From: an uncultured Muribaculaceae bacterium | GTDB lineage: Bacteria > Bacteroidota > Bacteroidia > Bacteroidales > Muribaculaceae | Length of the DNA stretch: 64,000 nucleotides | NCBI GenBank assembly: GCA_947179295.1 | Contig: CAMXAZ010000005.1 | Location: 23,721 to 87,720 of the forward strand | Direction of reading: 5' to 3' | Part shown: positions 1 through 64,000 of the stretch, piece by piece | Layout: the number at the start of each line of letters is the position of its first letter | How positions within the stretch are numbered: the stretch's first letter is position 1 | Position numbers and translations under genes: made by a program | Notes under the pieces: model-generated | The model's input: the letters and a program-made list of their open reading frames with translations, nothing else | Told to the model about the DNA's origin: nothing | The model's database searches: none

Positions 1-306
1 CGTATTGGTAAAACCGGGGATATCAATCCCCTTCTCCTCGCTGAGCAGAGCAATCTTATGATAGTCAATAAGGAAAAGCAGAAAATGGCTGCAAGTCTTG
101 ATCTGCTTCTGACCCGTCAGGCCGTAGAGCTGCTCCTTAACATCCTGGTCTGTAATGTCAATCACAGAAAACTGCTGACCGTTGTAGCTCGTCGGAGTAT
201 TGCGGACAGCTTCATAGATCAAAGCCATCTGATCGTCGGTAATCGGCTCACGCTCATAACGGCGCACGGAGCGACGGTCCAAAAGTGTATCTTTCACATC
301 TTTCAT
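1..306 (-). CDS. Nitroreductase family protein (N-terminal part, runs off window)
   Basis: Reverse complement from ATG at 306 reads MKDVKDTLLDRRSVRRYEREPITDDQMALIYEAVRNTPTSYNGQQFSVIDITDQDVKEQLYGL..., a nitroreductase N-terminus; open to the window edge and absent from the ORF track. Confidence 0.8.
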   Translation of the reverse strand, partial: MKDVKDTLLDRRSVRRYEREPITDDQMALIYEAVRNTPTSYNGQQFSVIDITDQDVKEQLYGLTGQKQIKTCSHFLLFLIDYHKIALLSEEKGIDIPGFTNT

Positions 307-482
307 GTCAGGTAACCAAATTTATCAATAGTAGGGAGTATAGACGTTGATATGGCGGCATAATCCCGGATAGATCCGGATATATGTCGTTTAAACAAAC
401 ATCTAACCGAACTTGTTCACACCTGACACCCTTCATGACTCCGCTCTTGCACACCTCTGCCAAATCGACTAACTTTGTGCCT

Positions 483-1988
483 ATGGAACTCATCACCTCT
501 GAAAACATAATCCTCATCGGCTCCATCCTCCTGATAGCCGGAGTCCTCATCGGCAAATCGAGCTACCGCTTCGGGCTGCCGCTCCTGCTCATCTTCCTTC
601 TTGTCGGCATGGCCTTCGGCACCGACGGAGTCGGCATCCAGTTCAGCAACATGCACTCCGCCCAGTTCATAGGCATGATAGCCCTCTGCATCATCCTCTT
701 CTCAGGCGGCATGGGCACAAGGCTCTCGGCGATACGCCCCGTCATAGTCCCCGGACTCATACTCTCGACCATCGGAGTACTCCTCACCGCACTTCTCACC
801 GGACTGTTCATCTGGTGGCTCTCCGGCATGGACTGGACTAACATACATTTTGCCTTCATCCCATCCCTGCTCCTGGCAGCCACAATGTCATCCACAGACT
901 CCGCCTCGGTCTTCGGCATACTCGGCAGCCAGAAAGTGGGCCTGCGCAACCATCTGCGCCCCATGCTCGAACTCGAAAGCGGATCAAACGACCCGATGGC
1001 CTACATGCTCACCATCATCCTAATCGAAACCATCACCCTCGGCGGCGAACTCTCAGCCGGAACCATAATCCTTGAGCTGATCCTGCAGTTCGGAGTCGGC
1101 GCCGCCGGCGGATTCCTCATGGGCAAACTCACCCTGTGGCTCATAGGCGTCTACCGGCGCATCGACGCCAACGCCCAGTCAAAAGAAGACGCAGGGCAGG
1201 CCACATCAATGATCTCCATCCTCATGATCGGAGCCGTGTTCTTCACCTTCGCCATCACCACAGCCCTCGCCGGCAACGGCTATCTCGCCGTCTACATCTG
1301 CGGCATAGTCCTTGGCAACGCCACCCTCCCCAACCACCGCGGCATCACCAAATTTCTCGACGGCATGACATGGCTCGCACAAATCGTGGTCTTCCTCATG
1401 CTCGGCCTCCTCGTCAACCCCCATGAGATGATCGACGTAGCCGCCGTCTCCCTCCTCATCGGAATCTTCATGATCCTCATCGGACGCCCCCTGAGCATAT
1501 TCCTCTCCCTCGCCCCACTGCACAAAATCAGCCTTCGCTCCAAAGCCTTCATCTCCTGGGTAGGCCTTCGCGGAGCCGTCCCCATCATCTTCGCCACCTA
1601 CCCCGTAGTCTCCGGAATAGAAGGAGCCGGACAGATCTTCAATATCGTATTCTTCATCACCATCCTCTCCCTGCTCATCCAGGGCACCACAGTAATCACA
1701 GCCGCCCGCCGTCTCGACCTGATCTCCACCGACAACCCTGACAATGAAGACTTCGGCGTAGAACTCGCTGACGAACTCCCAACCTCCCTCCAGACCCTCA
1801 CCCTCACCCCCGACCATCTCGCCAAAGCCACCACCCTGCGCGACATGCAACTCCCCCCAGGCAGCCTCGTCATGATGATCCGCCGCGGCAACCGCTACAT
1901 AGTCCCCAACGGCACACGCCATCTCCAGCCAGGTGACACCCTCCTCATCATCAAGGAAGACAGCACAACCAATCCCGTAAAAGCATAG
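483..1988 (+). CDS. CPA1/CvrA-type K+(Na+)/H+ antiporter with C-terminal TrkA-C-like domain
   Basis: Many TM segments, conserved SGSNDPMAYMLT and SWVGLRGAVPI motifs, C-terminal PPGSLVMMIRRG...PGDTLLII as in TrkA-C. Start at 483 (MELITSEN) preferred over the upstream ATG. Confidence 0.85.
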   Translation: MELITSENIILIGSILLIAGVLIGKSSYRFGLPLLLIFLLVGMAFGTDGVGIQFSNMHSAQFIGMIALCIILFSGGMGTRLSAIRPVIVPGLILSTIGVLLTALLTGLFIWWLSGMDWTNIHFAFIPSLLLAATMSSTDSASVFGILGSQKVGLRNHLRPMLELESGSNDPMAYMLTIILIETITLGGELSAGTIILELILQFGVGAAGGFLMGKLTLWLIGVYRRIDANAQSKEDAGQATSMISILMIGAVFFTFAITTALAGNGYLAVYICGIVLGNATLPNHRGITKFLDGMTWLAQIVVFLMLGLLVNPHEMIDVAAVSLLIGIFMILIGRPLSIFLSLAPLHKISLRSKAFISWVGLRGAVPIIFATYPVVSGIEGAGQIFNIVFFITILSLLIQGTTVITAARRLDLISTDNPDNEDFGVELADELPTSLQTLTLTPDHLAKATTLRDMQLPPGSLVMMIRRGNRYIVPNGTRHLQPGDTLLIIKEDSTTNPVKA

Positions 1989-2152
1989 AGATACCCCGGC
2001 AGCAACCTCATCCTCCCCGCCAGAGAGGAGGATATAAAGAAATCCATCTGAGAACCCGGTCAAAATCACAGCATTGTAATATTCCGTAATATTCCGGATA
2101 AAAAAAATCGGCAAAAAAGCGCCTGACATATTTGACGGAAACAAAAAAATAC

Positions 2153-2161
2153 CTACCTTTG
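2153..2161 (+). promoter_or_regulatory. Bacteroidetes -7 element upstream of tRNA
   Basis: TACCTTTGC matches TAnnTTTG about 65 nt upstream of the tRNA. Confidence 0.5.
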
Positions 2162-2224
2162 CAACGCAAAACGCCTGAGGCCCCGTCAGCCCCGCAGTTG
2201 ACATCAGCCACAAACAAAAGGCAC

Positions 2225-2298
2225 GGTCCTATAGCTCAGTTGGTTAGAGCACCTGACTCATAATCAGGGAGTCCTTGGTTCAAGCCCAAGTGGGACCA
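2225..2298 (+). tRNA. tRNA with CAT anticodon (Met or lysidine-type Ile2)
   Basis: 7-bp acceptor stem GGTCCTA/TGGGACC, anticodon arm CCTGA-CTCATAA-TCAGG, T-arm TTGGTTCAAGCCCAA. Confidence 0.93.
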
Positions 2299-2299
2299 C
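2285..2299 (+). repeat. Left attachment-site repeat (attL candidate)
   Basis: CCCAAGTGGGACCAC at the tRNA 3' end; identical 15-mer at 18981-18995. Confidence 0.85.
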
Positions 2300-2323
2300 A
2301 ACAAGCGAAAGCAATTTGCGGAA

Positions 2324-2354
2324 GAATCCTGAAAATCAATGATTTTCAGGATTC
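2324..2354 (+). terminator. Terminator-like palindrome after tRNA
   Basis: GAATCCTGAAAATCA-A-TGATTTTCAGGATTC, perfect 15-bp arms. Confidence 0.55.
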
Positions 2355-2540
2355 TTTGCGTTTGTACTCCTGCGCAAAATCCGGCAGAACGAGGCACTTC
2401 GCGTTGGAGCATCCGTTGGACTTGATTTTTGGGCCGAATAGTCCAACAATTAGTATCTAAACCGCTGATTGACCTTTGATTGCCTGCGGTTTTCTCTTCT
2501 TGTCAAAGAACTATTGTTTAATCAAAAATGTTTATTTGAC

Positions 2541-3770
2541 ATGCAACAAAGAAAATCGACTTTCAGCATCCTCTTTTACATTAAGAGGAAGAAGCTGTTG
2601 AAAAACGGTGATGCGCCGGTGTATATGCGCGTCACTGTCGATGGCCGTTTCCTTGAAGCGTCCCTCAAACGAGGTGTGAACCCAAAGGTGTGGAATGAGA
2701 AGAAGCAGCGTTCCACTGGTCGCGACCGTCTGTCGCTCGAACTTAACGACTATCTGGACGATACATTGTCTAAGCTTCTCAAAATTCATCAGCGCTTTAT
2801 CGATGAGAAGAAAGTGATCAACCCTAAAACCATTCTTGATGAGTGGAACGGCAAGGTTGAGAAGCCTAAAATGCTCTGCGAAGTGTTCAAGGAAGACAAC
2901 AAGAAGTATCGCCAGCGTCTTGAGATTGGCGACGTGGTGCTAAATACCGTGTTACGCAACGAGAGAGCCGAGCGTTATCTCGGCGAGTTCATCCGCAAGA
3001 AATATAACGTGAATGATATACCATTCTCTTCCATCGACAATGCGTTTGTACGCGACTTCCATCTCTTCCTCCGCGTTGACAAAAAGCAGGAGCAGAACAC
3101 AGCCAACAAGTACTGCAAGATTCTTAAGCGAATCGTCACCCTTGCACTCGACAACAAATGGATGGAAATAAATCCGTTCCAAGGAATGCGGTTTCAGGCT
3201 AAGGCGACCAATCGTCAATTCCTTACCGAAAAGGAGCTTTCAACAATAATGAACAAGACATTCACCCTTGAACGTCTGAATATAGTCCGCGACATATTCG
3301 TGTTCTGTGCGCTGACCGGGCTGTCATTCTCAGATGTCGAAGGTTTGAAACCGGAACATGTTTCCGTTGACGATGATGGCAACTACTGGATTCACAAAGC
3401 TCGTCAGAAGACGAAGAACGTGTGCAGCATACCATATCTGGAGTCGGCACGTGAAATCGCTGATAGATATAAAGGACACCATCTTTGTGAATCCCGTGGA
3501 GTTCTCCTTCCGGTTATTTCCAATCAAAGGATGAATTCGTATCTTGGCGAAATTGCCGGTATATGTGGCATCGCCAAGCCTCTCACAATGCATATCGCCC
3601 GCCATTCATTTGCTTGTCTTGCACTTGCCAATGGCGTATCGATGGAGATTATCGCAAGAATGCTGGGACACTCCGACATCCGGACTACCAAAATCTATGC
3701 AAAAGTAATAGACAAATCCATTGCGGAACAGATAGGTGGTTTAGCTGCCAAATTCGGTTCTCAAAAATAA
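2541..3770 (+). CDS. Tyrosine site-specific recombinase / integrase
   Basis: Bacteroides-type N-terminal arm and SAM-like regions; catalytic motifs ALTGLSFSD, MHIARHSFA and MLGHSDIRTTKIYAKV. Start at MQQRKSTFSI. Confidence 0.95.
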   Translation: MQQRKSTFSILFYIKRKKLLKNGDAPVYMRVTVDGRFLEASLKRGVNPKVWNEKKQRSTGRDRLSLELNDYLDDTLSKLLKIHQRFIDEKKVINPKTILDEWNGKVEKPKMLCEVFKEDNKKYRQRLEIGDVVLNTVLRNERAERYLGEFIRKKYNVNDIPFSSIDNAFVRDFHLFLRVDKKQEQNTANKYCKILKRIVTLALDNKWMEINPFQGMRFQAKATNRQFLTEKELSTIMNKTFTLERLNIVRDIFVFCALTGLSFSDVEGLKPEHVSVDDDGNYWIHKARQKTKNVCSIPYLESAREIADRYKGHHLCESRGVLLPVISNQRMNSYLGEIAGICGIAKPLTMHIARHSFACLALANGVSMEIIARMLGHSDIRTTKIYAKVIDKSIAEQIGGLAAKFGSQK

Positions 3771-3833
3771 TCATATATCATATAATATCACAATCCACCC
3801 CGGCCGCTTTTCCACAGTCGGGGTGGATTGTGT

Positions 3834-4136
3834 CTAATCGTCAGTTCTGAATGGCGGGAGATAGTAGCGTTGCAGAAATTGCTCGATTTCTTTCTCGTCG
3901 TATAGTATCTTGCCGGGGAGATCGTAATATCCGAACTCGCCTTTGGCCCGATAGTTGGCAAGCGTCCGCCTGCTCACGTTGAGAATATCCCCAAGCTGCC
4001 TGTCCGTGATGTATCGTCCGTGATTGTAATCTCCGCATAGCTCGTCAATGTCGCGTATTCCGTCATCGAGTCTGTCAAGTGCGTGGAATATACGGGCGAT
4101 TTCATCACCGGATATAGTCTGAATGTTATCCGCCAT
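3834..4136 (-). CDS. Helix-turn-helix protein (element-encoded excisionase/regulator type)
   Basis: YITDRQLGDILNVSRRTLANYRAKGEFGYYDLPGKILYDEKEIEQFL resembles the MerR/excisionase-like HTH of Bacteroides elements. Confidence 0.7.
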   Translation of the reverse strand: MADNIQTISGDEIARIFHALDRLDDGIRDIDELCGDYNHGRYITDRQLGDILNVSRRTLANYRAKGEFGYYDLPGKILYDEKEIEQFLQRYYLPPFRTDD

Positions 4137-4440
4137 CCTTTCTGTATGACTTGGAGATGAAACGGTCAATTTCTTTAAGCGGATACATCACCTTGCCGTC
4201 AATGATGGTGTAGCCGATTTTGCCGGAGGAGCGCAGCGACTGCAACGACCGTTTTCCGCGTTGGAGAAGTCTCTGCGCCCTTTCATTGTCAACCCAGTTG
4301 CCGAGTGGATGGCAGCCGAGGTTGCCCATTGCCAATTCAATCTTTGCCGAATACTCCGTTATCCGTGCTACAATGGCATTGAATATGGCGCGTTCAATAA
4401 GAATGTAGTCCATGACATTTTTGAAGATAATATTAAACAT
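4126..4440 (-). CDS. Helix-turn-helix domain protein of mobile-element type
   Basis: WVDNERAQRLLQRGKRSLQSLRSSGKIGYTIIDGKVMYPLKEIDRFI; overlaps the downstream HTH gene. Start could be internal. Confidence 0.7.
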   Translation of the reverse strand: MFNIIFKNVMDYILIERAIFNAIVARITEYSAKIELAMGNLGCHPLGNWVDNERAQRLLQRGKRSLQSLRSSGKIGYTIIDGKVMYPLKEIDRFISKSYRKDGG

Positions 4441-4626
4441 ATTGTTTGCCCGGCTTTATAGCCGTGTCCGGGTCTATTCTGCCTGAATCATTTGAACCGG
4501 CATATAAATTGCGCTCAGGCATCGTTCCGGATTCAAAACCTGTCACATCCGTCTGTCGCCGGACAGCTATTCACACACCTACTTGTGTCTAGCGACATTG
4601 GTCGACAGTCATAACCGGTTGTTGCA

Positions 4627-4758
4627 ACGTTGATATGTTGTAACGTCATAACGTTGGTACATTAGGACGTTGGAACGTTTGGACATTATTATGTTGTAAC
4701 ATTGGAACGTTATGACGTTGCGATGTTGCAACGCTATTACGTTGGCACTCTGTGACAT
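4627..4758. repeat. Degenerate tandem array with strict 8-bp period (consensus ACGTTGnn)
   Basis: ACGTT-like cores start at 4627, 4635, 4643, 4651, 4659, 4667, 4675, 4683, 4691, 4699, 4707, 4715, 4723, 4731, 4739, with weaker matches at 4747 and 4755; no indels. Confidence 0.8.
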
Positions 4759-5155
4759 GCAGACAGGGATGGATATTTGTCTGTATGCGGATGTCTCATC
4801 ATCACTCTGCCGTCGTCAGCATTTGTGCCTCTGTGCAAGTAGAACGACATCTATGCTCAAAAAGATTTCTGATTGCCAGGTAGTTCCCGACTTTTCCAAT
4901 ATATTTCTCAACTTTTCCCAACTTTTTTATTTCGATGGCTATTGTTCCTGCAATATATGTTATAAAATGTACGCCTGCCACGCATAAAGTCGCAGGAGGA
5001 ACGCGCATTTATATCAAGGATGCTCGGCAAGAACCGGCACCCGGCTTCCTTTCATTGCGTCATACATAATATGACAGTGTGCTGATTTTTGCGTTGTTCT
5101 CTAATTCAATCTTCTGATTATCAGTTTGGATATTCACATGAACATGGCAAGGTAT

Positions 5156-5193
5156 GTTTTACGCAGCACAAAATTAGATTTGCTGCGTAAAAC
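5156..5193. promoter_or_regulatory. oriT-like inverted repeat upstream of mob gene
   Basis: GTTTTACGCAGCA-12 nt-TGCTGCGTAAAAC, perfect 13-bp arms, about 95 bp upstream of the mobilization-type gene. Confidence 0.5.
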
Positions 5194-5288
5194 CCTTGCA
5201 TGTGATGGTTGCGATTACTCCAAAGTCGTAATCTCCATAAAGAAACCTGCGGTTGGCAGTTTCCAGCCATAACACAAAAATATACCCA

Positions 5289-5717
5289 ATGAAACAAGAA
5301 ATCAAGAAATCAGGGCGACCGCCCAAAACAGATGCAAATACTTTCCGTTGCTCAGTAAACTTCAATGCCACCGAAGAGGCTGCCCTCATGGCAATGCACG
5401 AACAATCAGGAGTAGCATCACTATCATCTTTTATAAAGATGCAGCTTTTTGGCAAGACTTTCAAGATTCACCATATTGACGATAATGCTCGTATCTTCAT
5501 TGATAAGCTTTCCTCTCTCAACGCCCATTACCGAACTATAGGTGTAGAATATAACTTTGTGGTTAAGCAACTCCGCCAACACTTCACTGAAAAGAAAGCA
5601 ATGCAGGCCCTCTATAAACTGGAACAAGCCATCATCTCGCTCGTAAAAGTGAACCGCCAAATTGTCTCGCTCGCCAATGACTTTGATGCCTATTGGCGAG
5701 AAAAAGACCGGAATTAG
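5289..5717 (+). CDS. Mobilization accessory protein (ribbon-helix-helix MobC/BmgB-like)
   Basis: KKSGRPPKTDANTFRCSVNFNATEEAALMAMHEQSGVASLSSFIKMQLFG typical of RHH relaxosome accessory proteins of Bacteroides elements. Confidence 0.7.
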   Translation: MKQEIKKSGRPPKTDANTFRCSVNFNATEEAALMAMHEQSGVASLSSFIKMQLFGKTFKIHHIDDNARIFIDKLSSLNAHYRTIGVEYNFVVKQLRQHFTEKKAMQALYKLEQAIISLVKVNRQIVSLANDFDAYWREKDRN

Positions 5718-5784
5718 CACCCCTATACATCTGAAATGTAATATGTTTCACAACATAATCTTTTGTCAATTAAAGAATTCTTTG

Positions 5785-5793
5785 TAACTTTGC
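5785..5793 (+). promoter_or_regulatory. Bacteroidetes -7 element for the XRE-hsdMSR operon
   Basis: TAACTTTGC about 24 nt upstream of the XRE start codon. Confidence 0.55.
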
Positions 5794-5816
5794 AAATAAC
5801 ATCAAGAAATTGTCCC

Positions 5817-6050
5817 ATGTCAACAGAAACAATAGATATAGATATTGAGCGAATCAATCGACTAAAAGTAGTTTTAGCCGAGAAAAATAGAAAAGGCAAA
5901 TGGCTCGCTGAGCAATTAGGCAAAAATGAAGCCACCGTCTCAAGATGGTGCTCAAATACTGCGCAGCCTTCATTGGAAATGTTAGTGAGAATTGCATCTA
6001 TTCTTAATGTTGATCCTCGGCAACTGTTAAATGGCAATAATATTGATTGA
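5817..6050 (+). CDS. XRE-family HTH regulator
   Basis: KGKWLAEQLGKNEATVSRWCSNTAQPSLEMLVRIASILNVDPRQLL; directly upstream of hsdM. Confidence 0.85.
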   Translation: MSTETIDIDIERINRLKVVLAEKNRKGKWLAEQLGKNEATVSRWCSNTAQPSLEMLVRIASILNVDPRQLLNGNNID

Positions 6051-6052
6051 TT

Positions 6053-7639
6053 ATGGCTAAGAAAACGACTCCTAAAAAGCAGAAAGAGGAAGTCCTCGAA
6101 GATATATTGTTCAGTTGCCGCGATTCCCTTCGCGGTCGCGCCGCTCTTAGTGATAAGCGCGATATGGTTCTTACGCTCGTTTTTCTCAAATTCATATCCG
6201 AGCGATACCATGACCGCTGTAAGGAAATTCGAGAGGAAAATGCCGATGACCCTGAATATGCCGAAATGCTTATCTCCCAAAAGCGCACCGCTTTTGGAGA
6301 AAAGGGAGTTTTTATGCTAACGCCAGAAACGGATTGGGAGTCTCTAAAACTTACTGCGCCAAACAAACTTGCTGTAGCTCTTGATGATGCTGCTTCAAAA
6401 CTCATGGAGTCCGAACCTAAGTTAAAAAATGCGTTGCCTGCAGCCTTATTTGTCAACTCCGGTACTGAGGGTAATGTTATCAAAGAGGTAATGGACGAAA
6501 TAGACAAGATTACTCACAAAAAATTCAGAGAAAAAGATTTAATTGGTCGAGTCTATGAATACTTCTTACAGGCGTATGCAATTCAGGCGAAAGATAGCAA
6601 GGAGGATGGCGAGTTCTATACTCCCCACTCTATCGTAGAACTCATTGCCACACTTATTGAACCGTTCGATGGCACTCTATATGATCCTTGTTGTGGTTCT
6701 GGAGGTATGTTTGTGCAGTGCGCAAAATTCGTTGAGCAGCATGGTGGGAACTCACTTAATGTAAGTGTTTACGGTCAGGAATCCGATCCTACGACCTACC
6801 GTCTTGCCAAAATGAATCTTGCTGTACGCGGCATTGAGTATAACTTGGGTGATCGCCACGCTTCAACGTTTACACACGATATGCACCGTGGACGTACTTT
6901 TGACTATATAATGGCAAATCCTCCCTTCAACCTTAAAAGGTGGTATGAATCATCCTTAGAAAACGATGTTCGTTGGAAGGGTTACGGTCGTCCGCCGGAG
7001 AGTAATGCTAATTATGCTTGGATTCTCCATATGCTCTCCAAACTCAAAGAGGGTAAAGGCCGCGCCGGTTTCTTACTTGCTAATGGTGCTCTTGACGATG
7101 AAGACACGGTTAAGATTCGTGAAAATCTTATCAAAGAAGATAAGATTGAGGCTATTATCGTGTTGCCACGCGAAATGTTTTATGCCACAGACATTTCCGT
7201 TACCCTTTGGATTCTGAACGAAAACAAGCGTGGTGGAATTGAAAATGGCCGTAAACTTCGCAACCGCAAGAATGAAATTCTTTTCGTTGACCTGCGCTCT
7301 TGGAGCGAAAACGTATACGAAAAGAAATATGTAAAACTCTCCGACGAACAAATTGCTGCGGCACACAAGATTTACTCTGATTGGCAGACCGATGCTGAGG
7401 CGTACAATTATGCAAAGCCAGAGTTATATCGTGCCGTTGGGTTAGACACACTTGAGGCGAATGGATGGAGCCTTATACCGAGCCGATATATTGAGTTTGT
7501 TGATCGCGACAACGAACTTGATTATGATTCTGTGCTTGCTGATGCAGGAGCTAAGATAAAAGACCTTCTCGAGCGACAGGGCGAAAACCATTCTTTACTC
7601 ATTAACGCATTCAATACCATAGGATATGACGCAGAGTAA
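6053..7639 (+). CDS. hsdM: Type I restriction-modification DNA methyltransferase subunit
   Basis: FYTPHSIVELIATLI, DPCCGSGGMFVQ, IMANPPFN motifs. Confidence 0.95.
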   Translation: MAKKTTPKKQKEEVLEDILFSCRDSLRGRAALSDKRDMVLTLVFLKFISERYHDRCKEIREENADDPEYAEMLISQKRTAFGEKGVFMLTPETDWESLKLTAPNKLAVALDDAASKLMESEPKLKNALPAALFVNSGTEGNVIKEVMDEIDKITHKKFREKDLIGRVYEYFLQAYAIQAKDSKEDGEFYTPHSIVELIATLIEPFDGTLYDPCCGSGGMFVQCAKFVEQHGGNSLNVSVYGQESDPTTYRLAKMNLAVRGIEYNLGDRHASTFTHDMHRGRTFDYIMANPPFNLKRWYESSLENDVRWKGYGRPPESNANYAWILHMLSKLKEGKGRAGFLLANGALDDEDTVKIRENLIKEDKIEAIIVLPREMFYATDISVTLWILNENKRGGIENGRKLRNRKNEILFVDLRSWSENVYEKKYVKLSDEQIAAAHKIYSDWQTDAEAYNYAKPELYRAVGLDTLEANGWSLIPSRYIEFVDRDNELDYDSVLADAGAKIKDLLERQGENHSLLINAFNTIGYDAE

Positions 7640-8786
7640 GGAAATCCGCTGGGTGAAACTTGGCGATTTTATTCATCAGCTAGATGAAAGAAATCGTGAT
7701 AATACTTTTACTTTAGAAAATCTTAGAGGTTTAAGTATTAACAAAACATTTATACCGACCAAAGCAAATATGGATGGGGTTTCGTTAACTCCATATAAAC
7801 TTGTACCTCCACTCTCTTTCTGCTATGTTACTATTACTTCTCGAAATAGTGACAAAATTACACTCGCCCTTAATGAATCCAAGAATACATACATAGTATC
7901 TTCCTCATATATTGTTTTTTATTGCATTCCGAACAAGAAACTGCTTCCAGAATATTTGTTTCTATGGTTTAATATGCCTGAATTTGACCGATATGCTCGT
8001 TATAATTCTTGGGGAAGTGCCAGGGAAGCCTTCTCTTGGGATTCAATGAAACTTGTAGAAATACCAATTCCCTATAAGAATGGGGAGCCGGATGTGGAGC
8101 GTCAGCAAGAGGTAGTGGATATTTGGCAAGGTCTTCGCCGCCTCAAAGAGGAAAATGAAGCAATCGCGAAACCTCTACTTGACCTATGCCAAGCTAAAAT
8201 GGATGAACTGAAACACTCCGCTCCAATGGTTACCATAGAAGAATATCTTGAAGAGGTTAATGTTCGTAATTCAGACAATATTTATACACTTGATAATCTT
8301 AAAGGCGTAAGTATTGAAAAGATGTTTATCACAAGCAAGGCAAATATGGAAGGGGTATCTCTTACTCCTTACAAGGTCGTCAAGCCTTTAGATTTCTGTT
8401 ATGTGAACATTACATCTCGTAATGGTGAAAAGATTACATTAGCACTCAATCAATCTGAGGATAACTACATAGTTTCTTCCAGTTATACGGTTTTCCGTTT
8501 AAAAAATTACGAAATATTTGACCCAACATATCTTTTCCTTTGGTTTTCTCGTCCTGAATTTGACCGCTATGCTAGATTTAATTCTTGGGGAAGTGCTCGT
8601 GAATCTTTTTCGTGGAATGAGATGCTGAGAGTAAAGGTTCCAAAACCATCCATTGAAATTCAACAGGCTATCGTTGACATCTACCATTGTGCTCGTCGCG
8701 CCAAAGATATCGCCGAAGAAGCTAATCAACAACTAAAATCAAATTGTCCTGCTCTAATGCAGTACATAATACATTCCGCAGTATGA
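7626..8786 (+). CDS. hsdS: Type I restriction-modification specificity subunit with two near-identical target recognition domains
   Basis: Located between hsdM and hsdR, overlapping both; two copies of an approximately 120-aa TRD (SITSRN..KITLALN.S...YIVSSSY.VF...PEFDRYAR.NSWGSARE.FSW). Confidence 0.9.
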   Translation: MTQSKEIRWVKLGDFIHQLDERNRDNTFTLENLRGLSINKTFIPTKANMDGVSLTPYKLVPPLSFCYVTITSRNSDKITLALNESKNTYIVSSSYIVFYCIPNKKLLPEYLFLWFNMPEFDRYARYNSWGSAREAFSWDSMKLVEIPIPYKNGEPDVERQQEVVDIWQGLRRLKEENEAIAKPLLDLCQAKMDELKHSAPMVTIEEYLEEVNVRNSDNIYTLDNLKGVSIEKMFITSKANMEGVSLTPYKVVKPLDFCYVNITSRNGEKITLALNQSEDNYIVSSSYTVFRLKNYEIFDPTYLFLWFSRPEFDRYARFNSWGSARESFSWNEMLRVKVPKPSIEIQQAIVDIYHCARRAKDIAEEANQQLKSNCPALMQYIIHSAV

Positions 8787-11700
8787 GCAAAAAGGGAAAA
8801 TACTACGAAAGCGAATATGAAAAAGCGGTCATTGAACTGCTCCAAGCCGAGGGTTGGCAATACACTTATGGAGAGCAAGTCCATAACCGCCGTGTCGATG
8901 AAGCCCTTATCGAAGATGATTTGCGCAGTTTCATAAAGTTTCACTATAAAGATAAAGATCTTACCGATGATGAAATAAACGCCATTATCGCAAGGCTTCG
9001 CAACAGTGGCGGTTCAACCGATTATGAGGCAACCTTTAATACAATTGAACTCTATCGAGAAGGCTTTGATTTCTCTTACCCTGATGGCAGAGCAAGTGCC
9101 TTTCACTTTGATTACATTGACTTTGACCATTGGGATAACAACATATTTCGCGTCGTAAATCAATTTGAGATGCATCAAGGAAACGAAGTGCGTATCCCTG
9201 ATGTAATGCTCTTTGTCAATGGCATCCCCGTCTCTATTCTTGAACTGAAAAATCCAACTGTCGAAAACGCTACCATACGCGACGCACATTCGCAGATTAC
9301 CGTGCGCTATCGTCGCGATATTATGAACTTGCTGAAATATTGCGCTCTCGCAATTATTTCAGACGGTTCCAATTCTCGACTCGGCAATGTGTTTGCCGAT
9401 TACGAGTTCTTCTATTCTTGGAAAAAGGTCAATAATGAAGATAAGCCATCGAACGGCGTTGATGAACTCCTTTCGATGATAAAAGGTGCATTGACTCCAA
9501 AGCGCCTTTTAAGTATTATCCGCGACTTCGTTTATTTCCCTGATAAAGAATATGCTCTACAAAAAGCAGACGAAGGAAAAGAGATAGAAGTCGTTTGTCG
9601 ATACCCGCAGTTCTTCGCCACCCGGCGACTGCGCGACAACATCATGCTTCATCTCCGTTCCAGTGGCGGTGACGGCAAAGGAGGTACTTATTTCGGTGCG
9701 ACAGGCTGCGGCAAGACCTACACTATGCTTTTCCTTGCTCGCCAACTTGCCTTGAGATGTAAGGATAAAGTTGGTAGTCCAACCGTTCTTATTATCGTTG
9801 ACCGTGAAGACCTCGAAAGTCAGACAGGCAAACTATTTGCCAACTCTATAAACTTTCTCAGTAATGGGCAAGTTCGGACTTTCGATAGCAGAGAGGATTT
9901 AGGCAAAGAGTTGTCTCTGCGAGAACAAGGCGGTGTATATATCACCACTATACAAAAGTTCTCGTCTGAAACCGGACTTTTGAGTGAGCGAAGCAACATC
10001 ATCTGTATTTCAGATGAAGCGCATCGCACTCAGAACAATACCGGCTCAAAACTCCGTATTGTTGACCGCAAGAAAGAGGAAGAAGATAAGAGCATCGCAG
10101 GGCAAACCGATGACAGCAAGCTCGGTGCCTTCATAACATACGGTTTTGCCAAATATCTGCGAGATGCACTTCCTAACGCGACTTATGTGGGTTTTACGGG
10201 AACCCCCGTCGACGAAACCATACACGTTTTCGGGGGCATCGTAGATAGTTACTCTATGCGACAGGCACGTGAAGACAACATTACTGTCGATATTAGTTAC
10301 GAGCCTCGCCTTGTTCATGTGAATCTCGACAAGGAACAAAGTAACCTTATCGAGCAATATTATAAAACCTGCGAGGAAGAAGGTGCGAAGACTGATGATA
10401 TTGACACGAGTAAACGCGCCATGTCGAGCCTTAACGTCATTCTCGGCAACCCCGAACGACTAGAGCGTATGGCTCGCGACATCATTGCTTATTACGACCA
10501 ACGTATCGAAGATCAGCCAGAGCTACTTCAAAAAGCAATGATTGTTTGCAGCGACCGTACCATCGCATATAACCTCTATAACACAATTATTACACTTCGC
10601 CCCGAATGGGGTAAGACTGTTAAAGCCCTCGATGAGTCTAAGTTCACCGAGGACGAGCTTCGCTCAATGGAGGCTGTGCCATTTGTTAATGTTGTCGCGA
10701 CTCGTGATAAAAACGACCCCAAGGCCATGTATGACCTTTTGGGCGACAAACAACACCGTAAGGGACTTGACCGCCTGTTTAAGGACGAAAGAAGCAACTT
10801 CCGTATCGTCATAGTTGTGGATATGTGGATTACCGGCTTCGACGTTCCAAGTCTTAATATGCTTTTCAACGACAAGCCGTTGCAAAAACATACACTCATT
10901 CAAACCATCAGCCGTGTAAACCGTAAATTCTCCAATGTCGTTTTGGACGAAGACGGCATCCGCATCAGCGGTGATGTCAAGAAAAACGGCATTATTATCG
11001 ACTATCTCGGCATCCACTCCAATCTCCAACAAGCCATGAAGAAGTATGGCGGAGACGAACCCGGAGACATCGGCGATGTAAACCTTGCGCTCGAAGCCTT
11101 CCGGAATGAACTAAAAATACTTAAACAGATTACTCACGGTTTCGATTTCTCCGACTTCTTTGGCGATAACCCTTTAGCACGACTTCAATGCCTGCAAGGT
11201 GCTGTTGAGTTCCTTATGATGGAAGAAGCAATGGGCGTAGAGTATGAGGGCAATGTCAAACCCACAACTGCTTTTAAGTCTCATGTGAAAAGACTTAAAG
11301 CGGCTTACAATATATGTAATCCGGCGGGTGTGCTCAGTGATGATGAAGTCGCATGGGCACAACTATTGATGGGCGTTTATTCGTATCTCGTCAAAATTAC
11401 AGATAGCCACCACGACGTGGAAAGTAGGAATCGCCATGTCGAGCAAATGGTTAAGGAAGCTATCTCATGCAGTAGTGTAGAAACCATTTTCGATATGAAG
11501 GGGGAGATTGACATTTACGGCGATGATTTTCTGAAGGAACTTGATGATGTAAAAATGCCCTGCACAAAATTTGAGCTTCTTGTGAAACTCCTTCGCAAGG
11601 CTATCAAGGAGTACAAGAAGACGAATAAGACTCGTGCTGAACATTTCTACAAACTTCTTCAGGCCACCGTTGAGGAATACCATAACCGCGACTCTCTTGC

Positions 11701-12193
11701 TTATGTCAATCAAGTTACCGGCTCGGCTGTCAACTCTACCGTTGAAATGGTCGAAGACCGCATCAAGGCTCTTACCGACCAACTTAAGTCGCTGTTCGGA
11801 GAGTTGCAAGCCGATAAAATGGAGTTCAAAAAACTCGGAATCTCTTTCCAAGAGAAAGCATTTTATGACATTCTTGTAGAGGTTCGTGACAATGCAAATC
11901 CTCCTTTTGAATATCCCGATGATAAGTGCATCGAACTTGCTAAAAAAATCAAAGAACTTGTTGATGACTCATCGCTCTACGCCGATTGGCTCAACAACTC
12001 TAAAGTTCGAGATCGTCTTGCCAATCAGTTGACAAAACTGTTTTGGAAGAACGGCTATCCTCCTCAGTGGGACGGCGTAGTTTTTGAAAAAGTCCTTGAA
12101 CAAGTCGAGAACTTCAAAGAAAACTCGTATAGCCACCCCCGTGGCTACGATTATCCATATTCAGATACCCCCTCAATAGCAGCAGAACCGTAA
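8783..12193 (+). CDS. hsdR: Type I restriction enzyme R subunit
   Basis: N-terminal nuclease PDVMLFVNGIPVSILELKNP, helicase FGATGCGKTYTML, SDEAHRTQ, GFTGTPVD, QTISRVNR. Confidence 0.95.
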   Translation: MSKKGKYYESEYEKAVIELLQAEGWQYTYGEQVHNRRVDEALIEDDLRSFIKFHYKDKDLTDDEINAIIARLRNSGGSTDYEATFNTIELYREGFDFSYPDGRASAFHFDYIDFDHWDNNIFRVVNQFEMHQGNEVRIPDVMLFVNGIPVSILELKNPTVENATIRDAHSQITVRYRRDIMNLLKYCALAIISDGSNSRLGNVFADYEFFYSWKKVNNEDKPSNGVDELLSMIKGALTPKRLLSIIRDFVYFPDKEYALQKADEGKEIEVVCRYPQFFATRRLRDNIMLHLRSSGGDGKGGTYFGATGCGKTYTMLFLARQLALRCKDKVGSPTVLIIVDREDLESQTGKLFANSINFLSNGQVRTFDSREDLGKELSLREQGGVYITTIQKFSSETGLLSERSNIICISDEAHRTQNNTGSKLRIVDRKKEEEDKSIAGQTDDSKLGAFITYGFAKYLRDALPNATYVGFTGTPVDETIHVFGGIVDSYSMRQAREDNITVDISYEPRLVHVNLDKEQSNLIEQYYKTCEEEGAKTDDIDTSKRAMSSLNVILGNPERLERMARDIIAYYDQRIEDQPELLQKAMIVCSDRTIAYNLYNTIITLRPEWGKTVKALDESKFTEDELRSMEAVPFVNVVATRDKNDPKAMYDLLGDKQHRKGLDRLFKDERSNFRIVIVVDMWITGFDVPSLNMLFNDKPLQKHTLIQTISRVNRKFSNVVLDEDGIRISGDVKKNGIIIDYLGIHSNLQQAMKKYGGDEPGDIGDVNLALEAFRNELKILKQITHGFDFSDFFGDNPLARLQCLQGAVEFLMMEEAMGVEYEGNVKPTTAFKSHVKRLKAAYNICNPAGVLSDDEVAWAQLLMGVYSYLVKITDSHHDVESRNRHVEQMVKEAISCSSVETIFDMKGEIDIYGDDFLKELDDVKMPCTKFELLVKLLRKAIKEYKKTNKTRAEHFYKLLQATVEEYHNRDSLAYVNQVTGSAVNSTVEMVEDRIKALTDQLKSLFGELQADKMEFKKLGISFQEKAFYDILVEVRDNANPPFEYPDDKCIELAKKIKELVDDSSLYADWLNNSKVRDRLANQLTKLFWKNGYPPQWDGVVFEKVLEQVENFKENSYSHPRGYDYPYSDTPSIAAEP

Positions 12194-12241
12194 TTTTTAT
12201 AAAAATATTGCAACTAAACAACTTAATAAACATATTCGATA

Positions 12242-13264
12242 ATGGCAAATCGTTGGAGAACAATAAAAAAATTACTCAAAATTAAAGATGTAAGACAGGT
12301 AACCCTATTCCTTATAGTTCTCTCTATCATCTTGATTTCTTTTATCATGTATTTATCTTTGGCTAATAGTGCATTATCAAAGTCACAAAGTTCTATCACA
12401 AATTATTATAGTGAACATCTACAGAAAGTAGATAGCCTTTATGTACATTTAATGGCGTATAATAAAGAATTAACATGCGACCTGATGGAATGCAATAGTA
12501 AAGTGTTGGCAGATTCTATTATATTACAAACACTAAATAACGGTCACACTTTAACAAATTCTCAATACCAAAATCTAACAAAGATTGTATCCACGCATTT
12601 AGATAAGATATATAGTTATCATAAAGAATATGATTCAAAAATTCAAAAAGATTCAGTTTTGCTAAATGTTGAGAAAAATCTTCTCGAAGGACAAACAAAG
12701 AATATGATAAATCTTCATTTAGATAAAATTAGTCATGAATACAGTAATATTACAGTATGGGCAGCTGTGCTTACCGTATTATTTTTAGTATTTAGTTTTT
12801 ATTCCATTTTCAAAATGGACGAGTTTATTCAGCAGGGAACAGAAGGTGTTAAGGAAATCAGACAGCTGAGACGAGAGGGATACGATGTTTTGAAAAGTAT
12901 AAAAGATGATAGCGAGGAATTAAAATCCAATACTAATCAAACTATAGATGAATTTATGTCTCAACAACAACTGAGACTATCTGAGTTTAATCAAACTCTT
13001 GAAGACGCATCGTCTCAAATTAGTATTATGATAGAGGAACAAAAAAGCAACATTGTTTTAGCAAAAGAAAACTTTGACAGGCAAAGCTTACCAATTATAC
13101 AAGATTTTGAGAAAAAGATGAATACTCTTTTGACTCAAAATGAAAATATGTTAAGCGAAAAGCTTATAGAATTCAATAATCTAGTTGAACAAACAAATAA
13201 GTTAATTGAAATCTTAGCTAGTCAACAAAGAAAAAAATCTAAAAGAGGCAGAGCAAATGGATAA
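12242..13264 (+). CDS. Membrane-anchored coiled-coil protein of unknown function
   Basis: Two hydrophobic segments (VTLFLIVLSIILISFIMYLSLA and ITVWAAVLTVLFLVFSFYSIF) flanking a helical region, then a long coiled-coil-like tail. Confidence 0.6.
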   Translation: MANRWRTIKKLLKIKDVRQVTLFLIVLSIILISFIMYLSLANSALSKSQSSITNYYSEHLQKVDSLYVHLMAYNKELTCDLMECNSKVLADSIILQTLNNGHTLTNSQYQNLTKIVSTHLDKIYSYHKEYDSKIQKDSVLLNVEKNLLEGQTKNMINLHLDKISHEYSNITVWAAVLTVLFLVFSFYSIFKMDEFIQQGTEGVKEIRQLRREGYDVLKSIKDDSEELKSNTNQTIDEFMSQQQLRLSEFNQTLEDASSQISIMIEEQKSNIVLAKENFDRQSLPIIQDFEKKMNTLLTQNENMLSEKLIEFNNLVEQTNKLIEILASQQRKKSKRGRANG

Positions 13265-13724
13265 GAATATGTTATATCATAAAGCTTCTCATGAGTTAAT
13301 GTCAGCGAAGCAGTGCCAATCTCAAATTTCACAAAAGCAATTTGAGCTTCAACTCCTTGATATAAATTCACGCTATAAGACCGATAATATAAGTGCTTTT
13401 TCTTCAATTGCACAAAAGCAATCAATATATTCTACTATTGCTAATCTTAAGAATATAAGAAATAATTATATCTATAATGCTATTGAAGCATCGCTAGACT
13501 TATGTAATATAGAGCTTAGTGAGAACAATTCATTTTCAATGGCAAGCATAGCACTTAATGCAATTATTTCGTTTATCCAAGGTAAAATATCCGCAGAGTT
13601 AAATATCCCATTTACATTACGCGTAAAGATATCTCAAATATATTTCAATTCTATAAGTATTAATTCACAAAATATTTCTTTGAAGATTGAAATTCAGAGA
13701 TTGAAGGCTGAGTGCCGTTGTTGA
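13257..13724 (+). CDS. Hypothetical protein co-encoded with upstream membrane protein
   Basis: ORF overlaps both neighbours by a few nt on the same strand; no recognised domain. Confidence 0.55.
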   Translation: MDKNMLYHKASHELMSAKQCQSQISQKQFELQLLDINSRYKTDNISAFSSIAQKQSIYSTIANLKNIRNNYIYNAIEASLDLCNIELSENNSFSMASIALNAIISFIQGKISAELNIPFTLRVKISQIYFNSISINSQNISLKIEIQRLKAECRC

Positions 13725-15247
13725 TGAATATGAAGATTGACGATATAAAGACTTTGATTGCTTCCGATGAGTCGCGGACTCTTGAGCTGAAGAAAAGTAC
13801 CGGCGAGTTGAAGGACGGTATGCATGCGGCATGCGCGTTTCTGAATACTGATGGCGGTTGGTTGATTTTCGGAGTTACACCAAAGTCGCTTAAAATTATT
13901 GGGCAGGAAGTAACGGACTCGACAAAGCGAGAGATTTCTCAGGCTTTGGCAGGGATAGAACCTGCTTATGATATACAACCGATATACGTTGATGTCCCGG
14001 ATCATCCCGGCAATAAAGTAATTGCTTTCCATTTCGACGGTTGGAAATGGGGAGATCGTCCATATACATATAGAGGCCGACCTTATTACAAGCTTGAAAG
14101 TACTACTAAGATAATGCCTCGCGATATGTATGAGGATCGTCTTAGGGCATACGAGCCGCAGTCGTACGCTTGGGAGACATTCCCGGCGGAGGGTGTTCGT
14201 CTATCTGATCTGAACCGCGACAGGATACTTGGCTGCATTCGTCTTGGAGTGGAAGGTGGACGAATCCCGGAATCGGCATTGTCTGCTCCAATTGAGGACA
14301 CTTTAGCAAAGTGGAAACTTACTGTCAATGGAATTCCAACCAACGGTGCCGCTATGCTTTTCTCAAATAATATCTACCCATACGATAATTTCCAGTTGAG
14401 ATTGGCTCGTTTCCTCGGTACGAATAAACTTGAGTTCATCGACAATCAACGTGTAGAGGGAAATTTCTTCGACCTTCTTGACGCTGGCATGGCTTTCTTT
14501 TTCAAGCATCTTAATCTCAGCGGCAAGATAACGAATAGAAGCCTGATGAGAGAGGAGCGACTTGAAGTGCCGGTCAAAGCGTTAAGAGAAGCACTGATCA
14601 ATGCCTTGTGTCATCGCCAATGGGAGAAACAGAATCTGACAATCAGTATCGCCGTCTATGACGACCGCGTTGAGATTGCCAATCCGGGCGTCTTCCCACC
14701 TCAGATTCCGATAGAGCACGTCAAAGAGTCGCATGAGTCATACCCCTACAATCGCAATATGGCGCAGGCTCTCTATCGATCAACCTTCCTTGAAAGTTGG
14801 GGCAGCGGCATCCATCGCATAATCGAAGCCTGCCGCGAGCAAGGAGTCGAAGACCCGACATGGCGTTGGGACGGCGGTTTCGTCTACGTCACCTTCAAAC
14901 GACCGACCAAGTTGGACTCTCAGACCGCTCAACTATCGACCAAACAAGAGGACGAACCGCTCAACCACCGCTCAACTACCGCTCAACCACCGCTCAACTA
15001 CCGTCCAAGTACCGCTCAAGTTCAAAAACTCATCCTTTCGATGAATGAGGAATATATGACAATGAGTGAACTAATGGAGTGTGTGGGATTAAAGCATCGG
15101 ACAACATTCAGAGAGAACTACTTACTTCCGGCTATAGAAGATAACGCTATAGGGTTGTTATATCCCGATGTTCCCAATCACCCGAAACAGAAATACTATC
15201 TTACCGAGAAAGCTAAAGCTTGGAAGGGAAAAAAAGGCAACAATTAA
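13724..15247 (+). CDS. AlbA_2 (Schlafen-like) domain protein with C-terminal winged-helix-like region
   Basis: ESRTLELKKSTGELKDGMHAACAFLNTDGGWLIFGV and EALINALCHRQW...VEIANPGVFP; typical AlbA_2/ATP-binding regulator architecture. Confidence 0.85.
   Translation: MNMKIDDIKTLIASDESRTLELKKSTGELKDGMHAACAFLNTDGGWLIFGVTPKSLKIIGQEVTDSTKREISQALAGIEPAYDIQPIYVDVPDHPGNKVIAFHFDGWKWGDRPYTYRGRPYYKLESTTKIMPRDMYEDRLRAYEPQSYAWETFPAEGVRLSDLNRDRILGCIRLGVEGGRIPESALSAPIEDTLAKWKLTVNGIPTNGAAMLFSNNIYPYDNFQLRLARFLGTNKLEFIDNQRVEGNFFDLLDAGMAFFFKHLNLSGKITNRSLMREERLEVPVKALREALINALCHRQWEKQNLTISIAVYDDRVEIANPGVFPPQIPIEHVKESHESYPYNRNMAQALYRSTFLESWGSGIHRIIEACREQGVEDPTWRWDGGFVYVTFKRPTKLDSQTAQLSTKQEDEPLNHRSTTAQPPLNYRPSTAQVQKLILSMNEEYMTMSELMECVGLKHRTTFRENYLLPAIEDNAIGLLYPDVPNHPKQKYYLTEKAKAWKGKKGNN
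14957..15022 (+). repeat. 11-bp tandem repeat x6 inside the AlbA_2 gene
   Basis: CCGCTCAACCA CCGCTCAACTA CCGCTCAACCA CCGCTCAACTA CCGTCCAAGTA CCGCTCAAGTT. Confidence 0.9.
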
Positions 15248-15263
15248 TTCAATACCTAAAAAT

Positions 15264-16691
15264 ATGGCGAACAAAAACACGATGGAAGAATATCGAAATT
15301 TCCTTAAAGAAGGAGGTAACATTATTAAGACTCGTGATGATCGTGATCTTATATGGATTGCTAGTAATGGTGTTATTCAAAATCAGGAAGACTGCGATTG
15401 GGGTATAGAAGAGACCGATGTTATAGACAATCGGATTTTCCGCAAAAGAATTGAACCGTGGTTGACATCCTTGTTCCAATCTGAACATCTATCCTTGTTA
15501 TGCGGGTCGGGAATATCCAATGCAATAAGTTTCAAAGCAGGAGCGAACGGAGGTGCATCCATGGCCACTAAGAAATTCAATACTTTCAAGGATGAAATAG
15601 AAGATGCAGCTTCAGCAACTGCAGAGGCTTGCGGGCGAGATAAAGGTAATATTGAAGACCAAATAAGAACAGCTAACGACTTATTACGTGGGCTCAAAAT
15701 ACTAAGGAAATCAGAGGAAGCCAAGACTCTTGAAAGTGAGTTAACCGAAATAATTAGAGACTTTGCTCAATCAATTTTAAATACTGAGAGAGCCATTGCT
15801 ATTGTAAAGGAAGAACAACGTAATGAGGCCTATGCCGTTTTGGTAAACTTTATTCTAAGTTTTGCGAGTAGAACGGGAAACAGAGAAAGATTAAACATTT
15901 TCACAACAAACTATGATAGGCTAATTGAGGTAGGAGCTGAGTTAGCAGGCATTCATCTAATGGATCGGTTTGTTGGTACAATGATGCCAATTTTCAGATC
16001 CTCGCGTTTGAACTTAGACCTACATTATAATCCCCCAGGAATACGGGGTGAACCCCGCTATTTAGAGGGCGTGGCACGAATAACCAAACTTCACGGTTCG
16101 ATAGACTGGGTACAAAACAAAGGCGAGATAAGGAGAATGGGGTTACCGTTTGGTGCTGAGAATATAACTCCCTATCTCCAGGCACCGGGGCTGTATGGAA
16201 CTGATGCCCTCAAAGTAATGATTTATCCGAATTCAGCTAAAGATCGAGAAACAGCAGAATATCCATACGTGGAGTTATTCCGTGATTTTGCTGCATCCAT
16301 ATGTCGACCTAACAGTACTTTAGTTACCTATGGATATGGGTTTGGTGACGAGCATATCAATCGGGTTATCCAAGATATGCTTACCATTCCTTCAACTCAT
16401 CTGGTGATTATTTCTTTTGATGATCCTATTGGACGTATTCTTCAATTCTACAAACATTCGCCTCATCATACTCAAATATCAGTATTGATGGGAAGAAATC
16501 TTGGAGACATCACGAATCTAACCAATGATTATCTTCCTAAAGCAGCTATTGATAAAACAACCATTCGTATGGCTGAGCTACTACAACGTAGATTCGGAAC
16601 ATCTTCAAATACGTCCGAAAACGTCACCCATACAACCTCAGAAATCTCAAGTTCAACAGAAGAAACAAAGGATATCAAAGATTCGATATGA
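15264..16691 (+). CDS. SIR2-family protein of a SIR2-HerA defence pair
   Basis: LLCGSGISNAIS, IFTTNYDRLIE, ITKLHGSIDW, VTYGYGFGDEHINRVI; stop overlaps HerA start. Confidence 0.85.
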   Translation: MANKNTMEEYRNFLKEGGNIIKTRDDRDLIWIASNGVIQNQEDCDWGIEETDVIDNRIFRKRIEPWLTSLFQSEHLSLLCGSGISNAISFKAGANGGASMATKKFNTFKDEIEDAASATAEACGRDKGNIEDQIRTANDLLRGLKILRKSEEAKTLESELTEIIRDFAQSILNTERAIAIVKEEQRNEAYAVLVNFILSFASRTGNRERLNIFTTNYDRLIEVGAELAGIHLMDRFVGTMMPIFRSSRLNLDLHYNPPGIRGEPRYLEGVARITKLHGSIDWVQNKGEIRRMGLPFGAENITPYLQAPGLYGTDALKVMIYPNSAKDRETAEYPYVELFRDFAASICRPNSTLVTYGYGFGDEHINRVIQDMLTIPSTHLVIISFDDPIGRILQFYKHSPHHTQISVLMGRNLGDITNLTNDYLPKAAIDKTTIRMAELLQRRFGTSSNTSENVTHTTSEISSSTEETKDIKDSI

Positions 16692-18739
16692 CCTCACCTA
16701 TAGAACATTTAGCATCTCTACGTGTCGGTACAGTTGAGTATATTTCTCCTGATAAGATAGAAGTACAATTGGATATTGACTCACCCGATAATATTGCCTT
16801 AAACACTGGCTACCCAAGAAATTTTCCTCGCATCAACGGTTTTGTAATGATTCCGATTGACCTCGGCTTTGTAGTTGGACAGGTTACTTGGATAACCATT
16901 CAACGCTCACCTTATCCTAAACGAAGAGGATTTCAGGATTTTGGACTTATAGATTTACCATTCCCTTTAAGAAGAATGGAACTTCAGCCTGTCGGCACAC
17001 TTTGTGTCAATGAAATCGGTTATAAATTTAAGCGTGGTCTAGAGACCTTTCCATCAGTAGGTGATATTGTCATTCTTCCTACTGAAGATCAATTACGTGC
17101 CATAATTGAATCCGGAGAAAACAGACGCGTCTATATTGGCAACAGTCCATTATTAGGGAACGCTAAAGTCATGATTGATCCAGATCGTCTTTTCGGGCGA
17201 CATCTTGCTGTGTTAGGAAATACAGGAAGTGGTAAATCATGTTCAGTCGCTGGACTTATACGTTGGTCCCTTGAAAGTGCAAAAGACAAAATTACAGAAA
17301 CTGATAAAACAGTTAATAGTCGTTTCATTATTCTCGATCCAAATGGCGAATACAGTAAAGCATTTGCGGATAAAGAAGGTGCAAATATATACACTGTCAA
17401 TGTTGAAGGGAACACAAATCAAAAACAACTGGAAGTCCCGCTATGGTTATGGAATACAGATGAATGGTGTGGGTTCACTAAGGCATCCCCAAAGACTCAT
17501 CGAACGACAATTGTGCATGCTTTGAAGTCGGTAAGAAGTGGTGTGGCTTTTGAAAGCCATTCAAAAGAACATGAGCTGGCGAATTACATTAGGGTTATTA
17601 TTGAAGCAATTGAAATAAGTGTTAAGGATGGTAGTCCATTTATAAGTAGGCAGGCTTTTGGCTTTCATCATAAGCTAATTAAATGGAGTGAAGGTTTTTC
17701 CATTGAGGAAAATTTTTCTTCCAATCTAAAAAATCGAATAACTCAGCTTAATGACCTCATAGTCTCTTTCCAGACACAACGTACTGGTACGGGATATATA
17801 GACTATTCTTATTCAAGAGAAGAGATTAAACTACTTCTTCAATATTTGACTTCCGTATTTTCCGAGGCAGGAGGGCGAGAAGAGGAATTTCTTCCTACAG
17901 ATGAAGATAGTCCTATCCCATTCACCGGAGAAAATTTTATACGTTCTATAGAGGCAAATGCCGAGATTTTGAGTACCACTGACTACATAGTTACTCTTAT
18001 GCCTCGTATAAAAACTTTACTTTCCGACTTACGAGTACAGAAAGTCATAGATAATGGTAGTCTCAATTTGGAAGACTGGCTTAATAACTACGTCGGAAGG
18101 AATAATCACGAATCTCTGACTATCATTAACCTATCTCTCCTTCCGTCTGATGTAACAAGTATTGTCACAGCAGTTATAGCCAGACTGGTATTTGAAGCGC
18201 AGCAACGTTACTTGAAAATAAATAAAAAATGTTTACCGACTGTCTTAGTAATGGAGGAGGCTCATTATTTTGTTAAACGATATAATGATGATGGAGAAAT
18301 CTCTAGTCCAAATACTCAATGTTGTAAGGTCTTTGAGAAAATTGCACGTGAAGGAAGAAAATTCGGTCTTGGCTTAGTACTATCATCCCAAAGACCTTCA
18401 GAACTATCTCCAACTGTGCTATCACAATGTAATTCTTTCCTGTTACATCGGATATCAAATGATCGAGATCAAGAACTAGTACATCGTTTACTGCCGGATA
18501 ATATGAGAGGGATTCTAAGAGAGATGCCATCTTTACCGTCTCAATATGCAGTACTGTTGGGATGGGCATCTGAACTGCCAGTAATGATAAAAATGAGAAC
18601 TTTACCTAAGAATCAATGTCCTCAATCCGGCGATCCGGATTATTGGGATGTATGGACTCGCAAAGTAGAACGAGATATTGATTGGACAAAAATTTCAAAC
18701 GATTGGCAAAACAGAACTGATAAGATTCCAAATCAGTAA
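16688..18739 (+). CDS. HerA-like ATPase (DUF87-type) of a SIR2-HerA defence pair
   Basis: GRHLAVLGNTGSGKSCSVAGLIRW Walker A; VLVMEEAHYFVKR Walker B; SSQRPSELSPTVLSQCNSFLLHRI. Confidence 0.9.
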   Translation: MTSPIEHLASLRVGTVEYISPDKIEVQLDIDSPDNIALNTGYPRNFPRINGFVMIPIDLGFVVGQVTWITIQRSPYPKRRGFQDFGLIDLPFPLRRMELQPVGTLCVNEIGYKFKRGLETFPSVGDIVILPTEDQLRAIIESGENRRVYIGNSPLLGNAKVMIDPDRLFGRHLAVLGNTGSGKSCSVAGLIRWSLESAKDKITETDKTVNSRFIILDPNGEYSKAFADKEGANIYTVNVEGNTNQKQLEVPLWLWNTDEWCGFTKASPKTHRTTIVHALKSVRSGVAFESHSKEHELANYIRVIIEAIEISVKDGSPFISRQAFGFHHKLIKWSEGFSIEENFSSNLKNRITQLNDLIVSFQTQRTGTGYIDYSYSREEIKLLLQYLTSVFSEAGGREEEFLPTDEDSPIPFTGENFIRSIEANAEILSTTDYIVTLMPRIKTLLSDLRVQKVIDNGSLNLEDWLNNYVGRNNHESLTIINLSLLPSDVTSIVTAVIARLVFEAQQRYLKINKKCLPTVLVMEEAHYFVKRYNDDGEISSPNTQCCKVFEKIAREGRKFGLGLVLSSQRPSELSPTVLSQCNSFLLHRISNDRDQELVHRLLPDNMRGILREMPSLPSQYAVLLGWASELPVMIKMRTLPKNQCPQSGDPDYWDVWTRKVERDIDWTKISNDWQNRTDKIPNQ

Positions 18740-18980
18740 GAAGAGGATGAAGTAGAATCAATATGAATTAGACCAGTCAGCAATAAAAATGATACTTAGC
18801 TCGTTATTATAATGACAAGTGAGAGAATTTGCGAGCAACGATAAGGATGATTCCGATGGCTTCGGTAGTGCAGATTGATGAAAAGCGATGCAATGCGCCG
18901 TAGGAGCGAATGTTGGAGTTGCTGAAAGCTTTTCTGATAAAGAATTGATTTTTAGGATATAATAAAAGCGAAGTTCCCCC

Positions 18981-18995
18981 CCCAAGTGGGACCAC
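18981..18995 (+). repeat. Right attachment-site repeat (attR candidate)
   Basis: CCCAAGTGGGACCAC identical to 2285-2299; followed by terminator-like AGCAGTTACGA...TCGTAGCTGCTTTTTC, likely the original tRNA terminator. Confidence 0.85.
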
Positions 18996-19079
18996 TGAAA
19001 ATCAAGCAGTTACGAAACAAATCGTAGCTGCTTTTTCTTTTACTTTGAACACAAATCTGAACACAACTCCGATTTAGGT

Positions 19080-19513
19080 TCAGCGGATTTTTCCGGTGGG
19101 CACGAGGGATATCAGGAATATAGTATTATCTTTGCAAAATGAAACCAGACCAACTACTCAGATCCATCCTCCCCGAAGTCCTGATAGACAACTTCGACAT
19201 TGACCGCTTTGAAAAAAGCGATACCCGCTTCGATATATGGCTTGATGAGAAGAATGAACAGCTTAGCGAAGATAAGTACAATAAAAACATAATCTCCTAT
19301 GGTTTTGGAGATTACCGTACCATACAGGACTATCCCATAAGGGGGCGTGCCACATACCTGCATGTGCGGAAGCGCAAGTGGCTGGACAAGTCCACCGGCG
19401 AGATATTCAGTTATGAGTGGGATGTATCCGAGTTCGACGGCACAAGGCTTAACGCCGAGTTCGTCGCTTTTTTAAAAGAGGGAGATTGAAAGCACCCCGG
19501 TCAGCATCTCCAC
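19080..19513 (+). mobile_element. Truncated ISAon1-like insertion sequence (left end + orfA)
   Basis: Terminal-type repeat TCAGCGGATTTTTCCGGTGGGCACGA.. shared with 27053, then orfA. orfB is cut after about 12 codons (ESTPVSISTPYK*). Confidence 0.65.
19139..19489 (+). CDS. ISAon1-family transposase N-terminal region protein
   Basis: MKPDQLLRSILPEVLIDNFDIDRFEKSDTRFDIWLDEKNEQL...GFGDYRTIQDYPIRGRATYLHVRKRKWLDKSTGEIFSYEWD, recognised as this family's first ORF. Confidence 0.7.
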   Translation: MKPDQLLRSILPEVLIDNFDIDRFEKSDTRFDIWLDEKNEQLSEDKYNKNIISYGFGDYRTIQDYPIRGRATYLHVRKRKWLDKSTGEIFSYEWDVSEFDGTRLNAEFVAFLKEGD

Positions 19514-19515
19514 TC

Positions 19516-19965
19516 CCTATAAATAAATTTGCCATTTGGCATCCAAATGGTATGCTTAGATACCCCAAAAGTATTCTTATTGGGCTTTCTCACTATATGA
19601 GAAATCTTGAGGCGATACGGAATATGATTGTTCCCTCTAATAAATTTAAGGCAGAGCTTTTTGAGAAGATAATATTTGAGCCTAATACAATTAATAACAC
19701 TTGGATAAATCATATCTTCTTCAAAGAGTTATTTATCGTTGGCCTATCTTTAGATACTGACGAAGTTCTTCTTCGTTGGCTTCTATTAGAACGAGCAAAG
19801 TTATTCTCTCTATATCCAATGATGCATAAAGATGGTTGGTACATTGTTACAAATAGAGACTACCATAGATTAACACATGGCAAAAAATTCTTCTTGAAAA
19901 GCATCGGATTTAATATAATTACTATGGATGGCTACCAGGCAATGTATAATGCATTTTCAGAATAA
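19516..19965 (+). pseudogene. 5'-truncated SIR2-like protein remnant
   Basis: IWHPNGMLRYPKSILIGLSHYMRNLEAIR...WINHIFFKELFIVGLSLDTDEVLLRWLLLERAKLF resembles the C-terminal half of SIR2-like folds; N-terminal half absent, IS sequence directly upstream. Confidence 0.5.
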
Positions 19966-20012
19966 TACTTACATTAACGAACTTATATACTTAGAGGGCT
20001 TCGGCACCAACC

Positions 20013-20152
20013 TCCAGTTCAATCCGATACAGGCTTCCTTTATAGGCATCCGCCGTCTTCACCTATTACGGTTGCGTTATTTATGGCAGTTGTCAGTTTG
20101 TTGTCAGCCAAGAGGATAGCAGCCCAGTTTTCTTTTGAGAGATATGATTATT
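20013..20152 (-). pseudogene. Detached second copy of the rloB 3' tail
   Basis: Minus-strand *SYLSKENWAAILLADNKLTTAINNATVIGEDG aligns to *SYLSKENWVATLLADNKLTTTINNATAIGEEG downstream of the RloB ORF. Confidence 0.7.
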
Positions 20153-20194
20153 GCAGTTGAAGTTGGATGAGTTTGGTACTGACCGCATATTTAA

Positions 20195-23100
20195 TTATTC
20201 TTCTTTTAGTAATTGCTCATGCAACCAAGATTCAAAAGGTGTAGGATTTCCAATCTTATTATACACCAATTCCATATTCTGCTTAGTAATAAGAGTATTA
20301 GTATGCGCATACCCCAACTTGGATAATCTAATTTTATACGATTCTAAAAACCATTGTAACGCAGTATCATACATCATTTTCTCTTCATAAACTGCACCCA
20401 GATTATTAAAGGCACTTGCCGTATCTGGATGATTACGTCCTAATACTTCTTTCTGAATGTCTAATGCCTTTTGAAAATTATCTAATGCGGAATCATAATC
20501 TCCCATATTATACAAAGCAGAGCCAATATTTGTGTATATCATTGCAATATCCGGATGTTTATCTTTAAATATTTTTTTGCAAATTTCTAAAGCTTTGTCA
20601 TAATACATCAAAGCAGTATCATACAAGCCTTTGTCGTCAAAAACAACACCCAGATTCATATATGTGTTTGCTGTATCAGGATGTTCATCTCCTAAGACTC
20701 TCACCTGAATACTCAATGCTTTCTCGTAATATTCCTTAGCAATGTCATAATTACATTTCTCAGATAAAACATTGGCTATGTTATTGTAATTACTAGCCAA
20801 TTCTAGATGATTTTCTCCAAATACATTTTTCCTAATTTTTAATGCAGTACAGTAATATTCTAATGCCATATCGTTTTCTCCTTTACTATAATAAGCCATT
20901 CCTATGTCGTTATAAGTAGTAGCTGTAAATGGATGTTTTTTGCCCAACCATTTTTCACGAATTTTTAATGCCTTGAAAAAATAATCTAAGGATGAGTCAT
21001 ATTCACCCTGATTGTAATATATAAAACCAATATTGTTGTATATAGTCGCTGCATGAATACTTTCGGAGCCTTCAACATTATTAATATTAATCTTAACACC
21101 CTTATAAATATGCAATGCTAATCTGTTATACATTAAAGCACTTTCATATTTGCCCTGATCTACAAGAATCCTGGCGATATTTTTGCAGATGGATGCTGTA
21201 TAGGGATGGTCAAGTAAGAATTCTTTTTCCTGTATGTTTAAAGCCTTTTCACAGAATTCCAAAGCTTTATTGTAATGTCCCAAATTGCAATGGAGAAACC
21301 CAACATCGTTATATGCTATGGCAGTGGGTTGAGTTTCACCAAATAAATTCTGTTGAATAGTTAATGCCTTTTGATAGAATTCTAAAGAACGGGTGTAATT
21401 AGCCAATTCATTAAACCCCCATCCTAAAAAATTTAAAAGATTGGCAACCGCTTCTGTCGATTTATTAGCTGATACATGTTGCACAATGGAAATGATATGA
21501 GGTGATAATACATTGAATATATTCAACGATTCGGCTGTTGAAAAATCTTCGAATCTCAATTCATCAGCGATCATCACACATGATGCGACATATTCTTCCC
21601 GCTCACTTGTATTTAGAGATTTTCTTATAACTTCCTGCGTAAGAGGATGAATGTTTATATTATTTCCAATCAAACTTATCAAAGAATATTCCGTCAATTC
21701 TGATAAAATTTTTTCGTATTCACGTTCATTATTAACCTTTTTTTGTAATAATGGGAATAAACTCAACTGCTTATTTTTATCTGTAAACCAACAACGATTA
21801 ATATTATTGGAAGCGAAGAATGAGCATATATTCAACAACAATTTCGACTCCTCTTGCTCTAACATTCGTAAAGATAGGTTATATGTTGCTCCTACAGCAA
21901 GCGTACCATCTTCATGGTTACCTTTTTTCAGTGTATCTAGTACCCCATATGTATCCAATTCATTAATATATTCTTTGTAAGTAATATTTTGTTGCCGGAT
22001 AAATGCAGCGGCCTGCTCCAAAGCCAAAGGCAAACGTCCCAGAGCCTCTATTATATCATTGGCGTAGCCATCTGGCTTATGCTTTACATGAGTATCGAAA
22101 AATTCCAATGCTTCATTTGTACTAAAAACACCAACATCTATTTTATTTTCAATGGGTAAATTTTGTTTCCGTGAAGTAATGAGCAAATGCCGCATTCCTG
22201 ATACAAAATCTGTGTCGAAAGATACTAAATCCTTTATATGTTCATAATGTTCTACATTATCAAGAATAAATAACCATGAGTCATTCTCTTGCATCCACTT
22301 TCTTACAACATGTAGAATAAGTACTTGATCTTTTTCATTGCAATTTACCAATCCTTTTTCTACTGCAAATCGGAAAATCTCTGCTTGAACATATTCTTTA
22401 GAAATAGCCCGAAAAAAATATGTACCAGACTGATATTTGTTTTTATGAAATTTTTCATACTCACAGGCTATTCTGGTCTTACCAACCCCTCCTGATCCAA
22501 TAAGAGCCGTTACAGAAAAAAATTTTGTACATAGGAATTCCTCCAACTCTGTTTGAATCATTTCTCTGGTTACATATTCGGAATTATACTCAATACTATT
22601 TAGTAAGGACTCATTTTTATGCTTTAGTAACTCGTCTAAAATAATTTTGATAGATTCAAATTTTCCATCTGGAAAGAAAATGGGAAATATTTGATGTTGC
22701 TCTAATTCTGCTCTCCTAGATTGTTCATTTTCTTTACTACACCCTAATATGGCATAATGAAACATGCCTGAATTCGTAAGCTTAGTCCATAGTTTTATTG
22801 ATTCATCCATCTCATTTTCAGATAGTCTTAGGGAACTGCCCAGAAATAGGAAACTAAATCCCTTATAGAATTCAGAAAGAGTTTTTACAAGTGGAGAATT
22901 ATTTTTATAGTATGCTTCATTATAAGATTTACCTGTGAATATTATTTTTTCAGGATCAGAGACACAACCATGAATCTTATAAATAAGATGTTTTCTTTCT
23001 TTATTTACATTTTGCAGCAATGATACATTATCTGGCAAAGAAACTGGAAGCGAAAACCGATGTACTGCCTCAAGTATTTTATCAAAGTTAGTTGTAATAA

Positions 23101-23479
23101 TTGGTCCGTTAAATAAATAAGGAATAACGGATACAGCTTGCTTATGCGCCTCGCGCTTTTTTATTACATTTTCCCACCAATCATCATCCTTGTCATAGTA
23201 AAATGTTTGTTTAAAAATCTTATAAAACTTCTCTTTGCCTAGTTGTCTTTCAATTTCATCCGCTGCTTCCAATAGATTATCTGTCCGAAAACTTTTATCA
23301 GGACATTCGGCTTTTAAGTCATCAATAAAACCCTGCCAGGAAGGCAAACCCACAAATAAGGATAACCCTGCACCAATAAATGGTACAACATTACCACTCT
23401 TGCACAAATTAGCCAACTTGTTGAAATTCTCCTCATTATGAGGGAAATCGTTTGACTTTATAATATCATTTATTGTCAT
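20195..23479 (-). CDS. SIR2 - NB-ARC/STAND NTPase - TPR repeat protein (NLR-like antiphage candidate)
   Basis: N-term SIR2 (VVPFIGAGLSLFVGLPSW, ITTNFDKILE, IYKIHGCVSDPEKIIFT); central P-loop ALIGSGGVGKTRIA and WLFILDNVEH; C-term multiple 42-aa TPRs (kinesin-light-chain type). Confidence 0.85.
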   Translation of the reverse strand: MTINDIIKSNDFPHNEENFNKLANLCKSGNVVPFIGAGLSLFVGLPSWQGFIDDLKAECPDKSFRTDNLLEAADEIERQLGKEKFYKIFKQTFYYDKDDDWWENVIKKREAHKQAVSVIPYLFNGPIITTNFDKILEAVHRFSLPVSLPDNVSLLQNVNKERKHLIYKIHGCVSDPEKIIFTGKSYNEAYYKNNSPLVKTLSEFYKGFSFLFLGSSLRLSENEMDESIKLWTKLTNSGMFHYAILGCSKENEQSRRAELEQHQIFPIFFPDGKFESIKIILDELLKHKNESLLNSIEYNSEYVTREMIQTELEEFLCTKFFSVTALIGSGGVGKTRIACEYEKFHKNKYQSGTYFFRAISKEYVQAEIFRFAVEKGLVNCNEKDQVLILHVVRKWMQENDSWLFILDNVEHYEHIKDLVSFDTDFVSGMRHLLITSRKQNLPIENKIDVGVFSTNEALEFFDTHVKHKPDGYANDIIEALGRLPLALEQAAAFIRQQNITYKEYINELDTYGVLDTLKKGNHEDGTLAVGATYNLSLRMLEQEESKLLLNICSFFASNNINRCWFTDKNKQLSLFPLLQKKVNNEREYEKILSELTEYSLISLIGNNINIHPLTQEVIRKSLNTSEREEYVASCVMIADELRFEDFSTAESLNIFNVLSPHIISIVQHVSANKSTEAVANLLNFLGWGFNELANYTRSLEFYQKALTIQQNLFGETQPTAIAYNDVGFLHCNLGHYNKALEFCEKALNIQEKEFLLDHPYTASICKNIARILVDQGKYESALMYNRLALHIYKGVKININNVEGSESIHAATIYNNIGFIYYNQGEYDSSLDYFFKALKIREKWLGKKHPFTATTYNDIGMAYYSKGENDMALEYYCTALKIRKNVFGENHLELASNYNNIANVLSEKCNYDIAKEYYEKALSIQVRVLGDEHPDTANTYMNLGVVFDDKGLYDTALMYYDKALEICKKIFKDKHPDIAMIYTNIGSALYNMGDYDSALDNFQKALDIQKEVLGRNHPDTASAFNNLGAVYEEKMMYDTALQWFLESYKIRLSKLGYAHTNTLITKQNMELVYNKIGNPTPFESWLHEQLLKEE

Positions 23480-23483
23480 AGTA

Positions 23484-24755
23484 TCATATAATATATTCTG
23501 TTATATTTCCCCAAATATCGGGATCCTTGCTTTTCATTTCAAGTAACTTGGCATAAAATTTATCTTCATCAGCGAAGGGAATTAAATCTTTTTGTGTAGG
23601 CAGTCCTTCAAGATCGAAGTCAGAAGAAAAACGAACTTGTAAAGCAATGTATGCGGCAGGTTCATTGATATTGAACATATTTGTCCCAAATTGCTGGCAC
23701 GTTTGTCTCAGAGGTCGTAATGGCTCTAAATGAGAAAAAACATCAAACTTTCGTATGATATCATTTGAAGTCATTATATCAGAGGGAAAACAGAAAACAT
23801 ACACAACCGATTGTGAGATATCATCAACCGGCTTGTATGTGGCTACCTTTTTAATTCTATCTATTTCGACATATTTGTTGAGTGCAAAAAACATAGCTGT
23901 AGCCAAATCGAATGTTATATCGAGGCATGGGGTACTAAATCCATAATGTTGTTCAAGATAGTACATATCAGGGCTGTTGTACGGGTTTATTTTATGAGCC
24001 TGCCAACGCTTGAAGTATTCTTGATTTTCCGGTTCAGGAAAATCTTCCAGATCACTTAATGTATGAATTCCATACTTATTGTAATTTTTTGCGGATAAAT
24101 TTCGAAAATCTTTAATTCCGTCATAAATAATATCATCCGCATGTATTGTCTGAAAAATACTACGTGAACTATATGAAATTCGTTTCATATAGTCATTTCG
24201 AAATCCCCTCCAATGAGATGGCATTAAAGATCTTTCTTCACCATTAGAATTGCTAATCCATGGATTGAGAAATTTTCTTTTAAATGTAAAAATAGAGTTT
24301 TCTCCTCTATAAGCCCATCTATTAGATAACTCCGGATTAAATTTTGAAATAAATTTATCGATCTGGATCTTAGCATCTGCGATTGATTTGACTTCTATTG
24401 ATTGGATGCCTCTGGGTCTAAAGATTTGGGTATTATTTTGTAAATTTTTTTTTAGAACCTCAATACTTATAGAATAGCGGCGTCCGTAGAAACTATCATA
24501 TATAATTTCATCAGATTGGTTCATCATATAATATCCAGATGAAATTATATCATTAATAATCTCATCATACATTCCAATGGATCGTAATTTTTCCTGCAAT
24601 AAAGCACGCCATTTTTCAGTACATCTTTCAAAAGTCTCTATACTCATTTTTGTGAACTTTGATATATCCTTTAATAACTTACACATTTCAACAATCTGTG
24701 TATTCAGTCCATTATATTGGTCTGCTATATCCCAGATTGCAATATCTAGCACCAA
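23484..24755 (-). CDS. FRG domain-containing protein
   Basis: RWAYRGEN..FTFKRKF, YLEQHYGFSTPCLDITFDLATAMFFALN match the FRG-domain signature; 4 nt upstream of the SIR2-STAND-TPR gene. Confidence 0.75.
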   Translation of the reverse strand: MVLDIAIWDIADQYNGLNTQIVEMCKLLKDISKFTKMSIETFERCTEKWRALLQEKLRSIGMYDEIINDIISSGYYMMNQSDEIIYDSFYGRRYSISIEVLKKNLQNNTQIFRPRGIQSIEVKSIADAKIQIDKFISKFNPELSNRWAYRGENSIFTFKRKFLNPWISNSNGEERSLMPSHWRGFRNDYMKRISYSSRSIFQTIHADDIIYDGIKDFRNLSAKNYNKYGIHTLSDLEDFPEPENQEYFKRWQAHKINPYNSPDMYYLEQHYGFSTPCLDITFDLATAMFFALNKYVEIDRIKKVATYKPVDDISQSVVYVFCFPSDIMTSNDIIRKFDVFSHLEPLRPLRQTCQQFGTNMFNINEPAAYIALQVRFSSDFDLEGLPTQKDLIPFADEDKFYAKLLEMKSKDPDIWGNITEYII

Positions 24756-24777
24756 AATTTATATAACAGAAAATATC

Positions 24778-25356
24778 TCAAGAATTAAGCAATGTAAATA
24801 GTTTGTGGAGGTTGGAGTATGATTCGCCTTCTTCACCGATGGCAGTTGCGTTATTTATGGTTGTGGTCAGTTTATTATCAGCCAAGAGTGTTGCAACCCA
24901 GTTTTCTTTTGAAAGATATGATTACTGCTTGCTGAAAGTGAGTAGATAACGATGCAGGGCTGCTACTACATCATCAGACGTTGCGAAGTAACGGTTTGTG
25001 TTGAGGTAATGGAGTAGGAACCAGAATTCAATAGATGGCATACTTTCGCAGATGATTACTGAGGGGTTATTGACATAACGCTGGCGCATCGCATCAAATT
25101 TGGCGTTGTCTGCTTGGTGTATGCGCGTTACGTCCACATCAAATACACATACGGCAATACCGTCATCAGCAAGCACTCGCTCGACCTGACGCTGAATATC
25201 ATCAATATTCTGGTCGGCAAAGTTTCGTGGCTTGCATACATAGTTATACCCATTTAGGCGTTTCAAATCCGTGAAATAGAAACGCTCAGTTGCGCCCTCG
25301 CCTATGATTGTAATCGCGGGATTTTTGAGCTTACGCTCCTTAATTCTTCTTGCCAT
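24778..25356 (-). CDS. RloB-like protein; ORF interrupted by in-frame TAA at 24922-24924
   Basis: ITIIGEGATERFYF, VFDVDVTR, PSIEFWFLLHYLNTNRYF typical of RloB. Past the TAA the same frame continues 47 codons (SYLSKENWVATLLADNKLTTTINNATAIGEEGESYSNLHKLFTLLNS) to TGA at 24778. Confidence 0.75.
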
Positions 25357-25358
25357 AA

Positions 25359-26540
25359 TTACAATACGTTGGGAAGTGCGCCGAAACGACCGTTCATATA
25401 TGCGCGGTGGATGGATGATAGTTTGTTCAGTCCCTTGAAATCAACGAGAGAGAATAATTGGGAACTGCCGTCTTTGCCTTTCTCCGTAAACCACACTGAA
25501 TCCTTTCCAAAAATGTCATCAATATCTTTCAGTATTGGATCATAGTGGGTAGATACAAGTAGCTGCGACTGATTTTCGGGAGTATTGACAAACTTTAAGA
25601 GAATATACTCCATAAGATTGGGGTGCATCGACGCCTCAATCTCATCAATACACAGGAATGCCTGACGATTCAGTTGTTCATATATCATAGACTCCAGTTC
25701 GACCATGCGCTTGGTGCCGGTACTCTGGCAAGCCTCCGGGAGAATATAGTCCTGCGTTCCGCCGGCATTCTCAACCTTATGCCCAAATAGAGCCGCCATC
25801 TTCTGGATTTTAATGTCAGAAATATTGAAGTCAGCCTCCTTTGCGAATTGCAGTAGATACTCACGGAAATCCTCGCTGTCAGCAATATGCTTCTTTGCGT
25901 CATTTGATAGCATCGAGAGTGAACCACTTTGCAATGGCAGAATACGGTTGTCAATCCATCGGCGCATATTGTCAAGATAGGCAACTGAGACATTTACTTT
26001 CTTTAATGTAGCCAGTAAAGACATATTACGAAGACAGTTCATAGTCATAACATCCACCTCTGCCTGCGAAAGTTTTACAACAGCCGGATTGAAATTCAAT
26101 TTGGATACACCTTCGACATCCTCACGGCAGAATACTTTTGTCGGGCGATTGGTGAGATATACAAATAGCGACTCGTGGCAAACCTTTTCGGGATTTACTT
26201 TTAGCTTATACCAGTAGCGGAGTCCATCGGCATAGAATTTTAATTCAAATTCGGTATCGAAAGAAAGAGCATCTTCCCTTAATAGGAATGGCTGTACATC
26301 AGTACCGTCATCATTTGTAGAAGGAAGTGTATTCCAGAAACGACGCAGGAACTTGACGGCATCAAGTAGATTTGACTTACCGCTTGCATTTGCGCCAAGC
26401 ACAACGGCAAAGCGCAACAGTTTAACTCCATCGGGCATTACGACCACGCTATTGTAGCGATCATCTTCCGACGGTTCAAAACTCAGCTCCACTTCATCAC
26501 GAAATGACTTGAAATTTCGTATTTTCAGCTCTTGTATCAT
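25359..26540 (-). CDS. RloA-like AAA15/AAA21 ATPase
   Basis: MIQELKIRNFKSFRDEVELSFEP, VLGANASGKSNLLDAV, FLCIDEIEASMHPNLMEYIL, LLVSTHYD; RloB partner 2 nt downstream. Confidence 0.85.
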   Translation of the reverse strand: MIQELKIRNFKSFRDEVELSFEPSEDDRYNSVVVMPDGVKLLRFAVVLGANASGKSNLLDAVKFLRRFWNTLPSTNDDGTDVQPFLLREDALSFDTEFELKFYADGLRYWYKLKVNPEKVCHESLFVYLTNRPTKVFCREDVEGVSKLNFNPAVVKLSQAEVDVMTMNCLRNMSLLATLKKVNVSVAYLDNMRRWIDNRILPLQSGSLSMLSNDAKKHIADSEDFREYLLQFAKEADFNISDIKIQKMAALFGHKVENAGGTQDYILPEACQSTGTKRMVELESMIYEQLNRQAFLCIDEIEASMHPNLMEYILLKFVNTPENQSQLLVSTHYDPILKDIDDIFGKDSVWFTEKGKDGSSQLFSLVDFKGLNKLSSIHRAYMNGRFGALPNVL

Positions 26541-26751
26541 TTCCGATGCTATTTAACGATGCAAATATAGCAAAATTTCGGCGCACTACAAAATCAAAAC
26601 CGAGACTTTGAAGATTTTAATGCTGATTTTGGAGCATTTTACACTAATCGTTAAATTAAATAGTAGTGTTTTAGACTGCTTAAATTATTCATTTCAATTA
26701 AAAGCCACTATTTTTAACATGGTAAATGGTGTCCGAACCAATAAAAATGAC

Positions 26752-27008
26752 TATCTTTGCAGTGTGAAAGGGGTATCCCTATCGCCTTTCGGGACAGAGG
26801 TCTTGGTCGTAACCACATGGCAAATCATAGCGAAACGCTGAAATAATGCCGTGTGCAATTCGTGGACATAGAATAGGACACGAATGATAAAAACATTGAC
26901 AATCAACCCAGTTGAGTAAAAATATGTAATCCCCCGGCGGAGATCACAACAAGATTTATCAAATCGAAGAAAACCTCTGAAAATCAACAACTTTAGGAGG
27001 TTTTACTT
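26752..27008 (+). ncRNA. Candidate intergenic structured RNA (unassigned)
   Basis: -7 motif TATCTTTGC at 26752-26760; hairpins GAAAGG/CCTTTC, CACATGGCA..AGCG-AAA-CGCT..TGCCGTGTG, ATTCGTG/CACGAAT; terminator-like AAAACCTC/GAGGTTTT + T-rich; no convincing ORF. Confidence 0.45.
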
Positions 27009-27052
27009 TTTGCTTCCTACCCCAAATCGGCGCAATATATGGCAATATCGGG

Positions 27053-27362
27053 TCAGCGGATTTTTCCGGTGGGCACGAAGGGGATGTCAGGAGTATAGTG
27101 TAGCCAGTCTGCACATAAAGAACTTGATGTCGCCGACACCCCGGAACTGTGTTCTGAACGCCTTGATTTTGGCATTGAAGGATTCTGCCGAGGCATTTGT
27201 GAGCCGTCGTTCGAAATAGCTGATTATTGTGATGTCGTGGTTCTCGAAGGTCTCCAGGACCTTGTTGAATTCATCATTCCCAAAGGCCTCCACTTCGTTG
27301 TACCATCTGGCGAGATTCAGCCTGGCGACTCCTGCGGAAGTTTTCTCGTTGAATATGTCCAC
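27053..27362 (-). mobile_element. ISAon1-like IS remnant (transposase C-terminus and end)
   Basis: Minus-strand ARWYNEVEAFGNDEFNKVLETFENHDITIISYFERRLTNASAESFNAKIKAFRTQFRGVGDIKFFMCRLATLYS; IS end sequence shared with 19080. Confidence 0.7.
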
Positions 27363-27502
27363 AAGCTTGAGCCAATAAAATCACGATCTACAGCTGTCTG
27401 ATTTGGCATGATCTACAAAATCAGCCATCGCAGAAACAGATCATAACCTCTAAACGCTGATGATCGCTGCTGAAGTCACAATTTCACACGAGCAAGCCTT
27501 TT

Positions 27503-30451
27503 CTACTGACGATTTAACTTTGCGAGTAGCGGGGCTATGTTACGTCGCTTTGTTTCAATACCAAAGGTTGAATTTTCATCCTTCAACAGCAAGCGTCCTT
27601 CCTCAATGTCGCATTCCTTAATTGTGCCATCCAAACGCGTCTTAAGATATGTGATCGGCGCTCCTGTCTTTTCCAGGACAAACGGCAATAGCTCCGTCAT
27701 CGACTTTGACTGCTGAGTCGGATCATATAGCGCGTCTGTCAATTTGATCCCAACTTCCTCTGTGTCGAGTATCCCCTCTGATGTAAGAGGCACCAACACT
27801 TCTGTCACATACTCCACCCTTTCTTCCAGAGAATACATATTCTTCAGAAAGGCTACCCCTTCTGTCATAGCGTATCCACGCGCATCCTTGTCACTTCTGG
27901 CAGTAGCAAGAATCCATTTATAGAATGCGTCCTTGTCTACCTCATCATGTCTTAGATACAGAGCCCTGTGAGCCACAGCCATAATCTCGTCAGAAAGCGC
28001 AATCAAACCTGTATAATCGTCAAGTTTAAAATCTTTGTCTGTTGCGCGATAAAGCAGCATCAGTGCGCCTATGCCTCGTAGCCATTTATCATCATGGCTC
28101 AACAGAGTGCGCATCATGGAATCCCCTTTGCCGAACACTACCAGACTGAACATTTCATGCAAAAGCATATTGGCAGCAAGATATGCCGGATATATCATCC
28201 GGTCACCATGATAGCCCTGAACTTTCGCCCTGAGTTTCATCAAGGCATCGGCAGCCGCCACCGGAGCCCCCTCTACCAAAATACCGCATACAAAATGCTG
28301 CCCCCACGTAGAGAAATAGTCTCGCTCACAGCATGAATATTCCACAAGATACATCCGCGATTTGGAAAGCACCTCAATGTAATCCATATCAGCCAGACAT
28401 GCCAGATCTAAATTCAGCCTGCCTCGGTTCGGACAATTTCGGAATCCGACCGGAAACTCCGCATCATGACTGCAAAGTATGAAATCCTTAAAAATGGAAA
28501 TCCATTCGGGGGAATCCCTTACAATCCCGACGGCCGCTGCTGTGATCCGGGATACAAGTTCCATCTTCGTGGACGCAAGCATATTGCCGAGTGTGGAGAT
28601 TTTTGCCGGTATTGCTCCGGAATGACTGAAGGGGCCGTGCTGTATATCATCGAATATGAGCCTGATGCAATCCTCCGGATGACTTTGGAATCGGCGTAGG
28701 TTGAAAGCGGTGCGCACCCAATCCATAAACGCTCGGTCGGCAACTTCACGCGAATGTTCTGTGGAGAGTGATCTTGCTATTGCTTCCTCGGAATCGTAGA
28801 GGGTTGTCAGTCCTCCCTTCATTATATTGGATCCCATGTAGGCCATCAATTTTTCCAGAGCGTCATCGCCTATGCGCGTTACCAGCAGCGGTTGCTTTGT
28901 TGTGGCCCCTTGCAGCGAATTCGATAAGGTATAGCCTTCCGTATGGCCATCGGGATATGAAAGTATAAGATAGCGGTCGTGGAGTTTATTTGAATTCCCG
29001 GTAAGATTTTTCACCACAAGTTGCATCTCCGCAAAAAGAGTCGGATACTGTTGTATCATCATTAGGATCTTGTCAGCCCTGGTATCAGAAAAATCATCTA
29101 CGTAGGATGTGCCGTCAGGGTTCGTTTTCAGTCCTGTCTGTGTGATTACTGTATAACGGGCATGAGATTCCGACGAAGCAATGAAAAGCAATGCCACATC
29201 CTCAAAATACGGATCTTGAAGCAGGATGTCAGAAGCCCCCTCAGTTCTTTCCCTGAACCATTGAAGGAATTCCAATGCACCATGCACACCATCTTTGTCC
29301 TCGCCCGGATTCCACCCCTTGGGGAAGAATGCGTCATCCGGTTTTGTGCGGCACCGGGAATATTGCTCCTTATCGTGGGTTCTCCCCACGTTGCCCACAG
29401 AGAAACTATTGTTTGACACGCGTGTTATCTTCGCTGCATCATCTACGGCTCCTCTTTTCTTGTCGGGCATGGCATTACGTATCTTACTATGCCAATCAGA
29501 GGAAAGCTGAATCCGGTTGCTTACTATCTGCATGTTAATATTAAACCGCTTGATGATACTCATAGTGGCACGGTGTACGAGTCTACACTCTTTACCCTTG
29601 CACAACCAGATTTTAACATCAGTACGTCCAGGCCGCTCCGGCGAAGAAAAACTGAATTCCATTTCTGCGCCCTTACCCACCTTTTGGTAATGCACCTCGT
29701 CAGTCAATATTCTGTCATCGCCAGTAAGCCGCATGTTAACAATCACTTCGTCTTCTCCGTCATAAAGCTCTTTTCGAATAGTAACAATATGTGTTTTTCC
29801 GTGGTCTTGATTCGAATGAGTCACGAGCGAATGGCCGGACGCATCGCAGGCCGGACGGAAAAGAATTTCTATATTACCCACACGCCGAGCCATTATCCGG
29901 GTATCTGCCCCCAGAGATTCCGCTATGAAACGGGCTATGGAAGTGATGCCATTGTCTGGATCCGAGGGCATGATGGATCCGTAAGTCAAAAGAGAGGCCG
30001 GGTCCTGCAAGCGCCATGTATGGGAAAATGTAATGTCGCCAAGGAAATCGGCAACGATGCCCAACGGGACCTCCGATACTTCACGAGAAAAGTAAAAATT
30101 CAAATCCGACTCTTGCGGCGGCTTTATACCCCACTTGCGACATGTGTCAGCCAGCGAATGACCATTAATAAGGCCGGCAATTATATCGCAAATGACATCC
30201 GGACGGTCAACGATGGTTATAACTGCAACAAAACACCGTTTGACAATCTTTTCAGCAGAAGATTGCCGACTGTATGACAACGAAAGATCAATTTTTTTGA
30301 ACTCTCTGACTGAGACCGGGAGAGCCTTTGTCACAGAGAAAGGTTCCGCTACCGCATAAGCGATATGAAAAACCGGATTTTGATTGGTCGATCCAATACG
30401 AAGCACAAAGACTCGAAGTCTCAAAAAACGATAAAAAGAAGGCAGATTCAT
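27503..30451 (-). CDS. Large protein of unknown function; possible VPA1262-type / PLD-like domain
   Basis: Single 982-aa ORF; LLQDPYFEDVALLFIASS and KLHDRYLILSYPDGHTEGYTLSNSLQG resemble a degenerate PLD/HKD-like site. Family label is from memory and tentative. Confidence 0.6.
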   Translation of the reverse strand: MNLPSFYRFLRLRVFVLRIGSTNQNPVFHIAYAVAEPFSVTKALPVSVREFKKIDLSLSYSRQSSAEKIVKRCFVAVITIVDRPDVICDIIAGLINGHSLADTCRKWGIKPPQESDLNFYFSREVSEVPLGIVADFLGDITFSHTWRLQDPASLLTYGSIMPSDPDNGITSIARFIAESLGADTRIMARRVGNIEILFRPACDASGHSLVTHSNQDHGKTHIVTIRKELYDGEDEVIVNMRLTGDDRILTDEVHYQKVGKGAEMEFSFSSPERPGRTDVKIWLCKGKECRLVHRATMSIIKRFNINMQIVSNRIQLSSDWHSKIRNAMPDKKRGAVDDAAKITRVSNNSFSVGNVGRTHDKEQYSRCRTKPDDAFFPKGWNPGEDKDGVHGALEFLQWFRERTEGASDILLQDPYFEDVALLFIASSESHARYTVITQTGLKTNPDGTSYVDDFSDTRADKILMMIQQYPTLFAEMQLVVKNLTGNSNKLHDRYLILSYPDGHTEGYTLSNSLQGATTKQPLLVTRIGDDALEKLMAYMGSNIMKGGLTTLYDSEEAIARSLSTEHSREVADRAFMDWVRTAFNLRRFQSHPEDCIRLIFDDIQHGPFSHSGAIPAKISTLGNMLASTKMELVSRITAAAVGIVRDSPEWISIFKDFILCSHDAEFPVGFRNCPNRGRLNLDLACLADMDYIEVLSKSRMYLVEYSCCERDYFSTWGQHFVCGILVEGAPVAAADALMKLRAKVQGYHGDRMIYPAYLAANMLLHEMFSLVVFGKGDSMMRTLLSHDDKWLRGIGALMLLYRATDKDFKLDDYTGLIALSDEIMAVAHRALYLRHDEVDKDAFYKWILATARSDKDARGYAMTEGVAFLKNMYSLEERVEYVTEVLVPLTSEGILDTEEVGIKLTDALYDPTQQSKSMTELLPFVLEKTGAPITYLKTRLDGTIKECDIEEGRLLLKDENSTFGIETKRRNIAPLLAKLNRQ

Positions 30452-30532
30452 AAAACCATAAAATTGACGTGTATATAAAGAGGACGCTTTCTAACAACTT
30501 ACCTGAATTTAGAGGTATTTAAAAACAACCTC

Positions 30533-31225
30533 TTATTCCACGGATATTTCACGGATCTCTGGCAATTCTATTTTCTCGCCGAGGAAATGGGGCTTTTTGC
30601 CGAACCATATGTCAAGCATCATTTTGTCGCGGGCAAGCCATTCGCGCAACGCAAGTCTCATCCTCACCAATCGCCCGGCTCTAAGCGGAGCCGCCACGGC
30701 CACGGCTTCTATCCCGTTGGCCCCGGCAAGATACAAGGCTCTGGCACAATGGTCGGCCTGCGAGACGATTGTGAGTGCATCGCAACCGAACACCTCCTTG
30801 GCCCTGACCACCGAGTCAAGCGTGCGGAATCCAGCGAAGTCAAGCACAATCCTTTCAGCCGGAACACCGTGGGCTATGAGCGAGTCACGCATGGCTGTAG
30901 GCTCGTCATACAACGCCGTGTGATTGTCTCCGCTTGCTATTATATAGTCTACCTTGCCGGAGTGATAAAGCCGGGAGGCCGTCATGATGCGGTTTGTGAA
31001 GTATGAATTCGGGCGCCCCTTCCGGTTGAGCGGATTGGTGCCGAGGAGCAAGGCCGCTTTGTTATGCCTCACTGAATCAGTCACACCTGCATATATGCGC
31101 CCCTCAGCCGCTCTTTCCGTCATGACATTCGCATAGACTGTAAACGATAGCGTCAGGGTTGCAATGGCAGCGAGACTCAAAAGGATACGCCGCACCAACA
31201 AGCGTTTAATATTCGGTTGCTTCAT
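30533..31225 (-). CDS. SanA/ElyC/YdcF family (DUF218) membrane protein
   Basis: AALLLGTNPLNRKGRPNSYFTNRIMTASRLYHSGKVDYIIASGD and LDFAGFRTLDSVVRAKEVFG; N-terminal TM; start at MKQPNIKRLL. Confidence 0.85.
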   Translation of the reverse strand: MKQPNIKRLLVRRILLSLAAIATLTLSFTVYANVMTERAAEGRIYAGVTDSVRHNKAALLLGTNPLNRKGRPNSYFTNRIMTASRLYHSGKVDYIIASGDNHTALYDEPTAMRDSLIAHGVPAERIVLDFAGFRTLDSVVRAKEVFGCDALTIVSQADHCARALYLAGANGIEAVAVAAPLRAGRLVRMRLALREWLARDKMMLDIWFGKKPHFLGEKIELPEIREISVE

Positions 31226-31323
31226 GATAATGGCTTCAGAGATCTGTTTCACGACTGTAAAGTTAAGAGTTTTTTTCAACAACCTCTATGCATAATTTCA
31301 GCAAATTTGTCATTCTGCTTTGA

Positions 31324-34518
<3,195 letters not shown>

Positions 34519-34546
34519 CCTACTCCTGAAATAACAGACCACAAAC

Positions 34547-34594
34547 AATACCACCGTCTCAGTCCGCAAGAAACCGGACCGAGACGGTGGTATT
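34547..34594. terminator. Bidirectional terminator-like hairpin
   Basis: AATACCACCGTCTC...GAGACGGTGGTATT, 14-bp arms, between convergent GH2 and GlsB genes. Confidence 0.75.
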
Positions 34595-34640
34595 CAAATA
34601 TAGTTACTTAACTAAAATATTTTTAGCAAATGATAATAAA

Positions 34641-34892
34641 TCACCTTGTCACAGCCCGGCTCAACAGCCCGACAATCCACAGAAGGAAGATGGCTCCGAC
34701 CACAGACGTTATCAGATTACCAATGATCCCTACGGCCGTGATGCCAAGCAGTCCGAAAAGCCAACCGCCAAGCACACCGCCGATTATGCCTACTATCAAA
34801 TTCACAATAACACCAAAACCGCCACCTCTCATAAGCTTGCCGGCAACGAAACCGGACACAATTCCAATGATTATATACCACAAAAAGTTCAT
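34641..34892 (-). CDS. GlsB/YeaQ/YmgE family stress-response membrane protein
   Basis: MNFLWYIIIGIVSGFVAGKLMRGGGFGVIVNLIVGIIGGVLGGWLFGLLG. Confidence 0.9.
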   Translation of the reverse strand: MNFLWYIIIGIVSGFVAGKLMRGGGFGVIVNLIVGIIGGVLGGWLFGLLGITAVGIIGNLITSVVGAIFLLWIVGLLSRAVTR

Positions 34893-35297
34893 AGCTGAAA
34901 TAGTTTTAACAGGTTTTCAATATTCTCTCCAACGGCTCACCCCCCTTTTTGGTTCATCACACCTGTTTATTTCCCGAAGCAGAAGCTTTATATATAATAT
35001 ATATTTATTAAATTTGTGGCCTCTATGAAAAACGCTTTATACACACGCGCACGATTATTGTTACAATCCGCCTGACATTGTAACATTTTTGTAATTTTTA
35101 TTTTTAGTGCACAAATCATTGAACACCAACAAAATACACCAATTTGTAACAACTTTGTCATCAAATTAACATATTTTTACATTAAATTTCTGAATATTCC
35201 GCCTCAAGGCAGTAATTTTGAACTGTCAAACAAAACGAGCACCGACAAACAATCGAAATTAACAACTCTCCATTACCTCAATAAAAACGCTTCAATT

Positions 35298-35801
35298 ATG
35301 GGAACTCAGGAATTTCAGAACAAGCTTATGAGCCTTCAGAGCAACCTTCTCAACTTTGCGTACATGCTCACATCCAACCGTGACAACGCTTATGACCTGC
35401 TGCAGGACACCACCCTGAAGGCCCTCGACAACGAAAGCAAGTATGTTGACAACACCAACTTCAAAGGCTGGGTTTTCACCATCATGCGCAACATTTTTAT
35501 CAACAACTATCGTCGCGTAGCACGCTCGGCAACTGTCATCGACCAGACTGAAGATCTCTATCACCTGAACCTTTCGCAGGATTCAGGCCTCGAAACCCCC
35601 GAAGGATCTTTCGGAGCAAACGAGATCACAGATGCGATCAACGCTTTCCCCGATGAATACCGCATCCCCTTCTCAATGCACGTGGCCGGCTACAAATACA
35701 ACGAGATCGCTGAAAAGATGAATCTCCCCCTCGGCACTATCAAGAGCCGTATCTTCTTCGCTCGCAAGAAACTCCAGACTCAGTTTGCCGACTACCGCTA
35801 A
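35298..35801 (+). CDS. ECF-type RNA polymerase sigma factor
   Basis: NLLNFAYMLTSNRDNAYDLLQDTTLKAL...GWVFTIMRNIFINNYRR; region 4 YKYNEIAEKMNLPLGTIKSRIFFARKKL. Confidence 0.93.
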   Translation: MGTQEFQNKLMSLQSNLLNFAYMLTSNRDNAYDLLQDTTLKALDNESKYVDNTNFKGWVFTIMRNIFINNYRRVARSATVIDQTEDLYHLNLSQDSGLETPEGSFGANEITDAINAFPDEYRIPFSMHVAGYKYNEIAEKMNLPLGTIKSRIFFARKKLQTQFADYR

Positions 35802-36000
35802 GGCGCGTGCCGACGACTGGCCTGATGAATGCAGGACTCAAAGTCCCGGCGTCATCATAATAAAAACTATTTTGTAGAGATTAAGTTTCATGTTTCAACT
35901 ATAGCTGTTTCCAGACAAGGTTAAATAATGGTAAATAAATAAGATTGGTTTAAACACACACATACGGAAACAATTTTAAGGTATTGATTTGAACACACTA

Positions 36001-36034
36001 AAGTCCGGCGCGAAGCGATTTCGCCGCCGGACTT
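36001..36034. terminator. Terminator-like hairpin
   Basis: AAGTCCGGCG...CGCCGGACTT between convergent sigma factor and GH36 genes. Confidence 0.6.
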
Positions 36035-36041
36035 GTCATTC

Positions 36042-36076
36042 AGAGGACGTTTGACGACAATTCTCAAACGTCCTCT
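36042..36076. terminator. Terminator-like hairpin
   Basis: AGAGGACGTTTGA...TCAAACGTCCTCT perfect 13-bp arms. Confidence 0.65.
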
Positions 36077-36108
36077 GACCTATATATATACTCTATACCC
36101 CTTTCTTT

Positions 36109-38322
36109 TCACTCTGCTGTCAGCAACAGGACTCTCGAACCCCATTCGGTGCGTTTGTCCTTGTCAACATTGTAGCCTACCGGCATTTCAAGCCCGTTGT
36201 CCATCAGATAACGGCCGGAAAAAGTTTTGCCTTCATATCGGAGCGGCTTATTGTCTATGCGGTTTATCTCGCGCACCTTATAATTCCGGTCAGGATCCAA
36301 GCCGGCCATCTTCACGCGCGGAAGCTGCTGGTTGCGGAATGCCTCGGTCTTCCACCAGAAATAGACAGCCTTGTCTTTTTCAGGAGTGGCATACAGCAGA
36401 GAGGCCACACCGAGTCCGTCATAAGGCGACTGCAGGCGATAGATATCACCCTGCTGGACAATCGGGCGTATCTCCTTGTACTCGGCTATCGCCTTGCGAC
36501 ACTGCTCCCTTTCCGCCTCCGACATGTCGCGCGGCTGTATCTCCATGCCCAGGCGCCCGCTCATAGCCACGTCGATGCGGTATTTCAGCGGCATCGAGCG
36601 ATAAGTCTGATGGTTGGGAGTGGCGCTGATGTGCGAGGCCATAGCCACGGCCGGGAAAAAGTAGGAAGCACCCCACTGCATGTAGACTCTCTGAAGGGCA
36701 TCGGTGTTGTCGCTAACCCAAAATTCGTCGAACCAGGGAAGCACACCGTAGTTTGCACGACCGCCGCCGCTTGCACATGTCTGTATGGTCAGGTCGGGAT
36801 ACTTGGCGCGGATGCGGTCAAGCACTTTGGCAAGACCTTTGTGATAGTCTATGTAGAGATGGCTTTGATTATCGGCTGAAAGATATTGCGAGCCGTGGCT
36901 GCGGACCGACATGTTGGCATCCCATTTGATATAGTCGATTTCAGGATATTTCGTCATCAGAGTATCTACGACCTCAAAAACCAGATCCTGAACCGCCGGG
37001 TTTGAGAGATCAAGCACAAGCTGAGTGCCTCCGCGTCCGTAGACATGATCGCGGTGGCCGGGCTTGATCACGTATTCAGGATGCTTCTCATAAAGTTCGC
37101 TTTTAGAGTTTGTCATCTCAGGCTCTATCCATATGCCGAACTTAATGCCCTTGCTTTTGGCCGCATCAATCAGGCCCTGTATGCCGTGGGGCAGCTTGCG
37201 GGTGTCTACGATCCAGTCGCCGAGACCCTGCGTGGCGTTGTCGCGCGGGTGCTTCACGCCAAACCAGCCATCGTCCATGACGAAGAGTTCTCCGCCCATC
37301 GAGGCGATGTCAGCCATCATGTTTTCCATTCCGGTTTCTTCGACATCGAAATAGACACCCTCCCAGCTGTTGAGCAGGATCTTGCGGAGTTCATTGCCGT
37401 GGGCTATCCTGTGGTTACGGCCCCAGCGGTGGAAATGTCGGCTCACTCCGCTCATGCCCTCGTTGCTGTAAGTAAAGGCCAGCGGCGGGGTTACGAACAC
37501 CTCGTCTTTCTTCAGATGATACTCCGAATTATCCTCATTAATGCCGGCAAAAAAGCGGTGATAGTCAGTCTCGTCGGTATCAATTACCAGTTTGTAGTTT
37601 CCGCTGTAGCAGAGGGCGGCACCGATGACGCGACCGTCATTCTCACGCGGCTTACCATCAAGCGAAAGCATCAGTTCGCCGTGGGCCGTATGGGAGTTGC
37701 GCACACCGTCGCGGTCTTTGATCACACGCATTCCGTGGGTCAGGCGCGAGCAGTCAACCCGACTTTCATTGCCCCAGCTTCCGTAGAGCTGCGAGAGCCA
37801 GACATCGCCATAGCGCACAGGCAGACATCCCGATGCGAAACGGTCGAGCGTCACAATGCCCTTCTCCTGATGAGAAATTTCAGTCCATGTCTCGATGACA
37901 TCTTCGCCCGGATATGTGCGATAGTTGACACTGACAGTGAAAGGATAGTGGGAATCACGAAGCTTCACGCTTGTGATTTCCGAGTCGCCGTCCTTGCGGG
38001 CCGACGTGCTTTCCACTTTAAGGTCAAGCGTCATGTTTCCGTCAGCATGGACCGCACTCAGAGCCGCTTCACGTGTAGTGTCAAGCCCGTAGGCGGGATA
38101 TGCGTCGGCCACGGGGCTTCCGGCCGCCCTGAGATTGTCAGCGTCAGAGTCGGAGATGCGGCCGCCGTAATAGAGAAACTTCAGATTTTTCCCTTTTTCG
38201 GCATCAAGCACCATTGAGGTCGACGGAGTGTCGAGTTTAAGCACTTTGGCATATGCGCTCCACGGAAGTCCTGCAAACAGGACAGCAGCGAGTGAGACGC
38301 GCGCTATCATTCTGTGTTTCAT
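36109..38322 (-). CDS. Glycoside hydrolase family 36 alpha-galactosidase
   Basis: DDGWFG, GLGDWIVDTRKLPHG, KFGIWIEPEMTN, IDYIKWDANM, QTCASGGGRANYGVLPWFDEFWVSDNTDALQR. Start at MKHRMIARVS with signal peptide. Confidence 0.93.
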   Translation of the reverse strand: MKHRMIARVSLAAVLFAGLPWSAYAKVLKLDTPSTSMVLDAEKGKNLKFLYYGGRISDSDADNLRAAGSPVADAYPAYGLDTTREAALSAVHADGNMTLDLKVESTSARKDGDSEITSVKLRDSHYPFTVSVNYRTYPGEDVIETWTEISHQEKGIVTLDRFASGCLPVRYGDVWLSQLYGSWGNESRVDCSRLTHGMRVIKDRDGVRNSHTAHGELMLSLDGKPRENDGRVIGAALCYSGNYKLVIDTDETDYHRFFAGINEDNSEYHLKKDEVFVTPPLAFTYSNEGMSGVSRHFHRWGRNHRIAHGNELRKILLNSWEGVYFDVEETGMENMMADIASMGGELFVMDDGWFGVKHPRDNATQGLGDWIVDTRKLPHGIQGLIDAAKSKGIKFGIWIEPEMTNSKSELYEKHPEYVIKPGHRDHVYGRGGTQLVLDLSNPAVQDLVFEVVDTLMTKYPEIDYIKWDANMSVRSHGSQYLSADNQSHLYIDYHKGLAKVLDRIRAKYPDLTIQTCASGGGRANYGVLPWFDEFWVSDNTDALQRVYMQWGASYFFPAVAMASHISATPNHQTYRSMPLKYRIDVAMSGRLGMEIQPRDMSEAEREQCRKAIAEYKEIRPIVQQGDIYRLQSPYDGLGVASLLYATPEKDKAVYFWWKTEAFRNQQLPRVKMAGLDPDRNYKVREINRIDNKPLRYEGKTFSGRYLMDNGLEMPVGYNVDKDKRTEWGSRVLLLTAE

Positions 38323-38332
38323 ATGGCAGATG

Positions 38333-39223
38333 TTAGGAGTTTTTGGATTCAAGCAGAAGTTCACCGAATTCGAGAATGCTTTTTGCTGTGATGTCAGGCA
38401 TCGGATCGGATGCAAGAGCAGTTTCAAGAGTCGTCTCGCCCGAAAGCACCAGCACTCCGAGCGCTCCCGCGTTGCGGGCCATAGCGACATCGGTGTAGAT
38501 GCGGTCGCCACACATGGCAATCTCGTCGGCGGCGAGACCGTAGCGGTGACGTATGCCCGAAAGCATGTCGGGGTTGGGTTTGCCGATCACGATATCCGGC
38601 TGCCGACCGGTGGCATATTCAATCGCGCTGCAAATCGAGCCACAGTCCACAAGCACTGTCGGTTGATCTGTGGGGCAGACTTTGTCAGGATTCGTGGCTA
38701 TATAGGGAACGCCTTGCGAGGCGAGCCATGCGGCATGACAGAGGCGCGGATATTCCAGAGTGGTATCAAAGGCCACCACCAGGGCTTCAGGCAGCACTCC
38801 GGTCTCCACCGGGGCGATCTCGAAGCCTGCGGCCTCAAACTCGGCAAGCATACTGGGGGTGCCGAGTGCGAAGATCCTTCTGACGCCGGGCATATTGGCT
38901 TTGAGATAGTCAATGGTGGCGACTGCCGTGGTGTACATTTTCTCCGGTCCGGTCTTGATTCCGAGCCGTTCGAGTTTGACGAGATAGTCGGCGATGCTGC
39001 GGGTAGGATTGTTGGTCAGAAACGAATATCCTATGCCGTTGGCTTCGAGCATTTCAAGAAACGGACGTGTGAAGGGGAAGAGCGTGGCGCCCATATAGAT
39101 GGTGCCGTCCATGTCAAGAGCCACATGGCGCACCTTGCGGCATGCCTCCATCAGGCGCTCGCGGTCAAGCGGCGAGATCCAGGTGGTGCATCCGGCGGTC
39201 AGACTGTCATTATTTGCTTTCAT
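38333..39223 (-). CDS. HAD-IIA family sugar/glycerol-phosphate phosphatase (NagD-like)
   Basis: VALDMDGTIYMGATLFP, SFLTNNPTRS, IVIGKPNPDML, MCGDRIYTDVAMARNAG. Confidence 0.88.
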   Translation of the reverse strand: MKANNDSLTAGCTTWISPLDRERLMEACRKVRHVALDMDGTIYMGATLFPFTRPFLEMLEANGIGYSFLTNNPTRSIADYLVKLERLGIKTGPEKMYTTAVATIDYLKANMPGVRRIFALGTPSMLAEFEAAGFEIAPVETGVLPEALVVAFDTTLEYPRLCHAAWLASQGVPYIATNPDKVCPTDQPTVLVDCGSICSAIEYATGRQPDIVIGKPNPDMLSGIRHRYGLAADEIAMCGDRIYTDVAMARNAGALGVLVLSGETTLETALASDPMPDITAKSILEFGELLLESKNS

Positions 39224-40745
39224 GGCTTTCGCTTTCGTGAAGACCGTCGATAGCCTTCTGTTCTTCATAAAATCTATTGCTGCGCGCATAGCCGTCGCGT
39301 GGAGCCATCCACATTGAGATGAATGTCAGCGCGCCGAGAATACCTACGGCGATAATTATATAGAACACCATGTTCCATCCCCAGCGGTCGGCCACTATGC
39401 CGATGCCGATTGCCGAGACGAAAGATCCGAAGTAGCCGAAGATGCCGGCCAGTCCGTTGGCTGTAGCCGAAGCCTCTTTGGTTGCATGGTTGGCAGACGC
39501 GATGCCGATCAGAGCCTGCGGGCCATAGATAAAGAATCCGGCCATAGCAAGGAAGAGCGTGGAGACTATTATAGGCAGTCCGGGGAACATGATGAAGATC
39601 CCCATGAAGACAACGGCAAAAGCCATGCACACGAAACACATCCGGTGGGCCTTGCCGTGGAATATATGGTCTGTGGCCCATCCGGCAAAAATGGTACCTA
39701 TGATAGCGAAGATTTCAAAAGCGCCCACTGACCAGGCAGCATCCTCGATGGACATGTTGCGTGCTTCGGTCAGAAATTTAGGGCCCCAGTCGAGAATACC
39801 CATGCGCATCACATAGACAAAGATGTTGGCAATGCAGAGAGTCCAGATCCAGCGGTTGGTCCACACCATAGCTTTGAGGAATTTGCCGCGCGAGGGAGTC
39901 TTGCCGTCCTTGGCATCCGACTTTCCGGTATGGGTGCCGGGCAATTCAGGGAGGCCCACAGAGCGAGGATCGTCACGAAGGCCGAAATAGAGCCACAAAG
40001 CACCGCAGACAGCCAGACAGGCCGGAAGCCAGAAACACCATTTCCAGGCATCCCAGTGGGAAGCATAGCTGAGAATAGTCTTCATATGCTCGCTGTCTGA
40101 AGGATCGAGATTGAGGTTTGCGGCTATTGTCTGTATGATTTCAGGATTTCCGCTGAGGTCACGCCCCATAGTACCCATGATATAGCCGCAGACCACCACA
40201 GCCGCAGCAGCGCCGATAGAGTGGGAGGTATTCCAGATCGACATCTTTGTGGCCAGCTGCGAGGGGTGTATCCATGACGGGAGCAGACGTGCGCACGGCG
40301 GATAGCCCACTCCCTGGAAATACTGGTTGAGGACTATGGTCACTGCCATCAGCATGATCAGCATATTGATGAAATCAGGTCCGCTGTCCACTCCTGTGAT
40401 CCAGGCGCTTATATTGACTCCGAAGCCGAACATAAAGTTTGATGCGGCACAAAGCAGCAGACCGACGGCCATGATGACGCGGGCACTGAAGCGATCGACA
40501 ATGAAGCCGTTGACAAAACGCGAAAGGCCGTAGATCAGCGATCCGACACCGATCACGATTCCGAAACTTGTGTTTGAGATGCCGTATTGCGCCGTGAGGC
40601 CGGGCATGGCGATCGAGAAGTTCTTTCTGACAAAATAATAGATAGCATAGCCGATCATGGAGACCACTATGGTGCGCATCTGCCATGACTTGAACTGCTT
40701 GACCACTTCCGGTTTCCAGCCGGCATAGATGTTTTCAGTCGACAT
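39210..40745 (-). CDS. glpT: MFS organophosphate:Pi antiporter, GlpT-like glycerol-3-phosphate transporter
   Basis: YAIYYFVRKNFSIAMPGL, GLSRFVNGFIVDRFSARVIMAVGLLL; located in the glp cluster. Confidence 0.88.
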   Translation of the reverse strand: MSTENIYAGWKPEVVKQFKSWQMRTIVVSMIGYAIYYFVRKNFSIAMPGLTAQYGISNTSFGIVIGVGSLIYGLSRFVNGFIVDRFSARVIMAVGLLLCAASNFMFGFGVNISAWITGVDSGPDFINMLIMLMAVTIVLNQYFQGVGYPPCARLLPSWIHPSQLATKMSIWNTSHSIGAAAAVVVCGYIMGTMGRDLSGNPEIIQTIAANLNLDPSDSEHMKTILSYASHWDAWKWCFWLPACLAVCGALWLYFGLRDDPRSVGLPELPGTHTGKSDAKDGKTPSRGKFLKAMVWTNRWIWTLCIANIFVYVMRMGILDWGPKFLTEARNMSIEDAAWSVGAFEIFAIIGTIFAGWATDHIFHGKAHRMCFVCMAFAVVFMGIFIMFPGLPIIVSTLFLAMAGFFIYGPQALIGIASANHATKEASATANGLAGIFGYFGSFVSAIGIGIVADRWGWNMVFYIIIAVGILGALTFISMWMAPRDGYARSNRFYEEQKAIDGLHESESHESK

Positions 40746-40810
40746 ATCTGATTTGGTATTAAATTTTTCAGGCTATATTTTCATTTTTGGTGTTTCCATT
40801 TTCGGTGTTT

Positions 40811-42058
40811 TCATATCACACCGTTGGCTTTCATCGTCGCTTCCACGTCAAGGGCCTCGGCGAGGATAGTCACCGGATTTTCCACCTTCACCCCGGTGCT
40901 CATCTCGATCTGCATCTTGCAGGTCTCGCAGTCGGTGGCCACGAGGTCGACCCCCGCTTCAATGATGCGGTCGAAGAGTTCGCGCCCGATGGCCTGAGAG
41001 TAAGCATAGTTCTCTTTCTTGAACCCATAGGTTCCGGCAATTCCGCAGCACGACGATTCCAGCGGCACAAGAGTGATGCCGGGAATGCTCCTGAGCAACG
41101 ACACGGAATGGATGGACCAGCCGAGTTTCTGCATATGGCAGGGGGTGTGGTAGGTGATGCGCCTGCGGTAGTCTTTCCGGAACACGAGTTTCACCCGCCC
41201 TTCATCCACAAGGCGGTTGATGAAGGCGGTGGCAAGCTGGATGCTGTCACGCACGTCGGCATTATCTACATCGAGCAGGTGGGGATACTCGTCGCGGATG
41301 GTGAACACACAGGTCGAGCTGGTGGCTATGACCGGCCGGCCCTGGCTGACGGCCTTACGGATCGACCCGATGTTCAGACGGGCATCGCGCCGGGCCTCAT
41401 CCACCATCTTGTTGGCTATCTTGGCCACTCCGCAGCAGCGCTCCTTCTCCAGCAGACTGACTCCGTAGCCGATGGCATTCATCAGCTTGACAAAGTCGCG
41501 TCCGAGCGCCGGATTGTTGTAGTTGACGAAACATCCGTGGAAATATGACAGCCTGCGGGGAAAACGCGACTGGTCAGGAGCCTTGCGGCGCATCCACGAT
41601 TCGAATGTCTCTGAAGAGTAGGCCGGGAAACTCCTGTGGTGGTCGATGCCGAGCGTAAGATCCATGACGCTCTTGGTCAGCGGCATTCTGAGAGCCGTGT
41701 TGACGATGAATGACATCGATGTCGCCATCTTGCCCATGAAATCGGTGCTCGCAAGCATTCGGTCACGCAGTGAGACCGGGCGCTTGTCATATCTGATGCG
41801 CGCGGTCTGGATGATGTCGCCGATCTTTACGTTTGACGGGCAGGCCACCTCACAGCGCTTGCAGTTGAGGCAATATTTCAGTGCGGCATCATAAAATTCA
41901 GGATTTTTCAGTCTGTAACGCTCTCCGTCAGGTCCGGCCTGCTTCGGTCCCGGATAGTCGGGATTGACGGCGAGCACCGGGCAGTAGACAGTGCAGATGG
42001 TACACTTTATGCACTGTTCGAGATTGTTCGGACTGATATTTTTTATCTGGTATTCCAT
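40811..42058 (-). CDS. glpC: Anaerobic glycerol-3-phosphate dehydrogenase subunit C
   Basis: Two 4Fe-4S motifs (CIKCTICTVYCPV, CLNCKRCEVACPS) and CCG domains (CCGVAKIANKM, CCGIAGTYGFKKE). Confidence 0.93.
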   Translation of the reverse strand: MEYQIKNISPNNLEQCIKCTICTVYCPVLAVNPDYPGPKQAGPDGERYRLKNPEFYDAALKYCLNCKRCEVACPSNVKIGDIIQTARIRYDKRPVSLRDRMLASTDFMGKMATSMSFIVNTALRMPLTKSVMDLTLGIDHHRSFPAYSSETFESWMRRKAPDQSRFPRRLSYFHGCFVNYNNPALGRDFVKLMNAIGYGVSLLEKERCCGVAKIANKMVDEARRDARLNIGSIRKAVSQGRPVIATSSTCVFTIRDEYPHLLDVDNADVRDSIQLATAFINRLVDEGRVKLVFRKDYRRRITYHTPCHMQKLGWSIHSVSLLRSIPGITLVPLESSCCGIAGTYGFKKENYAYSQAIGRELFDRIIEAGVDLVATDCETCKMQIEMSTGVKVENPVTILAEALDVEATMKANGVI

Positions 42059-42078
42059 CGTGAAAATTGATTTTACTG

Positions 42079-43350
42079 TTAGGCCTGGGCTTCTGACATG
42101 TCTGCGCGTCCGGCTGCTATTATGTTTCGTGCCACCTGGAGAGCCGAAAGTATGGCCACACCGCCGCCAGAACCTTCGCGTATCGGGTTCGATCCGCCGA
42201 GAATAGCACCTACGGCATAGACATTTCCGGCCGGAACACCGTTGAACATCACGTGGAAGTCACGGTCGGTAACCACCCCGAACTGCATGTAGGGCTGATT
42301 GTCGAAAATGCTTTTCCCACACCAGAGACTGCGGTCTGCCGGAGCCTCCACGTCAGCTCCGAGCACCGGTTCATAGATGCGGTCAGGCTCGGCGGCAAGC
42401 CCCTGGCTGAAGAAGCTGCCGGTGGCGAGAATGAAATTGTCGGCCTGCAGGCTCATGCCGCTGAGGTTGGCGGTTTCTATTTCCTTAAGGACAGGGCCTT
42501 CCATGTAACCGCGGGTCACGTTGTCGCCGAGAAAATAAGTGCCTCCGAGCTGCTCGAAATAACGGCGGAGACGTATCTGCGAACGCATTCCGCAGACCGA
42601 CATGGGCAGCACCGGCACACACAGCAGCTTGGGTATCACCATAGAGCGCAACTCTCTGACCGGCTGTTCGGAATCAATCCCGACCACTGCGGGCATGAAT
42701 ACCACATCGGAGTCACCGGCCGCACGGTTGATCTCGGCGGCAAGCATCTCAAGCACCGGGCCTTTCAGCACTTTGGCTATGGCCGCAGCGCGCATTTCGG
42801 AGGAGTTTCTGCGCAGGCGCTCTATGGCCGGAAGCGTTATTTCGGCATAATTGCAGGGCAAATCGTGTTTCTTCAGTCCGTCGGCAAGAAAACCGGGAAG
42901 AAAATCAAGAAAACCCTTGAAATTTATGATCGTGGCCTTGCGCCATCCGGTTTCCGACGGATTCTCGCATGTGGCATAGTCGTCCATCGTAAGCCATGAA
43001 GGCTCACACAGCCCAAGCGGCGTAAGACGGAAATGATTTTTTGACGCATCGCCGATGAATGTCAGCCCGGCATCCGCAAAAATCCGTTTGGCATCATCGG
43101 CAAGAGCCGGAATCGACTCCGCTCCAATCTTGGAATAAGGATGTCCGGCGGGCAAAGATCCTATAGCCTCAAGCGGATGAAGCAGCTCTTTGCCGCCGGC
43201 ATGTCCGAGCAGTCCGAAAGATCCGGAATAGAAGTGCAGAGCACTCTGTCCGGAAGATATGATTGCGACTTTGCTGCCTGACCGTGCGAGCTTCACTCCG
43301 GCCATGAGGCCGCTGAGACCTCCTCCTATTATAATGGTATCGTATTTCAT
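42079..43350 (-). CDS. glpB: Anaerobic glycerol-3-phosphate dehydrogenase subunit B
   Basis: DTIIIGGGLSGLMAGVKLARSGSKVAIISSGQSALHFYSGSFGLLG; between glpA and glpC. Confidence 0.92.
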   Translation of the reverse strand: MKYDTIIIGGGLSGLMAGVKLARSGSKVAIISSGQSALHFYSGSFGLLGHAGGKELLHPLEAIGSLPAGHPYSKIGAESIPALADDAKRIFADAGLTFIGDASKNHFRLTPLGLCEPSWLTMDDYATCENPSETGWRKATIINFKGFLDFLPGFLADGLKKHDLPCNYAEITLPAIERLRRNSSEMRAAAIAKVLKGPVLEMLAAEINRAAGDSDVVFMPAVVGIDSEQPVRELRSMVIPKLLCVPVLPMSVCGMRSQIRLRRYFEQLGGTYFLGDNVTRGYMEGPVLKEIETANLSGMSLQADNFILATGSFFSQGLAAEPDRIYEPVLGADVEAPADRSLWCGKSIFDNQPYMQFGVVTDRDFHVMFNGVPAGNVYAVGAILGGSNPIREGSGGGVAILSALQVARNIIAAGRADMSEAQA

Positions 43351-43361
43351 CCTCTTATTTT

Positions 43362-45032
43362 TTATCGGTCGGCATTTTCGTTTGTCTCACACTCGCAGGC
43401 TTCTTCATGAGGCTGAAGACCGCAGACCCCTCTGTAGAGCCAGGTCATGAACTGCGCCTCGACAAGAGTCTGCCCCCATGCCACCGGCATCATTCCTTTC
43501 CAGCGCTCGTTGACGAAACTTGCGAGATCTTCGAGCGCCGCCGGCGGGTTTCCGGTCTCGTCTCTCAGTATGGCGGCCGCACGGCAGGCACACAATCCGC
43601 CCTGGCAGGTGCCCATGCCCATGCGGGTGCGACGGCGGAGATTGATCAGACTGTCGGCATGGAGCTTCTTAATGGCATATTTGATCTCCCCTACCGACAC
43701 CTGCTCGCATTCGCAGACAAGGGCATCGTCCTCATCGGCATTATAGCTGATTTCCGCGCTCATGGTGCCGTGGCGTCCCTGGGCGGCTTTCTGGTCTGTG
43801 CTCAGTTCGATTATATGTGATTTGCGCTTTCTGACTCCGGTTTCCGGCTCCGGGGTTTCCGATCCCGGAAGAGGTATCTCGGCCGTGCGACACGGGCGGC
43901 CTTCCAGGCCGAGCTTGCGGCAGGCCATATCGGCGGCCCATTCCGCCATCAGTCGGTAGGTCATGAGCTTGCCTCCCGAAATAGTGATCATGCCTTCGAT
44001 TCCGTCGCGCACGGCATGGTCCATGCAGACTATGCCGCGGCTGATGCTGCGGCCCGACGGATCATCGTCAGAGGCTATCAGAGGTCTCACTCCGGCATAG
44101 GCGCGGAGAATTCGCGTGTAGGCCAGACAAGGGGCAATCTTTATGCCCTCGCGCAGAAGCACGTCGACCTCCTCGCCTGTGACATCCATCCTGTCCACCT
44201 GATCAATCGGAATCCGGCTCGATGTCGTGCCGATGAGCGAGATGGTGTCACCAGGCACGAGAATATCCGCATCGGCAGGCTTGCGGCAGCGGTTGATGAC
44301 CACGTTGTTGACTCTGTGGCCGAAGATCAACAGAGCGCCTTTGGCCGGAAACATGTTCACCTTTATGCCGGCCATCGCGCATATGCGCTGCCCCCATATG
44401 CCTCCTGCGTTGATCACCAGCGAGGAGCGCACACGGAATTTCTGTCCGGTTCGCTGTTCGCGCAACTCCACTCCGCAGACTCGCCCCGACTCCATCAGCA
44501 TATCAGTGACCTCATGATAGGTCAGGATATCCGCTCCGTGGTTACGCGCGTCCATGACATTGGCCGTTGTCAGCCTGAACGGGTCGATGGCTCCGTCAGG
44601 CACTTTGACCGCACCTATTATATCTTTGTTGACCGCAGGCTCCATAGCTATTGCTATGGCCGGATCTATGACCTCGGCGTTGATGCCGGCCTGCAGACAT
44701 GATTCCACAAATTTCTTCTGATAGCCCAGATCATCCTCCGGGAGGGTGACAAACAGGCCTCCGGTTTCTTCGACGCAGTGGCGCGCTATACGGCGCAGAA
44801 TCATATTCTCCTTTATACACTCGCTGGCCGACTCCTGATCGGTGACAGCATAACGGGCACCGCTGTGAAGCAGCCCGTGGTTGCGGCCGGTAGCTCCGGC
44901 TGTAAAGTCAAAGCGCTCTACCAGCAATACAGAAAGACCGCGCATAGCACAGTCACGGGCTGTTCCGGCACCGGTAGCGCCGGCTCCGATCACTATTATG
45001 TCATAGTGCTCTTTGCAATGGTTCATGTTCAT
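43362..45032 (-). CDS. glpA: Anaerobic glycerol-3-phosphate dehydrogenase subunit A
   Basis: IIVIGAGATGAGTARDCAMRGLSVLLVERFDFTAGATGRNHGLLHSGARYA; C-terminal BFD-like CECEQVSVGEI...CQGGLCACR. Confidence 0.95.
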   Translation of the reverse strand: MNMNHCKEHYDIIVIGAGATGAGTARDCAMRGLSVLLVERFDFTAGATGRNHGLLHSGARYAVTDQESASECIKENMILRRIARHCVEETGGLFVTLPEDDLGYQKKFVESCLQAGINAEVIDPAIAIAMEPAVNKDIIGAVKVPDGAIDPFRLTTANVMDARNHGADILTYHEVTDMLMESGRVCGVELREQRTGQKFRVRSSLVINAGGIWGQRICAMAGIKVNMFPAKGALLIFGHRVNNVVINRCRKPADADILVPGDTISLIGTTSSRIPIDQVDRMDVTGEEVDVLLREGIKIAPCLAYTRILRAYAGVRPLIASDDDPSGRSISRGIVCMDHAVRDGIEGMITISGGKLMTYRLMAEWAADMACRKLGLEGRPCRTAEIPLPGSETPEPETGVRKRKSHIIELSTDQKAAQGRHGTMSAEISYNADEDDALVCECEQVSVGEIKYAIKKLHADSLINLRRRTRMGMGTCQGGLCACRAAAILRDETGNPPAALEDLASFVNERWKGMMPVAWGQTLVEAQFMTWLYRGVCGLQPHEEACECETNENADR

Positions 45033-45173
45033 ATGGGATTTAACCGGATTTGTTTTAAAGGAGAAGAATTCAATCTACGCCAGATTTCGAATTGCTTTCG
45101 AAATATAATATTTTTGATTTCGCAACAAAAGTAAGAATCTTTTATTAAAAAACAAAATATTTTTGCGGTGACA

Positions 45174-45203
45174 TATGTTAAAATCTGAATGTTTTTTAAC
45201 ATA
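45174..45203. promoter_or_regulatory. Operator-like inverted repeat between glpA and glpR
   Basis: TATGTTAAAA-10 nt-TTTTAACATA perfect repeat in the divergent intergenic region. Confidence 0.5.
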
Positions 45204-45319
45204 ACACCGAATTCAAGCCCACATTCATGAAAGTTTTTAACTTATTATATGTGAATTTCCAAATATAATTAATACATTTGTCTCTGACACAATACACATT
45301 TCTTTATACCTTAATATAT

Positions 45320-46120
45320 ATGACAAAGGAAGAACGTCACAATCTGATCCTTGAGACCCTCATCCGCCATGAATCAATTCCGGTTTCAAGCCTGTCGCTG
45401 CTCCTGGATGTGTCGGCAGTTACGATCCGAAAAGATCTCACCGAACTCGAAAGTGCGAACAAACTTTATAGAAGCCACGGCAAAGCCGTGCTGATCAACC
45501 CGTATATCAACAACCGCTCCATTCTGGAGAAAGAAAAACTTGCCCGCAAAGAGAAAGAACTGATTGGCCGCGAGGCTGCTTCGATGATCACTCAGGACGA
45601 TTCCATCATAATAGCCTCAGGCTCCACCGTCCTTGCCTTTGCCCGCTGCATCAAGCCGATACACCGGCTGACCGTGATAAGCGCATCTCTGAAAGTGTCG
45701 GAATATCTCGGCACCAACGAAAACATCGAAGTGATCCAGCTTGGAGGCACCCTGCGCCACAGCAGCCTCTCGGTCGTAGGGAAACATGCCGAGGCCCCGC
45801 TGAGCGAATTCTGCTGCAGCAAACTGTTCATTGGAGTGGACGGCATAGACCTCGATTTCGGCCTGACCACCACTGACATACGCGAAGCCGACCTGAACAA
45901 GGTGATGATGCGCACGGCCCAGAAGACCATCGTGCTGGCCGACTCATCGAAATTCCGTCGGCGCGGCTTCAGCAAAATAGCCAATATCACTGATATCGAT
46001 ACCATTATCACAGACTCGAATATTCCGTCCACTATCAGCCAGGCCATTGAGGATCTCGGAATCGAGCTGAAAATCGTCGACATCAAAAACACCGCGCCGG
46101 GCGTAGATTCCCAGATCTGA
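45320..46120 (+). CDS. DeoR/GlpR-family transcriptional regulator
   Basis: MTKEERHNLILETLIRHESIPVSSLSLLLDVSAVTIRKDLTELE, ADSSKFRRRGFSKIANI; divergent from glpA. Confidence 0.93.
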   Translation: MTKEERHNLILETLIRHESIPVSSLSLLLDVSAVTIRKDLTELESANKLYRSHGKAVLINPYINNRSILEKEKLARKEKELIGREAASMITQDDSIIIASGSTVLAFARCIKPIHRLTVISASLKVSEYLGTNENIEVIQLGGTLRHSSLSVVGKHAEAPLSEFCCSKLFIGVDGIDLDFGLTTTDIREADLNKVMMRTAQKTIVLADSSKFRRRGFSKIANITDIDTIITDSNIPSTISQAIEDLGIELKIVDIKNTAPGVDSQI

Positions 46121-46686
46121 CCCGGAAGCAGCCCGCCGGACCGACAGCTCATTCTCCTCTCTCACTCCTTCGTTACTCCCTCATCCTTCCTTCTTCACTC
46201 TCCGTGCCTGACACATCAGCACAATAGCAGCACACATCACTTTCGCAACGAAAGATCGCATTCTCCCCCAACACACAGCCCAAAAACAACAGCGCACACC
46301 CCCTGACCGAAGTTTTTCAGCACCGGATTACGAAATTTAGTAAAATTTCGATAAAAAAGTGCAAAGAAAATTTTGCAGATTAACATATATATTATACTTT
46401 TGTTGCGACTTGAAACCTAAAATCTTTCGTTTCAACCAAAATTCAAAACCAAACCAGCGAACTGTTCCTCAGGCAAAATAACCCAAAAGCCTCTTCCAGC
46501 ACTCTCCAGCCGACAGCAAAAAACAGCTTGAATCTAACCCTAAAACCTGCTTCCGACAAGCTGCACAAACGAAACCGACCCTTTCGCACCGGATTTTCCG
46601 GCCACGACACAATCTGCGGATTGTCCGCATAGAGAGAATGCCCTACCCTAAAAATACCAAAAAACAAAATAACACAAATCAACCTT

Positions 46687-47664
46687 ATGAAAAAACCATT
46701 CCTTGAAACGCTCACGGCGATAGCTCTATGCTTTGTCGGATTTTCGTCGTGTGGTGTTGATGACACCGCGGAAGACGCAGTGCCCCGCCTGAAGGTCGAT
46801 CAAAACCGAGTGGAGCTGATCAGAACCGGCACCCTCTCCACCGGCTCGGCTGCAACTCTCACAATCACCGCCAACAAAGGCTACAATGTAACCAGCGACT
46901 CCGAATGGCTTTCGGTCGACAAACCTACAGGCCGCGGCGCCGTCAATGTCAGCATTCTCGCCGAAGAGAATGAAAGCGGAGCCGTGCGCAAAGGTCTGCT
47001 CACCATCACCTCCGGATCAAACCTGAGCGAGACAATCACCGTGGTCCAGAACCTCGAAGAAGACCGCGATGACCGTATGCCGGTGGGCCACATCTATTTT
47101 AAAGACGACTTCGCCTGGTGTGTGGGCGGCACGGACGATGTCGGCAACCAGGCCATCGGCGATGCCCGCAATATCTACACCTGGAATTATGAAGCCAACG
47201 GATTCACAAGCTCCCTCCCCACATTCCAGTCGCTCTATGAAGACCTCAACTCAAACGCCAAGACGGTCTATACGATGGACGGCTATATCAAATTTGACAA
47301 AACCAACACCATCACGGCAATAGCCATCCGCGACCTCGGCATCGCAGCTGAAAAATCGACAAACGTCAAAGTCAGCTTCCGCTGCGCCCGCTACAACACT
47401 GACAAAACCACAGTAGTGGTGGCCATCGAAGGCGAAGGCTCGATCGACGGAGGCTCGCAGGCCGGCACCAGAATTGTCAGCGCCCCGGTAGCCATGTCGG
47501 CCGACAAACTCACATGGTCAGATGTCAGCGTAAGCATCCGCGGCATCTCTTCGAAGACCAAAATCATCATCGGCGAACAGACCTATGTCAAGGACGGCAT
47601 CAACAACAGCGGCACATTCCGCTGGTATATGGACGACCTCAAGGTTGAACGCATCGAGCGATAA
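46687..47664 (+). CDS. BACON-domain surface lipoprotein (glycan-binding candidate)
   Basis: Lipobox FVGFSSCG; BACON-like KGYNVTSDSEWLSVDKPTGRGAVNVSI; C-terminal domain shared with next gene. Confidence 0.8.
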   Translation: MKKPFLETLTAIALCFVGFSSCGVDDTAEDAVPRLKVDQNRVELIRTGTLSTGSAATLTITANKGYNVTSDSEWLSVDKPTGRGAVNVSILAEENESGAVRKGLLTITSGSNLSETITVVQNLEEDRDDRMPVGHIYFKDDFAWCVGGTDDVGNQAIGDARNIYTWNYEANGFTSSLPTFQSLYEDLNSNAKTVYTMDGYIKFDKTNTITAIAIRDLGIAAEKSTNVKVSFRCARYNTDKTTVVVAIEGEGSIDGGSQAGTRIVSAPVAMSADKLTWSDVSVSIRGISSKTKIIIGEQTYVKDGINNSGTFRWYMDDLKVERIER

Positions 47665-47698
47665 CACCTCATCTTAATTAACCGAATAATCAACAGAC

Positions 47699-49300
47699 AT
47701 GAAACTGCATAAAAATTTCATCTTCGCATCGGCGCTCGCCCTCGCGTCAGGTCTGGGCCTCACACTCACGGGCTGCAACGATGACGATGAGAAGATACCG
47801 GCCTATTTCAAAGCCGACAACCGCGAATTCACTCTTGAATACGACGGTCTGACCGACAAAGGCGAAGAACCCTCGCTGACACTCAACACAAGCGGCAACT
47901 GGAAAGTGAGCCAGAAAGACGAGTGGATACACCTCTCAAGAGAATCAGGCACCCGCGGAAGCCACAAGATTTTCGTGACCGCCGACGAGAACACGGGAGA
48001 TCAGCGCACCGGATTCGTTGAAATCAAACTCTCCGGAAGCGACAAGACCGAACTTCTGGCCGTAAGCCAGAACAAGAAGGTAGGCACACTCGCCGTATCG
48101 CCCGCACTCATCAGCGTGACAACCCTCGGCAATGCTGTCGAAGGCGAGACTCTTGCCTTCACCATCGACACCAATTCAGACTGGACCGTCTCACTGCCTG
48201 CCGGATGCGACTGGATAAGCCCGTCAAAGACCTCAGGCCAGGCCGGTAAGGAAAAAATCACATTCACCGCAGCGCTCAATCAGACCGGAGCCGAACGCGA
48301 AGCCCGGATCACCGTCACAGCCGGAGATCTTTCCCGCTACACCACAGTGCGCCAGGACGGAACAGTCTTCACCGTCAGCGAAAACGGCAAACCCGTAAGC
48401 AAGCTGACTTTCGCCGCCTCCGATGCCGCCGGCCTCAGCACCGAGCTGACCGTGGGCTGCATTGAATCATGGACACTCACCGCCAAACCCCAGTGGCTCA
48501 CCGTAAGCCCGTCAAGCGGCGAGGCAGGAGAGACCAAAGTCACTCTGACAGCCGAAGTCAACACAGAGGCTGCCCGCGAAGACTACATCACAATCACCAC
48601 CGCCCACGGCCTTGTGCTCACCGCTCCTGTGCTCCAGCTCTCAGACCGTCCCGAACCTGACTCAAAGGCTGTAGGTTTCGTCTACTACAACGACGATTTC
48701 TCCTGGGTCAAAGGCGGATCCGACCAGGTAAGCAACATCAACGGCGGAGCACCCAACGATGCCCGCAACATCTACACCTGGGACTTCAAGACAAACGGAT
48801 TTGACGATGTGCTTGCGCTCTTCAATCAGAAATACACCGACTACAATGCCTCGGCCAAAGTCATCTACGCTATGGACGGCTACCTGAAGTTCAACAAGGG
48901 CGGCGCTCAGACAGCAATCGCAATCAAGGATGCCCTTCCCATTGAAGGCGGACACTATGCCAACGTCGACGTGACTTTCCGCGCAGCCAAAAACGGCACA
49001 GACCCGATGACCGTCTCAGTTGTGATCGAAGGTGATGGCGAAATCCTCGATGGAGTGAGCGCCACACAGAGCAAGGAACTCGAACCCTTCAACAACTCCG
49101 ACAAGAACATCCCCTGGACATGGACCGACATGAAAGTGACCGTCAAAGGGGCCACAGCCAATACCCGGATCATCATCGGCGCGACTCCGTTCATCAACAA
49201 CGGGTTCAAGTCAGTGGCAACTTATCCCGACAACGGAAAGACCTCTTACTACCGCTGGTTCATGGACGATCTTAAAGTAACCCGAATCGAGACCAAATAA
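47699..49300 (+). CDS. BACON-repeat surface lipoprotein (glycan-binding candidate)
   Basis: Lipobox LTLTGCN; several BACON-like repeats (SGNWKVSQKDEWIHLS, NSDWTVSLPAGCDWISPS, ESWTLTAKPQWLTVSPSSG). Confidence 0.83.
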   Translation: MKLHKNFIFASALALASGLGLTLTGCNDDDEKIPAYFKADNREFTLEYDGLTDKGEEPSLTLNTSGNWKVSQKDEWIHLSRESGTRGSHKIFVTADENTGDQRTGFVEIKLSGSDKTELLAVSQNKKVGTLAVSPALISVTTLGNAVEGETLAFTIDTNSDWTVSLPAGCDWISPSKTSGQAGKEKITFTAALNQTGAEREARITVTAGDLSRYTTVRQDGTVFTVSENGKPVSKLTFAASDAAGLSTELTVGCIESWTLTAKPQWLTVSPSSGEAGETKVTLTAEVNTEAAREDYITITTAHGLVLTAPVLQLSDRPEPDSKAVGFVYYNDDFSWVKGGSDQVSNINGGAPNDARNIYTWDFKTNGFDDVLALFNQKYTDYNASAKVIYAMDGYLKFNKGGAQTAIAIKDALPIEGGHYANVDVTFRAAKNGTDPMTVSVVIEGDGEILDGVSATQSKELEPFNNSDKNIPWTWTDMKVTVKGATANTRIIIGATPFINNGFKSVATYPDNGKTSYYRWFMDDLKVTRIETK

Positions 49301-49315
49301 AAACGACAGACAACA

Positions 49316-52282
49316 ATGAAACACAGACATAACACAGCAAGAAATCTCAAGGGATTGTTCTGCACCTTGTTCCTCGGTCTGATTTCAGCGGCATTCATGA
49401 CCGCTGCCGCGCAGGTGACCGGCACTGTGACCGACACCGACGGCGAACCTCTGACCGGAGCCACAATCATAGTCCAGGGCACCAAACTCGCAGCGGCTGC
49501 CGACATCGACGGAAACTTTTCGCTCGATGCCAAGCCCGGTCAGGTAATGAAAGTGACCTACGTCGGCAAACTCCCGGCCGATGTCAAGGTCCAGTCAGGC
49601 AAGACACATTATAATATAGTGCTCGACTCCGACGACAAGATGCTCGACGAGGTTGTGGTTGTGGGCTACGGCACAATGGAGAAAAAGCGCGTGACCTCGG
49701 CCATCACCTCGATCAGTGCCGATGACATGATGTCGGGTCTCGGCGGAGCCACTATCGCCACCGCGCTCCAAGGCAAAATCTCAGGCCTGACCACCACAGG
49801 CAGCGCATCGCCCAACGCCTCTAACGGCTATCAGCTTCGCGGCGTGGCTTCGGTCAACGCCGGCCAGGGCCCGCTGGTGGTGATCGACGGTATCCCCGGC
49901 GGTGACCTCCGCGCCATCAACCAGGAAGACATCCAGTCAATCGACGTGCTCAAAGACGCATCAGCCGGTGCCATCTACGGCACTCGCGCCGCAGCAGGTG
50001 TGATCCTCGTGACAACAAAGAAAGCCAAAGAAGGCAAGACCCAGGTCAACTACTCGTGCGAGCTCTCGATCGAAAGCGTGCGCAAGCACCTCGACCTTCT
50101 CTCCTCTCAGGAATACATCGAACGCGGTCTCGGCCAGGACTACGGCTATGACACCGACTGGTACAAGGAACTCACCCGCGACAACCCTCTCAGCCAGCGC
50201 CATGTGCTGACCATCTCCGGCGGCACCAAAGACCTCCAGCTCTACTCATCGCTCATGTACTCCAACCAGCAGGGCATTGTGCGTGGCGACGGCCGCACCG
50301 ACTATTCAGGCCGCATCAACGGCCGCTACCGCATGTGGGACGGCGTTGCCGAACTCAGCATGAAAGCCCAGTTCCGCCAGGCCGACCGCGACAAGCGCAA
50401 CGGTTCCTACACATTCCAGAAAGCCATCGAGCTTAACCCGACCATACCTCTGTGGGACCCCGCAAACCCCTCTGACTACAATGTTGACGGCGTAGGCATG
50501 GGCGGCAACTCCTGGAATCCCGTGGCTGACATCGAATACAAAGATTACTCGGCCAAAGACCAGTGGTTTCTCGGCGACGCAACCCTCAAGATCAATCTCA
50601 TGAAAGGACTCTCGGTGCAGGGCACAATGGGCCTCGACATGCGCCAGTATCAGTATAACCTCTACTACAGTCAGAAACACCGCGAAAGTGTCACCTCAAG
50701 CAAACGCGGCAAGGCCACCCACGAATTCAGCAAGTCACTCAACAAATCGTTTGAAGCCTATGCCAACTACATGCGCGAATTCGGCGAACACTTCGTCGAT
50801 GCCGTGGCCGGCTACAGCTTCTATGAAAACGAAGGCACCGAAAGCTTCGAGATGACAAACGCCAACTTCACCGTCGACGGCATCGGTCCCTGGGACATGA
50901 GCGCAGGCACAGACCTCAGCGACGGCCAGGCGTCAATGGCCTCCAACAAGAATCCCCGCCAGCGCCTGCTCTCGTTCTTCGGCCGAGCAAACTACTCTTA
51001 CGCCGACAAATACATGGCCACCGTGAGCTACCGCCGCGAAGGCTCGTCAAAATTCGGCAAAAACAACCGCTGGGGCAACTTCTGGTCAGTCTCCGGAGGC
51101 TGGCGCATCTCACGCGAGAACTTCATGGAGGGAATCGACTGGATCAACGATCTCAAACTGCGTGTGGGCTACGGTGTCACCGGTAACAACGATTTCGGCA
51201 GCGGCTACACCGTGCGCACCTACAAGTCAAACGACATGTATCCCACAAACGGCATCTGGCAGCCCGGCTACGGCTCCACCAAAAACATCAACCCCGATCT
51301 GAAATGGGAAGAAAAGAAGGAGCTCAACATCGGTCTCGACTACTCGGTGCTCAACAACCGCATCTTCGGTAAATTCGACTGGTATCACCGCCGCGTCGAC
51401 GACATGCTCTTCGAAGTAGCAGCCCCCGTCCCCCCGATGGTCTACACCACCGTGATGAAAAACATCGGCAGCCTCACCAACACTGGCTGGGAATTTGAAA
51501 TCACCGGAGTGCCCTTCCAGGGCCGCGAGTTCACATGGACCTCTACCGCCCGCATCTCCCACAACTCCACAAAGATCAAGAACCTCGGCGACAGCGACTC
51601 GTTCATGCTTCCCTCGGCCATGCCCGCGTCAATGGGCTATGAGCAGAAGCTCGTCAACGGCTCAAAAATCGGTCAGTTCTGGCTCTTCAAATATGCCGGG
51701 CTCGATGAAAACGGCAAGTGGCTCATCTATGACAAGGACAACAATGTGGTTCCCGCCAAAGACGGCTCTGTCAACAATCTCGTCGACGCCAACAAGCACT
51801 GGGTGGGCAACGCGATACCCAAGGCGATCATCTCATGGGAAAACAATTTCCGCTACCGCAACTTCGACCTCGGCATCAATCTGCGCTCATGGCTTGACTA
51901 CGACGTGTTCAGCGAAATCATCCTCTACCACGGTCTCCAGACCAACTCTCAGGAAAACGTGCTGAAGATAGCCTACACCGACAACGCCGCCATCAACGAC
52001 ACCCGCATCACCTCTGACTACTTCCTGAGCGATGCCTCCTTCCTCAAGATCGATGCCGTGTCGCTGGGCTACACCCTCAACACCGGCAAGTGGAACAAAT
52101 ATCTGACCCGCGCCCGCTTCTACGTGACCGCCCGCGACCTCTACACCTGGACACGCTACAAAGGCTACAACCCCGAAGTGAGCATCAACGGCCTCTATCC
52201 CGGCGTGGAATATGTCCGCAACGCAACCAACATGTACCCGCAGACCACTCGCTGGACATTCGGCCTCCAGCTGACATTCTAA
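49316..52282 (+). CDS. susC: SusC/RagA-type TonB-linked outer membrane transporter
   Basis: Carboxypeptidase-like N-term VTGTVTDTDGEPLTGATIIVQGTKLAAAADIDGNFSL; VVVVGYGTMEKKRVTSAI; SIDVLKDASAGAIYGTRAAAGVILVTTKK. Confidence 0.96.
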   Translation: MKHRHNTARNLKGLFCTLFLGLISAAFMTAAAQVTGTVTDTDGEPLTGATIIVQGTKLAAAADIDGNFSLDAKPGQVMKVTYVGKLPADVKVQSGKTHYNIVLDSDDKMLDEVVVVGYGTMEKKRVTSAITSISADDMMSGLGGATIATALQGKISGLTTTGSASPNASNGYQLRGVASVNAGQGPLVVIDGIPGGDLRAINQEDIQSIDVLKDASAGAIYGTRAAAGVILVTTKKAKEGKTQVNYSCELSIESVRKHLDLLSSQEYIERGLGQDYGYDTDWYKELTRDNPLSQRHVLTISGGTKDLQLYSSLMYSNQQGIVRGDGRTDYSGRINGRYRMWDGVAELSMKAQFRQADRDKRNGSYTFQKAIELNPTIPLWDPANPSDYNVDGVGMGGNSWNPVADIEYKDYSAKDQWFLGDATLKINLMKGLSVQGTMGLDMRQYQYNLYYSQKHRESVTSSKRGKATHEFSKSLNKSFEAYANYMREFGEHFVDAVAGYSFYENEGTESFEMTNANFTVDGIGPWDMSAGTDLSDGQASMASNKNPRQRLLSFFGRANYSYADKYMATVSYRREGSSKFGKNNRWGNFWSVSGGWRISRENFMEGIDWINDLKLRVGYGVTGNNDFGSGYTVRTYKSNDMYPTNGIWQPGYGSTKNINPDLKWEEKKELNIGLDYSVLNNRIFGKFDWYHRRVDDMLFEVAAPVPPMVYTTVMKNIGSLTNTGWEFEITGVPFQGREFTWTSTARISHNSTKIKNLGDSDSFMLPSAMPASMGYEQKLVNGSKIGQFWLFKYAGLDENGKWLIYDKDNNVVPAKDGSVNNLVDANKHWVGNAIPKAIISWENNFRYRNFDLGINLRSWLDYDVFSEIILYHGLQTNSQENVLKIAYTDNAAINDTRITSDYFLSDASFLKIDAVSLGYTLNTGKWNKYLTRARFYVTARDLYTWTRYKGYNPEVSINGLYPGVEYVRNATNMYPQTTRWTFGLQLTF

Positions 52283-52316
52283 AAAATGTAGATTGTAGAT
52301 AAAAAACTGACGAACT

Positions 52317-53969
52317 ATGAAATTTAACTTCAAACATATAGCTCTGGCTCTGCTCGGAGGCGCCACTCTCTTCTCCTGCGACCTTGACGAGAAATTCTAC
52401 TCCAGCGTGACCCCTGACACCTTCATCACCTGCCCGGAGAACACCTACGCCATTCTCTGCCGCCCCTTCACCCACTGGAAATGGTATCTCGGCGCCGAAC
52501 GCTGGTATCTCCAGGAACTGACCACCGACGAGATGGCCTGCCCGACACGCGGCAACGACTTCTATAACAACGGCGAGTACATCCGACTGCAGGAACACAC
52601 CTGGACCGGCGATGACCGCCATGTCAAAAACGTGTGGGACGGAACCATGAGCGCCATCTCCCGTACTCTTGAAGCCAAAGAAGACCTCTCCGGGGTTAAC
52701 TACAACGCCATCGGCCTCTCTGACGAAATAAAAAAAGACCACATCAACCAGCTCAACGCCATCCTCGGATGGTACTACATGCGCGGTCTCGACTACTTCG
52801 GAGGTCTGCCGATTTTCCGCAGCAATAACGACGCTCCCTGCGCCCGCTCTACCGACAAGGAGACATTTGAATTCTGCGAGGACCTTTTCAAGAACGCCAT
52901 CCCCTCAATTCTTCCGAAATCGAGTCTCGGAGAAGCCCAGGACGGCTACATCAAGAAAGCCGCGGCCGCAATGATGCTCGCCGAGCTCTATTTCAACGCC
53001 GAAGCCTACGGCGGAGGTGACCGCTATGCCGATTGCGCCGCAATCTGCGAGGATCTGATCAGAGGCGAGTATGGCCCCTATGACATTGACAACACCTGGT
53101 ACGGCCCCCACTGTTTCGACAACGACAAATCGACAGAAGCCGTCTGGTATGTGCCCTCACAGAACTCCAAGATGGAATTCAACTGGTATTACCGCTACTT
53201 CTACAACCACCAGGCCGACAAGTATTTCAACTGTCCCTTCCCGGCTTCGCGCTACAACGGATTCATTCTTTCGCCCTCACGCGAGAAAGAAGGCGGTCCG
53301 GTCATGGACTACAAGCTTGGCAAAAGCTACGAGAAATACAACGATGCCGACCTGCGCAAGAAGCCCTACGTCTACCACGGCAACAAGGAGTATGAAGGCA
53401 TGTTCTGCGTAGGACTGCAGAAGAATCCCTACACCGGCGAAGTGGCTATAGGCCAGAAAGACATGGCCGGCAAGCCTGTGGTCCTTGTGGACTACGTCAA
53501 TGTAACCGGCAACAGCAGCACCATGATGGACGGCTCGGAATCCTCCGGAGTGCGTCTGGTCAAGATGCCTATCCCGAACATCGACGATAAGGATCTTCTC
53601 TGGAACCCCGACTATCCCTGTATGCGCTTCACCGAGGTCTACTACATGCTGGCCGAGTGCAAATGGCGTGCAGGTGACAAGAAGGGTGCCGCTCAGCTCA
53701 TCAACAAGGTGCGCAAACGCAATTTCGCCAACGGCAACGACCCCGATCCCGTGACCGAAGCCAACCTCGACGTCTACCGCATGGCCGATGAATGGCAGAT
53801 TGAATTCCTCGGTGAAGGCCGCCGCCGCACCGACCTCATCCGCCTCGGACTCTACACCACCGAAAGCTGGTGGGCCCATAAGCCGACCGACGATACAAAG
53901 AAGCGTTTCCCGCTGCCGTCTGAGGCTATGGCCGGAAATCCCCTGCTGAAGCAGAACCCCGGTTATTGA
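52317..53969 (+). CDS. susD: SusD/RagB-type nutrient-binding lipoprotein
   Basis: Lipobox GGATLFSCD; ILGWYYMRGLDYFGGLPIF; C-terminal WQIEFLGEGRRRTDLIRLG. Confidence 0.95.
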   Translation: MKFNFKHIALALLGGATLFSCDLDEKFYSSVTPDTFITCPENTYAILCRPFTHWKWYLGAERWYLQELTTDEMACPTRGNDFYNNGEYIRLQEHTWTGDDRHVKNVWDGTMSAISRTLEAKEDLSGVNYNAIGLSDEIKKDHINQLNAILGWYYMRGLDYFGGLPIFRSNNDAPCARSTDKETFEFCEDLFKNAIPSILPKSSLGEAQDGYIKKAAAAMMLAELYFNAEAYGGGDRYADCAAICEDLIRGEYGPYDIDNTWYGPHCFDNDKSTEAVWYVPSQNSKMEFNWYYRYFYNHQADKYFNCPFPASRYNGFILSPSREKEGGPVMDYKLGKSYEKYNDADLRKKPYVYHGNKEYEGMFCVGLQKNPYTGEVAIGQKDMAGKPVVLVDYVNVTGNSSTMMDGSESSGVRLVKMPIPNIDDKDLLWNPDYPCMRFTEVYYMLAECKWRAGDKKGAAQLINKVRKRNFANGNDPDPVTEANLDVYRMADEWQIEFLGEGRRRTDLIRLGLYTTESWWAHKPTDDTKKRFPLPSEAMAGNPLLKQNPGY

Positions 53970-54034
53970 TCATCTCAATGATTGCCATTCTCCTCTCTCT
54001 TTCAGAAAAAACCACCTGTTAATTTCCAATCTCT

Positions 54035-55573
54035 ATGAAACTTTTCAGATATATGGCCTCGGCGATGGTGGCAGTCAGCCTCCTCGCGTCATGCACCGAC
54101 GATGTTGTCGCCGAACGCCGTCCGGGAGCCGATTCGGACCCCCTTACCATCAAAGCACAGTTCGGCAAAAACCTCGTGGGCCGCGTGACGGTTGACGGAC
54201 AGCCCCGTCAGGGTGTGGTTGTCAGCGACGGCATCAACGTGATGACGACTGACGCCAACGGTGAATATCAGATGTACACCACCGGCCGCCAGCACGTGTT
54301 CATTTCCGTGCCTGCCGACTGCGAGCTCCCCACACTGCTCGGCGACCCTAAGTTCTACAAGACTCTCGACTATTCCGATGCCGCTATCATCCAGCGCGAT
54401 TTCCGCCTGGTGTCAATCCCGAAGAAAACCGAATGGACTCTCTTCACTATGGCTGACCCGCAGATCGGCAATGAAAAGGACGTCACTGATTTTGTCGGCA
54501 TGATTCCCCGCATGGCGGAATTCGCCTCCAGCCTGCCGTCAAACGTCTATGGCATATCGCTCGGCGACATAGTATGGAACAAGCCCGAATACTTCGACAC
54601 TTATGCGAAAGAGATGCGCAACATCCCCGTGCCTGTCTTCTCTGTCATCGGCAATCATGACCACAATGAAGGAGTAAAGAACGACACCGAAAGTGACAAG
54701 GATTTCCGCGATGCTCTCGGCCCGACCTACTACTCCGCAAACATCGGCGACTGCCACCTCGTAGTGCTCGACGACGTTCTCTACAGCGGCGTCAACGGCC
54801 GTAACGACTACACGGGCACCATCACCGACGCACAGCTCGAATGGCTTGAAAAGGATCTCAGCTACGTTGATCCGGACAAGGCTGTCATCATCGGCCTCCA
54901 CATACCCACCAAGCGCCGCAACAGCTCTACCCATGTCACCAACAACCAGGCTCTCTATGATCTGGTCAAGGACTTCAAGGAAGTGCAGATCCTCTCCGGC
55001 CACAGCCACAACCACTACACCACAACCATAGCCTCGAACATCACCGAGACCACTTTCGCTGCTGTGATGGGAGCTTACTGGTATCCGCTTTGCAACGACG
55101 GCTCACCCCGCGGCTACGGCGCTCTTGACTTCAACGGCAATACTCTGGTCAACAAATATTTCATCGGCGACGGCTGTGACCGCAACTACCAGATGAAGCT
55201 TTACCGTCCGGAAGACGCCGTGCTCTGGAATCCGTCAAAGAAAGAAGGAGACCCCTATGACAAGATCCTCGCCAACATCTTCTGCTGGCATGAAGACTGG
55301 ACTGTAGAGGTCAAGGAAGACGCAGGCGCCTGGACTGTTCTGCCGGCAAGCGCCCGACTAATACCCTCGCAGAACGGCGGGAAATGCTGGGACCCGGATG
55401 TGCGCAAATGTCTTGTTGACGGAGTCATCCCCGCGAACCACGGCGGGTCCGCTCCTGAAAACAACAACGACCACATGTTCCTCTACACTCCGCAGCCCGG
55501 ATGGCAGAGCGTAAGCTTCCGCGCCACCGACAGCTTCGGCAACGTCTACACAGAGACCATCACCAACAACTAA
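54035..55573 (+). CDS. Calcineurin-like metallophosphoesterase lipoprotein
   Basis: TMADPQIG, SLGDIVWN, VFSVIGNHDH, ILSGHSHNHYT metal-binding motifs; lipobox SLLASC. Confidence 0.92.
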   Translation: MKLFRYMASAMVAVSLLASCTDDVVAERRPGADSDPLTIKAQFGKNLVGRVTVDGQPRQGVVVSDGINVMTTDANGEYQMYTTGRQHVFISVPADCELPTLLGDPKFYKTLDYSDAAIIQRDFRLVSIPKKTEWTLFTMADPQIGNEKDVTDFVGMIPRMAEFASSLPSNVYGISLGDIVWNKPEYFDTYAKEMRNIPVPVFSVIGNHDHNEGVKNDTESDKDFRDALGPTYYSANIGDCHLVVLDDVLYSGVNGRNDYTGTITDAQLEWLEKDLSYVDPDKAVIIGLHIPTKRRNSSTHVTNNQALYDLVKDFKEVQILSGHSHNHYTTTIASNITETTFAAVMGAYWYPLCNDGSPRGYGALDFNGNTLVNKYFIGDGCDRNYQMKLYRPEDAVLWNPSKKEGDPYDKILANIFCWHEDWTVEVKEDAGAWTVLPASARLIPSQNGGKCWDPDVRKCLVDGVIPANHGGSAPENNNDHMFLYTPQPGWQSVSFRATDSFGNVYTETITNN

Positions 55574-55597
55574 CAACCACCCTGACCTTAGCACAAA

Positions 55598-57850
55598 ATG
55601 CGAAAAGCCATAAAAAAATTCCTGTCATTAGCCTTGATGATTTCATCAGGGCTAATGGCCTTTGCCGACACTGCCGCAAGCAATCCGCTGGTGTTCGGCA
55701 ACAACCGTCTCTCGATCATCACCCCGACGCTCCTGCGCCTGGAGTATGCCACCGATGCCCGCTTCATTGACGCCCCTACCCTCTTTGCCTATGACCGCAG
55801 CAGTATGCTCCCGACATCTGACATCTCTGTCCGCGAACTCGGCGACAATTGCTACGAGATCACCACTCCGGCGCTGAGAATCTGGTATAAGCATGACGGT
55901 TTCCCCTTCTCGACTTCGAATCTCCACGTGTTCTACACCCTTGACGGCAAAGAGAAGAAATTCACCAACCGTTTCCTCCCCAAGAACAATCTCGGAGGCC
56001 CGGTGGAGACTCTTGACCGTGTCACCAAGGAAATTCCGATGAATGACGGAATTCTGAGCAAGGACGGATGGTATATGATCGACGATGAACGCACAGACCT
56101 GCTCGTCAACGGTTGGATCAGCCCGCGCGACACCGAATCGCACATTCAGGATCAGTATTGCTTCGTCTACGGCAACGATTACAAAGCCGCTCTCTCAAGC
56201 CTCGGCGCTATCAGCGGCAAGGTGCCGATGACACGCAAATACATCCACGGTGTCTGGTATTGCCGCTACTGGGACTATACTTCCGATGAATTCCTCGACA
56301 TCATACGCGGCTATGACAAAAATGACTTCCCGCTTGACAACATCGTGTTTGACATGGGATGGCACACCAACGATGCCACCGTCGGCACAGGCCACAACGG
56401 ACATCTCAACTGGAACGGCTACACCTGGAACCGCGAACTTATTCCCGATCCGAAAGCTCTGATCGACTCCTGCCATGCCCGTGGCGTGACAGTCTCGCTC
56501 AACGACCATCCCCACGACGGAATGCGCCCCCACGAGGAACACTATCCGGCATTCATCAAGGCTCTCGGTGTCACAGACGGAACCGTGCCTCTGTTCAATA
56601 CTGCCGACAGCAACTATATGGCCAAATTTTTTGACTATGCCCACCGTCCGAGCGAAGACATGGGCGTGGATTTCTGGTGGCTTGACTGGCAGCAGAACTA
56701 CCTCTACCCGCACGTGCGCGGCCATCACTCCACAACCCTCGCCTGGATCAACGAACTTTACTACCGCGACTCGCAGCGCAACGGCAAACGCGGCGCCGGC
56801 TACAGCCGCTGGGCCGGATGGGGCGACCACCGTCACCCGATCCAGTTCTCAGGCGACGCCCAAGCCAACTGGGAGCTTCTCGCCTTCGAAGTTAAACTCA
56901 CTGCCTGCAGCGGCCAGGGCGGATGCTACTACTGGGCGCATGACATAGGCGGCTTCCGCGGTGATCCGAACCCTGAACTGACAGTCAGATGGACCCAGTT
57001 CGGCGCCCTGTCGGCTGCTCTGCGTGTCCATTCCACCAAAGACAAGCGCCTCGACCGACGCCCTTGGATCAGCGGCGACCGCGAGACTAAGGCCATGAGA
57101 AAGATGTACCACATGCGCTCCGAAATGATGCCCTATATCTATTCGAGCGTCTGGCAGACCCACAACACTATGGTGCCGCTCAACCGCTCGATGTTCATCG
57201 ACTATGGCGACCAGAAGGAATCTTTCAGCCAGCCCCAGCAGTTCACTTTCGGCGACATCCTGCTTGCTGCTCCCATCTCGACCCCCGGAAGCGGCGCCGA
57301 CAAGACTGCCGCGCAGAAAGTATGGTTCCCAAAAGGCGAGGTCTGGTATGACTATTTCACCCACGAACGCAAAGACGGAGGCCAGACCGCACAGATCGAA
57401 AAGCCTCTTGAGGAATTCCCACTCTATGTAAGAGGCGGATGGATACTCCCAATGCAGCCCTACACTCCGCGTCCGGCCACAGCTGCGCTTGAAACACTCG
57501 TCATGCGCGTCTACCCCGCGGCCAAGGATGCCGACAATGTGTTCAGTCTTTATGAGGATGACGGCATATCGCTTGACTATCAGAACGGCATCTACTCCAC
57601 AACCGCGCTCCGCTACACCCAGAAAGACAACCGCGCGTGCGTGACCGTGGCTCCCGCCGAAGGTTCGTATCCCGGCCAGACCATGCGTCGCTCCTACAGC
57701 CTGCAGCTTCCAGGCCTGAAAGACGGTGTCAAGGTGACGGTCAACGGCAAGAAAGCCAAGGTTGAATATGACGAAGCCGCCGGATGTCCGGTGGTCAGAG
57801 TTGCCTCCACTCCTGTAAACAAACCCGTAACCATTGAGTATAATCTATAA
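55598..57850 (+). CDS. Glycoside hydrolase family 31 (alpha-glucosidase-like)
   Basis: FPLDNIVFDMGWH, WNGYTWNRELIPDPKALIDSCHARGV, GVDFWWLDWQQ, YYWAHDIGGFRGDPNPELTVRWTQFGALSAALRVHS. Confidence 0.94.
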   Translation: MRKAIKKFLSLALMISSGLMAFADTAASNPLVFGNNRLSIITPTLLRLEYATDARFIDAPTLFAYDRSSMLPTSDISVRELGDNCYEITTPALRIWYKHDGFPFSTSNLHVFYTLDGKEKKFTNRFLPKNNLGGPVETLDRVTKEIPMNDGILSKDGWYMIDDERTDLLVNGWISPRDTESHIQDQYCFVYGNDYKAALSSLGAISGKVPMTRKYIHGVWYCRYWDYTSDEFLDIIRGYDKNDFPLDNIVFDMGWHTNDATVGTGHNGHLNWNGYTWNRELIPDPKALIDSCHARGVTVSLNDHPHDGMRPHEEHYPAFIKALGVTDGTVPLFNTADSNYMAKFFDYAHRPSEDMGVDFWWLDWQQNYLYPHVRGHHSTTLAWINELYYRDSQRNGKRGAGYSRWAGWGDHRHPIQFSGDAQANWELLAFEVKLTACSGQGGCYYWAHDIGGFRGDPNPELTVRWTQFGALSAALRVHSTKDKRLDRRPWISGDRETKAMRKMYHMRSEMMPYIYSSVWQTHNTMVPLNRSMFIDYGDQKESFSQPQQFTFGDILLAAPISTPGSGADKTAAQKVWFPKGEVWYDYFTHERKDGGQTAQIEKPLEEFPLYVRGGWILPMQPYTPRPATAALETLVMRVYPAAKDADNVFSLYEDDGISLDYQNGIYSTTALRYTQKDNRACVTVAPAEGSYPGQTMRRSYSLQLPGLKDGVKVTVNGKKAKVEYDEAAGCPVVRVASTPVNKPVTIEYNL

Positions 57851-58641
57851 TGTACAAAATGAAAATCTCACGTCTGCTTGCCGCCGCCACTCTCCTTGTG
57901 GCGGCCGGCAGCATGGCGGCTGACACCCCGAAAGTAATCGCTCACCGCGGCTACTGGAAGACCGAAGGCTCGGCCCAGAATTCAATCCGCTCGATAGTCA
58001 AGGCCGACTCGATCAACTGCTATGCATCGGAATTCGATGTGTGGATGACGGCTGACAGTGTGCTTGTGGTCAACCACGACCCTGACATCAACGGAGTCCA
58101 CATAGAATCATCACCGGCATCACGTGTGCTCGCCGAAAAACTTTCCAACGGAGAGCACGTCCCGACTCTCGAAGCCTATCTCGCCACAGCATCTCACCTG
58201 CCCTCACGCATAGTCTGCGAGATGAAGCGCCATGACAGCCGCTCGCATGAAAAAGCTGCCGTCAAAGCAATCCTGGCTCTGGTTAAGAAATACGGACTTC
58301 AGGACAAGGTCGACTACATAACCTTCTCAAGCGACGGCTTCAAGAATTTCATCAAATATGCGCCGAAAGGCACCGGAGTCTACTATCTCGACGGCGACTA
58401 CGTGCCCGCCCAGATCAAACAGATGGGAGGCACCGGCATCGACTATGCCATGAAAGTCATCCGGAAGCATCCCGAATGGATCAAGGAATGCCACGACCTC
58501 GGACTGCTGGTCAATGTCTGGACCGTAAATTCCGAAGCCGACATGAAATGGTGTATCGCTCACGGCGTAGATTTCATCACCACCAATGAGCCGGAACGCC
58601 TTCAGTCGCTGCTGAAATCACGCGCGAAAAAACAAAAATGA
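57850..58641 (+). CDS. Glycerophosphodiester phosphodiesterase
   Basis: VIAHRGYWKTEGSAQNSIRSI, ASEFDVWMTADSVLVVNHDPDING, VNVWTVNSEADMKWCIAHGVDFITTNEP. Confidence 0.94.
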   Translation: MYKMKISRLLAAATLLVAAGSMAADTPKVIAHRGYWKTEGSAQNSIRSIVKADSINCYASEFDVWMTADSVLVVNHDPDINGVHIESSPASRVLAEKLSNGEHVPTLEAYLATASHLPSRIVCEMKRHDSRSHEKAAVKAILALVKKYGLQDKVDYITFSSDGFKNFIKYAPKGTGVYYLDGDYVPAQIKQMGGTGIDYAMKVIRKHPEWIKECHDLGLLVNVWTVNSEADMKWCIAHGVDFITTNEPERLQSLLKSRAKKQK

Positions 58642-59540
58642 TGAAAATGCGCCTGCTCCCACGCCTGATCTCTTCCGCCGTCCTTCTGTGGCTTGCAGTG
58701 ACAGCGGCGGCAAGTGACGGCAGACCGGAAAAGCATGAGTTTGCCTATGCCGACACCGTGCGCACCTACAGCGTTTATCTCCCTGACGGCCTGCGCCCGG
58801 ATGCTCCGCTCGTGGTCTACACCCACGGCTATGGCTCGGCCAAGCGCTGGCTGACCGATCTGAACGCCGCTGCTGACCGCCACGGATTTGCCGTATGCTA
58901 CCCCGACGGCACTCCTGATTCCCGCGGAAAGGACGGCTGGAAAGTAGGCTATCCGCCACAGGAATCAATGTGCGTGGACGAAGCCGACTTTTTCCGCTGT
59001 CTGATAAACGAAGTCACCGCCCGCTTCCGGCTAAGCCGCGACAACGTGTTCATGGCCGGGATGTCAAACGGCGGCGATCTCTGCTATCAGCTTGCCTTTA
59101 CCGCACCGGAACTTTTCAAAGCCTATGCCTCAGTGGCGGGCCTCGCCTTTGAGTGGCTGTGCAAGAACCACAGCCTGTCGCTCCCCGTCCATTTCCTTGA
59201 GATCCACGGAAACGCCGACCGGACCTCGCGCTGGGAAGGCGACCTGACCAATGACGGGGGATGGGGCTGCTATATCGCGGTGCCGGAAGCAATCGGCATG
59301 ATCGCCGGCAATAACGGATGCCTGAAAGTCACCACCGACTCACTCTGCTCCATGCGCGATCCGCAGCGACTGATCACCCGCACTGTCCACTCCGGCGCTC
59401 CGTCGGGCCGCGAGGTGGTGCTCTATGAAATTCATGGAGGAAAACACTCCTGGGCCGACAAAGACCTGCCGACAGCTGAAATCATCTGGAGTTTTTTCAG
59501 CAGCCGTCTGACCGACACTCTGAAACCCGACAGCCGATGA
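58638..59540 (+). CDS. PHB-depolymerase/feruloyl-esterase-like alpha/beta hydrolase
   Basis: YSVYLPDGLRPDAPLVVYTHGYG, VFMAGMSNGGDLCYQLAFTAPELF, FLEIHGNADRTSRWEG, GGKHSW. Confidence 0.88.
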   Translation: MMKMRLLPRLISSAVLLWLAVTAAASDGRPEKHEFAYADTVRTYSVYLPDGLRPDAPLVVYTHGYGSAKRWLTDLNAAADRHGFAVCYPDGTPDSRGKDGWKVGYPPQESMCVDEADFFRCLINEVTARFRLSRDNVFMAGMSNGGDLCYQLAFTAPELFKAYASVAGLAFEWLCKNHSLSLPVHFLEIHGNADRTSRWEGDLTNDGGWGCYIAVPEAIGMIAGNNGCLKVTTDSLCSMRDPQRLITRTVHSGAPSGREVVLYEIHGGKHSWADKDLPTAEIIWSFFSSRLTDTLKPDSR

Positions 59541-59617
59541 AGCTGCCCCGGACACAGCATACACACATATATACAGATATACAGAACAGCTCATAATCCT
59601 TCATAAAAACAACCCTG

Positions 59618-59653
59618 AGAAATTGCCTGACCGGAATGGATCAGACAATTTCT
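59618..59653 (+). terminator. Terminator-like hairpin at 3' end of the Sus-type locus
   Basis: AGAAATTGCCTGA...TCAGACAATTTCT. Confidence 0.6.
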
Positions 59654-59746
59654 GAAAGTAGCTCGGAAAATCAGGCTCTTCCAACAAAAGCTTGATTTTC
59701 ATGAGCTACTTTTGTACTTTTGCATAACGCTAATATCCCCATCCCC

Positions 59747-60484
59747 ATGAATATCACCGAATTTATCGACACCTGGAAAGAGGCCCTCGCCTCTGACATC
59801 ATACCCGGCAAACGCGAAATCCTGCAACGCTTCTTCAAAACCGGCCCCGGACAATACGGCGAAGGCGACATCTTTCTGGGCAACACAGTCCCGGCCGTCC
59901 GAAAAGTATCACGCCTCATGTCTGACGCCCCGCTGGAAGCTATTGAAATTATGCTCTCCTCCCCCGTACACGACCACCGACTGTCGGCACTCCTTGTCCT
60001 CGTTGAGCGCTATCGCAGAAACCGCAAAAATCCATCGGCACGCCGTGAGATAATAGATTTCTACCTCACACACACCTCCGGAATCAACAACTGGGATCTC
60101 GTCGACCTCTCGGCCCCAAAAATTCTGGGTGAATACGTCAGTGAAAGCGGACAGACAGACCTGCTTGAAACCCTCAGCCACTCCGAAGACCTGTGGGAAC
60201 AGCGCATAGCAATAGTCTCCACATTGACTCTGCTCAAAAACGGCATAACCGAGCCCACCATCACGATCGCCACGCGCTACCTCACCCACCCCCACGACCT
60301 GATCCACAAGGCAACCGGATGGATGCTCCGCGAAATGGGCAAACGCGGAAACGAACCATTGCTGCTCCAATTCCTGGACCGCCATGCCGCCGTCATGCCA
60401 CGGACAATGCTGCGCTATGCCATAGAAAAACTGCCCGCACCTCTCCGCAAGCACTATCTCGACCTGAAATCCACTACCAAATAG
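59747..60484 (+). CDS. AlkD-like DNA alkylation repair protein
   Basis: FFKTGPGQYGEGDIFLGNTVPAVRKVSR, NNWDLVDLSAPKILGEYV, LIHKATGWMLREMGKR, PRTMLRYAIEKLP. Confidence 0.93.
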   Translation: MNITEFIDTWKEALASDIIPGKREILQRFFKTGPGQYGEGDIFLGNTVPAVRKVSRLMSDAPLEAIEIMLSSPVHDHRLSALLVLVERYRRNRKNPSARREIIDFYLTHTSGINNWDLVDLSAPKILGEYVSESGQTDLLETLSHSEDLWEQRIAIVSTLTLLKNGITEPTITIATRYLTHPHDLIHKATGWMLREMGKRGNEPLLLQFLDRHAAVMPRTMLRYAIEKLPAPLRKHYLDLKSTTK

Positions 60485-60654
60485 ACCAATTTTAGTTCTG
60501 AATTAGATATAAATCCACACATCCGCTATTTTTTCTCATTTTTTTTCAAAAATATTTGCACAGTATTAAAAATGAGCTTAACTTTGCACTCGCAAAACGG
60601 AAATAACGGCAACGTTAAGCGAAACGAAAGCCTCCGTAAAGCAAGACTCAACTT

Positions 60655-60728
60655 GGTGTGGTAGTTCAGCTGGTTAGAATACCTGCCTGTCACGCAGGGG
60701 GTCGCGGGTTCGAGTCCCGTCCATACCG
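60655..60728 (+). tRNA. tRNA-Asp(GTC)
   Basis: Acceptor GGTGTGG/CCATACC, anticodon loop CTGTCAC, T-arm CGGGTTCGAGTCCCG; upstream TAACTTTGC promoter motif. Confidence 0.95.
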
Positions 60729-60741
60729 CTGAGGAGAGAGG

Positions 60742-60783
60742 AGAATGAGTAATTGTTTGGCTTCGGCCATCATTACTCATTCT
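60742..60783 (+). terminator. Terminator hairpin after tRNA-Asp
   Basis: AGAATGAGTAAT...ATTACTCATTCT followed by T8. Confidence 0.85.
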
Positions 60784-60888
60784 TTTTTTTGCAGCTACCG
60801 CAAAAAATCAACACCAATCCGGGTCAGCGGATTAGCATGGAAACTTCGCACATCCCCTGCGCAACTCCCCGAAACGAAGCATAAGAAT

Positions 60889-61101
60889 ATGGCGAGAGCA
60901 GATGTGGTATTCGCCTTAATGATGTGGCTCGGAATGTCAAAAGTGGATGCTTACCTAACAGCTTATCTGACCAATGCAAGCCGCGTCAGTATAGCGGCTA
61001 TGGCGACTCGCAAATCACAGGAAGAATGGATTGCTGACTACCTTGATGCGCTTTGGAAAGCGGAAACTGACGGTAAAATTAAGTTTAACCCGCTGCCCTA
61101 A
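60889..61101 (+). CDS. Small hypothetical protein
   Basis: ORF from internal ATG MARADVVFALMMWLGMSKVDAYLTAYL...; no recognised family. Confidence 0.45.
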   Translation: MARADVVFALMMWLGMSKVDAYLTAYLTNASRVSIAAMATRKSQEEWIADYLDALWKAETDGKIKFNPLP

Positions 61102-61188
61102 TTCTCTCCGCACGCCTACAATTTTGACAACAAGCGAAACAAACTGCGCATAATCTTTTGCCATTAGGCGAATTATGACTAAATTTGC

Positions 61189-61375
61189 GGTGCAGTATTC
61201 CTTTGGGGTATTGCACCCTTACATATTAGCTCAATCGCTGTCTGAACCACCACCTCGACCAAAGAACGAGCTATTACAACCTACATTGGGATTCGTGCCA
61301 TACGGCGCGGACTTATCCCATAGTAGATTGTAGCCTGTGGTGGGCTAAGACAGCGTATGGCGAAAGTCTGCGCTT
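61189..61375 (+). ncRNA. Candidate pseudoknotted structured RNA
   Basis: TAAATTTGC -7 motif at 61179-61187, a 13-pair 5' hairpin, a long multi-segment helix and two potential pseudoknots; no plausible ORF. Confidence 0.6.
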
Positions 61376-61425
61376 TTGTTTTATCTGCAAGTGCGCACAG
61401 TATTAACATATAATTTATTCTGATA

Positions 61426-61695
61426 ATGGAAGAAGAACAGAAAACACCACTTGCCGATTATTACTCCAAACCATATCAAGGTAAGCGGTATAGAGAGAAT
61501 AGCAGCGAATCATTCATAGTTCCTGCCACTATCAAAATCATTGCGTGGCTTTCCTTGATAGCAGGAATACTTGGCCTTTTCAGCGATATTGAAAACGGCT
61601 CTTGGAAATATGGACTTGGCATAATAGCCTTGTCAGTTTTCTTGTTCGGATTCTCTGCCATTGTTAAAGCGGCATATAAATATTTGGATGAATAA
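61426..61695 (+). CDS. Small two-TM membrane protein
   Basis: Hydrophobic segments IKIIAWLSLIAGILGLF and YGLGIIALSVFLFGFSAIVKA. Confidence 0.6.
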   Translation: MEEEQKTPLADYYSKPYQGKRYRENSSESFIVPATIKIIAWLSLIAGILGLFSDIENGSWKYGLGIIALSVFLFGFSAIVKAAYKYLDE

Positions 61696-61704
61696 TATAT
61701 AGTT

Positions 61705-62127
61705 ATGTCAAGAATAATTATTATTGCAATAATCGGTTTATGTTTACTTATGTCTTGTGAAAACAGCCATAACAATTCAAGCAAAGAACTTGTGCAACAA
61801 GCCAAAGAGCGAGCGAAAGAAGTGGTTATTCAATCTCTTGTAGATAAAGATGGAGCAGAACTTATGACTCCGACCATAGAGTTCGAAAGTAATGATGTAG
61901 TGGTATTACAAGCCAAGTTAAATGCCAGAAACTCATTCGGCGGTAAATCACAAACGACTATTGAGTATATTCTCACCTCTACGGGGAAAGAACGACTTAT
62001 AAACTTGGGAAACGGCAAATCTGTCGTACATGCTGCAAAAATTACTGTGCCGGATAGTCTATATTATACTCCGCAGTTCGATAGCATTGTTCAAAAGAAC
62101 ATTCTCGATTTAATGGATTGGTATTAA
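61705..62127 (+). CDS. Hypothetical lipoprotein
   Basis: Lipobox IGLCLLMSCEN. Confidence 0.6.
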   Translation: MSRIIIIAIIGLCLLMSCENSHNNSSKELVQQAKERAKEVVIQSLVDKDGAELMTPTIEFESNDVVVLQAKLNARNSFGGKSQTTIEYILTSTGKERLINLGNGKSVVHAAKITVPDSLYYTPQFDSIVQKNILDLMDWY

Positions 62128-62154
62128 GATATTAATTTTATATTCTCTCAAAAA

Positions 62155-62805
62155 ATGAATGGTATTATTCAAATAGTATTGATTCTTTTTGTATTTGCTG
62201 TCATTTTCCTTGTTCGAAGGCATGACAAAAAGAAAGAACAAGAAGATGAGGAAAGAGATAGAATCCGTTGGCGAAATAGAGAACAGTGGAGAGAAAAACA
62301 AGAAGCTGAATATAATGCACAGCGCACCAAATTAATAGATCGATTAGGCGAGTGTGTTTTGGATATTGATTTGGGAGATTATGAGGAATATGACATCAAC
62401 ACTCATGTAATGTTGTTTGAGGCCTCACGGATTATTAGGATAAAAGCTCAAGAATATAAGTTCTCGGATATATTGGGATATTCATTGGTTGATGATGCCA
62501 CAAGCGAAACAATTACCAGCTCTACGGGAACAGCAAAGACCTCAACAGGAAGTATGCTCGGACGTGCTGTTGTCGGAGGCATGCTGACAGGTGGATTAGG
62601 CGCAGTAGCAGGAGCGGCAACCGCAAAAAAGAATATTTCGGATAACGCTACAAGTCAAACTACGACTATACATAAATACACGCTATATATCAACGTGAAT
62701 AGCATACAAGAGCCTACTATCGCATTGAAAATCGGCAACAGCGTATCAAAGGCTCAAAAACTCGCAGGGGTTATAAATGTTATCATTGAACGAAATAAAG
62801 CATAA
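62155..62805 (+). CDS. Membrane protein with glycine-rich segment
   Basis: N-terminal TM; GSMLGRAVVGGMLTGGLGAVAGAATAKK glycine-zipper-like segment. Confidence 0.6.
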   Translation: MNGIIQIVLILFVFAVIFLVRRHDKKKEQEDEERDRIRWRNREQWREKQEAEYNAQRTKLIDRLGECVLDIDLGDYEEYDINTHVMLFEASRIIRIKAQEYKFSDILGYSLVDDATSETITSSTGTAKTSTGSMLGRAVVGGMLTGGLGAVAGAATAKKNISDNATSQTTTIHKYTLYINVNSIQEPTIALKIGNSVSKAQKLAGVINVIIERNKA

Positions 62806-62839
62806 AACAAACCCATAAAATAATTAAAATCACATCAAT

Positions 62840-63472
62840 ATGAAAAAGTTACTGGCAGTGCTGCTGATGTTGCTCCCGATGTTGGCTGGGTGTAGCCACA
62901 AGCCTAAAAGCCTCGTTGAGTCAAGGTTTGAACGATATATACAAGCCAAGAATCTTTCAAACGATATAGTGTCAATAGATTCGATTGTTATGGTTGATTC
63001 CACTACAATCACAAACACATTGAAAAGGATTGAATTTATGAGCGATTCGCTTGATAAATGTATATTAGCAGGAATTTCATCAATGTCTGATTCAAAACAT
63101 ATTTACAATGAAGCAAGAGCTATTGAGGCAGCACAAATTGCACTTCGTTATACAGACATCATAAATGGCGATAGAAATAAAAAGGCAACAGACTTAAAAG
63201 ACCGAATTATCGCTTTTATTGATGATAATAATGAGAGTAAATGCTATCAACTTGAGCATAAAATATATGTAAGCACCAACAACGGGAATGACATCTACAA
63301 TGCTCGCACCCTTGGGTATCAAGACACAATTCTAATTTATAAGACAGCAGACGAAGATGCGTGGACTACAAAGTCAACCCGGATAGGGACTTATTTACGC
63401 GATTATATGATGGAAACAGTTGCATCGAAGTCGGTACTCATGGATGATATTAATTCTTTTCTTGCTAAATAA
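62840..63472 (+). CDS. Hypothetical lipoprotein
   Basis: Lipobox LLPMLAGCSHK. Confidence 0.6.
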   Translation: MKKLLAVLLMLLPMLAGCSHKPKSLVESRFERYIQAKNLSNDIVSIDSIVMVDSTTITNTLKRIEFMSDSLDKCILAGISSMSDSKHIYNEARAIEAAQIALRYTDIINGDRNKKATDLKDRIIAFIDDNNESKCYQLEHKIYVSTNNGNDIYNARTLGYQDTILIYKTADEDAWTTKSTRIGTYLRDYMMETVASKSVLMDDINSFLAK

Positions 63473-63599
63473 TACCAACCGCCAAGGCCTACCACTGAAT
63501 GCGCAAGAAGACATCTATGCTGTAATTTTCAGAATAAAAAATTATTCTGACTTGCACCACTGCGCCACAAATAGGGCGAGACGATACCCCCGGCACCCC

Positions 63600-64000
63600 T
63601 TATGGGGTTGACCTCAACAAACATTCAGAACTGACAAGGCGAGGCTTCCGCAATCCGTGGAGGCTTCGCTTTTATATCTTCCCACTACTTGACAATGATG
63701 CACCGTTTGCCAAATTTGTAACGCAGGCGGATAAGGACAGAATGGAGCCGGAGCTACGCCACCAACTGTACCAGCAGATTTCAGTCAAGAATGCCCTTAT
63801 CAATAAATATCTGAAAAAGATTGCGGAAAAAGCTGAAATCACAACGAATCTCACCATGCTCATTAGCCGCCATGCCTTTGCACACATCGCGCAGGAAGCT
63901 GGCGCTGAAAGTTCAGCCATCAAGAATATCCTCGGGCATAGTAACCTCGCCACAACCGAGCGATACATGGGCAGCTTCGATACATCCAAAACCGACAATA
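63600..64000 (+). pseudogene. Tyrosine recombinase C-terminal fragment, continues past window edge
   Basis: Plus strand reads LRFYIFPLLDNDAPFAKFVTQADKDRMEPELRHQLYQQISVKNALINKYLKKIAEKAEITTNLTMLISRHAFAHIAQEAGAESSAIKNILGHSNLATTERYMGSFDTSKTDN. The N-terminal domain is missing and no start codon fits. Confidence 0.7.

Follow-up and report, generated by a model that had tools for sequence, protein, structure and literature searches.

The FRG-domain gene and the adjoining SIR2/NB-ARC/TPR gene in the window, that is, the whole stretch of 64,000 nucleotides that was analysed, are read here, with reasonable though not strong confidence, as one transcription unit that would encode an NLR-like, NAD-consuming abortive-infection module. 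In the same reading the pair would be a low-G+C acquisition abutting the end of an RloAB operon, and the scrap of an rloB end found downstream of it would be the relic of another RloAB locus. Both genes are located on the minus strand and separated by only 4 nt, the FRG gene (23484-24755) being followed by the gene for a 1094-aa protein with SIR2, NB-ARC, DUF7779 and TPR domains (20195-23479). The open reading frames, strand, spacing and domains given in the first-pass annotation were all confirmed, and its description of the pair as an operon-like, NLR-type defence locus appears justified, as far as can be judged from the sequence, by the predicted SIR2 effector, STAND ATPase and TPR array beside the FRG protein. 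The G+C content is 33% in each of the two genes, 43% in rloAB and 47.5% in the window, and the change falls at the end of rloB.

The 1094-aa protein shows the tripartite order of an NLR-like STAND protein. Pfam matches were obtained for SIR2_2 (2e-19), NB-ARC (2e-11), DUF7779 and a long TPR array. The SIR2 motifs GAGLS (residues 36-40), TTNFD (129-133) and HG (170-171) are intact, as are the ATPase motifs Walker A (GSGGVGKT), Walker B (LFILDN), GxP and the MHD-like IHPLTQEV. Among known systems the protein resembles Avs5 (AVAST type 5, SIR2-STAND), a single large protein with an N-terminal PF13289 SIR2 effector carrying GAGxS and TTNxD, a central STAND ATPase and a C-terminal repeat sensor, which is formed by TPRs in some Avs5 as it is here. 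Avs5 hydrolyses NAD+ upon phage sensing (PMC12931631). However, the ATPase of Avs5 is nSTAND3 (PF20720) (PMC12931631), whereas NB-ARC (PF00931) with DUF7779 was found here and PF20720 was absent from the Pfam matches up to E=0.01. Therefore, the protein was not filed under Avs5; no Avs5 model was among its PADLOC matches either, and the FRG neighbour is a further difference from Avs5. The NB-ARC/TPR part (residues 299-1078) is shared with FxSxx-COOH-type NB-ARC-TPR proteins, as it matches the NCBIfam model NF040586 (fxsT) with a score of 309.7 against a curated cut-off of 300, but this model covers no SIR2 domain and no FxSxx partner was identified here. The SIR2 domain was also matched by LmuA of Lamassu (4e-19) and ThsA of Thoeris (3e-17), whose remaining domains differ.

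Read from its TTG start, the FRG gene encodes 423 aa; an ATG is present 36 codons further in. The product was assigned to the FRG family by Pfam (E=8.4e-8; 33.5 bits against a curated cut-off of 25) and matched PDC-S15 of PADLOC (1.4e-7). The motifs YRG, QHYG and TxxLDxT are intact and an R-Q-F element follows further on; residues R150, G151, H270, T275 and D279 occupy columns that are among those conserved in 36 other FRG proteins of the order Bacteroidales. Identity to other FRG proteins of Bacteroidales is 14-23%. The YRG, QHxG and TxxLDxT core is thus common to this protein and the FRG-domain candidate defence genes (PDC-S15; PF08867); its long N-terminal region, the insert that separates YRG from QHYG and the STAND partner set it apart from them. 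Single-sequence AlphaFold models reached a pLDDT of 36 for the FRG protein and of 40 for the SIR2 domain, too low for the models to be used. FRG has been assigned to the ART superfamily and proposed as an antiviral effector and possible NADase (PMC9503650).

For the favoured reading, the following course of events can be proposed. The two genes would be expressed as one transcription unit. A phage-made or phage-altered component would be sensed by the TPR array, upon which the NB-ARC ATPase may oligomerise and the SIR2 domain may be switched on and destroy NAD+, by analogy with SIR2-STAND proteins such as Avs5. The FRG protein, as a member of the ART superfamily, could serve as a second effector or a regulator handling NAD or ADP-ribose. 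The pair itself would have been acquired, with its low G+C content, next to the end of an RloAB operon with a nonsense codon in rloB. We infer the mechanistic steps entirely from domains, motifs and gene order. Should the pair work as one system, a single NLR-like locus of a bacterium would combine two families of NAD-targeting enzymes. It would also supply a partner open to testing for the FRG proteins, which until now are mostly known as predicted effectors.

In order to follow up the pairing, its conservation was searched for as proposed in the first-pass annotation, and it failed to appear in every sample searched. The 198 genomes of the family and 393 of the order that were sampled, which are samples and not all genomes, yielded no relative of the FRG protein, and a SIR2-STAND neighbour was seen at none of 38 FRG loci read, so that the pairing is a singleton here. 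Scans of genome-contig and viral-contig collections with the FRG protein and the SIR2 domain yielded no confirmed relative. In phages, tblastn detected no FRG relative, and the SIR2-STAND protein was matched in its TPR parts only. On plasmids a single FRG relative was found, which shows 33% identity across its C-terminal half and has no STAND gene as a neighbour, while NB-ARC/TPR parts are common there. For the SIR2 domain, 247 genomes of the order gave a single distant match, located within a type I restriction operon, and its plasmid matches likewise lie in such operons. The FRG family as such (PF08867) is present in 32 of 295 genomes of the order.

Since the pairing is absent from every other genome searched, the FRG and SIR2-STAND proteins may act alone. 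It is quite possible, though short of an even chance, that they are two independent single-gene defences which became neighbours by chance in a defence island; this would agree with the 38 loci without a SIR2-STAND neighbour, with the finding that FRG genes in other genomes usually stand alone or next to unrelated genes, and with the status of FRG proteins as the single-gene candidate PDC-S15 in PADLOC. The 4-nt spacing, common strand and equal G+C content argue against chance, as they suggest that the two genes travelled together and are expressed together. Rather doubtful is the more specific proposal that the two proteins, as different NAD-handling enzymes, work jointly in a genuine two-component system; the FRG protein might, for instance, modify or license the NLR, or produce an ADP-ribose signal to be read by it. 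The locus probably combines known defence parts in a new way and is unproven as a system, and a broader search is needed before the pairing is called one.

Directly upstream of the pair lies an operon of the RloAB / AbiL type on the minus strand, composed of rloA (AbiLi) and rloB (PF13707, AbiLii). The rloA gene (25359-26540) is apparently intact and encodes an AAA_21 ATPase (Pfam AAA_21 3e-28; PADLOC AbiLi 9e-75). The full frame of rloB (24778-25356) comprises 192 codons and is interrupted by TAA at codon 145 (24924-24922); the first 144 aa match Pfam RloB with 1.6e-15. Beyond this 144-aa open reading frame the rloB frame runs on to its native stop at 24780-24778, and relatives in the same genus and family are intact with 191-192 aa and all have CAA at this codon. 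Therefore, the repeat copy upstream of the pair is the resident rloB's own end, and rloB is a nonsense mutant. Due to this break the RloAB operon may not be functional.

The first-pass annotation had described about 140 bp of rloB tail on both sides of the pair. A repeat in the same orientation does exist, and it is the longest of the region, but it measures 107 nt at 84% identity. Its upstream copy (24822-24928, minus strand), which is in frame with rloB, is the native tail and hence no extra copy; an extra copy is present only downstream of the pair (20048-20166, minus strand), where the last 43 nt of the gene are missing. The 107-nt match of this copy spans 20048-20154 and its homology is traceable to about 20166, i.e. 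over at most about 120 nt, while positions 20013-20047 have no homology to the rloB tail. A search of the assembly for rloB-tail matches returned these two copies only.

Over the 107 nt, the downstream copy is 84% identical to the local tail and 85-88% identical to most other rloB tails, and it is closer to the G090 rloB (88%) than to the local tail; the local tail is 86-92% identical to most others. The resident tail continues rloB without a break and, up to and including the stop, shares about 90% identity with relatives. The two copies differ at third codon positions in 12 of 17 cases (one-sided binomial P=0.002), as would be expected if they diverged inside separate working rloB genes. The downstream scrap would thus be the remnant of a different RloAB locus formerly located there, left by deletion of this second RloAB or by another rearrangement in the defence island, and not the footprint of an insertion. 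We infer this origin, since no strain with a full second RloAB was found. Two derived bases, one of them the TAA, are common to the two window copies only; this would agree with a closer relationship of the copies or with gene conversion between them and counts against the relic reading. Given the number of private changes, one or two shared derived bases can be a tolerable coincidence, a short gene-conversion tract being another possibility. A maximum-likelihood tree of the 107-nt tails contained too little signal to decide the relationships of the copies.

The shared bases would also be accounted for if circular DNA carrying a diverged rloB end and the pair had entered the resident rloB end by a single crossover, leaving hybrid tails on both sides of which the right one later decayed. 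This scenario, which predicts repeats in the same orientation around the pair and copies that had diverged beforehand, is nevertheless unlikely: no hybrid junction is seen in the left tail, which resembles its relatives as far as its stop, and the right tail breaks off within the gene and therefore cannot be followed by the resident downstream DNA, although the model demands this.

A promoter-like site of the Bacteroidota type (TTTG-N18-22-TAnnTTTG; a consensus match only) was located ahead of rloA at 26562-26592 on the minus strand. As it is the sole consensus match of its kind upstream on this strand near the operon, the FRG pair may be read from the rloA promoter. It is conceivable but very unlikely that RloAB itself is the system, with rloA-rloB combined with a swappable downstream NAD-targeting effector, here FRG and SIR2-STAND. 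The promoter position points in this direction, as do RloAB near FRG in 2 of the 38 FRG neighbourhoods read (L105 and L113), which may be mere defence-island clustering, and SIR2-type genes behind rloB in L039 and, by motif only, in L042. On the other hand, rloB is nonsense-mutated here, the G+C content changes sharply at its end, and unrelated genes stand behind rloB in most relatives. The SIR2-type genes of L039 and L042 are on the same strand as rloB, and two cases are too few to show a preference.

The mobile cassette envisaged in the first-pass annotation, inserted at the 3' end of rloB and carrying or duplicating this end so as to restore the gene, can be given hardly any weight, because the upstream copy is the native rloB end and the downstream copy is truncated, no closer to the local tail and different from it mainly at third positions, as separate working genes would be. 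The downstream copy restores nothing, being without the final 43 nt and not joined to rloB, which is itself a nonsense mutant. Moreover, no integrase or recombinase gene is present in the pair or elsewhere between 19516 and 24778. The comparison of RloAB loci at the rloB tail that had been suggested as a check revealed no second tail in the relatives examined, several of which are limited by contig ends. Repeats in the same orientation do flank the pair, and RloAB homology to close relatives does stop at the rloB stop (24773-24784), the DNA beyond differing in each relative. As the repeat analysis shows, the signature of an insertion can be mimicked by a diverged piece of a gene lying in a defence island.

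The surroundings are a mosaic of broken genes, a scrambled defence island, and a leftover rloB end fits this setting. The C-terminal half of a broken gene (19516-19965, plus strand) starts at an insertion sequence junction and aligns at 39% identity, over 99%, with the C-terminal half of a plasmid-encoded Sphingomonas protein of 308 aa. Before the break at 19515 lies the 5' part of an ISL3-type element (19072-19515, plus strand; weak Zn_ribbon_ISL3), 93% identical to the whole 1468-bp element (G090, L135). The 3' part of the same kind of element (27045-27371, minus strand; DDE_Tnp_ISL3 2e-16; 90% identical to L135) is found in opposite orientation. Together the two parts are short of the element's middle 704 bp, and the entire RloAB/FRG/SIR2-STAND block stands between them. 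An origin of the repeat as a product of an insertion sequence or composite transposon is unsupported, as the two parts are located beyond the repeat and point in opposite directions. Directly beyond the second remnant follows a gene for a VPA1262-family protein (27503-30451, minus strand) with an NF040700 domain above the cut-off.

An integrative element was delimited at the 3' end of a tRNA-Met gene (2285-18995; attL CCCAAGTGGGACCAC at 2285-2299, attR at 18981-18995), and its empty site is visible in two relatives (L138 and L140). Its cargo comprises a tyrosine recombinase, a mobilisation-type gene, a type I restriction operon and a SIR2 + HerA pair. As the element ends at 18995, the FRG pair lies outside it, and an assignment of the pair to this element was rejected.

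Divergent from rloA, a putative small RNA was noted at about 26755-27020 on the plus strand, with a Bacteroidota-type promoter, the nearly invariant core TGAAATAATGCCGTGTGCAATTCGTGRACA and a terminator-like hairpin. It matched no Rfam family, and its alignment gave weak covariation support. About a dozen further genomes of the family contain the core, some of them in several copies, and it often lies about 95 nt behind an AAA-ATPase-like gene.

What the first reader, a model, noticed from the sequence alone, without database searches (positions are those of the whole stretch)
61189..61375. Highly structured RNA candidate with two potential pseudoknots
A TAAATTTGC motif at 61179-61187 is followed by hairpin GGTGCAGTATTCC-TTT-GGGGTATTGCACC. 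Then come nested pairings GCTGTCT(61237)/AGACAGC(61348), CCACCAC(61247)/GTGGTGG(61337), TACAA/TTGTA, CTAC/GTAG and TGGGA/TCCCA. Two crossing pairings, TAGCTC(61227)/GAGCTA(61268) and GCCATACG(61297)/CGTATGGC(61354), would form pseudoknots. The last shares one C with the outer helix. I do not recognise the family. It precedes a run of small membrane/lipoprotein genes and could be a riboswitch, ribozyme, sRNA or guide-type scaffold.
Basis: seen in the sequence. Interest (0 to 1): 0.74.

Follow-up and report, generated by a model that had tools for sequence, protein, structure and literature searches.

The report
New switch-like RNA before envelope genes
A roughly 200-base structured RNA that is not in Rfam sits just in front of many unrelated genes for exported proteins in gut bacteria of the order Bacteroidales, and its conserved mutually exclusive pairings suggest that it switches those genes on and off.

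Summary
The element belongs to a large RNA family with no Rfam match: about 120 loci, nearly all Bacteroidales. The CCACCAC/GTGGTGG pairing is invariant, so compatible but untested by covariation. Its place is taken by GCGCGGAC(TT)/(AA)GTCTGCGC, kept in nearly all members, directly followed by a U-tract, and mutually exclusive with a local hairpin (P4) that also covaries. Nearly all members (78/81) carry the Bacteroidetes promoter TAnnTTTG plus a 5' hairpin. In 68 of 74 loci the next gene is on the same strand, mostly 50-76 nt after the RNA; 84% of these genes encode exported or lipoproteins (33% in control genes), from many unrelated families. In Muribaculaceae the same leader precedes different, swapped cargo genes. 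Best reading: a cis-acting switch-like leader (orphan-riboswitch or attenuator type) for accessory envelope genes. The trigger is unknown and termination is inferred. Not excluded: an sRNA released by termination, or a stability/translation leader without a switch.

The parts
61157..61160 (+). TTTG, possible -33 promoter element
   Evidence: Seen in sequence; -33 TTTG / -7 TAnnTTTG consensus of Bacteroidetes from PMC7366714; inferred
61180..61187 (+). -7 promoter element TAAATTTG
   Evidence: TAnnTT(T/C)G found 28-72 nt upstream of the core in 78/81 members; 8% of random 110-nt windows of the same loci hold it
61189..61217 (+). 5' hairpin P0 (GGTGCAGTATTCC/GGGGTATTGCACC), sequence-variable
   Evidence: >=5 bp in 70/78 members, mean -7.9 vs -2.9 kcal/mol shuffled
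61226..61385 (+). Conserved RNA core (model R1 match, 184 bits)
   Evidence: E=3e-43; the window copy is among the model's training sequences as L001
61227..61232 (+). PK1 5' strand TAGCTC (pairs 61268-61273)
   Evidence: two-sided changes at 3 pairs, 93.5% of cells paired; not part of model R1
61268..61273 (+). PK1 3' strand GAGCTA
61236..61243 (+). P1 5' strand (pairs 61348-61355)
   Evidence: helix 2: all 8 pairs with two-sided changes, 97.9% of cells paired
61348..61355 (+). P1 3' strand
61248..61253 (+). PK2 5' strand CACCAC, complementary to loop 61337-61342 (GTGGTG)
   Evidence: Invariant in 27/27 pattern-free members; complementarity only, no covariation
61337..61342 (+). PK2 3' strand GTGGTG in the loop of P5
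61276..61331 (+). P3 long hairpin (61276-61291 with 61316-61331)
   Evidence: helices 4-5: two-sided changes at all 12 of their pairs
61294..61309 (+). P4 local hairpin CGTGCC-ATAC-GGCGCG in the loop of P3
   Evidence: helix 7: 4 of 6 pairs with two-sided changes, 91.1% of cells paired
61332..61346 (+). P5 hairpin AGCC-TGTGGTG-GGCT
   Evidence: helix 8: 3 of 4 pairs with two-sided changes, 99.7% of cells paired
61305..61314 (+). PK3 5' strand GCGCGGACTT (overlaps P4 3' strand: mutually exclusive)
   Evidence: 8 core pairs kept in 98-100% of members, 100 one-sided pair-preserving changes, 4 breaks
61364..61373 (+). PK3 3' strand AAGTCTGCGC
61374..61382 (+). U-tract TTTTGTTTT
   Evidence: >=6 U of 9 in 75/81 members
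61426..61695 (+). First downstream gene: 89-aa membrane protein (cargo)
   Evidence: no Pfam family above its cut-off
61705..63472 (+). Further cargo: 140-aa lipoprotein-like, 216-aa membrane-anchored, 210-aa lipoprotein-like ORFs
63533..63603 (+). Conserved 3' box after the cargo, shared by Muribaculaceae loci with other cargo
63636..63672 (+). Intrinsic-terminator-like hairpin closing the cargo block

Best explanation
The element is the 5' leader of an mRNA. It is transcribed from its own Bacteroidetes-type promoter (TAnnTTTG) and ends, in most members, about 50-76 nt before the start codon of an accessory gene that mostly encodes an exported or lipoprotein. Its core (P1, P3, P5, pseudoknot PK1, probably the loop contact PK2) presents the segment GCGC(G/A)GAC, which pairs either locally (P4) or with the downstream GUCUGCGC (PK3). 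Shown by comparative evidence: the helices, the sense of the strand, both alternative pairings, the leader position. Inferred: PK3 followed by the U-tract works as an intrinsic terminator (OFF) and P4 keeps it open (ON), with the choice set by a ligand, factor or event sensed by the conserved core. The trigger is unknown. In Muribaculaceae the leader is a modular part of mobile or recombining gene blocks whose cargo gene is exchanged behind the same leader.
For: Family reality: homologues in 31/297 genomes of the family by BLAST; 85 and 43 covariance-model hits at E<=2e-12 among held loci. Structure: 94.0% of cells paired vs 76.9% in shuffles, 621 vs 186 two-sided cells, 0/500 shuffles, 31-43% when slid. 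Sense-strand RNA: 252 G-U vs 38 A-C cells. Switch: P4 covaries while its 3' strand stays PK3-compatible; 77/85 members can form both; PK3 duplex -14.6 vs P4 -6.9 kcal/mol on average. Leader: 68/74 next genes on the same strand, distances peak at 50-76 nt (binomial p=2e-14); only 2/59 gaps hold a TAnnTTTG of their own. Regulon: 48/57 first genes with an export signal vs 127/384 control genes (Fisher p=2e-13). Cargo exchange.
Against: No expression, probing or ligand data. The pattern scan detects no ordinary short-loop terminator at 61374; PK3 as terminator would be a pseudoknot with a loop of about 50 nt, unusual. Six of 81 members have a weak U-tract. GUCUGCGC is more conserved than riboswitch terminators usually are (own knowledge), which could mean that PK3 is a structural core helix. 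Downstream genes share no pathway. Most loci were collected with a pattern that requires CACCACCTC, TGTGGTG and GTCTGCGC, so their invariance in A2 is partly by selection; the 27 pattern-free members of A1 agree. The export-signal call is a home-made hydrophobicity rule, and gene calls are simple ORFs.
Confidence: 0.55

Rival explanations
1. A stand-alone trans-acting sRNA with its own promoter and terminator; the downstream gene is expressed only by leak-through or from elsewhere.
For: Own promoter and U-tract end in nearly all members; in B. [quoted passage not shown]
Against: Fixed spacing and strand to the downstream gene, strong enrichment for exported proteins, almost no other promoter in the gap.
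Confidence: 0.2
2. A cis-acting leader that sets mRNA stability or translation (5' shield, ribosome or RNA-binding-protein platform) without transcription termination or a sensed signal.
For: Compact pseudoknotted fold near the 5' end, 5' hairpin, variable hairpin between U-tract and start codon in many members.
Against: Conservation of two mutually exclusive pairings and of the U-tract is not needed for a static element.
Confidence: 0.17
3. A new self-cleaving or self-processing ribozyme.
For: Invariant unpaired patches around several pseudoknots; no Rfam match.
Against: No conserved cleavage-like site stands out; the long-range helix and U-tract point to expression control instead (inference).
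Confidence: 0.04
4. A DNA-level recombination site (folded single strand, as attC of integrons) at which cargo genes are swapped.
For: Cargo is exchanged just downstream of the leader; integrases lie near some copies.
Against: Promoter, U-tract, fixed start-codon spacing and sense-strand G-U bias fit RNA; an integrase was found in only 8 of about 100 loci, with a profile built from these loci themselves; similarity often runs on into the signal peptide, which fits homologous recombination.
Confidence: 0.04

Closest known systems
Orphan riboswitches / transcription-attenuating leader RNAs
   Same: 5' leader position, conserved core, two mutually exclusive helices, one followed by a U-tract
   Different: No ligand known; downstream genes share export rather than a metabolic pathway; the terminator-like helix would be a long-range pseudoknot with an invariant strand
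c-di-GMP (GEMM) riboswitches
   Same: Known (own knowledge) for controlling many unrelated extracellular-protein genes
   Different: No Rfam match to any riboswitch family; usually one copy per genome and sporadic
Bacteroides sRNAs (GibS, FopS and others of PMC7366714 and Rfam)
   Same: Bacteroidales, TAnnTTTG promoter, U-rich end
   Different: Not matched by any Rfam model; FopS was found elsewhere in L071 only
Integron cassettes
   Same: One fixed leader/promoter in front of exchangeable accessory genes
   Different: No attC-like site noticed and no consistently linked integrase; homology-driven exchange seems sufficient

Membership tests
Any Rfam 15 family | Covariance-model score at or above the gathering score | tested here: not met
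   window; 18 further loci; only FopS and tRNAs, away from the element
Cis-regulatory leader RNA | Same strand as and at a fixed short distance from the downstream start codon | tested here: met
   Strand and distance, almost no other promoter in the gap
Cis-regulatory leader RNA | Shares one transcript with the downstream gene | not testable with these tools
   Needs RNA-seq or RT-PCR
Riboswitch / attenuator | Two mutually exclusive, evolutionarily kept pairings linking core and expression platform | tested here: met
   P4 and PK3 share 61305-61309
Riboswitch / attenuator | Binds a ligand or effector that changes expression | not testable with these tools
   Needs in-line probing or reporters
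Riboswitch (metabolite) | Downstream genes share a pathway with the ligand | tested here: not met
   unrelated families, common theme only export
Intrinsic terminator | G+C-rich stem immediately followed by a U-tract | tested here: inconclusive
   PK3 stem and U-tract present, but long-range, not a short-loop hairpin
Guide-type or retroelement RNA (bridge RNA, omega RNA, retron) | Linked recombinase, nuclease or reverse transcriptase gene | tested here: not met
   No gene cluster is shared by more than 17 of about 100 loci, and the largest are lipoprotein and surface-protein families; no dedicated reverse-transcriptase search was run

The most novel reading that the evidence does not exclude
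A signal-responsive RNA switch, spread through Bacteroidales as a plug-in expression module: any newly acquired envelope gene that lands behind it comes under the same, still unknown, cellular signal, and the leader's own conservation provides the homology by which cargo genes are exchanged.
Probability: 0.25. Interest if true: 0.85.

Novelty: new variant of a known kind. Interest (0 to 1): 0.7.

Why it matters
Bacteroidales dominate many animal guts, yet few of their regulatory RNAs are known. A family of this size with a near-complete secondary-structure model and a built-in prediction (P4 against PK3) makes a new RNA switch directly testable. It also gives a handle on how accessory surface proteins, which may shape phage, neighbour and host contacts, are expressed and exchanged.

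Tried and rejected
CTCG/CGAG hairpin instead of PK1: kept less well, and the outer pairs of PK1 covary. Reading of TATGGCGAAAGTC as the start of a leader peptide: start codon absent in divergent members such as GCGTAGAGATAGTC. Coding sequence: spacing between conserved blocks is spread over all three frames. Pattern hits in Desulfobacteraceae (L062) and Marinobacter (L075): not confirmed by the model, chance. Phage and plasmid records: no match; two IMG/VR contigs carry it. Whole-genome search with the RNA model over the class was uninformative because only 7 candidates per genome are scored. A pattern meant to find members with altered PK2 was mis-specified and missed even the window, so PK2 remains untested. 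Defence-system scan of first genes: only isolated hits. Literature searches found no description; supplements of PMC8040213, which lists thousands of structured-RNA candidates from human microbiomes, could not be read.

Full report
What is there. The window lies at the end of contig C5 of a genome whose relatives include Heminiphilus and Barnesiella sp. WM24, so most likely Muribaculaceae (inferred). Between a tRNA-Asp (60655-60729) and a truncated integrase at the contig end (63742-64000) sits a block: promoter and structured RNA (61180-61382), four small membrane/lipoprotein-like genes (61426-63472), a conserved 3' box (63533-63603) and an intrinsic-terminator-like hairpin (63636-63672).

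A real RNA family. BLAST found homologues in 31 of 297 genomes of the family. A covariance model built from 27 pattern-free members confirmed 85 and 43 hits in the held loci (some loci are the same place fetched twice). The exact pattern occurs in 28/297 genomes of the family and 10/393 across the order, so it is accessory, usually one copy, sometimes two or three. Rfam has no match.

Structure. On 85 aligned members the structure P1, P3, P4, P5, PK1, PK2 has 94.0% standard pairs (shuffles 76.9%; slid by 1-3 columns 31-43%), 30 pairs with two-sided change and 621 two-sided cells (shuffles 186), with 0/500 shuffles reaching four of the five measures and 1/500 the fifth. The alignment was fitted to P1, P3, P4 and P5, which favours them; PK1 and PK3 were not in the model, so their support is independent. 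PK2 (CACCAC with the GTGGTG loop of P5) is invariant and rests on complementarity only. PK3 (GCGCAGAC/GUCUGCGC) keeps its 8 core pairs in 98-100% of members with 100 one-sided pair-preserving changes and 4 breaks. G-U cells outnumber A-C cells 252 to 38, so the sense strand is the functional one, as expected of an RNA.

A built-in switch. The 5' strand of PK3 is also the 3' strand of P4. P4's 5' strand covaries with it, while that shared strand only changes in ways that keep PK3; 77 of 85 members can form both. PK3 is the stronger duplex (-14.6 vs -6.9 kcal/mol on average, pseudoknot cost not counted) and is followed at once by a U-tract (at least 6 U of 9 in 75/81). This is the layout of an attenuator, but termination is inferred: the terminator scan sees no classical hairpin there.

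Position and regulon. 78/81 members have TAnnTT(T/C)G 28-72 nt upstream of the core, followed by a sequence-variable hairpin; the motif is the known -7 element of Bacteroidetes (PMC7366714). 68 of 74 next genes are on the same strand, most of them 50-76 nt after the RNA; upstream genes show little strand bias (43 of 72). Only 2 of 59 gaps contain another such promoter. First genes encode export signals in 48/57 cases against 127/384 other genes of the loci (p=2e-13), lipoprotein signals in 16/57 against 26/384. Families include Big_2, BspA-type LRR, lipocalin-like, OMP barrels, and occasionally cytosolic enzymes such as an EcoRI-type methylase; many have no family. In the window itself the first gene starts 41 bases after the core, somewhat closer than usual.

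Modularity. In Muribaculaceae, pairs of loci are similar from the promoter region through the leader, often into the signal peptide, then differ completely, and are in several cases similar again after the cargo. In L131 an extra gene sits between the leader and the lipoprotein gene that directly follows the leader in L033. The window's own genome holds a decayed second block whose RNA core is deleted (L002). L162 carries two tandem leaders with near-identical flanks but different cores. Integrases lie within a few kb of a minority. Homologous recombination between leaders explains this without a dedicated enzyme (inference).

Verdict. A new family of cis-acting leader RNAs with a conserved switch-like architecture. 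That it is a real structured leader is near certain (about 0.95); that it regulates by PK3/P4 attenuation is likely but unproven (about 0.55); the signal is unknown.

Noticed in passing
L002:1521-2740 (same genome, G000:C13): A second leader-cargo-3'box block in the window's genome in which the RNA core is deleted (promoter and part of the 5' hairpin remain); its cargo resembles that of L032/L085.
   Followed up: partly
L162:5053-5554: Two leaders in tandem, 347 bp apart, with nearly identical flanks but clearly different RNA cores, as if cores are exchanged as units.
   Followed up: no
window 63533-63672: Conserved 3' box plus terminator-like hairpin shared by Muribaculaceae loci with different cargo; not seen in other families.
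   Followed up: partly
window 60745-61101: Small ORF upstream of the leader, homologous to ORFs upstream of the leader in L032, L035, L039, L085 and L124; no Pfam family; probably part of a mobile element next to tRNA-Asp.
   Followed up: partly
window 63742-64000: C-terminal part of a phage-type integrase cut by the contig end.
   Followed up: no
L085, L127: Contigs labelled Saccharibacteria and Lachnospiraceae carry the Bacteroidales RNA (L085 nearly identical to the window copy): probably mis-binned MAG contigs.
   Followed up: no
L061 and L065, about 1.6 and 3 kb downstream of the leader: A 51-bp direct repeat in the second cargo region.
   Followed up: no
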